Assembly (NCBI GenBank): GCA_020853975.1 | Contig: JADYXW010000077.1 | Span: 1-40,331, forward strand | Length of the DNA: 40,331 nucleotides | Reading direction: 5' to 3' | Source of the DNA: Phycisphaerales bacterium | Lineage (GTDB): Bacteria; Planctomycetota; Phycisphaerae; Phycisphaerales; UBA1924 | In this document: piece after piece, positions 1 through 40,331 of the stretch | How positions within the stretch are numbered: position 1 is the first letter of the stretch | How the letters are laid out: each line of letters begins with the position of its first letter | Notes under the pieces: generated by a model | What the model was told of the DNA's origin: nothing | Seen by the model: the letters and a program-made list of their open reading frames with translations, nothing else | Databases searched by the model: none | Translations under genes and position numbers: made by a program

Positions 1-2
1 CG

Positions 3-1007
3 AACGCGCAGAACAACCTCCTCTTCTGGCTTTTCGGGTTGTGCACCGCGGCGCTTGCGGTATCGGGCTTCATCAGCGGTGGGATGCTGATGCGCGTGCG
101 GGTGGAGCGGGAGCTGCCCCGCGTGGCGCAGGTGGGTGAACCGGTGTTCGTCCGGTATAGGGTGGCGAACGGATCGCGGATCATGCCGCTGATGGGCCTG
201 ACGATCGAGGAACTCGGGGGGGCGGGGCAGGGGCGCGTGACGCCGGTCCGGGCGTTTGTGGCGCACGTGCCGGCGGGGCAGTCGCGGGAGGTCGTGGCGC
301 AGGCCGCGGGGGACGCGCGTGGATCGTGCGAGCTGCGCCGGTTCCGGGTGTGGACGACGTTTCCGTTCGGGCTCATGAAGAAGTCGGTGACGTTCGAGCA
401 GGGGGCGAGCGTGCTGGTGAGGCCTCGGGTTGTCGGCGTGAACCTTCCCCACATGCTGGAGGGCAGGGAACGCGGGCGCAGCGCGAGGCCGCACGCGCGG
501 GAGGGCGAGGAGTTTCACTCGCTGCGTGAGTACACCGCGGGGGACAGCGCCAGACGCATCGCGTGGAGGCCATCGGCAAGGCGAGATCAGGAGGTTGTGT
601 CGGAGCGGTCGGTGCCGGCGGCGCAGTCCTTCCGCCTGAGGCTGGTGGCGGAGCGGGAGGGTGCCGTGGCGGAAGCGGTGGCGAGCGCCGCCGCGGGCCT
701 GGCGCTGGCCGCGTTGAGGCGTGGGATCGGGGTGGGTCTGGAGGGCGCGCCGCCGCGGGCCACCCACGGCCAGATATTGGATGCACTCTCGCTGTGGAAG
801 CCGGGGCCGCACGCGGAGGGTGGTGAGGGGGCGGAGGAGGCGATTTCAATCGGCGATGGACCCGCGCGCTCGCCACGTTGGGTCAGCCTGCAGGAGCTTG
901 GTGTCGTGCCGGCGCCCGCACCGGGGCTGGAAGTCCCGGCGGGCCTCGCGGCACGCGCGTGGAGGTGGGTGCTCGCTTTGCGGGGCGCGCGGAAAGGGGC
1001 CGGATGA
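3..1007 (+). CDS. DUF58 domain protein, 5' end cut by window edge
   Basis: The frame is already open at base 3 and reads through hydrophobic residues before the first possible TTG/ATG codons, so the true start lies upstream of the window. The visible part has the end of an N-terminal hydrophobic hairpin, then a beta-rich region. Around codons 165-190 is the DUF58 signature: GEEFHSLREYTAGDSARRIA, followed shortly by a SAR motif. DUF58 proteins usually sit beside a MoxR AAA+ ATPase and a transglutaminase membrane protein. The second partner follows here: its ATG overlaps this stop codon (ATGA), so the two are translationally coupled. The family has a von Willebrand A-like fold and is thought to act at the inner membrane with MoxR in protein or metal-centre maturation. 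Its exact role here is unknown. MoxR would be expected just upstream of the window. Confidence 0.85.
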   Translation, partial: NAQNNLLFWLFGLCTAALAVSGFISGGMLMRVRVERELPRVAQVGEPVFVRYRVANGSRIMPLMGLTIEELGGAGQGRVTPVRAFVAHVPAGQSREVVAQAAGDARGSCELRRFRVWTTFPFGLMKKSVTFEQGASVLVRPRVVGVNLPHMLEGRERGRSARPHAREGEEFHSLREYTAGDSARRIAWRPSARRDQEVVSERSVPAAQSFRLRLVAEREGAVAEAVASAAAGLALAALRRGIGVGLEGAPPRATHGQILDALSLWKPGPHAEGGEGAEEAISIGDGPARSPRWVSLQELGVVPAPAPGLEVPAGLAARAWRWVLALRGARKGAG

Positions 1008-3172
1008 ACCCTCCCGCGGCAATCCCGAATGTGGTGGTGCCCTTTCGGTGGTTGCTGCTCGCCACGGTTCTGATGGCGGTGGGTGCGTACGCGATCGCGG
1101 AGCGGGACCTGCTGATCGGCGGGGTGCTGGCGGGTGCGTGCGCGGTCGGCTGGGTGTATACGGAGGGGAGCGCGGCAGGGGCGGGCAGGGGGCTGCCCCG
1201 CTGGGCGAGCACGCTGATCCTGCTGGGCGTGCTGCTGGGTGCGGGCGGGCGGCTGCTGCAGGGGGCGCCGGCGGTGTCGGCCTTTGCGCAGTTTCTTGCG
1301 GCGGTGATCGCGGTGAAGCTGTGGGAGCGTCGGCAGGTGCGCGACTATGGGCAGATACTGACGCTCTCCGCGTTTCTGCTGATCGGGGCGACGCTGACGG
1401 ATGTCTCGTTGTGGGTTGGCGTGCTGCTGGTAGTCTCGGCCCCGGCACTGGCGGCGGGGGCGATGATGTATCAGTTGCTCGCGGGCGCGGCCCGGGTGGG
1501 AAGGCCCGAGGCGAGGGCACCGGTACGCGCGTTCGCGGGGCTGTCGGCGCTGGTGCTGGTGGCGGTGGTGCCTCTGGCAGTACTCATCTTCGTGGCGGTG
1601 CCCCGCGGCGTTTGGTTCCGCGACGCATCGCTCGGCATGAAGCGGGGGGCGCGGGTCACGGGCTTCGCGAACGAGATCGACCTCAGCCGCGCGGGGCCGA
1701 TCCGCACGACCGGGCGCTGGGTGATGAACGTTCGGCTGCGGCAGGGGCGCGTGGGGCGGGCGCTCGGCGGCGTTGGTGAGCACTATCACCTGCGCGGCGC
1801 CGTGCTGACGCGGTACCAGGATTCCAGGTGGAGCGAAGGCGACCCGAGTGCGTCGGCGACGGCGGTCGCGATGGAGACGGGGCAGTTCGTGCGTATCTCG
1901 CCCGATGAACCGGGCGGGCGCGAGGTGCTGCAGGAGATCACGGCGCAGGGAGGACCGCGCGTGACGGTGCCGCTGTTCATGCTCCTGAGGCCGGTGTCGG
2001 TGGAGTTCGGGCCGCTGGAGCGCACCGTGCACGTCAACGTGGATCACTCGACGTGGACAGCGGATCGCCTTGGGGGTGAGGGAATACTGACGTACCGCGT
2101 CGTGTCGGTGCCGATGGAGACGCCGGTGGAGGAGCCGGGAGTGGCGGAGGCCCGGCGCCCGGTGGGGCGGGCGGTGCGTTCCGCCGGCGAGATCGCCTGG
2201 GCGCAGCTCCGAGCCGCGGGGATGGAGCCCGACCCGGCGAAGAGACCACGCGACCAGGACGCGCTCGCGGTGCGGAAGCTGGAGGCGTTCCTGCGGCTGA
2301 ACTACACCTACACGCTCGCGGGGCCGGCGTGCCCCTTGGGCACCGAACCGATCGATTTCTTCCTGGAAGAATCGAGGGCGGGGCATTGCGAGCATTTCGC
2401 GTCGGCGCTCGCGATGATGTGCCGCGGCATCGGTGTAGAGGCTCGGGTGGTCACGGGCTATCTGCTCTCCGAGTTCGACGCGGACGGGGAGCAGTACGTC
2501 GTGCGCGACAGCCACGCCCACGCGTGGGTTGAGGCCTGCATCGCGCCGGGTGTATGGCGGACCTTTGACGCTACACCTCCGGCGGAGATCAGCCGTCTGG
2601 CGGCGAAGCAGACATCGCTCTTGGGGCGACTCTCGCGGATGCTGGATCGCGTGGAGGAATCCTGGAATACGTCGGTGGTTGGGTTTGATCGCTCGCAGCA
2701 GATACGGCTGTTGGGAGGCGAGCCGGGGCGGGGCGGCCCGGCGGAGAAGGCCGCCGCGTGGCTCCGTGGAGATGACCAGGAGGGGAGCCCTCGCCCACGG
2801 AGAGTGCTGGCCTGGGTTGGGGCTGGAGTCGTGGCGGGGATCGTCCTGGTGGTCGCGTGGCAGCTCCTCCGAGTCCGGAGCCGCGGGAGGACCCGGTCCA
2901 GCGCGGGGTGGGCGTTGCCGGGGGACTTCAGGCGGGACTATGACCGACTGCTTCGCACGCTCGCGCGCAGAGGCGTGGCGAAGCCGGAGTGGATGCCCCT
3001 CTCCACGTTCAGCCGGGAGCTCGCCATGCGAGAGCCCGCGGCTGGGGCGGTGCTGTTGGAGGTCGCGCCGCTGCTGGACGCCGCCGCGTTCGGGGCGGCG
3101 GGGGGCCCGAGTGGCGAGGTTCGGCAGCGGATGAGGAGCGCGGAGCGGGCCTTGCGCCGGTTGCGCCGTTGA
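1004..3172 (+). CDS. TgpA-like membrane transglutaminase (DUF3488 / transglutaminase-like / DUF4129)
   Basis: 722 aa from the ATG that overlaps the DUF58 stop; an upstream in-frame start is less likely. The N-terminal quarter is several hydrophobic segments (DUF3488-like, roughly residues 14-215), then a periplasmic region with a transglutaminase core. The Cys-His-Asp triad is visible: C462 in GHCEHFA, H506 in HAHAWVE, D522 in FDATPP. A transmembrane helix follows near residues 600-625, then a cytoplasmic C-terminal domain of DUF4129 type. TgpA of Pseudomonas aeruginosa is an essential protein of this architecture with an intact triad; its substrate is unsettled. Pairing with DUF58 is typical and suggests a role in envelope protein processing. 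Function is assigned by family only. Confidence 0.88.
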   Translation: MNPPAAIPNVVVPFRWLLLATVLMAVGAYAIAERDLLIGGVLAGACAVGWVYTEGSAAGAGRGLPRWASTLILLGVLLGAGGRLLQGAPAVSAFAQFLAAVIAVKLWERRQVRDYGQILTLSAFLLIGATLTDVSLWVGVLLVVSAPALAAGAMMYQLLAGAARVGRPEARAPVRAFAGLSALVLVAVVPLAVLIFVAVPRGVWFRDASLGMKRGARVTGFANEIDLSRAGPIRTTGRWVMNVRLRQGRVGRALGGVGEHYHLRGAVLTRYQDSRWSEGDPSASATAVAMETGQFVRISPDEPGGREVLQEITAQGGPRVTVPLFMLLRPVSVEFGPLERTVHVNVDHSTWTADRLGGEGILTYRVVSVPMETPVEEPGVAEARRPVGRAVRSAGEIAWAQLRAAGMEPDPAKRPRDQDALAVRKLEAFLRLNYTYTLAGPACPLGTEPIDFFLEESRAGHCEHFASALAMMCRGIGVEARVVTGYLLSEFDADGEQYVVRDSHAHAWVEACIAPGVWRTFDATPPAEISRLAAKQTSLLGRLSRMLDRVEESWNTSVVGFDRSQQIRLLGGEPGRGGPAEKAAAWLRGDDQEGSPRPRRVLAWVGAGVVAGIVLVVAWQLLRVRSRGRTRSSAGWALPGDFRRDYDRLLRTLARRGVAKPEWMPLSTFSRELAMREPAAGAVLLEVAPLLDAAAFGAAGGPSGEVRQRMRSAERALRRLRR

Positions 3173-3295
3173 CGCGACCTTTTATCGGCCCGAGGGGACT
3201 GGGCTCCCGGGCGAGGGCTCAAGCGGTCCGGGGCACGGCCCGATGCTCTCGGCGGCGATGCCGGCCTGCGCCGGCGTGACCCCGGGAGACCAGAC

Positions 3296-4138
3296 GTGCC
3301 TGCCAATCGATCAAGGACGGAGCGGTGGCGAGAACTCCTCGAACAGATCGCTGCGCGAGGCGGGGGCATCGAGGTCAGCATCGCGAGGCCGGAGGGATCG
3401 CACGACGCACCGGACCTCATGTGGCGCGTCAGGCTCTTTCACGTGGGCGACGATGGGCTGCTCGTCGAGATGCCCGCGGCGGCGGGCCGCTCGTTCGGCC
3501 TTGAGCAGGGCACGCCCCTGGTCGCGGTCATGACCGTGGGCCAGAACCGATGGGTGTTTCACGCACGTGTCGTCGGGACCGGGCCCATCGCGGTTGGCAG
3601 GAGCGCGACGCTGCGGCTGAGCGCGCCCGAGAGAGTGGAGCGATGCGTACGGCGCGAGTTCCTGCGGGTGAGTACGACGGAGCTGAGGCTGCCCGGCGTG
3701 GAGTGCGCCCCGCTGCTCACGCCATCGAGCGTGGTCTCCGCCGAGGCCGCCAATCGAGAGGCCATCCTGAGCATGGAGCGATCGCCCCTGAGGCTGGCGG
3801 GAGAGGGCCAGGAGCAGTTGCTGCCGGAGGTGGGCCCGTCGTTCCGGGCGAGGCTGCTGAACCTGGGCGGGGGGGGCGTTGGGCTGCTGGTGGGCAAGGA
3901 CGACGCGGCTGCCGCCGGCAAGTGCAGGCTGATGTGGATGAGGCTCGACCTTTCGCCTCATGTCCCCATCCCGCTTGGCATCACGGCGAAGCAGGCGCAC
4001 ACGCACATCGACAGCGAGCAGAACCTGTACCTCGGTCTTGCGTTCGAGTTTGCGTTCAACCCCTCGCACCGGGAGTTCATCGTCGAGCAGATCACGCGGT
4101 TCGTCGGGCTGGTGCAGGGCGCCCGGAAGGCGGCGTGA
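3296..4138 (+). CDS. PilZ domain protein, YcgR-like two-domain form
   Basis: 280 aa from a GTG with GGGAG about 8 nt upstream. Residues 1-115 look like the YcgR N-terminal beta domain. A PilZ domain follows with the c-di-GMP contacts: an RxxxR motif (R120 and R124 in RREFLRV) and an N-x-G-x-x-G loop at N189 (NLGGGGVG), where the usual serine is glycine. About 50 residues between the two motifs form a less conserved insertion. Such proteins bind cyclic di-GMP and adjust motility, surface attachment or secretion. No flagellar gene is nearby, so the target is unknown. The gene follows the transglutaminase gene after a 123-nt gap and converges on the next gene with 15 nt between stops. Confidence 0.75.
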   Translation: MPANRSRTERWRELLEQIAARGGGIEVSIARPEGSHDAPDLMWRVRLFHVGDDGLLVEMPAAAGRSFGLEQGTPLVAVMTVGQNRWVFHARVVGTGPIAVGRSATLRLSAPERVERCVRREFLRVSTTELRLPGVECAPLLTPSSVVSAEAANREAILSMERSPLRLAGEGQEQLLPEVGPSFRARLLNLGGGGVGLLVGKDDAAAAGKCRLMWMRLDLSPHVPIPLGITAKQAHTHIDSEQNLYLGLAFEFAFNPSHREFIVEQITRFVGLVQGARKAA

Positions 4139-4153
4139 GAGGGGCGCTGCGCG

Positions 4154-4861
4154 TCATCGCTTGAGGCGGACGGTTGCGGAGCCGAGGTCCGCGATGAGCT
4201 TGATCTCGAACCCGCCGGGGCCGAGGTCGCAAGACCAGGCGCCTCCGGCGGTGCTGTGGAAGGCGCACGCCTGTCCCTGGCCATCAAACCTCGGGGCCAC
4301 GGGGCTCTGGATGACCAGCAAGCCCCGCGAGCCGACGGGTGCCTCGAGGAGCACATTACCCGCGGAGGAGCGGATCAGCACGGGCGAATCGATGGGCTGC
4401 GCGTACGAGACCCGGACCATTCCGCCCTTCACGAGGTCGTCGCCGGTCTGCGCGTCGACGGCGCCTCGGGCTCCGGAGACGACGATTGGTCCGCCAGCAG
4501 TCCGGACCCGGGCGCCGGCGATGGCTGGGACCGTGACGCGGAGGCTTGCCTGGGCGGGCGCGATGCCGGCTTTGGGTTGCACGAGCACCCTGAGAATGGG
4601 ACCGACCTCGCCTTCGTCGATCTGAGCCGCGGCCCAGGTGGCGGCTCCGTCCGGTCCCTCAATGGAGAGGCGGGGGGCGGCCGCGGACGGGTCCACGTCG
4701 ATGATCACTCCGCCGTGCAGGTTTTCGACGTCCAGGGCGATGGGTTCCCCCTTGGACTCACCCCGTACTTGCACCGGAACGCCCCTCTGGGGGATCGCAC
4801 AGCCCGAAAACAATGCGAACGAGCAGAGGAGGGTCAGGCAGGCGGCGCGGGGGTGGTTCAT
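4154..4861 (-). CDS. Putative lipoprotein with DUF4097-like beta-repeat region
   Basis: 235 aa. The start was set at 4861 because it directly begins a lipoprotein signal peptide: MNHPRAA, a hydrophobic stretch, then the lipobox LFSGC with the acylated Cys near residue 20. The open frame extends to 5011, but that extension has no signal-peptide character. The mature protein is rich in Val/Gly/Ala and short beta-strand-like units (for example RTAGGPIVVSGARGAVDAQ), resembling DUF4097 putative-adhesin repeats; family membership is a resemblance only. It is probably anchored in the envelope. It converges on the PilZ gene and has no operon partner. Confidence 0.65.
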   Translation of the reverse strand: MNHPRAACLTLLCSFALFSGCAIPQRGVPVQVRGESKGEPIALDVENLHGGVIIDVDPSAAAPRLSIEGPDGAATWAAAQIDEGEVGPILRVLVQPKAGIAPAQASLRVTVPAIAGARVRTAGGPIVVSGARGAVDAQTGDDLVKGGMVRVSYAQPIDSPVLIRSSAGNVLLEAPVGSRGLLVIQSPVAPRFDGQGQACAFHSTAGGAWSCDLGPGGFEIKLIADLGSATVRLKR

Positions 4862-5322
4862 TGGGTTCTCGTGGCGGTTGGCTGAGGCCGGAAGCAGAAT
4901 GGGTGAAGAAAGGGTAAGATACGCGCGGTGGTCGGATCGGGTTTGGCCCGATCCCAAGCCGCCGACAATCAGAGATCGCCACACGAATCGGCCAACGCCC
5001 CGCGAGTTCATCGCGTGAATTCTTTTTTGATCGTCGGGGTCGAGGCTGACGGAATGGACATTGCTTCGCCTCGTGGCTCGGGTTGAGCCACAGGTTCGGG
5101 CCGGAGGCGGCTCGAATGCACCGCACGCGTCAGGGGAGGTTCATGGACCGCGCCACGTACGGACACGATCGACGCCTCATGCGGGCCGACGACGCGGGGG
5201 ATTCCCGCTTCGGAGGTGCGCGAGAGGTGTGCGAGTGCGCGGTGTGAGCCCCCTGCGCTGAGGGCGAGGAAATGTCCGGGCGGACTCAGACGTCGGCGGC
5301 GCCATCCGGGAGGTTGCGCGCC
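4862..5322. other. 461-bp intergenic region between divergent lipoprotein and rny genes
   Basis: No convincing gene was found here. It is less GC-rich than its surroundings in the first half. It holds an inverted repeat (4934-4954) and a short CGCGA/TCGCG hairpin (5001-5015) followed by a T6 run at 5023-5028, which could be a weak plus-strand terminator. On the minus strand, TATCTT at 4918-4923 is a possible -10 box for the lipoprotein gene. The last 250 bp probably contain the promoter and leader of rny. Short frames there look like GC-rich random frames. Confidence 0.5.
4934..4954. repeat. Perfect 8-bp inverted repeat, possible operator or hairpin
   Basis: GGATCGGG (4934-4941), a five-base spacer, then CCCGATCC (4947-4954). 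There is no T-run after it on either strand, so a regulator site or an RNA hairpin is more likely than a terminator. It lies about 73 bp upstream of the lipoprotein start. Confidence 0.45.
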
Positions 5323-6918
5323 ATGACGGCACATCTGTTCCTGCTCGGGCTGGAGAACTCAACGGGTCTGACCGCGGGTATCGCCGCCGGTGCGCTGGCG
5401 GTCGGCGCGGCGGTGGGGTACGTCCTGAGGGGGGTCCTCGCGGGCCGGGTGATCAGCCAGGCGCGGGAGGAGGCGAAGGCCATCCGTGACAGAGCGGAGG
5501 TTGACGCAAAGTCCGCGGTCGACCGGGTGAGGCTCGAGGCCGAGAAGGACGCGCTGGCCCTGAAGACGAAGGCCGACCAGGAAATCGGGAAGGCCTGGGA
5601 CGAGCACCGAGAGGCCGAGAAGCGGCTCGGGAAGCGGGAGGACCTGTTCGACCGCAAGGAAGAGGCGCTGACGCAGAAGGATCAGGCCCTCGCGAGGCAG
5701 TTGGCCCAGGCTGCCGAGCGTGAGAACCGGCTGCGACAGAAGGACGAAGAAGCGGACCGGCTGATCGAGGAGCAGAAGCAGGCGCTGCAGCGGGTCTCGG
5801 GGATGACCAGGGACGAGGCCAAGGAAGTGCTGCTCTCTCGCGTGGGCGAAGAGGTGAGGCACGAGGCGGCGAAGCTGACCCGGGACATCACGGAGGAGGC
5901 GGAGCGCCAGGCCAAGGGGCGTGCGCAGGAAATCACGCTGATGGCCATCCAGCGGTACGCCAGCGAGCACACGAGCGAGAGCACGGTGCGGAGCGTGGCG
6001 ATCCCTAACGACGAGATGAAGGGCCGCATCATCGGGCGGGAGGGCCGGAACATCCGCGCCATCGAGAAGGCCACGGGCGTGGACATCATCGTGGACGACA
6101 CCCCGGGCGTCATCGTCGTATCGTGCTTCGACAAGATCAGGCAGGCGGTGGCGGTGGAGTCTCTCGAGCGGCTGATCGCCGATGGCCGCATGCACCCGGC
6201 GCGGATCGAGGAGGTCGTGGAGCGGGTGCGGGGCGAGATCAACGAGAAGGTGTTGAAGGCCGGCAAGGACGCGGTGCTGGAGGTGAACCTGCGAGGCCTG
6301 CACCCCAAAGTTGTGGAGGCGATGGGCAAGCTGCACTACCGCACGAGCTATGCCCAGAACGTGCTGCGTCACAGCGTCGAGGTCGCGTACCTGTGCCAGA
6401 TCATCGCGGACCAGCTCGGGCTCGACGGGACGGTCGCCCGCCGCTGCGGATTCCTGCACGACATCGGCAAGGCGATGGACCACGAGATGGAGGGCGGCCA
6501 CCCGAAGATCGGCATGGACTTTGCCCGGCAGTTCGGCGAGAAGGAGCCGGTGCTCAACGCGATCGGCGGGCACCACGCCGACATTCCCTCGACCTCGTTC
6601 TACACCCCCATCGTGATGGCGGCGGACGCGGTGAGCTCGGCCCGCCCCGGCGCGAGGCGCGAGAGCATGGAGAAGTACGTGCAGCGTCTCAACGACCTGC
6701 AGGACATCGCCATGGGCTTCAGGGGAGTGACGGAGGCCTACGCGATCCAGGCCGGGCGGGAGGTTCGGGTGATGGTTGACGCGGGCAAGGTCGACGACAA
6801 CGAGGCGTACCTCATCGCGCATCAGATCGCCAAGCGTGTGAGCGACGAGATGACGTTCCCGGGCGAGATCAAGGTCACGGTGCTGAGGGAAACCCGGGCG
6901 ATCGAGCTGGCGAGATAG
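5323..6918 (+). CDS. rny: Ribonuclease Y
   Basis: 531 aa from the ATG at 5323, preceded by GGGAGG at 5308-5313 (9-nt spacing); an upstream in-frame start at 5272 lacks such a site. The layout is that of RNase Y: an N-terminal membrane anchor (about residues 8-35), a long charged coiled coil (to about residue 200), a KH RNA-binding domain with IIGREGRN (G238 in the loop), and an HD phosphohydrolase domain with the metal-binding HD pair at H379-D380 (FLHDIGK) and GGHHAD further on. The enzyme is a membrane-bound endoribonuclease that starts mRNA decay. Length agrees with the family (about 520 aa). It is followed by a 76-aa gene 36 nt downstream. Confidence 0.96.
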   Translation: MTAHLFLLGLENSTGLTAGIAAGALAVGAAVGYVLRGVLAGRVISQAREEAKAIRDRAEVDAKSAVDRVRLEAEKDALALKTKADQEIGKAWDEHREAEKRLGKREDLFDRKEEALTQKDQALARQLAQAAERENRLRQKDEEADRLIEEQKQALQRVSGMTRDEAKEVLLSRVGEEVRHEAAKLTRDITEEAERQAKGRAQEITLMAIQRYASEHTSESTVRSVAIPNDEMKGRIIGREGRNIRAIEKATGVDIIVDDTPGVIVVSCFDKIRQAVAVESLERLIADGRMHPARIEEVVERVRGEINEKVLKAGKDAVLEVNLRGLHPKVVEAMGKLHYRTSYAQNVLRHSVEVAYLCQIIADQLGLDGTVARRCGFLHDIGKAMDHEMEGGHPKIGMDFARQFGEKEPVLNAIGGHHADIPSTSFYTPIVMAADAVSSARPGARRESMEKYVQRLNDLQDIAMGFRGVTEAYAIQAGREVRVMVDAGKVDDNEAYLIAHQIAKRVSDEMTFPGEIKVTVLRETRAIELAR

Positions 6919-6939
6919 GCTTCGGATGCTGCGGGGCCG

Positions 6940-6945
6940 TATACT
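6940..6945 (+). promoter_or_regulatory. Candidate -10 box (TATACT) for a leaderless mRNA
   Basis: TATACT ends 9 nt before the ATG at 6955, so transcription would begin at or within a few bases of the start codon. There is no Shine-Dalgarno sequence in between and no good -35 box. The same arrangement occurs before serC and queD. Confidence 0.45.
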
Positions 6946-6954
6946 GGGCTCACC

Positions 6955-7185
6955 ATGCACCAGATCAAGCTGTTCTGCGGGATCGAGGGCGAGACGCTCC
7001 GGCTGGAGTCCGAGGTCAACACCTGGATCCGTGAGGCCAAGCCGAAGTCGATCGTGAACATTTTCGGGAACATGTCTCCCCAGGCGGTAATGCCCCAGGG
7101 AGAGAACAAGCGCGTCTCGCAGGAGACCGGCGCCCGCAGGTTTGCACCGTCGGACATCTTTCTGTGCATCGTGTTCGACGCGTGA
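6955..7185 (+). CDS. Small protein of unknown function (76 aa)
   Basis: This is a plausible real gene: it sits tightly between rny and the next gene, starts just after a TATACT box, and has a non-shadow composition with mixed charged and hydrophobic residues (MHQIKLFCGIEGET..., ending DIFLCIVFDA). The pattern suggests a small alpha/beta domain: a strand, then a helix containing VNTWIREA, then another strand with the IVNIFGNM segment. I have the impression of similar short proteins in other planctomycetes but cannot verify it. No signal peptide or membrane segment is present. Function is unknown. Confidence 0.65.
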   Translation: MHQIKLFCGIEGETLRLESEVNTWIREAKPKSIVNIFGNMSPQAVMPQGENKRVSQETGARRFAPSDIFLCIVFDA

Positions 7186-7194
7186 GGCGGCGGT

Positions 7195-8130
7195 TCAGCG
7201 CGGGCGGCGCTCCCACGACCAGCGGAGCGGATCGGACATCACGGATACTTCGGTGCGTTCCAGCAGCGTCCGCGCCAGGCGGTCCATGGCGAGCCGCTGT
7301 ACCCGCACGAGCAGCTTGGCCTCGAGTTCGCGGAGTTCGGCGTCGTCCGGCACGCGGGGCTCGCGGGTGCGGCTCTCCAGAAGCACCAGGGCAAAGCCGC
7401 CCTCGATCGACAGCACGTCCGAGCACTCGCCGGGGGCTAGCGATACCAACGCTGTGCGGACCAGCGGCGGGAGCGCGGCGTCGGCGGGGCTTGCGTCGAT
7501 CAGAAGGCCGCCTCGGGGGCCCGAGGGGTCGATGGAGTTGCGAAAGGCGTGCTCCGCGAAAACGGCGGGTGCGCCCGCGCCGGCGGTCCGGACCTCGCGC
7601 AAGGCTCGGGTGGCATCGTCCGCTGAGCGTGTCACGAGGAGGCGGGCGCGGTATCTGGGGCCGAACTCGAGCTGAGTTGCGAGCGTGATGTCTTCGGGCG
7701 TCGGCTTCGCCTTGGGTGATACCAGGGCCCGCAGGGCCGCGTTCCTCCAGAGCAGGCCTTCAAAGCGGATATCGCCCAGACCCCTGGCACGCCGCATCGA
7801 CGCGATCATCTCCTCGGCCTGGGCCTCGGACGCGCGCGACTCTGCGGCGATGGTCCGAACCAGCAGCCCGCGTTCGGCCTGCACCAGCCCGTCGCCAATT
7901 GACAGGCCTTCCCCGGCCAGCTCTGCCTCCAGCGCCTCGCGGAGCGTGAACTCTTCGAGCACCACGGCGCCCGCGGCCTCGGCGAGTGCCGGGAGCAGGT
8001 CGGTCTCAGAGACCGCTGAACCCGCCACAATCGCGGCGGGCGGGGCCGTGGAGCTCCCAGTCCCGATAAGCAACGGAACAAGTGTTAGGAGCATGAGCGG
8101 GTAACGGGGACGGAATGAGTTCGCGATCAT
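7195..8130 (-). CDS. Secreted SurA/PrsA-like peptidyl-prolyl isomerase (parvulin-type)
   Basis: 311 aa with a basic N-terminus and hydrophobic signal segment (LMLLTLVPLLIG) that predicts export. Residues about 30-150 are helical and resemble the SurA N-terminal chaperone domain. Residues about 165-265 resemble a PpiC/parvulin domain, with the tell-tale segments DPSGPRGGLL, LAPGECSDVL and GGFALVLLESR, followed by a helical tail. Such proteins help outer-membrane or secreted proteins fold in the periplasm. It converges on the 76-aa gene (9 nt between stops). Catalytic activity is uncertain because parvulin active-site residues are poorly conserved and I could not assign all of them. Confidence 0.7.
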   Translation of the reverse strand: MIANSFRPRYPLMLLTLVPLLIGTGSSTAPPAAIVAGSAVSETDLLPALAEAAGAVVLEEFTLREALEAELAGEGLSIGDGLVQAERGLLVRTIAAESRASEAQAEEMIASMRRARGLGDIRFEGLLWRNAALRALVSPKAKPTPEDITLATQLEFGPRYRARLLVTRSADDATRALREVRTAGAGAPAVFAEHAFRNSIDPSGPRGGLLIDASPADAALPPLVRTALVSLAPGECSDVLSIEGGFALVLLESRTREPRVPDDAELRELEAKLLVRVQRLAMDRLARTLLERTEVSVMSDPLRWSWERRPR

Positions 8131-8196
8131 GGTGATGGCTCGGGCGCTGGCCCCCGGAAAGGGGAAGGACGTGGCATCGCGGCGCGAAGACTGGGC

Positions 8197-8226
8197 TTGA
8201 CGGGAGGTACCGGCCGAAGTTATTGT
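8197..8226 (+). promoter_or_regulatory. Sigma-70-type promoter for the prepilin-like gene
   Basis: TTGACG (8197-8202), 18-nt spacer, TATTGT (8221-8226). This is the best match to the sigma-70 consensus that I found. It predicts a transcript starting near 8233 with a leader of about 165 nt. That leader contains a small GGGCG/CGCCC hairpin near 8243-8260. Confidence 0.55.
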
Positions 8227-8398
8227 AGTGTGTAGGGGTCGTGGGGCGTTCTGAGCGCCCTTCTGTTTGGTCGCGACTCAGTCCTGACGCCGATTTGTTG
8301 GACAGTGTTCGGATTTTGTGGTAACTTCTGGGTTCGCAAAGTCTCTCCGCCGCGGTCGCGGCACAGTCTTTCGCTGGGGTTCTGAACGGAGGTCGTAC

Positions 8399-9466
8399 AT
8401 GACGAAGCGCCATCGGGGACCGGTTCGTGGCTTTACGCTGATCGAGCTGTTGGTTGTGATCGCCATCATCGCACTGCTGATCGGCATCCTTCTGCCCTCG
8501 CTCGCGGAGGCGCGCCGTTCCGCCCGTCTGACGCTGTGCGGCTCGAACGAGCGCCAGTTCGTCACGGCGACGGCGGGCTACGCGTCAGAGTTCAAGGACC
8601 GTGCGTTCTCGTTCACGGTCACGCCTGAGAACGCGAACGCCACACTGCAGTATCCGGACCTGCGGAACTACGCGGCCAGCTCGGGCGATGACCTCGCGGC
8701 AGCGGCGGCCCAGGCCATCGACATCCTGCGTCGCCGGACGGGCCGGGATGACTTCCCGATCATCGGCGCCTGGATCCCGCACGTGCTCTACAACCACCTC
8801 GTGCTGCAGGACTACCTCGCGCAGCGGCTGCCCGAGCGAATGGTGGTCTGCCCCGAGGACTACCACCGTGTCCGCTGGCAGAGCAATCCGGGCGCGTTCG
8901 GCACCGCCGCCGCCCAGTCGCTTGACCCGGTTCCCAGCAACGCGACCGACGCCGCGACGGGCTTCCGCTGGCCCTACTCGTCGTCGTACGAGACGGTTCC
9001 CGCGGCGTACTCGCCCGATCGCGGCCCGACGGTGACCTCCGCCGGTACGCATCGCACCTACTACTCGCCCGCGGCGCAGAACGTCCTCGGGCGGCGTCGC
9101 CTGACCGACGTTTCCTTCCCCTCCAACAAGGTGCACATCTACGACTCCAACGCCCGGCACTTCGGCAAGCGCTGGTGGTTCTACGCCCACGCCCAGGCCC
9201 GCTCGCCCATTTCCTTCTTTGATTCTTCCGTCCGCATCAAGACGACGGGCGCGCCCCGCTCCGCGGGCGACGCGAACGACGGGTTCGATCCACTCAACCC
9301 TGTCCGCGCCTTCGGCCTGACGTTCACCTACACGCCCGAGCGCTGGGAGGCCCCGCTGCTCAACGGCACCTTCGTCGGCACCGACAGCATGACCGGGTTC
9401 TATCGCTGGACTCGCGAGGGCCTGAAGGGTGTCGACTTCGACGCACCCGAGGTCATCTCCCGGTAA
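8399..9466 (+). CDS. Prepilin-like protein with N-terminal methylation motif (planctomycete type)
   Basis: 355 aa. The ATG at 8399 has GGAGG about 6 nt upstream and starts a class III signal peptide: a basic leader, then the cleavage site RG|FTLIELLVVIAIIALL, then a hydrophobic helix ending SLAEARRSAR. The body is soluble, rich in Tyr/Arg/Pro. Near residue 270 it has a segment (ISFFDSSVRI, after AHAQ) recalling the H-X9-DG region of DUF1559-like planctomycete pseudopilins, with DS instead of DG. It would need a prepilin peptidase, which is not in this window. It is monocistronic, with its own promoter and a strong terminator. It may be a pilin or pseudopilin-like surface protein and is not clearly part of the gsp operon. 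Confidence 0.8.
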   Translation: MTKRHRGPVRGFTLIELLVVIAIIALLIGILLPSLAEARRSARLTLCGSNERQFVTATAGYASEFKDRAFSFTVTPENANATLQYPDLRNYAASSGDDLAAAAAQAIDILRRRTGRDDFPIIGAWIPHVLYNHLVLQDYLAQRLPERMVVCPEDYHRVRWQSNPGAFGTAAAQSLDPVPSNATDAATGFRWPYSSSYETVPAAYSPDRGPTVTSAGTHRTYYSPAAQNVLGRRRLTDVSFPSNKVHIYDSNARHFGKRWWFYAHAQARSPISFFDSSVRIKTTGAPRSAGDANDGFDPLNPVRAFGLTFTYTPERWEAPLLNGTFVGTDSMTGFYRWTREGLKGVDFDAPEVISR

Positions 9467-9499
9467 CCGGCGGCTGAGCCGGAATCTCACTGTTCGCGC

Positions 9500-9536
9500 A
9501 GCGGGCCTCCGCAGGGGTGGAGGCCCGCTGTCTTTG
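9500..9536 (+). terminator. Rho-independent terminator after the prepilin-like gene
   Basis: AGCGGGCCTCC (9500-9510) pairs perfectly with GGAGGCCCGCT (9519-9529) around an 8-nt loop and is followed by a T-rich tail (TCTTTGTT). It lies 34 nt after the stop at 9466. Confidence 0.85.
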
Positions 9537-9550
9537 TTGGTCCGCCGGAC

Positions 9551-9556
9551 TATCCT
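9551..9556 (+). promoter_or_regulatory. Candidate -10 box for serA
   Basis: TATCCT lies about 35 nt before the serA GTG and just after the preceding terminator. There is no clear -35. Confidence is limited to position and a TAnnnT pattern shared with other genes in the window. Confidence 0.35.
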
Positions 9557-9591
9557 CAGGCTCTCAACAGGCTTTGAGCCGGGAGGTTCAC

Positions 9592-10563
9592 GTGAAGGTG
9601 CTGGTGGCGGACAAGTTTGAGCAGGCGGGGCTTGACGGGCTGGCGGCGGCGGGGTGCGAGGTGCTGAACCAGCCCGGGGCGGGCGCCTCTGGGCTGGCGG
9701 AGGCTGTTGCCAAGGCGGACCCGCACGTGCTGATCGTGCGGTCCTCGAAGGTGACCGCGGATGTTCTGGGGAGGGCCGCTTCGCTCAAGGTGGTGATTCG
9801 TGCGGGCGCGGGCGTGGACAACATCGACGTCGGCGCGGCATCGTCCCGGGGTGTCAAGGTCTGCAACACGCCGGGGATGAACGCGGTCGCGGTTGCGGAA
9901 CTGGCGATGGGCCTGCTGCTCTGCTGCGACCGGCGCCTGCCCGAGCAGTGGGACGAGGCCCGAAGCGGGCGCTGGAACAAGAAGGAGTTCGGCAAGGCCC
10001 GGGGGCTGAAAGGGCTGACGCTGGGCGTGATCGGCGTGGGCAACATCGGTCAGGAGGTCATCCGGCGTGCGGGCGCGTTCGGCATGCACGTGGTCGCGTG
10101 GAGCCGGAGCATCACGCAGCAGCACGCGTCGGCCCTCAACTGTGAGTGGGGCGGGACCGACACGCCGGCCCTGCTGGCGCTCGCCGCGAGGTGTGACGCC
10201 ATCAGCGTGCACCTGCCCCTGACGGACACGACTAAGAAGCTCTTTGGCAAGGCGTTCTTCGACGCGATGAAGCCGGGTGCGTACTTCATCAACACATCGC
10301 GCGCGGGCGTTGTGGACGAGGCGGCGCTCCGGGACGCGGTGCGGGCCAAGGGGATCCGCGCGGGGCTTGATGTCTCGGAGAATCAGCCCGCGGAGGCGCA
10401 GGCGCCCTGGGGGAACGAATCCGCGAAGATTCCCGGGGTGTACCTCTCGCACCACTGCGGCGCGTCCACGGACCAGGCGCAGCTCGCGGTGGCTGAGGAG
10501 GCGGTGCGGGTCGTGCGGGTATTCAAGGACTCCGGCCGGGCGGAGAACTGCGTGAACGCGTAA
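9592..10563 (+). CDS. serA: D-3-phosphoglycerate dehydrogenase (short form)
   Basis: 323 aa from a GTG preceded by GGGAGG (about 9581-9586). It is a D-isomer-specific 2-hydroxyacid dehydrogenase: an N-terminal substrate domain (RAGAGVDNID near residue 65), a Rossmann NAD motif (GVIGVGNIGQEV), and the C-terminal catalytic part with NTSRAGVVDE and SHHCGAST carrying the active-site His. It lacks the ACT regulatory domain of long SerA forms, so serine feedback by that route is not expected. Its place directly before serC supports 3-phosphoglycerate oxidation, the first step of serine synthesis, over other hydroxyacid dehydrogenase activities. Confidence 0.88.
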   Translation: MKVLVADKFEQAGLDGLAAAGCEVLNQPGAGASGLAEAVAKADPHVLIVRSSKVTADVLGRAASLKVVIRAGAGVDNIDVGAASSRGVKVCNTPGMNAVAVAELAMGLLLCCDRRLPEQWDEARSGRWNKKEFGKARGLKGLTLGVIGVGNIGQEVIRRAGAFGMHVVAWSRSITQQHASALNCEWGGTDTPALLALAARCDAISVHLPLTDTTKKLFGKAFFDAMKPGAYFINTSRAGVVDEAALRDAVRAKGIRAGLDVSENQPAEAQAPWGNESAKIPGVYLSHHCGASTDQAQLAVAEEAVRVVRVFKDSGRAENCVNA

Positions 10564-10585
10564 GCGGACGGCGGGCCGGGCGGGA

Positions 10586-10591
10586 TACCAT
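10586..10591 (+). promoter_or_regulatory. Candidate -10 box (TACCAT) for leaderless serC
   Basis: TACCAT ends 6 nt before the serC ATG at 10598; no Shine-Dalgarno sequence is present. This placement would put the transcription start at about the A of the ATG. serC may also be read through from serA 34 nt upstream. Confidence 0.4.
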
Positions 10592-10597
10592 TCGGGC

Positions 10598-11764
10598 ATG
10601 ACTACCGCAGCCATCGACACCGCGAAGAGCGTTGGAGCCGCGACCCCGAACCCTGCCCGCGCGTGGAACTTCTGCGCGGGCCCGAGCGTGCTGCCCGAGG
10701 AAGTGATCCGGCAGGCGCAGCAGGAGCTCTGGGACCTCGCGGGGACGGGGATCGGGATCCTCGAGCACAGCCACCGCGCCAAGACGTACGACAAGGTGCT
10801 TTCGGAGACGCTGGAGAACTGCCGCAAGGTCGCGAACATCCCCGCCGGCTATCAGGTACTGTTCCTCACGGGCGGGGCGACGAGCCAGAACTTCATGATC
10901 CCGGCGAACCTGCTGGGGCAGAGCCAGACGGCGGACTACCTCACCACCGGGTACTGGGCGGAGAAGAGCGCCGAGCAGGCCCGGATGTACGGGACGGTGA
11001 ACGAGGCCTGGGACGGGCGGAAGGTGAAGCACGCGTACTGCCCCTCGGATGCGGAGATCAAGTACTCGGCCTCCCCGGCGTTCGTGCACATGTGCACGAA
11101 CAACACGATCTACGGCACGCAGTGGCGTGCGAGCGAGACCGACGGCTCGATCCGCCTGCCTAAGGTGCCCGCGGGCGTGCCCCTGGTCGCGGACATGTCC
11201 AGCGACATCTACAGCCGCCCGATGAACGTGGCGGACTTCGGGCTGATCTACGCGGGCGCACAGAAGAACATCGGCGTGGCCGGGACGACGCTGGTGATCA
11301 TCAGGGATGACCTGCTGGCGAGGACCCCGCGCGAGCTGCCCGGGATGCTGCAGTATCGGGTCCACGCGAAGGACGAGAGCAGGCATAACACGCCCCCCGT
11401 GTTCGCGATCTACATGTGCGGGCTGATGTTCAAGTGGATCCTGAAGCAGGGCGGTCTGGCGGCGCTGCACCAGCGGAACATGGAGAAGGCGGCGGTGATC
11501 TACCGGGCGGTCGACGAGTCCGGCGGGTTCTACAGGGGCCACGCGCGGGCCGACAGCCGCAGCCTGATGAATATCACGTTCCGCTGCCCGACCGAACAGC
11601 TCGACGAGCAGTTCGTGAAGGAGGCTTCGAAGAACCGTATGGACCAGCTCAAGGGGCACCGCTCCACGGGCGGCATGCGTGCGAGCACGTACAACGCCAT
11701 GTCGCTGGATGGCTGCAAGGCGCTGGCGTCGTTCATGCGTGACTTCGCGAAGAAGAACGGCTGA
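10598..11764 (+). CDS. serC: Phosphoserine aminotransferase
   Basis: 388 aa, fold-type I PLP enzyme. Recognisable family segments are NFCAGPSVLPEEV at the N-terminus, GTGIGILEHSHR, FLTGGATSQNFM, ADMSSDIYSRP, and the PLP lysine K223 in YAGAQKNIGVAG. It converts 3-phosphohydroxypyruvate and glutamate to phosphoserine and 2-oxoglutarate, the step after SerA; in many bacteria it also serves pyridoxal phosphate synthesis. It carries about 20 extra N-terminal residues of low complexity before the conserved core. It follows serA by 34 nt and ends convergent with the glycosyltransferase gene, 29 nt between stops. Confidence 0.94.
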   Translation: MTTAAIDTAKSVGAATPNPARAWNFCAGPSVLPEEVIRQAQQELWDLAGTGIGILEHSHRAKTYDKVLSETLENCRKVANIPAGYQVLFLTGGATSQNFMIPANLLGQSQTADYLTTGYWAEKSAEQARMYGTVNEAWDGRKVKHAYCPSDAEIKYSASPAFVHMCTNNTIYGTQWRASETDGSIRLPKVPAGVPLVADMSSDIYSRPMNVADFGLIYAGAQKNIGVAGTTLVIIRDDLLARTPRELPGMLQYRVHAKDESRHNTPPVFAIYMCGLMFKWILKQGGLAALHQRNMEKAAVIYRAVDESGGFYRGHARADSRSLMNITFRCPTEQLDEQFVKEASKNRMDQLKGHRSTGGMRASTYNAMSLDGCKALASFMRDFAKKNG

Positions 11765-11793
11765 GTACCCGCGTCCCGCAAAGGCGGCGTCCT

Positions 11794-12834
11794 TCAGCGG
11801 CCCAGGCGCACGCGGCAGGCCTCGACGACTTCGGGGAGCGTGATGCGCTCCATCAGCGCGCGCGTGCACGGGTTCTTGTGCTCGAATCGGTCGCTCGAGC
11901 GGACGTGCTGCAGGGCGTCTGACGCGCGGCCGCAGGGGCCGACGCGGTGAAGACGGGTCGGCCCGTAGAGGCCGACGAGAGGGCGGGCGAAACCGACAGC
12001 GATATGGACCGCGGCGGAGTCGTTGCCCACGACCAGCGCCGCGTGCTCGATCACGTCCATCAGTCGGGCCACGCTGGTGGAGCCGAGGAGATCGATGACA
12101 TCGGGGTTCTCGCGGGCCAGCGCGGTGCAGGCGGGGACCTGGGCACGTTCTGAGGCGGCGCCGACGAACGCGACCGGCGTGCCGCCTGCCGTCAGGCTTC
12201 GCGCCAGCGAGGCGAAACGCTCGTCGGGCCACTGCTTGGAGACCCAGCGGCTGGTGGGCGCGAGCACGGCGTATCGCCGGCCCGCGAGAGCGGGGAATGA
12301 GGAGGCGAAGCCCGAGCCCTCGGCGGGTGTGAAGAGGCGGAGCGTGCGGGGGGATGCCGATGCGGGGATCCCCAGGGACCGCACGAGCGAGAGCATCCGC
12401 TCAACGGTGTGCATCTCGGGATCAGAGGGCACGCGCGAGGTGTACCCGAGCCAGCCCAGCTCTCGGGCGTCGGCGTGGCCGATGCGCCGGGGCGCGCCGG
12501 TGCATCGGGCGATGAGCCCGCTGCGTGCAAGGCCCTGGGCGTCGATCACCAGGTCGTAGCGTTCGCGTGTGAAGCCGCGGAGGTATGTGACGAGCGATGC
12601 CCACCGCCCCGTCGTCGCCCAGCGTGAGAACTCTCGCCTGGGGAATGGGAGCGCTCGGGAGATCGCCGGGTGGGCTCGCACGACGTCGGCGAAGGTGTCC
12701 TGCACGAGCCAGTCGATCCGGGCGTCCGGGTAGGCGTCTCGCAGGGCCACGAGCACGGGCACCGAGCGTGCGACGTCGCCCATCGCGGACGGTCGGATCA
12801 GGAGGATTCGTGCTGGGGTGGCTGTGGGGGGCAC
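11794..12834 (-). CDS. Glycosyltransferase family 9 (heptosyltransferase-like)
   Basis: 346 aa from a GTG 4 nt after the gspE stop, implying translational coupling. GT9 hallmarks: N-terminal ILLIRPSAMGDV, a central VLAPTSRWVSKQWPDERF, and the donor-site VVGNDSAAVHIAVGFARPLV followed by GLYGPT. Family members (WaaC, WaaF, WaaQ) transfer heptose from ADP-heptose onto lipopolysaccharide core sugars at the inner membrane. WaaC, WaaF and other sugar specificities cannot be separated from sequence alone. Its presence supports a Gram-negative-type envelope with LPS. Location behind a secretion ATPase is unusual and may be only positional. Confidence 0.85.
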   Translation of the reverse strand: MPPTATPARILLIRPSAMGDVARSVPVLVALRDAYPDARIDWLVQDTFADVVRAHPAISRALPFPRREFSRWATTGRWASLVTYLRGFTRERYDLVIDAQGLARSGLIARCTGAPRRIGHADARELGWLGYTSRVPSDPEMHTVERMLSLVRSLGIPASASPRTLRLFTPAEGSGFASSFPALAGRRYAVLAPTSRWVSKQWPDERFASLARSLTAGGTPVAFVGAASERAQVPACTALARENPDVIDLLGSTSVARLMDVIEHAALVVGNDSAAVHIAVGFARPLVGLYGPTRLHRVGPCGRASDALQHVRSSDRFEHKNPCTRALMERITLPEVVEACRVRLGR

Positions 12835-12838
12835 GCGG

Positions 12839-14518
12839 CTACTCGCTGAGCGAGGAGAGCACCTCGGCGAGCGTGGTGGAGCCCAGCCTTACCTTTGAGA
12901 ACCCGTCTTCGAGGAGGGTCCAGAGGTCGCCGTCGGCCTTGGCGCGGGACGCGATCTCGGGGCTGGTGGCGCGGTCCGCCATCATGTGGCGGATGTGGTC
13001 GTTGATGCGGAGCAGCTCGTAGACACCCACGCGGCCCCGCAGACCGGTGTTGCGGCAGGCGCGGCACCCCCGGCCGCGCTTGAGCTGCTCGTCCGGGCGG
13101 AGCGAGAAACCGGCGGGCAGGTCGTCGAGGTCCGGCTGGTAGAGCTCGGCGCACTCCGGGCAGATGCGCCGCACCAGCCGCTGGGCGAGCACGCCCTCGA
13201 GCGAGGAGGCGACGAGGAAGGGCTCCACGCCCATGTCCAGGAGCCTTGTGACGGAGCCCGCGGAGTCGTTGGTGTGCAGGGTTGAGAACACGAGGTGTCC
13301 CGTGAGCGAGGCCTGGACCGCGACCTCGGCGGTCTCCTTGTCGCGGATCTCGCCGATCATGACGGCATCGGGATCATGGCGGAGGATCGAGCGCAGGCCC
13401 GAGGCGAAGTCGAGCCCGACCTTGGTGTTGACCTGGATCTGGTTGACCCCGGCGACGTGGTATTCGACAGGGTCCTCGACGGTGATGACCTTGATCTCGT
13501 CGCTCACGATGGTGTTGAGCGAGGCGTAGAGCGTGGTGGACTTGCCCGAGCCGGTGGGGCCCGTGACGAGCAGGATGCCGTGCGGACGCTGGATGAGCTT
13601 CTGCCATGCGCCGAGGACCTGTTCGGGCATTCCCAGGTCGGGGAGCGACATGAGCACCGCGGCTTTGGAGAGCACGCGCAGCACCACGCCCTCGCCGAAG
13701 AGCATCGGGATGATCGAGAGCCGGAGGTCAAACTCCTGGGCGATGCCGCCGGCCTGCGGGCGGAACTTGTAGGTGATGCGGCCGTCCTGAGGGCGGCGCT
13801 TCTCGGCGATGTTGAGGTTCGCCATGATCTTGAGGCGGCTGACGATGGCGGGGGCGAAGCGGGTGATGGTGGGCGGGACGTTGGCGCGGTGCAGCACGCC
13901 GTCGATGCGGTACCTCACGACCAGGTCGTGCTCGTAGGGCTCGATGTGGACGTCGGTGGCACGCTCGGCGATGGCCTCTGCCAGCAGGTCGCTGACGAGC
14001 TTGATGACGGAGGCTTCCTGGGCCTGCTCGGCTTCGTCGGCCTGGGGTGCGTCGACCGCCGGGCCGTCCTGCCCCGCGAGCGCGTCGAGGGTGTCGCCCC
14101 CCACGCCGAAGTGCGCGCGTAGAAACTTGGTGAGCTCGTCCTCGTCGGCGAGCACGAGTTCGATGGGGCGCCCGGTGTGGAGCCTGAGCTCGTCGACCAT
14201 GCCCAGCTCGTAGGGGTCGGCGATCGCGACGGTCAGGGTGTCACCCTCGGTCCGGATGGGGACGCACCTGTGCCTGAAGATGAGCTTGGAGGGGAGGGCG
14301 GTGAGCGTCGCGGGGTCGACCGGGAGGGTGCCGAGGTCCACAACTTCCATCTGAAAGTGCTCGCCCAGGGCTTCCACCACCTGGGCGCGGCTTGCGAGAC
14401 CCAGCCGGAGCAGGACGCGGTCCAGCCGCTCGCCCGTGCGCTGCTGTTCGGACGAGGCTTCCCTGAGCTGCGCCTCGGTCAGCACGCCGGAGGAGTTGAA
14501 GAGCGAGCCAAGGCCCAT
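12839..14518 (-). CDS. gspE: Type II secretion system ATPase GspE (PilB/GspE family)
   Basis: 559 aa. The N-terminal MshEN-type domain (residues about 5-150) begins MGLGSLFNSSGVLTEAQL. The core has an Asp/His box motif ATDVHIEPYEHDLVVRYRID, Walker A GPTGSGKSTT with K326, a Walker B/Asp region GEIRDKETAE, and a His box LVFSTLHTNDS. A tetracysteine zinc site is present: C453-PE-C456 and C485-RA-C488. It powers pseudopilus assembly from the cytoplasmic face together with GspF and GspL. PilB is a close alternative, but the only full pseudopilin set in the window is the gsp set 3 kb away. It is on the opposite strand from gspF-D, between queD and a glycosyltransferase gene. Confidence 0.9.
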   Translation of the reverse strand: MGLGSLFNSSGVLTEAQLREASSEQQRTGERLDRVLLRLGLASRAQVVEALGEHFQMEVVDLGTLPVDPATLTALPSKLIFRHRCVPIRTEGDTLTVAIADPYELGMVDELRLHTGRPIELVLADEDELTKFLRAHFGVGGDTLDALAGQDGPAVDAPQADEAEQAQEASVIKLVSDLLAEAIAERATDVHIEPYEHDLVVRYRIDGVLHRANVPPTITRFAPAIVSRLKIMANLNIAEKRRPQDGRITYKFRPQAGGIAQEFDLRLSIIPMLFGEGVVLRVLSKAAVLMSLPDLGMPEQVLGAWQKLIQRPHGILLVTGPTGSGKSTTLYASLNTIVSDEIKVITVEDPVEYHVAGVNQIQVNTKVGLDFASGLRSILRHDPDAVMIGEIRDKETAEVAVQASLTGHLVFSTLHTNDSAGSVTRLLDMGVEPFLVASSLEGVLAQRLVRRICPECAELYQPDLDDLPAGFSLRPDEQLKRGRGCRACRNTGLRGRVGVYELLRINDHIRHMMADRATSPEIASRAKADGDLWTLLEDGFSKVRLGSTTLAEVLSSLSE

Positions 14519-14558
14519 GGGACGATTCTACGGAAAAGGGGCGCGGGGGGACGGGCCC

Positions 14559-15356
14559 TCAGGCCGGGAACGTGCTGCTGGTGCGATCGGATTCCCAGAC
14601 GGTGACGCTGCGAAGCTCCGCACCGGGGAATCCGCGGGCGATCTCGGGAGCAAGAAGGCCGAAGCAGACGCCGGCGATGTTCTCCACCGAGGGGTTCACG
14701 CCTGTGGGGGACCGGAACTCCGCGACGTCCTGGTTCAGGTTGCGATGGTCGAATCGCTCGATGATGATCGCGTGAACGAGAGACTCGAGGGCGCCGAGCG
14801 GGACGGCGGCTCCGCTGGGGCCGAGCGGCGCCGCGATGCACGGCTCGACCTGGTAGTTGTGCCCATGCCCTCCCGGGTAGTTGCACTTGCCGAAGAGCCT
14901 GAGGTTCTCTTCGGGGCTGAGCGACTCAACGTGGAGCCTGTGGGCGGCGGCGAAGTCGAAGCGTTGGCGGACGAGCACAGTTCCAAGAGCGCCCATGCGG
15001 ACCTCCACGGAGTAGTACGGGGAGAGTTGCCAGATGACAGAGTCGAGAAGGCCCCGGAGCTCTGCACCGAGGTGCGGAATGACGCCGGCGAGCACCATCC
15101 CGGGGTCGCTCGAGGGGTGCTCATCGAAGGCGGCGCGGATGCGCGGGATCGCCGCGGCCCGCACGGCCCGGTCGATCTCCTGGATGTCGATCATGTACCC
15201 GAGGGTCGGGTCGAGGTCTCCCCGGCAGCGGACCGCGAGTTCGTAGTGGGCTCCGAGGCCGGCCATGGCGGGCCGTCCGGCGTAGCCGTTCCGCGAGTCC
15301 GGGCCCGGGGGCACGGCGCCGACAGCGAAGCGGACAGATCTGGTGAGCACGTGCAC
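14559..15356 (-). CDS. queD: 6-pyruvoyltetrahydropterin synthase/QueD family, tandem-domain form
   Basis: 265 aa from a GTG at 15356; an upstream in-frame start at 15404 adds a proline/arginine stretch and is less likely. QueD/PTPS proteins are usually 115-150 aa. Here the C-terminal half is a complete domain: zinc ligands H139 (FAAAHRL), H164 and H166 (GGHGHNY), catalytic C158 (GKCNYPGG), FDHRNLN and a terminal VWESDRTSS. The N-terminal half looks like a second, degenerate T-fold domain (GAHYELAVRCRGD, YMIDIQEIDRAV) without the His/Cys set. The active half would make 6-carboxytetrahydropterin for queuosine-type deazapurines, or pyruvoyl-tetrahydropterin. gspE follows 40 nt later on the same strand. 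Confidence 0.8.
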   Translation of the reverse strand: MHVLTRSVRFAVGAVPPGPDSRNGYAGRPAMAGLGAHYELAVRCRGDLDPTLGYMIDIQEIDRAVRAAAIPRIRAAFDEHPSSDPGMVLAGVIPHLGAELRGLLDSVIWQLSPYYSVEVRMGALGTVLVRQRFDFAAAHRLHVESLSPEENLRLFGKCNYPGGHGHNYQVEPCIAAPLGPSGAAVPLGALESLVHAIIIERFDHRNLNQDVAEFRSPTGVNPSVENIAGVCFGLLAPEIARGFPGAELRSVTVWESDRTSSTFPA

Positions 15357-15361
15357 GGGCG

Positions 15362-15367
15362 AGTGTA
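15362..15367 (-). promoter_or_regulatory. Candidate -10 box (TACACT) for leaderless queD
   Basis: On the minus strand TACACT ends 5 nt before the GTG at 15356; there is no close Shine-Dalgarno site. This supports the GTG choice for queD and would drive the queD-gspE-glycosyltransferase operon divergently from the peroxidase/gsp operon. Confidence 0.4.
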
Positions 15368-15415
15368 TTCTCCGTCCGGGTGGAGGCCCCGGCGCGGCCC
15401 GCACCTAGGATCGTC

Positions 15416-15421
15416 GGCCTG
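15416..15421 (+). promoter_or_regulatory. Candidate -10 box for the peroxidase and downstream gsp genes
   Basis: TAGGAT in the 112-bp gap between divergent queD and the peroxidase gene; it would give a leader of about 40 nt. There is no convincing -35. Low confidence, based on position. Confidence 0.25.
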
Positions 15422-15468
15422 GGCCTGAGCGGGGGAATCGGTGCTCGTGCCCATGACTGGAGTCACCC

Positions 15469-16194
15469 ATGCCGCGCCACGCCCTGATCGTCGTCGTCTC
15501 GCTCGCGACTGCCTGCTCCGCCTTTGCCCAGGAAACGGTGCCGGGCAAGGCGGCCCCGAAGACGCCTGAGCCTCCGGCCCCCTCGGTCCCGGTGGCGCCC
15601 GCGGTTTCCCCCGCGCAACCGGAGGCCCCCAAGGCGCCCCCCAGCCCGATGGTCCTGTCGGGCGTGGTGAAGGACATCGACGGCAAGGACGTGGACCTCG
15701 CGTCGTTCAAGGGCAAGGTCTGCCTGATCGTGAACGTCGCGAGCAACTGCGGCTACACGCACCAGTACGTCGGGCTGGAGGCGCTCTACCAGAAGAAGAA
15801 GGACCAGGGCTTTGTGATACTCGCGTTTCCCGCGAATGATTTTCTCGGGCAGGAGCCCGGCACCGCGGAGCAGATCAAGGAGGTCTGCTACGGAAAGTAC
15901 AAGGCGACCTTCCCGGTGTTTTCGAAGGTGAGCGTGGTCGCGGGTCCGGAGCAGTCGCCCCTGTACAAGCAGATCGCGGCCCAGCCCGCCCCGGTGGGGG
16001 GCGACCCCAAGTGGAACTTCACCAAGTTCCTGGTCGACCGCAACGGGAACGTGCTCGAGCGCTTCGAACCCAGAATCCAGCCGACAGATGCCGCGCTGCT
16101 GACGGTGATTGACCGGGAGCTCGGCAAGAAGGGGAGTGACCCGACCAAGCCCGAGATGGCAGCCCCGGCCCCCGCGGCCGAAGGCGGAAAGTAG
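15469..16194 (+). CDS. Secreted glutathione peroxidase-family thiol peroxidase
   Basis: 241 aa with a signal peptide (cleavage near ACSAFA|QE) and a Pro/Ala-rich spacer of about 35 residues, then a GPx domain (about residues 60-220). The peroxidatic residue is cysteine, C94 in NVASNCGYTHQY, not selenocysteine. W182-N183 of the tetrad is in WNFTKFLVD. The position normally holding Gln (in NQF) reads NDF, within FPANDFLGQEPG, a variant I believe other bacterial members share. It likely reduces peroxides in the periplasm with a thioredoxin-type partner. GGAG lies 6 nt before the ATG. gspF starts 12 nt after its stop, so it probably leads the gsp transcript. Confidence 0.87.
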   Translation: MPRHALIVVVSLATACSAFAQETVPGKAAPKTPEPPAPSVPVAPAVSPAQPEAPKAPPSPMVLSGVVKDIDGKDVDLASFKGKVCLIVNVASNCGYTHQYVGLEALYQKKKDQGFVILAFPANDFLGQEPGTAEQIKEVCYGKYKATFPVFSKVSVVAGPEQSPLYKQIAAQPAPVGGDPKWNFTKFLVDRNGNVLERFEPRIQPTDAALLTVIDRELGKKGSDPTKPEMAAPAPAAEGGK

Positions 16195-16206
16195 CGGAGG
16201 CGGCCC

Positions 16207-17400
16207 GTGGCGCTTTTCCGGTACACAGCCTTGGGCCCCGGTGGCGCTCGCGTCTCCGGGTCTCTCGCGGGTGCCAGCGAGCAGGCGGTGCTCGCGGAGT
16301 TGGAGCATCGGCGGCTGACCCCCGTGAGCGTGACGCAGCAGGCGGCGCAGCGCGGGCTCTTCGTGCGGCGGATCGGCGCGCGCGAGCTTGGGGAGGCCTA
16401 TGGGCAGGTTGGGGACATGCTCCACGCGGGCGTGCCGTTGCTGCGGGCGCTGAGGCTGCTGGGGAGCAGGAAGGGGCGGCCTCGGCTCGCCGAGGCGTTC
16501 CGCGGGCTGGCCGAGCAGGTGGAGAAGGGCTCGGACCTTGCATCCGCGATGGAGGCGAAGGGCGAGCAGTTTGAGCCCGTGCAGGTGGCGATGGTTCGGG
16601 CGGGCGAGCGGGGCGGGTTCTTGGAACAGGTGCTGCTGCGACTTTCAGAGTTGCAGCTCAAGCAGGCGGAGCTGCGTGCCAAGCTGATCTCGAACCTGAT
16701 CTACCCGATGCTGCTGCTGCTCTTCAGCATCCTGGCGATGGTGGGCATCTTCGGTTTCCTGGTCCCGATGTACCGGCCCATGTTCGACAAGGTGAAGGGT
16801 GGTCTGCCCACGGTGACCAAGGTCGTGTTTGCGGCGAGCGACGCGATCACGGCCCACGGGCTCCTGACGGCGGGGCTCCTGGTGGCGGCGGGGTTCGGCG
16901 TGTGGACGCTGCTGAAGCGGGATGACGTGCGCGAGCGATGGGAGCGGACCAAGACGCGGCTGCCGGTGTTCGGCCCGGTGGTCCGGGGCTACGCCGCGTC
17001 TCGGTTCTGCCACCTGCTGGGCGCGATGCTGGGGAACGGGGTGCCGATGGTGGCGGCGCTGACGATCGCCCGGGACGGGGCGGGCAACGTGCTGATGTCG
17101 CGGGCGATCGACCGGGCCATCGAGGAAGTGCGCGCCGGGCGTGCGCTCTCCGGGCCGCTCACGGAGAGCGGGTTGTTCGATGACGACGTGCTGGAGATGA
17201 TCGGAGTGGGGGAGGCGGCGAACAACCTGGAATCGGTGCTCCCCAAGGTAGGGGCGGCGCTCGAAAACCGGCTCGACAGAGTGCTGACGGTCGCGATTCG
17301 GCTCATCGAGCCGATGATGCTGCTGGCCATCGCCGGCGTGATCGGCGTGGTGGCGGTGGCGCTGATTCTTCCGATGCTCAGGCTGAACGCGGGCGGGTGA
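16207..17400 (+). CDS. gspF: Type II secretion inner-membrane platform protein GspF
   Basis: 397 aa from a GTG with GGAGGC about 4 nt upstream. It has the usual N-terminal strand-rich start (FRYTALGPGGARVSGSLAG) and two T2SSF cytoplasmic helical domains. The first contains LGEAYGQVGDMLHAGVPLLRAL, split here as LGEAYGQVGDM and LHAGVPLLRAL; the second contains FCHLLGAMLGNGVPMVAAL. Three transmembrane helices lie near residues 160-190, 215-240 and 360-390. GspF sits under the pseudopilus and couples GspE to pilin extraction. Length matches the family (about 400 aa). Confidence 0.95.
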   Translation: MALFRYTALGPGGARVSGSLAGASEQAVLAELEHRRLTPVSVTQQAAQRGLFVRRIGARELGEAYGQVGDMLHAGVPLLRALRLLGSRKGRPRLAEAFRGLAEQVEKGSDLASAMEAKGEQFEPVQVAMVRAGERGGFLEQVLLRLSELQLKQAELRAKLISNLIYPMLLLLFSILAMVGIFGFLVPMYRPMFDKVKGGLPTVTKVVFAASDAITAHGLLTAGLLVAAGFGVWTLLKRDDVRERWERTKTRLPVFGPVVRGYAASRFCHLLGAMLGNGVPMVAALTIARDGAGNVLMSRAIDRAIEEVRAGRALSGPLTESGLFDDDVLEMIGVGEAANNLESVLPKVGAALENRLDRVLTVAIRLIEPMMLLAIAGVIGVVAVALILPMLRLNAGG

Positions 17401-17446
17401 GCGGGATTTCCCTTCGGGGTCGGGCAACGTCGCGGGGGGTTGGGCG

Positions 17447-17452
17447 TACAAT
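17447..17452 (+). promoter_or_regulatory. Candidate -10 box upstream of gspG
   Basis: TACAAT (one mismatch to TATAAT) lies 22 nt before the gspG ATG at 17475, leaving room for a short leader with GGGAGG. No -35 box is evident. This could be an internal promoter giving extra major pseudopilin. Confidence 0.35.
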
Positions 17453-17474
17453 CAGGGTGTGGGAGGTCTTCTTG

Positions 17475-17987
17475 ATGCGGAGGAACGCGATGGCACAACG
17501 CACACGGCGCGGGCGGCTGGCCCGGGCTTTTACCCTGTTTGAGGTCCTGATCGTGATCGCGATCATCCTGGCGCTGGGTGGCCTGGTTGCGTACAACCTG
17601 ATGGGCCGCAAGGAACAGGCGGAGAACGACCTGTGCAAGGTCGACATGAACACGCTCCGGCAGGCGCTGAAGATGTTCCGGTTCGACCACGGTCGCTACC
17701 CGACCGATGAGGAGGGTCTGGCTGTCCTCTGGAGCAAGGACTCCATGCAGGACGAGGAACAACTCAAGAAGTGGGCTTCTCGGATGGAGAAGGCCATGCC
17801 CAAGGACCGATTCGGACATGACTGGGGGTACCGCCAGCAGTCCGAGCACGGTGACGAGGCCGAGTACGACCTCTGGTCCATCGGCCGCGACGGGGTCGAG
17901 GGTACGGACGATGATGTCGTGTCATGGGACAAGGACGCGGAGGGCACGACCCCAACGGGGGATTCGTCCAAGGGCACCGGAGGCTGA
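17475..17987 (+). CDS. gspG: Major pseudopilin GspG
   Basis: 170 aa from the ATG at 17475 (GGGAGG at 17461-17466). A second ATG at 17490 also has its own GGAGGA 5 nt upstream, so either start is possible. Class III leader RA|FTLFEVLIVIAIILALGG, then GspG-specific features: DMNTLRQALKMFRFDHGRYPT, EEGLAVLW, and the C-terminal calcium-site region FGHDWGY, EYDLWSIGRDG, GTDDD. It is the main subunit of the periplasmic pseudopilus. It is slightly longer than the usual 140-150 aa because of a charged loop and a Thr/Ser/Gly tail. Confidence 0.95.
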   Translation: MRRNAMAQRTRRGRLARAFTLFEVLIVIAIILALGGLVAYNLMGRKEQAENDLCKVDMNTLRQALKMFRFDHGRYPTDEEGLAVLWSKDSMQDEEQLKKWASRMEKAMPKDRFGHDWGYRQQSEHGDEAEYDLWSIGRDGVEGTDDDVVSWDKDAEGTTPTGDSSKGTGG

Positions 17988-17990
17988 GGC

Positions 17991-18716
17991 ATGCGGGCAA
18001 GGGTCGCCAGAGCATTCACGCTTGTTGAGGTGCTGATCAGCCTCGCGCTGCTGCTCCTCATCGGCGCGATCATCTCACCCTCGCTGATGGGCCTGTCTGA
18101 CCGGGTCACGATCGATGCGGCGTGCGACGAACTGTCTGCTGCAACCTCCATCGCCGCGGCCCATGCCACGCAGCGGGCGGAACCTCTGGAACTGGTGGCG
18201 GTTTCCAAGCCCGAGGGAACGGCGATCTATGTGCGTGCGCTGGGTGGCCCTGCCCGGGAGGAACCGGCTTCGGCGAGCGAGGAACCCGCCGTGCAGGGGG
18301 ATTCCCGGCCTTGGGAGATTCGTGTCACGACCCTTCGCCCTTCGGTGGTGGTCTCGGGCCAGGACCCGCGGCCTGCCGCGCGCGAGGGGCTCTCCAGCTT
18401 GGCAAGAGAGCCGATTGTGCAGAGCGACCAGCCCGCGCCGTCGAACGAAGCGGACCCGACGCCCGCCGTCAGGCTGGCGATCTTCCTTCCCGACGGTTCC
18501 GCGGTCATCGGCCAGCGCATGTTCGTGGGCGTGCAGACCCGCACCAGGGTCGGCGAACTCAGCCCGCTGACGTCCAAGATCACTTTCCGGGACGCGCCCC
18601 CGGTTGTGGACGAGGGCGATGCCGAGGAAGGCCCCGGTTCGCTGACCGAACGTGAAGAGCATGGCCCGCTCGCTCCGGAGGATCCGGATGCCCAGTCGCC
18701 TCAGGAACGCGAGTAG
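17991..18716 (+). CDS. gspH: Minor pseudopilin GspH
   Basis: 241 aa beginning 3 nt after gspG. Class III signal RA|FTLVEVLISLALLLLIGAI followed by a GspH-like helix (DAACDELSAATSIAAAHATQ) and a beta domain. Longer than typical GspH (about 170-190 aa) owing to a Pro/Glu/Ala-rich region around residues 85-160 and an acidic tail. GspH is a minor pseudopilin near the tip of the pseudopilus. The assignment rests on the prepilin motif and the order G-H-I-J-K; sequence outside the helix is weakly conserved. It overlaps the gspI start. Confidence 0.8.
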   Translation: MRARVARAFTLVEVLISLALLLLIGAIISPSLMGLSDRVTIDAACDELSAATSIAAAHATQRAEPLELVAVSKPEGTAIYVRALGGPAREEPASASEEPAVQGDSRPWEIRVTTLRPSVVVSGQDPRPAAREGLSSLAREPIVQSDQPAPSNEADPTPAVRLAIFLPDGSAVIGQRMFVGVQTRTRVGELSPLTSKITFRDAPPVVDEGDAEEGPGSLTEREEHGPLAPEDPDAQSPQERE

Positions 18717-19179
18717 CCGGCGGGGGGGCGTCCTCCTTGAGGTGCTGCTTGCGCTTGTGCTTTTCGTGTCCGCAGCGATGGCGACCTTGAGTGTCGTTGA
18801 TCGACTCATCGAGAACTCGTACACGTTGGAGCAGCGCCGCATTGCGGCGGATCTGGCCAGGTCGGCGATGGCCAGGCTCGAGGCCGGACTCGCGACGCCC
18901 GAGACACTCTCCGGGCCCGTCAGACCCGAAGGAGACGACGGCGGCACCGCGGAGGTGTCCGACTGGGTGCTCGAGGTTCAGACCGAGACGTCACCCTTCC
19001 CCAACCTGACGAACGTCAGCGTCACGGCGATGCTGGCCCCGGGTGGGGACATCGAAAACCCCAAGTCATCTTTTACGCTCCGACAGCTCGTGCGCCTTGC
19101 ACGCCGGCAACCCGAAACGCTCCAGGATGATCCCCTGAGCGGCATGGCGGGGACGGGCCCTGAGGAGGCCGCTCCATGA
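18688..19179 (+). CDS. gspI: Minor pseudopilin GspI
   Basis: 163 aa from the ATG at 18688, chosen because GGAGGA lies 5 nt upstream; earlier in-frame starts (18652, 18661) lack this. The start lies 29 nt inside the end of gspH. The prepilin leader is RRGG|VLLEVLLALVLF, with Val rather than Phe after the glycine. A helix and a short beta domain follow. In known systems GspI joins GspJ and GspK to form the pseudopilus tip. Length is slightly above the usual 120-130 aa. It overlaps gspJ by 4 nt (ATGA). Confidence 0.8.
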   Translation: MPSRLRNASSRRGGVLLEVLLALVLFVSAAMATLSVVDRLIENSYTLEQRRIAADLARSAMARLEAGLATPETLSGPVRPEGDDGGTAEVSDWVLEVQTETSPFPNLTNVSVTAMLAPGGDIENPKSSFTLRQLVRLARRQPETLQDDPLSGMAGTGPEEAAP

Positions 19180-19823
19180 GGCGGCGGGCGTTCACCCTCT
19201 TTGAGACGCTCCTCGCGATCGTGCTGATCGTGGCACTTTCCGCCGCCGTCTTCGGGTTTCTGTGGACCCTTCTCCAGCGCCGGTCCGAGCTTGACACGGT
19301 GGGCACGAGGGGTGACGGGCTCGCGGCGATGTGGTCGCGTTTGGAGCGGGACCTGGCGACCACGTTCGCGGCGGACGGGGCCGGGGCGGCGGGGCTGCGC
19401 GGGAGTTCGTCGAGTTTGTTGGTCCGGGCGAGGGGAGTCGGGCTGGACCCGGGCAGGCTGGCGACCGAAGCGACGGGCAGCGAGTTCGTCTTTTCCGCGT
19501 CGGGCGGGGAACTGACGGGGCGGACCATCCCGGGTTCCGCGGCGGCGCCGGAAGTGCTCGCGACCGGTCTGGAACTGGTGAAGTTCAGGTACCACGACGG
19601 CGCCGAATGGCGGGACTCGTTCGATTCCGCTCAGGCAAGGGCCCTCCCGCTCGCGGTCGAGGTGTCCGTCTGGTTCGGGGGTGGCGCCGCCTCTCAACCG
19701 GAGGCGCTGCCCGACGACATTGATCTTGTGGGGAGCGAGGACGGCCCGACCCGACCGGCGGATCGCATCCGTGTCATCACGATCCCGGACGGCCCCGTGA
19801 GCGCGTGGAAGGAGGGAGCGTGA
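19176..19823 (+). CDS. gspJ: Minor pseudopilin GspJ
   Basis: 215 aa, overlapping gspI by ATGA and gspK by GTGA. Prepilin motif RRRA|FTLFETLLAIVLIVALSA. GspJ-type features further on: a helix with MWSRLERDLA and a strand region LVKFRYHDGAEWRDSF typical of the GspJ C-terminal beta domain. It belongs to the tip complex with GspI and GspK that starts pseudopilus assembly. Length matches the family (about 200 aa). Confidence 0.87.
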   Translation: MRRRAFTLFETLLAIVLIVALSAAVFGFLWTLLQRRSELDTVGTRGDGLAAMWSRLERDLATTFAADGAGAAGLRGSSSSLLVRARGVGLDPGRLATEATGSEFVFSASGGELTGRTIPGSAAAPEVLATGLELVKFRYHDGAEWRDSFDSAQARALPLAVEVSVWFGGGAASQPEALPDDIDLVGSEDGPTRPADRIRVITIPDGPVSAWKEGA

Positions 19824-21364
19824 ACGCGAGCCCCCGAACCCGCGGCACGGTCCTCATCATCACGCTGGTGGTGATCGCCGTCTCTGTCTTGCTCTGCAGC
19901 GCCATGGCGGTGCGCGTGGAGGCAAGGCTGGACACGGCGCGCGTGTCGATGGAGCGGGAGCACCTGCGGGCGCTGGCATGGTCCGGGCTCCAGGGGGTAC
20001 AGCAGGAGCTTGAGGCCCAGCGGGCCGCCATGCTGGAGGGCGAGCAGCCGACGCTCACCCGCGAGTGGGTGCTCTTCGACGACGGTGCGCACAAGGGTGT
20101 CGTGAGGTTGCTCGGCGGGGGGCCGAGCGGAACGACCAGCGAGATGAGCAGGCTGGACGTCAACCGTGCGGACGCCGGCATGCTCGCGAAGCTCCCGGGA
20201 GGGTCCGAGGACGTGGCATCGAGGATCCTCGCGACCCGGGGCGAGGGCGTCCAGGCTCCTGAGGAGCTGGTGAGGCCAGGGTCGATGACGATCGCGGAGT
20301 ACTACGGCCCCGGCCCGGCGGCGGAAGAGTCCGACCCGGATGCGCCGGAAGCGCCGTCAGGTCTGGGTGTGTGGATTACCTCGCTCGCGTACGACCCGAA
20401 CGTGCAGGGCGGGCTCGGGCGCGGGACAGCGTCCGCGGCGCACGCCGGGCAGTTTCGCGTGCATCGGGGAATCGGCTGGGGCAAGGAAATCGGTGACGAA
20501 CTCGCCTCGCGGCTCTCGCCGGGCGCTCTGAAGGCGGCCGAGGCTGCGCTGAAGTCCGAGGCGAGCTCGGCGGGCGAGCTGGTGCGGGCGATGATCGAGG
20601 TCGGCGCTGGGCCAGAAGATTGGGGCGAGGTGTTGGACCTCGTCACGGCGTCCGACGATCAGTTTCTCCCGGGGCGGGTCGACCTCAACCTCGCGCCTCC
20701 CGAGGTGCTCGCGTGCCTTCCCGGCATCAGCAACGAGGCGGCTCAGCGTCTTGCGGAGGTGCGCACGGGCCTGAGCGCCGACCGGCGCCGGAGCGTTTCG
20801 TGGCCCGTCGCCGAGGGCGCCCTGACTCCTGAGCAGTTCGTTCAGGCAGCGGACTGGCTGACGACTCGGAGCCTGGTGTGGCGCGTCAAGGTCGCCGCGG
20901 AAATCGGGCCCTCGACCCGGGACGACGCGGTCAGCGGAGGTGAGTGGACGCCGCGGGCGAGGCTGGTGTGGGAGGCCGTGATCGACGCGAGCTCGCCACA
21001 GGTGCGGGTGGCGTACCTTCGGGACGTGACGTTCCTCGCGGCGGCGGCATGGGGGCCGCAGCCGGACGCCGACAGCGAGTCGGAGGATGGACCTGCCCCG
21101 TCCGTGGGGGGGCGATCCGACCCTGCCGCGGAGGCGGACTCGAAACAAAATGTGCCCCCGCGAGTATTTGATATGCCGACATCGCTTGGTGCGCCCCGTT
21201 CTCTGGGGAGTCGGCCTGCGGTGGGGGGTGCATCCAGCCGTTCGCCGGACGTTGGGGTGCGCGAAGCTCCGGAGGCCGCACCCTCTGCTGGTGCTTCTCA
21301 GCGGGGCGGTGCAAAGCCGTTGCGGGATCGAAGGTCGGGTAGATGGGGGGCGAGCGGGCGCTGA
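19820..21364 (+). CDS. gspK: Minor pseudopilin GspK (tip), with unusual C-terminal tail
   Basis: 514 aa from the GTG at 19820 (AGGAGGG just upstream), which overlaps the gspJ stop. The N-terminal hydrophobic segment (TVLIITLVVIAVSVLLCSAM) replaces a classical GFTLLE prepilin motif, as is common in GspK, which lacks the +5 Glu. The periplasmic part has two helix-hairpin-helix-like segments, RLDVNRADAGMLAKLPG and VDLNLAPPEVLACLPG, as in T2SSK. Family members are about 320-350 aa. The last 100 residues here are low-complexity (Ser/Gly/Arg/Pro) with markedly different codon use. The stop overlaps the gspL start (TGATG). Confidence 0.87.
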   Translation: MNASPRTRGTVLIITLVVIAVSVLLCSAMAVRVEARLDTARVSMEREHLRALAWSGLQGVQQELEAQRAAMLEGEQPTLTREWVLFDDGAHKGVVRLLGGGPSGTTSEMSRLDVNRADAGMLAKLPGGSEDVASRILATRGEGVQAPEELVRPGSMTIAEYYGPGPAAEESDPDAPEAPSGLGVWITSLAYDPNVQGGLGRGTASAAHAGQFRVHRGIGWGKEIGDELASRLSPGALKAAEAALKSEASSAGELVRAMIEVGAGPEDWGEVLDLVTASDDQFLPGRVDLNLAPPEVLACLPGISNEAAQRLAEVRTGLSADRRRSVSWPVAEGALTPEQFVQAADWLTTRSLVWRVKVAAEIGPSTRDDAVSGGEWTPRARLVWEAVIDASSPQVRVAYLRDVTFLAAAAWGPQPDADSESEDGPAPSVGGRSDPAAEADSKQNVPPRVFDMPTSLGAPRSLGSRPAVGGASSRSPDVGVREAPEAAPSAGASQRGGAKPLRDRRSGRWGASGR

Positions 21365-22917
21365 TGGCAAAGTCCAGGGTCATCACGGCGATTGAGGTTG
21401 ACCGCTGGGGCGCGGCAATGCTCACGGGCGAGGTGTCGTCCGGCGGCGTCCGCATCCGAGGTTGGCACGTCGCGGCGAGGCCCGCGAACGTGCAACAGGG
21501 CGACGCTCCGGCGATCGGCGCGTGGCTGGCGAATGAGTTCCGTGCTCTCGGCCCCTCCCGCGGGCGCGTGGTGCTGGTGGTCCCCAGGCATGAGTGCGTA
21601 CTGAAGCACCTGACGGTGCCCTCGGCGCCCGAGGGCGCTGTTTCGGCGGAAGACCTCGCGGGGATTGTGCGGCTGCAGATGATCCGACAGTTGGCCCTGC
21701 CGCTGGAGGGCACCACCATCGACTTCGTGCCCCCACCCGCTGGCGCGGGCACGAGCGGCGCGGTGCTGGCGGCCGCCATGCCCGCGGAGAGGCTGGCGTG
21801 GTGGAACGAGGCCGCGGCCGCCGCGGGTATCAAGCCTGCGCGGCTGACGGTCGGCAGCGTTGGCGCCTCGGTGCTGCTCTCAGAGCTTCAGGAGCGACGG
21901 GGCGGCCCCGTGCTCGGCATTCGGGCGACCGCGGCGGGCGTGGAGTTCCTGGTTATCGAGTCCGGGGGGCTCAGCGCGTCGCGTGCGATCGACCTCGACC
22001 GCGACCCGTCCGAGCAGCCAGAGGGCTGGGCCACGCGAGTAGCGATGGAGGCACGCCGCACGTGGATGAGCCACGTCGGTGCGAGGGAGGTAGAGCTTGA
22101 CTCCGTCGCGGTTCTAGGCGACGGGTCGGAGGCTCGCGCTCTGGCCGAGCAAGCCGCGCAAGGCCTTGGTTGCATGCCCGAAACGGTTCGAGGACTCCAG
22201 GGGCAGGGGCTTCCGGATGGCGTGCCGGAAAGGCATCAGGGCGCCCTTGTGACGCTCCTGGGGATCCTCTTCGAGGAAGCGGCGGAGCGGCCCTCGCTCG
22301 ACTTCCTCAATCCGCGCCGGGCTCCAGACCGTGCCGCGGTCGCCCGCAAGGCGGTGCTCGTCGGCGCGCTCGGGCTCATCGTGCTGGGCAGCCTGTTCTT
22401 CGTCGTCGCCGACCAGAGTCTGAGCGGGTTGAGGCGGACGCTCACGCTCGCAAGGTCCGAGCGGGCGACGCTGGAAACCGAGTACGCGGGCTTCCTGGTG
22501 GAGCACGCTCGCACCAGCCACCTCGAAGAGTGGCGGGCATCCCGTGTGGACTGGGTGGCGCACCTTGATGGGCTGAGCCGCGTCTGGCCCACGCCCGGGT
22601 CCGCGGTGCTCGACGATCTGTCGGGCCGCGCCAACGCGAGGCCGGAGTATCTCCCCAAGAAAGGCTACCCGGACGGTCAGTGGAAGCGGCCCCTGACCGC
22701 CATATTCGATTTCTCAGGCAAGGTGAAGGACCGGGAAGTGTCGTCTGACCTGCGAGATCGCGTGCTGCGTGGCGAGGTGTACACGGTCGAGAGCCGGGGC
22801 GCGGACACCCCGGACAAGTTCTCTTTCCGCCTGACGACGACAATGCAGGCACCCACCGGTCGCCCGGCGGCGGAGGAAGCGGCGCCGGCCCCAGAGCCGA
22901 AGGGGGAGGGCCGGTGA
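21364..22917 (+). CDS. gspL: GspL-like inner-membrane protein
   Basis: 517 aa from the ATG overlapping the gspK stop. Residues about 1-290 form the cytoplasmic actin-like (PilM/GspL) domain, starting with VITAIEVDRWGAAML and containing VVLVVPRHECVLKHLTVPS. A single transmembrane helix (VLVGALGLIVLGSLFFVVA, about residues 331-349) is followed by a coiled coil and a periplasmic ferredoxin-like region, corresponding to the PilN part. The tail is Pro/Ala/Glu-rich. GspL links GspE in the cytoplasm to GspM and the pseudopilus. The sequence is divergent from proteobacterial GspL, so the call relies on architecture and position. It overlaps the next gene by ATGA/GTGA. Confidence 0.8.
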   Translation: MAKSRVITAIEVDRWGAAMLTGEVSSGGVRIRGWHVAARPANVQQGDAPAIGAWLANEFRALGPSRGRVVLVVPRHECVLKHLTVPSAPEGAVSAEDLAGIVRLQMIRQLALPLEGTTIDFVPPPAGAGTSGAVLAAAMPAERLAWWNEAAAAAGIKPARLTVGSVGASVLLSELQERRGGPVLGIRATAAGVEFLVIESGGLSASRAIDLDRDPSEQPEGWATRVAMEARRTWMSHVGAREVELDSVAVLGDGSEARALAEQAAQGLGCMPETVRGLQGQGLPDGVPERHQGALVTLLGILFEEAAERPSLDFLNPRRAPDRAAVARKAVLVGALGLIVLGSLFFVVADQSLSGLRRTLTLARSERATLETEYAGFLVEHARTSHLEEWRASRVDWVAHLDGLSRVWPTPGSAVLDDLSGRANARPEYLPKKGYPDGQWKRPLTAIFDFSGKVKDREVSSDLRDRVLRGEVYTVESRGADTPDKFSFRLTTTMQAPTGRPAAEEAAPAPEPKGEGR

Positions 22918-23924
22918 ACGCACTCCTGACCAAGCCCTGGGCGAGGATTGCGGCCGTGGCGTTGGTCGCGGCGGGAGCCTGGTGGGCGTTCCAGAAGGTC
23001 TATCTGGGGCCCCGCAGCCTGATCGAGGCGGACGTCCGCGTGGCCCAGGACGCGGTCGCAAGGCTCAAGTCCCAGTTGAGCGAAGAACGGGACCTGGCGC
23101 GGCGCCGGGCGGCGTCCGGCGCCGGCCTGCTCGGGAGCGAGCTGGATGTCGTGAGCGCCCGATTCCGCGATGGCCTGACCCGCGTCGGCAGCACCGCCGG
23201 GCTGGACAAGGTGATCGTGGAGCACGGGAAGCCCGTAGAGGTCATGAGCCCGGTGCTGGACGCGAAGGGCGTGTCCGTGGACCTCAAGCGGGCGCTCCGT
23301 CGCCAGCCGGATTTCCAGGTGCTCAGGGGCTCGATCCGGGGCACCGGGACGTTGGAGCAGGCGGTGGCGGCTGTCGGGATGCTCCAGGATCAGCCCTGGG
23401 TTCACCGGATCGACGCCTTCTCGCTCCGACCTATCGGCAAGGAGCGAGACCAGTTCGACCTGCGGGTGGACGTGGCGACGATCTATGCGCCAACGCTGGC
23501 GCAGAAGTCGGAGCAGGGCGCGCCGCAACTCACCCCTGCAAGCACCGAGCACGAGTCGACGTGGCGGGCTATCGCCTCGCGGAATCTGTTCCGGGCGCCG
23601 AGCGGGGCCCCGGGCAAGTCCCCGGCTCCGGTGATCATCGCCTCGGCGCCGGAAGGGGGGCGGGAGGCGTCGGGACCCGCACCCAGGGCGTTCGCGCCTT
23701 ATGAAGACTGGCGGCTGGCGGGCGTGGCATCCGGGCGGGGCGGGCTGAGCGCGCTCTTCGTCAACCTGCGGACGGGCGACCGCCTGACGGTGCTCAGGGG
23801 CGGGCAGGTGCTCGACGCCGTGCTGATCGACGGCTCGGGAGAGCAGGCGGTTGTGGAAATCGCGGGTGAACGGTTCGACGTGTCGGTTGGGAGCACCCTC
23901 GCCGCACGCAAGCCCAAGGGATAG
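22914..23924 (+). CDS. GspM/PilO-like and GspC/PilP-like fusion protein
   Basis: 336 aa, start overlapping the gspL stop. Short cytoplasmic N-terminus, one transmembrane helix (about residues 11-30), a coiled coil (DVRVAQDAVARLKSQLSEER), then a PilO/GspM-like periplasmic domain to about residue 200. The last part, from SRNLFRAP (about residue 222) through YEDWRLAGVASG to FVNLRTGDRL and a beta-rich end, resembles the HR domain of GspC or PilP, which contacts the N0 domain of the secretin. No separate gspC or gspM is present, so one protein may do both jobs: assembly platform and the bridge to the giant secretin. Domain calls are by pattern, not search. Confidence 0.7.
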   Translation: MNALLTKPWARIAAVALVAAGAWWAFQKVYLGPRSLIEADVRVAQDAVARLKSQLSEERDLARRRAASGAGLLGSELDVVSARFRDGLTRVGSTAGLDKVIVEHGKPVEVMSPVLDAKGVSVDLKRALRRQPDFQVLRGSIRGTGTLEQAVAAVGMLQDQPWVHRIDAFSLRPIGKERDQFDLRVDVATIYAPTLAQKSEQGAPQLTPASTEHESTWRAIASRNLFRAPSGAPGKSPAPVIIASAPEGGREASGPAPRAFAPYEDWRLAGVASGRGGLSALFVNLRTGDRLTVLRGGQVLDAVLIDGSGEQAVVEIAGERFDVSVGSTLAARKPKG

Positions 23925-23925
23925 G

Positions 23926-23931
23926 TAGACT
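23926..23931 (+). promoter_or_regulatory. Candidate -10 box upstream of the giant secretin
   Basis: TAGACT just after the upstream stop codon, in a 96-bp gap, the second largest between genes of the gsp run after that preceding gspG is taken into account only by its start choice. It could give the secretin a separate transcript with a leader of about 80 nt. No -35 box is evident. Confidence 0.3.
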
Positions 23932-24020
23932 CTGGCACCGACGGGACTTCCGTTGGTGACGGCGGACATTCTGCCATTCTCATGGGGTCAGGTCCGCCTT
24001 GACAGTCACGGAGGATTCCG

Positions 24021-27000
24021 ATGTCACAGCAGAGAAGCAAGCGCGTGGCCACGGCCGCGATGGTCGCGGTGGTCGGCCTGCCGGTTTCGGTGTGGGCGCA
24101 GGAGGCGGCCCCCCCGCCGCCCGTGGCCTCGCCAGCCGAGACCGGGGGAGCGCCCGCCGCAGCGCGCGCGCAGCCCCGCGATGACCTCGGGTTCAACTTC
24201 AAGGACGCGCCGGTCGACCAGGTGCTGGACGTGTTCGCGCGCGAGGGCGGGGTACCGATCATTTTCGAGGCGGCGATCCCCCAGGGCACGGTGACATTCG
24301 TCAGTTCGTCGAGATACTCCTTCACCGACGCGCTCAGCATCCTGAACCTGAACCTGGCGAGGTTCGGCGTTCATCTTCGCAGGCAGGATCAGTACCTGTA
24401 CCTCGCGACCCTGCAGGATGCGTCGAAGAAGCCGATCGCGGTGCCCGCGGACGCGGCGTCGCTCGCGCGTCTGACGCCCGACCAGATCGTCACGGTCAGC
24501 ATCCCGCTGGACAACGCACGGGTGGAGCAGGTGGCAGAGCAGGTGAAGCAGCTCGTCGGGTCATTCGGCGGGGTGCTGCCCATCCCCACGCAGAACATGC
24601 TGATCGTGGTGGATACCGCGGCGCAGGTCAAGCGCATCCGCGAGATCGTGCAGTCCATCGACGCGCGTAAGCCCGCGGACGCGTCCTTCAAACTCTTCCC
24701 TCTCAGGTACGGCCAGGCCGAGACCATCCTGAACAGCCTCAAGGGGCTCGTGGGCGAGCGGCAGAAGACGGTCATCGTCGACAAGGACGGCAGCCAGCGC
24801 ACGGTGCAGGACACGCAGGTCGCGGGGCTGAACCTGGTCGCCGATCCACGCACCAACTCCATCATCGCCGTCGGCCCGGAGGCGCGCATCCGAACCGTTG
24901 AGGAGGTCCTTGGCCTGCTCGACGTGCCCGCGACCGAGGCGGGCGAGGGGCAACTGGCCACGTTCGCGCTGGCGACGATCACCGCGGATGCGGCGGCGGC
25001 GCGGCTGACGACGCTTTTTTCGAAGGACGACCCGAAGGTCCGGCCCGTTGTGCTGGCGCTGCCGGAGGTGCTGAAGGTGACGGTGGTGGGCCCGCCCGAC
25101 AAGATCGCCCAGGCCGCGGCGGTGCTTGCCGAGATGGACCCGGCGGCGTCGCGGAGCGATGGTGGGGCCGCGGGTGAGCCCGCGAGCGTGAGGCCCGAGC
25201 GGAGGGCGGTTTCCGTCCGGCTCAAGCACCTGCCCGCGAGCGTCGTGGAGTCCATCGCGACCAGGCTGCTGACGCCCAGGCAGATGCAGTCGATGCGCAT
25301 CAGCGCCGGTCCGGACGGCAAGAGCGTGATCCTGGTCGGTCCTTCGGCGGACGTGGATGCCTACCAGCAGATGATCGCGGCGCTCGATACGCAGGACGCC
25401 CAGGAGCGTGACGTCAAGCTCGTGAAGCTCGGGCGCGAGGGCGCTGAGGCGGCGCTCAAGAAGGCCCAGGACCTGTACGCGCAGAGCGGCAAGGCCGCGA
25501 CCGATCCCGTCACCATCACCTTCGAGACCGAGTCCGGGACGGCGACGCTTCTGGGCTCTCGGGCGGCGCTCGCCGCGTTCACGCAGATTTTGTCGCAGGT
25601 CGAAGCGGCTTCGGTGGTGCAGGAGGTCCGGCGGTTCGACGTGAAGAAGACGTCGGCGGGCGTGCTCGCGGCGAGGCTGTCGCGGCTGGCGCGGCCGATG
25701 CTCACGCCCACGGACGGCTCCGCGTACACAGAGCCGGTGCTCGAGGCGATCGACGAGGCCAAGGTGCTGCTGGTGCGGGGCACACCCGCGCAGGTGGCGC
25801 TTCTGGGCGACCTTGTCGCGGAGTTGGACGCCGACGACCCGGCGCTCCGACAGCTCCGCATGATCGAGCTACGACAGGCGAAGGTGAGCGACGTGGTCGC
25901 GACCCTGGCGGACCTCGTGAAGTCCAGCCAGACGCTGCGTGGCCCGGGCGGCCCTGAGCCGGCGTTCGAGGCCATCGAGCAGACCAACACGCTGATCATC
26001 GGAGCAAGGCCGGAGCAGCTCGCGGTGCTCGAGGCGCTCGTGCGCGACCTCGACACGCGGCAGGGCGCGGAGCGCCCGCCCCTGAAGCTCTTCAGGCTGA
26101 AGTCCACGGACGCGGCGAACGTGGCGCTGGTGATCCAGAGGAGCTTTGATGCGAGGCCCGCGGAGCAACGCACACGCCAGCCCGTGTGGGTGGATTCCGA
26201 TCCGGCGACCAACACCCTCATCGTTTCCGCGCACCCGGACACGCTTCCCGAGATCGAAACGATCATCCAGGGGTTGAACGAGGCGCAGCAGATTGACGCG
26301 GAGGGGAGGGAGATCCGCATCTATCCGCTGAAGGTGGCCCGCGCGGAGGAACTGGCTCAGACCATCGACCAGATGTACCCCGAGCCCCCGATGCCGATCG
26401 ACCCGAGGACGCGCCAGCCCCGTCCGGACCTGAAGCAGCCCCGCGAGGTGGTCGTGCGGGCCGACCGCGCGACTAACTCCCTCATCGTGGATGCGCCGGC
26501 GAAGCGCATGGCAGGATTCGAGCAGCTCGTGAAGAGCCTGGACCAGCAGAAGCTGGCGGACAACCTGTCGCTGCGGACGTACAAGGTGGAGCGGGCCGAT
26601 CTTGCCTCCGTCGCGAACACCATCAGACAGCTTGTGTCAGGCGGTTCTCTGACGAGCAAAGCCAGCAACGCACCCATCACGGTCTCGACCGAGCCGGTCA
26701 GTCGCACGCTGGTCGTGAGCGGTCCAAGCGACATCTTCGAGGGCGTGGAGGAGGTGCTGAAGCGGCTGGACGGCCTGCCCCAGGCAGCGCCGACGGAAAT
26801 GAAGCTCTACGCGCTGACGGCCGCGAGGGCCGACAGGTTGATGCCGCTTGTCCAGCGCGTGCTGAGTCAGCGAGCCCGCGAGCTGCGCGACCCCAGCGGG
26901 GCGCCGTTGCCCGAGAGTGCGACGCAGGTGGAGGTGACCAGCGACGCCGCGAGCAACACGCTCGTGATCTCCGCGCCACGAGAGATCATGTCGGTCGCGG

Positions 27001-30000
27001 ACGGCATCGTGCGTGCCTTGGATCAGCAGAGCACCTCCAGTGCGCTGGAGGTCAGGGTCTTCAGGCTGAGCAAGGGCGAGGCCGCGAGCATCGCCGGAGC
27101 GCTGCGTGGCACGCTGCCCGCGCAGGACAAGCCCGGCACGAACCCGGCGACGATCACCCCGGAGCCCGCGAGCAATACGGTGGTCATCGTCGGCACGTCG
27201 GAGCAGCTCGACCGGGCGGCGAAGCTCATCGAGAGCCTGGATCAGTCGGTGGACCGTGAGGGGATGGGTGTCCGCACAATCCCGCTGAAGCACGGCCGAG
27301 CGGAGACGCTCGCCCCGGTGCTCGAGAGCGTGCTGGCACGCGAGTCTTCGCTGGACCGGATGCCGGACTGGATGCGGGCGCAGGTCATCTCCCGCCTGGG
27401 CGGCAATCCGGAGCCCCTGAAGGTCCGTGTGATCGCTGAGACGCGGCTCAACGCGCTGGTCGTCAGCGGGCCCCGCTCGCTCATGGACCTGGCGGAGGAA
27501 ATGATCGCGTCGCTGGACGTGGACCCGGGCGAGAATGCGGGAACGCGGCGCGCCATCCGCGTCGTGACGCTCGCGAACGCCGACGCGGGGCAGCTCGCGG
27601 CGAACCTGGACGCCGTGTTCAGGGACACGCAATCCCCCGAACCGCCCCCGGTGATGCGGGTGGACACATCGAGCAACTCGCTGATCCTCCGCGGCACGGA
27701 CGCGCAGCTCGAGACGGCGGAGTCACTGATCAAGTCGCTGGATGCGGCGGCGCTCGCGTCATCGCGCCAGATGCGGAGTGTTCCGCTCGACCGCAGCCGC
27801 GCGGACGCGGAGCTTATGGCGCAGACGCTGCGCCGCGTGCTTGAGCAGCAGCAGGGCATGAAGGTGGAGGTAATCTCGGCGGAGGAGCTCCTGCGGCGCA
27901 CGAAGGAGAAGACGCCTGCCGAGACCGAGAAGCCCCGCACCTGGGCGCCACCGACGTTGTGGACTCCTCACGCGGTCGCGGCGGCTGCCGTGATGGCGAT
28001 GACCGAGCCCGAGGCACCCCTCGCGCCGGAGGTTCAGCCGGCGCCCCAGGGGCAGCCGGAGAACAAGCCCGCGGAGGCGGGCCCGCCGGAGCCCGAACCG
28101 ACCGTGACGATCGCCGTTGACAAGGCGACCAACTCTCTGCTGATCGTCGGTTCGCCCCGCACCGCGGATCGGCTCGCGGCCTTGGCGATGCAGCTCCAGA
28201 GCCAGATGCCCCCCGAGCCGACGGGCGTCAGACTTGTCACGATTCCTCCTGCTAGCGATGCCGCGACGCTGGCACAGATCGTGAACCAGACCGTGGGGCA
28301 GATCGGGCGCACGTCCGCGGCGAACCCGGGGGGGCTCACGGGCCCGGTGTCCATCACGCCCGACCCGACCGGTTCCGCACTCGTGGTGCTCGCCAACGAC
28401 GCGGACTTCGTGGTCGTGGGCGAGCTCATCGGGTCGCTGACGCAGCTTGGCTCCACCGCGAAGATGGCGGTCAAGGTCTACCCGCTCGTGAACACCACGG
28501 CCCCGCGCGCGATGGCGGCGCTGCGAGACCTGTTCACCGCGACCCCCGCCGGCCAGCAGGCCAGGCGCGTGCGCGCGTGGGAGATCGAGGTGCAGGGGCC
28601 CGACGGCGCCGTGAGCGGGCGGGTCGACCCGTCGCAGATCCGCGTCATCATGGACCCTGCCGGCGCGTCGGTCATCGTCGCGGCGCCGGGTGATTCGCTG
28701 CCGGTCATCGACCGGCTCATCGAGACCGTGGACCAGAACCCGGTGACGAACCGGCTCGCGATCCACAGGTATGAGCTGAAGCACGCGAAGGCGGCGGAGG
28801 TCAGCCGCACGCTGCAGACGCTGTTTGACGCGCAGCGCCAGGGCGCGGGCGGGAACGACCTGCCGCAGGCGAGATTCATCGCGGACGACAGAACGAACAC
28901 GCTTCTGGTCACGGCCAGCCAGCCCCAGCACACGGACGTCGTGCGGCTGCTCGCGGAGGCCGACGTCTCGATGGAGTCCGGCGGCGACGAGCTCGCGATG
29001 ATCACGCTGCGGAATGCGGCCCCGTCGACTGTCCGGCAGATCGTGGACGAGATCGTGATCGGGCGAGACCCGGCGAAGAAGGATCGCGTGAGGATCTCCG
29101 CCCAGGACGGCTCAAACCTGCTGATCGTGCGGGCCTCGAAGGAGGACATCGAGCAGGTGAAGGGGGTGGTGGCGCAGGTGGACCAGGCCGAGACCGGCAC
29201 GGCCCCTGTCAGGTCGATCAAGCTCGAGCGTGCGGACGCCGGCGCCATCGCCCAGTCGCTCCAGAAGTTCTTCTCGGATCGTGCCGCGATCTCCGCCAGG
29301 CCCGGCGCCCGCGCGGCGTCGCGCGTCGCGGTGGTGGGGGACAAGCGCAGCAGCACGCTGCTTGTGGCGGCGTCGGACGACGACTTTGCCCAGGTGCAGG
29401 AGCTCGTGAAGACCTTTGACACGCCCGCGCCCACGCGCGACATGCAGTTCAAGGTGGTGCCGCTGAAGCACGCACGCGTGACGGAGGTCTTCCAGACCGT
29501 CCGCAACGTCCTGGACGAGCTGCGATGGGAGTCCGTCAACGTGTGGGGGGGCGGGGCGCCCGAGGACGATATTCAGAAGGTCTACGTCGAGGCGAACGAA
29601 CGCACGAACAGCATGCTGCTCATCGGTCAGGGCGAGGCCCTGGCCAATGCGGAGAGCGTCATCCAGACGCTCGATCAGCCCGCGACGGAGAAGTCGGCGC
29701 TCGTGATTCGCAGCGTGAAGGTTCAGTCCGCGGACCTGCGATCCCTGCAGACGGTTCTCCGCCAGGCGTTTGTCACCCCGGGGTGGCGCTCGTGGCGCGG
29801 GCCGGACCCGGACGCGGTGACGGTCGAGATCGATCGGGCCAATCGCGCGATCATTCTCGTGGGCAAGGGAGAGCGGGTCGAGGAGGCCGTCCGCTCGATC
29901 CAGCAGCTCGACAAGGGCGGGCCGGACGGCGGGCCCGGCAACCAGGTCGCGTCCATCACGCTTAGCCACGCGAGAGCGGACCGTGCCGCCAACACCCTGC

Positions 30001-33000
30001 GGCAGTTCTTCGCGGACCGCGCGCGCGCCCAGGGCGTGGACGCGGCCAGTGTGAGCGTCATGGGCTCTGCCGACGGGAACGTGATCCTGCTCTCCGCGGG
30101 CGAGGACGACATGGCGACCATCCGCGAGCTTGTGGCGCAGATCGATCAGCCCGACGGCGGGAAGGACCGTCGGATCGAGGTTATCGTCCTGAAGAACGGC
30201 GTCGCGAACGACGTGGCGAACTCGCTGCGCGCCATGTTCGCCCGAGATACGCGGGGCGACGAGCGCGTCATCATCACGCCCCAGCCCGCAACGAACTCCG
30301 TGATCATCTCTGCGCCGCAGGAGGTTTTTCCGGAGGTATCGTCGGTGCTGGCGCAGCTCGACGCGGCTCCTCGCGCCGAGGAGGCCAACATCGAGACCGT
30401 GGGGCTCACGACCGCGCGGGCCCAGGAAGTGGCGACGGCGCTCCGCACGGCGTTGCCCCCCAACGTGAAGGTCACGGTGACGCCGGTGGTCCGCTCCAAC
30501 TCCCTGCTGCTGACCGGCAGCAAGGAGGCGATCGCGATCGCGATGGAGCAGATCAAGAAGATCGATCAGGAGCCGGTGCGAAGCGGGCTGGTGTTCCGCA
30601 GGTTCCGCCTCACCGCCGCGGAGGCGAGCGAGGTGTCGTACACGGTTGAGCAGATGCTCCGTGCTCGCCCGCGCAACCCGAACGAGCCCGAGGCCGGGAT
30701 CGACTATTCCAGACAGGATAACACGCTGACGGTCTATGCCCCCGCGGACCAGATGGAGGAGATCGAGAAGATCGTCCGCGAGCTGGACCAGGCACCGCTC
30801 GAAGAGCGTGCGACGGAGTTTGTGAAACTGGAGTACGCGAGCGCGACGCAGGCGGCGGAGGCGCTCAAGGTGTTCTACGGCCGGTACGCGGCGGAGGCGG
30901 CGAGCCCCGCGGCCCGCAACGTGACCATCCTGCCGGACAAGCTCTCGAACTCGCTGGTGATCCGCGCCGACAAGTCGATGTGGGAGGGCATCCGCGCCCT
31001 GCTGACGAAGCTCGACACGCCCGAGTACGACACCACCCGCCAGCTCGCGGTCATCGCGCTGGAGCACGCCGACGCCACGAGCGTGGCGAGGGCGCTCAAC
31101 GACGGCCTGCGTGCACCGCTGGAGGAGCAGCTCCGGCAGTCCCAGGCCCGCAACGCGCGGGGCAACCAGGCCGCCCGTCCGGGCGAGCGCCCGGAGGCCA
31201 CGGTGCTGGTGGACGCGGAGGGCGTGCCGAGCGTCTCGGCCGAGACGCAGACCAACTCGCTGATCGTCTTTGCTGGCAGGCGAGAGCTGGACCGCATCCG
31301 CGACATCATCAAGCAGCTCGATGTCTCCGGCTTCGGCGACATGCCTCAACCCCGGATCATCGCGCTTGCGAACGGCAAGCCCTCGCTTGTCGCCAGCACG
31401 ATCCGGGAGATGTACCTGAACAAGCTCGAACGGCCCAACGGCCCGCGCAGCGTCATGATCGTGGGTGACGACACGAGCGGGGCGCTCATCGTCCGGGCGG
31501 ACGACGCGAAGTTCGCCCAGATCAAGGCCCTCGCGGAGACGCTGGAGCAGCAGGGCGAGGTCGGGCGCGTGCAGCCCCACGTCGTGAGGCTGCAGACCAT
31601 CGCCGCGGGCCGGATCCGCCAGACGCTGCTCTCTACGTTCACCGAGACGGCGAAGGCCCAGGGAGAGACGCTGGCGGTGGAGGTCGACCGCACGAACAAC
31701 GCGCTGGTCATCGCCTGCAGCGCCCGGCTGCTGGAGGAGATCAAGGCGGTCATCGCGGAGCTGGATGCGCCGGCGACAGGGCAGGAACCCGGCCCGGCGA
31801 TGTTGAGCCAGAACGTGACCATCGTCGACATCGTCAACAACGACCCGGCGACGATCCGCCGGATGCTCGAGGAAATGGGGTTGACCCGCCCGCAGCAGGC
31901 GGACCGGCCCGGGATCGTGAGCGAACCCGTGCAGATCAGTGTGATGGGCACGCGCCGGGCGCTCGCCATCGTCGCGGCGCCGGGTGACGGTCGCATCGTG
32001 GAGTCGCTTGTGAAGTCGTTGGACACGGCCCCGGTGGAGTCCGAGCAGAAGCTCGCCGTGGTCCCGCTGCGCACGGCCTCGGCCCGCGCGGTCGCCGCGA
32101 CCCTCACAAGCATGCTCAGGCCGACGGACGCGGCGTCCTCCGTCACCACCTCAGGCCCCGCAGGCCCGCTCGCGGAGCAGGTTCGGCGGCTGCAGCTGGT
32201 CAAGAACGGCATCGACCAGCCGCGCGACGCGGTGGACCTTACCCGGCCCATCCGTCTGATCGGCGACGACCAGACCAACACGCTGATCATCGCGTCGTCT
32301 CAGGGCAACATCGACGCCATCCGAGAGATCGTGAAACTGCTCGACACCCTCCCCATCGGCGACTCGGTGGTCATGCGGATCTTCCCGCTCGAGAACGCCT
32401 CCGCCACGAGGGTAAAGGCCGTTATCGACACGCTCTTCCAGCAGGGCGAGGCGCTCCGGCGGCTGCCCGGCACGCAGCGCCGGGGCCTGCCCCCGACGGC
32501 GACGGGCCAGGCCCTCGCCGGCGATGTGGCGATCACCGTTGACGAACGCACGAACACGATGATTGCGGCGGGGCGGGAGGAGGCCCTAGCGCTCGTGGAG
32601 GTTCTCACTAAGGAGCTTGATAGCGACGCCGCGAGCAAGTGGGTGGAGCCCCTCATCATCCCGATGAAGTACGCGGACGCGGCGGGGATGGCCCGGCGGC
32701 TTCAGGAGGTGCTCGTTCGGGGTACTGCGGTGACTCCCGAGGCCATGGGCCTCCAGCGACAGTTCGGGCGGCTCCGCATGGTCAATCAGGGTCGCTCGAT
32801 CAGTGCGCCCGAGCCCCAGGCCAGCCTGAGCCCGGGCATCGAGAAGAGCGGGCCTGAAGAGCCTGTCTCCGCGGGCATCATCGAGTCGGACCTCTTCGCG
32901 CCCGTCACGGGGCTTGTGATCTCGTCGGACGAGAACCTGAACGCGCTCATCGTCATCGGCAGCCCGGCCAACCTGGCGGTTGTCAAGGCCATGGTCGAAC

Positions 33001-35621
33001 AGCTTGACGTCGAGGCCGCCTCTGCCGCCAACCAGGTGCGAATCTTCCCGCTGCGGTTTGCCGCGGCGGACCGGGTGACCGCAGTACTCCGCGACATCTT
33101 CGCCCAGCGCCGCCAGGCCGGGAGTGACCGCCCCGAGGACGCGCTGATCATCAGCACCGACATCCGCACGAACGCGATCATTGTCTCATCGAGCCAGAAG
33201 AGCTACGCCATCGTGGAAGGGCTGCTCAGGACGCTCGACGGCGAGCGCACCGCGTACTCGGTGGGCATTCACGTGCTACCGGTGGAGGGCGCGGATGTCA
33301 GGCAGCTCGCCCCGCGCATCGAGCGCCTGATGCGCGAGCGGCTCCAGGCCGCGGCCCAGGCCGGGTCTGTCCGCAACCCGATGGACGCGTTCACGATCGA
33401 GGCCGAGCCCTCCAGCAACCTGCTGATCGTCGCCTGCAGCCAGGAGAACCTGCAGGTCGTTCGGGAGCTGGTCTCGGCGCTCACAGAGGACGTGGCGAGG
33501 CTGGAAGCGGGCAGCAGGACGGACATCATCCAGTTCACCCGTGCCCGCGCGACGGAGGCCGCACAGTCCATCGAGCAGGCCTATGTGGAGCGTGAGAACC
33601 AGCGCCGTGGGCAGAACGCCGTGCGCGTGGTGGCGAACGAGCGGCTGAACTCGCTGATCGTGACCGGCACGGAGGCGGACCTGGTCGAGATCCGCTCACT
33701 GGCCCGCAAGGTAGACTCCGCGGAGGTCACGCAGCGCCAGCAGATCAAGTCCATCGAGCTGCGCAGCGCGAACGCGGGCGAGGTGGTGAGGCTGGTGGAG
33801 AACGTTCTGGCAGGGCGGCCCGTGGGCGGCAGCAGGGGCATCGCCGCACGGCAGGCCACGCGCCTGCAGTTCCTCCGCGACAACATGCGGGGCGACCTCA
33901 AGAACTGGGGTCAACCCGCCACCGAAGCGGAGATCGACGGCGCGCTCCGCGACCAGGTGACCCTTACCGCCGACGCACGCACGAACGCGGTGTGGGTCAC
34001 GGCCCCCGAGTCCCTTGCCGGCCTGATCTCGGAGATGATCGAGGACATCGAGCAGTCCAGCGCCGGGCAGCGCAAGATCGAGAAGTTCCGGCTGCTGAAC
34101 GCGGACGCCAACCGCATGCGCGATCTGCTCCGCGACGTCTTCAGCCTGCGTCAGCAGGGCGATGCCCTCGTCCTCGTGCCCGCCCGCACCCAGGCGGAGG
34201 GCGAGGACCAGCCCCCGACGGACGCGGTGACCCCCGTCCCGGACGAGCGGCAGCAGCTCGCCATCGCGGTGGACTCGCGCACGAACACGCTCATCGTCTC
34301 CGGCACCCCGGACTACCTCGAACTCGTCCGCAAGGTGGTGACCGAGCTTGACTCCATCCCCGCCAACGAGCGTGAGCGGCGGGTCTATCACCTCCGCAAC
34401 GCCAAGGCGGGGGAGATCGAGACGACGCTCAAGGCATACTTCCAGGGAGAGGCGGACAAGGCCCGCCTCACGCTGGGGGCCGAGCGTGCGGGCTCGCTCC
34501 TCCAGAAGCTGGAAGAGGAAGTGACCGTGGTGGGGGACCTGTCGAGCAACAAGCTCGTGATCTCTACCTCGCCCAAGTACATGGAATCCGTGCTGAAGAT
34601 CGTCGAGGAGCTCGACGCGTCGCCGCCGCAGGTGATGATCCAGGTGCTGCTCGCGGAGGTCACGATCGACGCCTCGGACCAGTGGGGCATGGACGTGAAC
34701 GTGGGGCCGTTCGGGGGCGAGGCCTACCGGGTGGGTTCCACCGCCGCGGGTGTTGGCGTGGCGACGGCGCTTGGCGTTCCCAACCTCTCGGTGTCGTCGT
34801 CGGACTTCGGGCTGCTGATCCGCGCGCTCGAGGCGCAGGGCAAGCTGGAGGTGCTGAGCAACCCGCAGGTGCTTGCGGACAACAACAAGGAGGCGACGAT
34901 CAGCGTTGTTGACGAGATCGGCGTTGCGGGCCGCAGCCAGTTCGGAGGCGTCAACGGCACGTCGGTCATCTCCGAGGTCGAACGCATCCCCGCGGGCATC
35001 ATCCTGAAGGTCACGCCCTCCATCAGTTCAGACGGCTACGTGCGGATGGAAGTCTCCCCGGAGATTTCCGCCCTCACCAGCCGCACGACGCAGATCAACC
35101 GTGACCAAACGGCGCCGATCATCTCCAAGCGCACCGTGGACACGGTCGTCACGGTCAAGGATGGACAGAGTGTCGTCATCGGCGGGCTCATCCAGACCAG
35201 CGACGAGGAGCGCAACAGCAAGGTGCCCATCATTGGTGACATCCCGATCATCGGGCTGCCGTTCCGCACCAAGAAGAACGAGGTCAACAAGACCGAGCTG
35301 CTGGTCATTCTCACTCCGCGGGTGATCCCGGGCGGGGCAGCAAGCCCCGAGGGCCTGATCCGCGACGTGACCGAGCAAACCATCGACCGGCTTGAAGACC
35401 CCACCCGCGTGGAGGACTACCTCGAACGAATCCGGCTCGAGATCGAAGAGACCAATCGGCGCAACGGCATCACGAGCCCGGCCGTGGTCTCTCCCGCCTC
35501 GGAGCCGCTGCAGCCCTCGCGGTCCAGGCCTGAGTCGGCGAGCGATTCGGGGCCCACGGGTGCACCGCAGGCCCCGGCCACTCAGACGACAGACCCTGGT
35601 CGAATGGACCCACCCCGATGA
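24021..35621 (+). CDS. gspD: Giant type II secretin (GspD-like) with about 40 N-domain repeats
   Basis: 3866 aa in one uninterrupted frame; GGAGG lies 6 nt before the ATG. Order: signal peptide (1-26, ending VWAQ); N0-like domain (about 55-140, LGFNFKDAPVDQVLDVFARE); about 40 N1-type modules of 65-130 residues (about 155-3535); the secretin pore domain (about 3538-3771) with VPIIGDIPIIGLPF (V3735 on) and ELLVILTPRVIP; then a helical, Pro/Ser-rich tail of about 95 residues that could hold a pilotin-binding segment. Classical GspD is about 650-700 aa with N0-N3. The protein forms the outer-membrane gate of type II secretion; extra modules would lengthen the periplasmic channel. It is last but one in the gsp run, overlapping a lipoprotein gene. 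No internal stop or frameshift is visible. Confidence 0.95.
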   Translation: MSQQRSKRVATAAMVAVVGLPVSVWAQEAAPPPPVASPAETGGAPAAARAQPRDDLGFNFKDAPVDQVLDVFAREGGVPIIFEAAIPQGTVTFVSSSRYSFTDALSILNLNLARFGVHLRRQDQYLYLATLQDASKKPIAVPADAASLARLTPDQIVTVSIPLDNARVEQVAEQVKQLVGSFGGVLPIPTQNMLIVVDTAAQVKRIREIVQSIDARKPADASFKLFPLRYGQAETILNSLKGLVGERQKTVIVDKDGSQRTVQDTQVAGLNLVADPRTNSIIAVGPEARIRTVEEVLGLLDVPATEAGEGQLATFALATITADAAAARLTTLFSKDDPKVRPVVLALPEVLKVTVVGPPDKIAQAAAVLAEMDPAASRSDGGAAGEPASVRPERRAVSVRLKHLPASVVESIATRLLTPRQMQSMRISAGPDGKSVILVGPSADVDAYQQMIAALDTQDAQERDVKLVKLGREGAEAALKKAQDLYAQSGKAATDPVTITFETESGTATLLGSRAALAAFTQILSQVEAASVVQEVRRFDVKKTSAGVLAARLSRLARPMLTPTDGSAYTEPVLEAIDEAKVLLVRGTPAQVALLGDLVAELDADDPALRQLRMIELRQAKVSDVVATLADLVKSSQTLRGPGGPEPAFEAIEQTNTLIIGARPEQLAVLEALVRDLDTRQGAERPPLKLFRLKSTDAANVALVIQRSFDARPAEQRTRQPVWVDSDPATNTLIVSAHPDTLPEIETIIQGLNEAQQIDAEGREIRIYPLKVARAEELAQTIDQMYPEPPMPIDPRTRQPRPDLKQPREVVVRADRATNSLIVDAPAKRMAGFEQLVKSLDQQKLADNLSLRTYKVERADLASVANTIRQLVSGGSLTSKASNAPITVSTEPVSRTLVVSGPSDIFEGVEEVLKRLDGLPQAAPTEMKLYALTAARADRLMPLVQRVLSQRARELRDPSGAPLPESATQVEVTSDAASNTLVISAPREIMSVADGIVRALDQQSTSSALEVRVFRLSKGEAASIAGALRGTLPAQDKPGTNPATITPEPASNTVVIVGTSEQLDRAAKLIESLDQSVDREGMGVRTIPLKHGRAETLAPVLESVLARESSLDRMPDWMRAQVISRLGGNPEPLKVRVIAETRLNALVVSGPRSLMDLAEEMIASLDVDPGENAGTRRAIRVVTLANADAGQLAANLDAVFRDTQSPEPPPVMRVDTSSNSLILRGTDAQLETAESLIKSLDAAALASSRQMRSVPLDRSRADAELMAQTLRRVLEQQQGMKVEVISAEELLRRTKEKTPAETEKPRTWAPPTLWTPHAVAAAAVMAMTEPEAPLAPEVQPAPQGQPENKPAEAGPPEPEPTVTIAVDKATNSLLIVGSPRTADRLAALAMQLQSQMPPEPTGVRLVTIPPASDAATLAQIVNQTVGQIGRTSAANPGGLTGPVSITPDPTGSALVVLANDADFVVVGELIGSLTQLGSTAKMAVKVYPLVNTTAPRAMAALRDLFTATPAGQQARRVRAWEIEVQGPDGAVSGRVDPSQIRVIMDPAGASVIVAAPGDSLPVIDRLIETVDQNPVTNRLAIHRYELKHAKAAEVSRTLQTLFDAQRQGAGGNDLPQARFIADDRTNTLLVTASQPQHTDVVRLLAEADVSMESGGDELAMITLRNAAPSTVRQIVDEIVIGRDPAKKDRVRISAQDGSNLLIVRASKEDIEQVKGVVAQVDQAETGTAPVRSIKLERADAGAIAQSLQKFFSDRAAISARPGARAASRVAVVGDKRSSTLLVAASDDDFAQVQELVKTFDTPAPTRDMQFKVVPLKHARVTEVFQTVRNVLDELRWESVNVWGGGAPEDDIQKVYVEANERTNSMLLIGQGEALANAESVIQTLDQPATEKSALVIRSVKVQSADLRSLQTVLRQAFVTPGWRSWRGPDPDAVTVEIDRANRAIILVGKGERVEEAVRSIQQLDKGGPDGGPGNQVASITLSHARADRAANTLRQFFADRARAQGVDAASVSVMGSADGNVILLSAGEDDMATIRELVAQIDQPDGGKDRRIEVIVLKNGVANDVANSLRAMFARDTRGDERVIITPQPATNSVIISAPQEVFPEVSSVLAQLDAAPRAEEANIETVGLTTARAQEVATALRTALPPNVKVTVTPVVRSNSLLLTGSKEAIAIAMEQIKKIDQEPVRSGLVFRRFRLTAAEASEVSYTVEQMLRARPRNPNEPEAGIDYSRQDNTLTVYAPADQMEEIEKIVRELDQAPLEERATEFVKLEYASATQAAEALKVFYGRYAAEAASPAARNVTILPDKLSNSLVIRADKSMWEGIRALLTKLDTPEYDTTRQLAVIALEHADATSVARALNDGLRAPLEEQLRQSQARNARGNQAARPGERPEATVLVDAEGVPSVSAETQTNSLIVFAGRRELDRIRDIIKQLDVSGFGDMPQPRIIALANGKPSLVASTIREMYLNKLERPNGPRSVMIVGDDTSGALIVRADDAKFAQIKALAETLEQQGEVGRVQPHVVRLQTIAAGRIRQTLLSTFTETAKAQGETLAVEVDRTNNALVIACSARLLEEIKAVIAELDAPATGQEPGPAMLSQNVTIVDIVNNDPATIRRMLEEMGLTRPQQADRPGIVSEPVQISVMGTRRALAIVAAPGDGRIVESLVKSLDTAPVESEQKLAVVPLRTASARAVAATLTSMLRPTDAASSVTTSGPAGPLAEQVRRLQLVKNGIDQPRDAVDLTRPIRLIGDDQTNTLIIASSQGNIDAIREIVKLLDTLPIGDSVVMRIFPLENASATRVKAVIDTLFQQGEALRRLPGTQRRGLPPTATGQALAGDVAITVDERTNTMIAAGREEALALVEVLTKELDSDAASKWVEPLIIPMKYADAAGMARRLQEVLVRGTAVTPEAMGLQRQFGRLRMVNQGRSISAPEPQASLSPGIEKSGPEEPVSAGIIESDLFAPVTGLVISSDENLNALIVIGSPANLAVVKAMVEQLDVEAASAANQVRIFPLRFAAADRVTAVLRDIFAQRRQAGSDRPEDALIISTDIRTNAIIVSSSQKSYAIVEGLLRTLDGERTAYSVGIHVLPVEGADVRQLAPRIERLMRERLQAAAQAGSVRNPMDAFTIEAEPSSNLLIVACSQENLQVVRELVSALTEDVARLEAGSRTDIIQFTRARATEAAQSIEQAYVERENQRRGQNAVRVVANERLNSLIVTGTEADLVEIRSLARKVDSAEVTQRQQIKSIELRSANAGEVVRLVENVLAGRPVGGSRGIAARQATRLQFLRDNMRGDLKNWGQPATEAEIDGALRDQVTLTADARTNAVWVTAPESLAGLISEMIEDIEQSSAGQRKIEKFRLLNADANRMRDLLRDVFSLRQQGDALVLVPARTQAEGEDQPPTDAVTPVPDERQQLAIAVDSRTNTLIVSGTPDYLELVRKVVTELDSIPANERERRVYHLRNAKAGEIETTLKAYFQGEADKARLTLGAERAGSLLQKLEEEVTVVGDLSSNKLVISTSPKYMESVLKIVEELDASPPQVMIQVLLAEVTIDASDQWGMDVNVGPFGGEAYRVGSTAAGVGVATALGVPNLSVSSSDFGLLIRALEAQGKLEVLSNPQVLADNNKEATISVVDEIGVAGRSQFGGVNGTSVISEVERIPAGIILKVTPSISSDGYVRMEVSPEISALTSRTTQINRDQTAPIISKRTVDTVVTVKDGQSVVIGGLIQTSDEERNSKVPIIGDIPIIGLPFRTKKNEVNKTELLVILTPRVIPGGAASPEGLIRDVTEQTIDRLEDPTRVEDYLERIRLEIEETNRRNGITSPAVVSPASEPLQPSRSRPESASDSGPTGAPQAPATQTTDPGRMDPPR
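24486..34630 (+). repeat. Array of about 40 secretin N1-type modules encoded in gspD
   Basis: Each module starts with a strand such as VRVFPLKxA, a helix, a variable loop, then a strand-turn-strand anchor (D-x-x-TNTLIVSA type) and a helix ending in LD. Anchors include Q191 (QNMLIVVD), T278 (TNSIIAVG), T655 (TNTLIIGA), T730 (TNTLIVSA) and T818 (TNSLIVDA), and others near 28894, 29604, 30290, 30498, 30950, 31250, 31695, 32276, 32551, 32938, 33170, 33648, 34280 and 34550. I counted 40 by hand; modules 3-6, 16, 17 and 31 are divergent, so the number may shift by two or so. Copies differ strongly at DNA level, so this is an old expansion. Long loops occur near 27876-28100, 32732-32910 and 33815-33955. 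Confidence 0.85.
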
Positions 35622-36103
35622 GATGGACCCTGATTGTGCCTCTCGGCCTCGCGCTTGTCGGCTGCGCGGGTACCCCCAAGCCGAAGCCCGCACCACCTCC
35701 TCCTGCGGGTACCCAGCCCACCGACCTCCTCCCCTTTGTGGGCTTCATGGAGGACTCCGACAGCAACGGCTATCGGGACACCATGGTCCTCACGCTCCTG
35801 ATGTTCGCCCGCAACCACGCGGAGACGTCGGTCTACGCGGAGGGAACGCTGGACCTGAGGCTTGTCGCAAAGAACGGCAAGGTCATCCGCGAGTGGAAGC
35901 TGCCGCCCGATGTCGTCGCGGGGCTCGCCAAAAAGATGCCCGCCGGACCCACCTACTTCATCCGGCTGAGCCTGCTCGACGACCCGGCGGGCGACAAGAC
36001 GGACGAAGCTCTTGCTGATCTCCAGATTGCCTTCTCGCAGGGAGAGACCCCACCCATCCGGACGACGGCGACGGGCATAACTGTGGGACGGGTAGGCAGA
36101 TAG
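35618..36103 (+). CDS. Small lipoprotein coupled to gspD, candidate pilotin
   Basis: 161 aa; its ATG overlaps the gspD stop (ATGA), so translation is probably coupled. Lipoprotein signal: MRWTLIVPLGLALVGC with the lipobox LVGC (Cys16), then a Pro/Lys-rich spacer and a beta-rich domain of about 110 residues (GFMEDSDSNGYRDTMVLTLL, split by a variable region from LRLVAKNGKVIREWKLP). I do not recognise it as a known GspS or AspS pilotin, which are helical or mixed domains. Position and anchoring make a secretin-targeting or assembly role reasonable, but that is inference. Other options are an unrelated outer-membrane lipoprotein. Confidence 0.75.
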   Translation: MRWTLIVPLGLALVGCAGTPKPKPAPPPPAGTQPTDLLPFVGFMEDSDSNGYRDTMVLTLLMFARNHAETSVYAEGTLDLRLVAKNGKVIREWKLPPDVVAGLAKKMPAGPTYFIRLSLLDDPAGDKTDEALADLQIAFSQGETPPIRTTATGITVGRVGR

Positions 36104-36249
36104 GCTCGCGTCGGAAATCCTTTCCCCTTCGCCGGCCCTGACCCACCCCGCAGCTCCGAAAGGCCGATAGAGCCGCCTAGGATTACCTCTCGGAGTGGGG
36201 ACCGATAACGGATTCTGTTCGGTCCGCCACCCCGTGTACAGGACCAGCC

Positions 36250-39084
<2,835 letters not shown>

Positions 39085-39107
39085 CCACAGCCGACGGAGC
39101 AAGACGC

Positions 39108-40331
39108 ATGGCGGTTGACATTGTGATGCCTCAGGCCGGAGAGAGCGTGACCAGCGGCGTGATCTCGCGCTGGCTGAAGAACGAGGGCGACTACGTCCGC
39201 CGTGACGAGGAAATCGTCGAGGTCGAGACCGACAAGGTGAACTTGGCCATCCCCTCGCCCGCCGCGGGCGTGCTGCAGGGCCTGAAGGTGAAGCAGGGCG
39301 ACACCGTGAACGTGGGGCAGTCGCTCGCCTCGATCGACGAGAAGGCGACGGCCCCCGCGGGTGCTGCCGCGGCAGGCACCACCCAGCCCGCCAAGGTGCA
39401 GGTGGCCGAGGCGAAGCCTCAGACGGCCCCCGCCAAGGCCGCCGCGGAGGAAGTCCGTGCGACTCCCCTGGCCCGGAAGGTTGCCGAGGAGAAGGGCGTT
39501 GACCTGTCCCGCATCCAGGGCACAGGAGCGGGGGGCCGAGTCCGCGAGCAGGACGTGATCGCGTTCAGTTCCGCAGGGGCCGCGGCCGCGAACGGCGTCG
39601 CCAAGCCCGCCGCCCGCGTGACCCGCGAGCGGATGACCCCACTCCGGCAGCGCATCGCGCAGCGACTGGTTCAGGCGCAGCACACCGCCGCGATGCTCAC
39701 GACCTTCAACGAGTGCGACATGACCGCGGTCATTGAGCTCCGCAAGTCCTTCAAAGAGGACTTCGAGAAGAAGCACGGCATCGGGCTGGGCTTCATGTCG
39801 TTCTTCGTCAAGGCCTGCGCCTCCGCCCTGCGGGCATTCCCGCTCGTCAACGCGTCGATTGTTGATGACGAAGGGCACCCTGCCATCGAGCGCCATGACA
39901 CCGCCGATATCGCGGTCGCGGTCAGCACTCCCAAGGGGCTCGTGGTCCCCGTGATGCGGGACTGCGCCTCGCTCTCCTTCGCCGGCATCGAGTCCACCCT
40001 CAAGGATCTCGCGGCGCGAGGCCGCGACGGCAAGCTCTCCCTCGAGGACATGCAGGGCGGTACGTTTACGATCACCAACGGCGGGATCTTCGGCTCGCTG
40101 ATGAGCACCCCGATCCTCAATCCGCCCCAGTCCGCCATCCTCGGTATGCACGCGATCAAGAACCGTCCGGTCGAGTTCCCCGTCGGCAGCGGGCAGGTCG
40201 CCATCCGACCCATGATGTACCTGGCCCTGTCGTACGACCACCGGATCGTCGACGGTGCCGAGGCCGTGCAGTTCCTCGTGCACGTGAAGCGATGCCTGGA
40301 AGACCCGCAGCGTCTGCTGCTGGGGGTGTGA
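39108..40331 (+). CDS. sucB: Dihydrolipoamide succinyltransferase, 2-oxoglutarate dehydrogenase E2
   Basis: 407 aa from the ATG at 39108 (GGAG at 39095-39098); the open frame extends far upstream but only as an overlap with sucA. A lipoyl domain comes first ([20 protein letters not shown], lipoylated Lys in EVETDKVNL, about residue 43), then an Ala/Pro linker, a peripheral subunit-binding domain ([20 protein letters not shown]), a second linker, and the catalytic domain (about 175-407) with the active-site [12 protein letters not shown]. The stop is the last three bases of the window, so the gene is complete. E3 (lpd) is not in view and would lie elsewhere or just downstream. Confidence 0.97.

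Follow-up and report, generated by a model that had tools for sequence, protein, structure and literature searches.

The window analyzed in this study, namely a 40,331-nt stretch (positions 1 to 40,331 of contig JADYXW010000077.1, assembly GCA_020853975.1) of a Phycisphaerales bacterium, was found to harbor a giant gspD-type secretin gene accompanied by genes of a type II secretion operon and by a lipoprotein gene. Their positions in the window are summarized in Table 1.

Table 1. Features of the giant secretin gene and its operon in the 40,331-nt window
Feature	Position	Strand	Remarks
GspE-type ATPase	12839..14518	- (opposite gspD)	T2SSE E 2.3e-127
GspF	16207..17400	+	T2SSF E 1.6e-49
GspG, major pseudopilin	17397..17987	+	T2SSG E 4.5e-24
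Pseudopilin, GspH position	17991..18716	+	N_methyl E 1.5e-4, just over cut-off
Pseudopilin-like gene, GspI position	18652..19179	+	without Pfam match; position conserved
GspJ-like pseudopilin	19176..19823	+	T2SSJ E 1.2e-4 and N_methyl E 0.0062, both below cut-off
GspK-like	19805..21364	+	HHH_3 over cut-off; T2SSK and NF037980 below
GspL, PilM-like domain	21343..22917	+	PilM E 1.4e-17
Inner-membrane protein, GspM/GspC-like	22914..23924	+	336 aa; C-terminal domain HR-like (weak, by eye)
Giant gspD-type secretin gene	24021..35621	+	3866 aa; Pfam 35 Secretin_N and 1 Secretin; TIGR02517
Predicted signal peptide, aa 1-26	24021..24098	+	judged from sequence by eye
N0 domain, about aa 53-131	24177..24413	+	
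Array of 40 N1-type (beta-alpha-beta-beta-alpha) modules, aa 160-3533	24498..34619	+	HMM; fold predicted for the first six and last five
Module 15, interrupted by a long insert, aa 1251-1393	27771..28199	+	
Ala-rich hydrophobic segment within the module-15 insert, aa 1315-1327	27963..28001	+	
Last module (N3 position), aa 3454-3533	34380..34619	+	
Secretin pore domain	34824..35327	+	
Lipoprotein; candidate pilotin or outer-membrane partner	35618..36103	+	ATG overlaps gspD stop by four bases (ATGA)

Pfam recognizes Secretin_N 35 times in the giant protein and a complete Secretin domain once. A profile HMM built from the giant's own modules recognized 41 stretches, of which aa 1251-1278 and aa 1325-1393 constitute one module split by an insert, giving a count of 40 modules; the same profile detected zero modules in 50 shuffled copies and one reversed copy of the protein. 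An N0 domain, as in the type II secretin GspD, was present at the N-terminus, and the double-barrel secretin domain (PF00263) at the C-terminus. AF2 monomer models of aa 50-612 and of the last five modules with the pore, which cover modules 1-6 and 36-40, gave GspD-like folds for N0, the modules, and the pore, with a low pTM for one model, a middling one for the other, and weak confidence in the packing between modules. The sequence-only reading had proposed a real giant planctomycete secretin consisting of N0, about 40 N1-type modules of the Secretin_N fold, and a complete pore; this proposal was borne out by the Pfam stretches, the own-module HMM, the NCBIfam profiles, and the models at both ends of the array (modules 1-6 and 36-40).

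Regarding the class of the secretin, the NCBIfam equivalog for GspD, TIGR02517, scored 1077 bits against a cut-off of 351, a value that is inflated because it is summed over 18 stretches; the best single stretch aligned aa 3313-3770 of the giant with positions 124-591 of the 600 in the profile. The profiles for PilQ (TIGR02515; 356 bits against a cut-off of 284, summed over 4 stretches) and SctC (TIGR02516; 344 bits against 238) were passed as well, the PilQ score lying far under that of GspD. An AMIN domain ahead of N0, which is a trait of PilQ, gave no match at E 0.01 in the giant, whose N0 starts at about aa 53. The usual GspD carries three N1-type modules (N1-N3) between N0 and the pore, whereas the giant carries 40, and this difference defines it as a variant.

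The surrounding genes were examined for the same question. The assignments of GspE, GspF, and GspG were clear, that of GspL came via PilM homology, GspJ and GspK stayed under the curated cut-offs, and the genes in the GspH and GspI positions were recognized by N_methyl or position only. With E up to 1, PilM_2 matched 16 of the 19 members of the GspL alignment, the best at 6.3e-9. For the GspM/GspC-like protein, Pfam T2SSB gave weak matches with E up to 1 in 4 of 20 members, the best at 0.004, and nothing credible was found when its alignment was compared with solved structures. With respect to the pilM-N-O-P context that would point to PilQ, the neighbours of the giant are of the F, G, J, and K types, yet its L protein is PilM-like. 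Near the operon lies a glycosyltransferase family 9 (heptosyltransferase) gene (11794-12834, minus strand), consistent with an outer membrane, and the neighbours at 878-6918 and 36250-39084 include a TgpA/transglutaminase-like protein, RNase Y, and the 2-oxoglutarate dehydrogenase E1.

The same arrangement was also found with an ordinary GspD. GspD proteins of 778-818 aa with 2-3 modules are encoded in L163, L164, and L165, which belong to one sister family, and in L170, which belongs to another; the operon order there, with not every gene detected in each locus, was the same as that of the giant, namely E-F-G, then where detected J, K, or L, and then D. The pores of these ordinary proteins were 37-40% identical to that of the giant, and both sister families also contain one giant-bearing genome each. 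Since the same operon order carries an ordinary GspD in the sister families, the giant is an expanded GspD. Rather than being a stand-alone oddity, it serves as the gspD of a type II secretion operon and has hundreds of giant relatives. With the GspD of known type II systems (ETEC/Vibrio GspD, Pseudomonas XcpQ), it shares N0, N1-type modules, the pore, and an operon with E, F, G, J, K, and L, and it differs from them in the 40 modules that take the place of N1-N3 and in the overlapping lipoprotein gene without a Pfam match. Four further secretins of ordinary size (frames of 878, 752, 867, and 1135 aa) are encoded in the same genome. This genome is small (3.1 Mb), and its 13 T2SSE-type ATPase matches over the cut-off together with five secretins amount to many pilus or secretion machines.

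The lipoprotein gene that begins at the gspD stop was detected by tblastn (E 1e-4) behind gspD in 25 of the 31 relatives' loci; no match was obtained in L035, L036, L043, L046, L066, and L071, and some of these six loci end soon after gspD. The lipobox Cys was invariant in all 13 of the 25 lipoproteins that were aligned. The same stop overlap and a lipobox were also seen in L166, L168, and L169, the last of which is recorded as Verrucomicrobia. Among the four ordinary-GspD loci inspected, L164 has a lipoprotein-like gene 14 bases behind gspD, and none was seen in L163, L165, and L170. The product of the overlapping gene is likely a pilotin that would help the pore in the outer membrane.

As the window is one contig of a 110-contig genome, an artefact of assembly or annotation had to be considered. 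Its probability is close to nil, given that homologues occur in many independent assemblies, including two single-contig genomes and one two-contig genome with 48, 47, and 48 modules in frames of 4634, 4856, and 5073 aa, that the longest exact DNA repeat in the gene is 22 bases (14-17 in ten codon-shuffled copies), and that purifying selection acts along the gene. The selection was strong over the entire length, with a dN/dS of 0.040 against a relative that is 95% identical and values of 0.009-0.108 in each 200-codon bin, and no frame break was found along the gene in this comparison. A collapsed or chimeric assembly, which would have refuted the sequence-only reading, was accordingly rejected.

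Secretin frames of at least 3000 aa were found in at least 30 of 61 related genomes, and four more of the 61 contained split or contig-cut secretin frames of 1519-2431 aa. Among database proteins of about 1800-6900 aa, 612, 921, and 801 matched the three queries used (1830, 1799, and 2428 candidates scored, the sets overlapping), and the 353 database relatives listed carry 20-61 modules with a median of 43. In a sample of 392 genomes of the phylum, in each of which the best four candidates were scored, giants were found in 14 (one split), all of them within the order of the window, where 31 genomes had been sampled. The giants scored 547-673 bits and the next candidate, with a 781-aa frame, 363 bits, leaving a clean gap. 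By the same scoring of the best four candidates, 4 of the 10 sampled genomes of the giant's own family were without a giant, and the sister families include members both with and without one.

Near relatives of the giant are recorded mainly as Phycisphaerales and Phycisphaerae. In a scan of named contigs confined to the best 80 of 560 relatives, whose titles name Phycisphaerales, other Planctomycetota, and Verrucomicrobiota, 75 had ten or more modules in the stretch covered, two (L161 and L162) were ordinary, and three were cut too short to judge. Fifteen genomes titled Verrucomicrobiota or kin carry frames of 2646-4311 aa. In a sample of 288 genomes of the phylum to which the genome of L130 belongs (recorded as Verrucomicrobia; best few candidates per genome scored), the only giant was that of the L130 genome itself, and the trait is therefore patchy in Verrucomicrobia despite the 15 titled genomes. 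Wherever the name tells, the named records of giants are metagenome-assembled. Two records, L083 (QWIH01000003.1, titled Leptolyngbya sp. PLA1) and L095 (RHKP01000005.1, titled Cyanobacteria bacterium CYA), have names that look wrong, because they carry Phycisphaerales-type giant secretins that are 98% and 58% identical to that of the window over the C-terminal part, respectively. Among the papers listed in searches of an open-access library, no description of a giant secretin was found; the parts of a study concerned with the secretins of an anammox planctomycete name them without sizes (PMC3422733). That two phyla of the PVC superphylum share a conserved class of secretins with 20-61 modules shows that the module number of a secretin can freely change in evolution by as much as an order of magnitude.

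The modules within the giant are 26% identical on average and 46% at most, and an origin by recent tandem duplication was rejected on these values and on the short longest repeat. In comparison with 14 other giants, 12 gave 32-40 reciprocal pairs for the 40 modules, nearly all in order, with mean best module identities of 40-67% (96% for L044); all 40 modules were reciprocal with those of L044, L052, L041, L045, and L043. Differences in length fell mainly after modules 6, 11, and 35. Six further giants gave 24-31 module pairs with the array of the window, fully or almost fully collinear. Judged from these sequence relationships, the array is old.

The two exceptions among the 14 giants, L035 and L071, gave only 11 and 13 reciprocal pairs. 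Although both come from the order of the window, their arrays were collinear with that of the verrucomicrobial L130 (31 pairs for L071 and 21 for L035) and not with that of the window, which may reflect either transfer or very old paralogy. The arrays recorded as verrucomicrobial were collinear among themselves (20-41 pairs with L130), whereas against the array of the window they gave 7-9 collinear pairs with a random maximum of 8-10; L107 gave 11 pairs with L130 at a random maximum of 9. As the verrucomicrobial-type arrays are barely collinear with that of the window, at least two array lineages exist, having either a common origin or a history of transfer.

According to parts of PMC8563730, N0, one N3-type module, and the pore are common to all secretins, which vary in how many additional N domains they carry; pIV of phage f1, with N0, one N3-type module, and the pore, is the minimal case, and the giant is the opposite extreme. 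The family average given in part of PMC4827864 is 555 +/- 151 aa, against 3866 aa here. Additional N rings likewise lengthen the secretin PilQ of Thermus thermophilus, a bacterium whose periplasm is wide, according to excerpts of PMC5745081 and PMC4463427. This PilQ serves a type IV pilus and DNA uptake with six rings, whereas the giant would form about 41 and belongs to a type II secretion operon.

Secretin N domains form stacked rings, each roughly 2.5-3 nm high. We infer that copies of the giant probably assemble into about 41 such rings and thereby form a conduit for type II secretion through the periplasm, with a length on the order of 100 nm or more. Parts of the sources give 96 Å for the pore plus one N ring of phage pIV (PMC8563730) and 350 Å, about 35 nm, for the pore plus six rings of Thermus PilQ (PMC5745081, PMC4463427); by this difference each ring accounts for at most about 5 nm, and forty further rings would extend over roughly 100-200 nm. 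In Thermus, the six PilQ rings are reported to span most of the wide periplasm (excerpt of PMC5745081), which is given as about 70 nm (excerpt of PMC4463427), and the planctomycete periplasm can be greatly enlarged, as stated in part of PMC5394234.

In the mechanism that we propose, N0 would dock at the inner membrane with GspL and with the short GspM/C-like protein, the pore would lie in the outer membrane, aided by the product of the overlapping lipoprotein gene, and the module array would fill the entire distance between them. The type II secretion system exports folded proteins across the outer membrane; here, the folded substrates would enter near N0, and the GspG pseudopilus would push them through or into the tube. 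Secretion could thereby work where the inner membrane has withdrawn far from the outer one, as in planctomycete invaginations. The reach would come from GspD alone, since the inner-membrane partner has only 336 aa and versions of the operon with an ordinary GspD exist. The giant makes it testable how bacteria with a deeply invaginated inner membrane keep their secretion machines connected between two distant membranes, and controls are already at hand in the collinear arrays, the sister operons of ordinary size, and the naturally split genes.

Several observations count against such a conduit, namely the patchy occurrence of giants in the sister families, their own family, and Verrucomicrobia, the weakly matched HR-like domain of the N0 partner, and the weak confidence of the monomer models in the packing between modules. 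In addition, parts of two sources state that the surface pits of Planctopirus occur only where both membranes touch (PMC5394234) and that the periplasmic share of the cell volume in Gemmata is similar to that in E. coli (PMC3660258). An envelope 100 nm wide everywhere is unlikely in view of the four ordinary-size secretins in the same genome, and no fixed distance is obvious, because the module number varies so widely among the 353 listed relatives.

The coexistence with ordinary secretins and the variable module number would also suit a long vestibule, in which the stacked rings form a tube that hangs or bends in the periplasm, stores or sorts substrates or guards against leakage, and makes no membrane-to-membrane contact. 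The role of N0, however, is docking to the inner-membrane GspC, and N0 aligned in all 27 giants given to alignment A1 (of 31; L042, L059, L064, and L069 (near-duplicate) were left out; alignment A2 comprised 30 of the 31, without L069). The inner-membrane genes are likewise kept beside the giant gene, and we regard the vestibule as quite unlikely. Still less can be said for modules that form no rings and serve as a flexible arm binding peptidoglycan, polysaccharide, or substrate. KH-like folds are common binding folds, and KH families indeed match the giant in Pfam, KH_SLS1_1 (47 bits) over the cut-off for the whole protein; the spacing, the fold, and the order-specific conservation of the modules nevertheless match secretin N domains, making this reading very improbable compared with a conduit of stacked rings.

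Within the stacked-ring conduit, module 15 deserves separate consideration. The pattern of its insert was located in 127 fused and 7 split-like proteins among the 353 database proteins. The hydrophobic segment was present in 118 of the 127 fused proteins; among the remaining long inserts of these proteins, 4 of 195 contained one. This comparison is not length-matched, the module-15 inserts being longer than the controls. Shuffling within the insert supported hydrophobic clustering in 98 of the 127. The flanking residues were net basic before the segment in 99 and acidic after it in 126 of these proteins, and an A-x-A-like site occurred in 96. When the whole array was scanned for its most hydrophobic windows, module 15 did not stand out; it did so only when inserts were compared. 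In the four verrucomicrobial giants inspected, the hydrophobic segment was absent.

In L108/L059 (one record) and in L111, the gene itself is divided into two within module 15. Where both genes were seen, the first ends after the first half of module 15, and the second consists of a signal-peptide-like start followed by the second half. Seven database proteins (P0313, P0319, P0320, P0321, P0327, P0337, and P0341) start at this split with a signal-peptide-like sequence; the seven split-like proteins found by the insert pattern include P0282, perhaps a partial record, and omit P0337. Module 15, whose hydrophobic insert is conserved, probably acts as a seam in the stack or as its internal gate, and the insert may be a gate loop, a fusion scar, or an internal cut site.

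These natural splits and the signal-like features of the insert would fit a conduit made of two chains, one with N0 and 14.5 modules and the other with 25.5 modules and the pore, which join inside ring 15; two genes would supply them in one group, and where the genes are fused, export would involve cleavage at the internal signal-peptide-like segment. Against this, the region preceding the insert is expected to be periplasmic already, which is at odds with a normally oriented internal signal. The shorter control inserts, the limit of the shuffling support to 98 proteins, and the verrucomicrobial giants without the segment also speak against two chains, a fusion scar or a gate loop being the alternative, and we consider a two-chain conduit unlikely. 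Tentatively, and short of an even chance, the conduit in planctomycetes and some Verrucomicrobia could be a gated tube of more than 100 nm in two sections, whose 41 rings would span the invaginated periplasm; the sections, encoded by two genes in one group, would join at the split ring 15, the hydrophobic segments there being arranged in a ring as an internal gate or septum. Such a tube would be, to our knowledge, the longest secretin conduit known and, if true, an adaptation to a distant inner membrane.

A second split, located elsewhere in the gene, was observed in L156 and L158, where a gap of 157 bases is followed by a second gene with a signal-like start of its own. The borders in L108/L059, L111, and L156/L158 look like true gene borders. 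Two overlapping frame changes in L060 (G051) and an in-frame TAG in L151 are likely sequence errors and were not counted as splits, and in L114 the giant is found in two frames.
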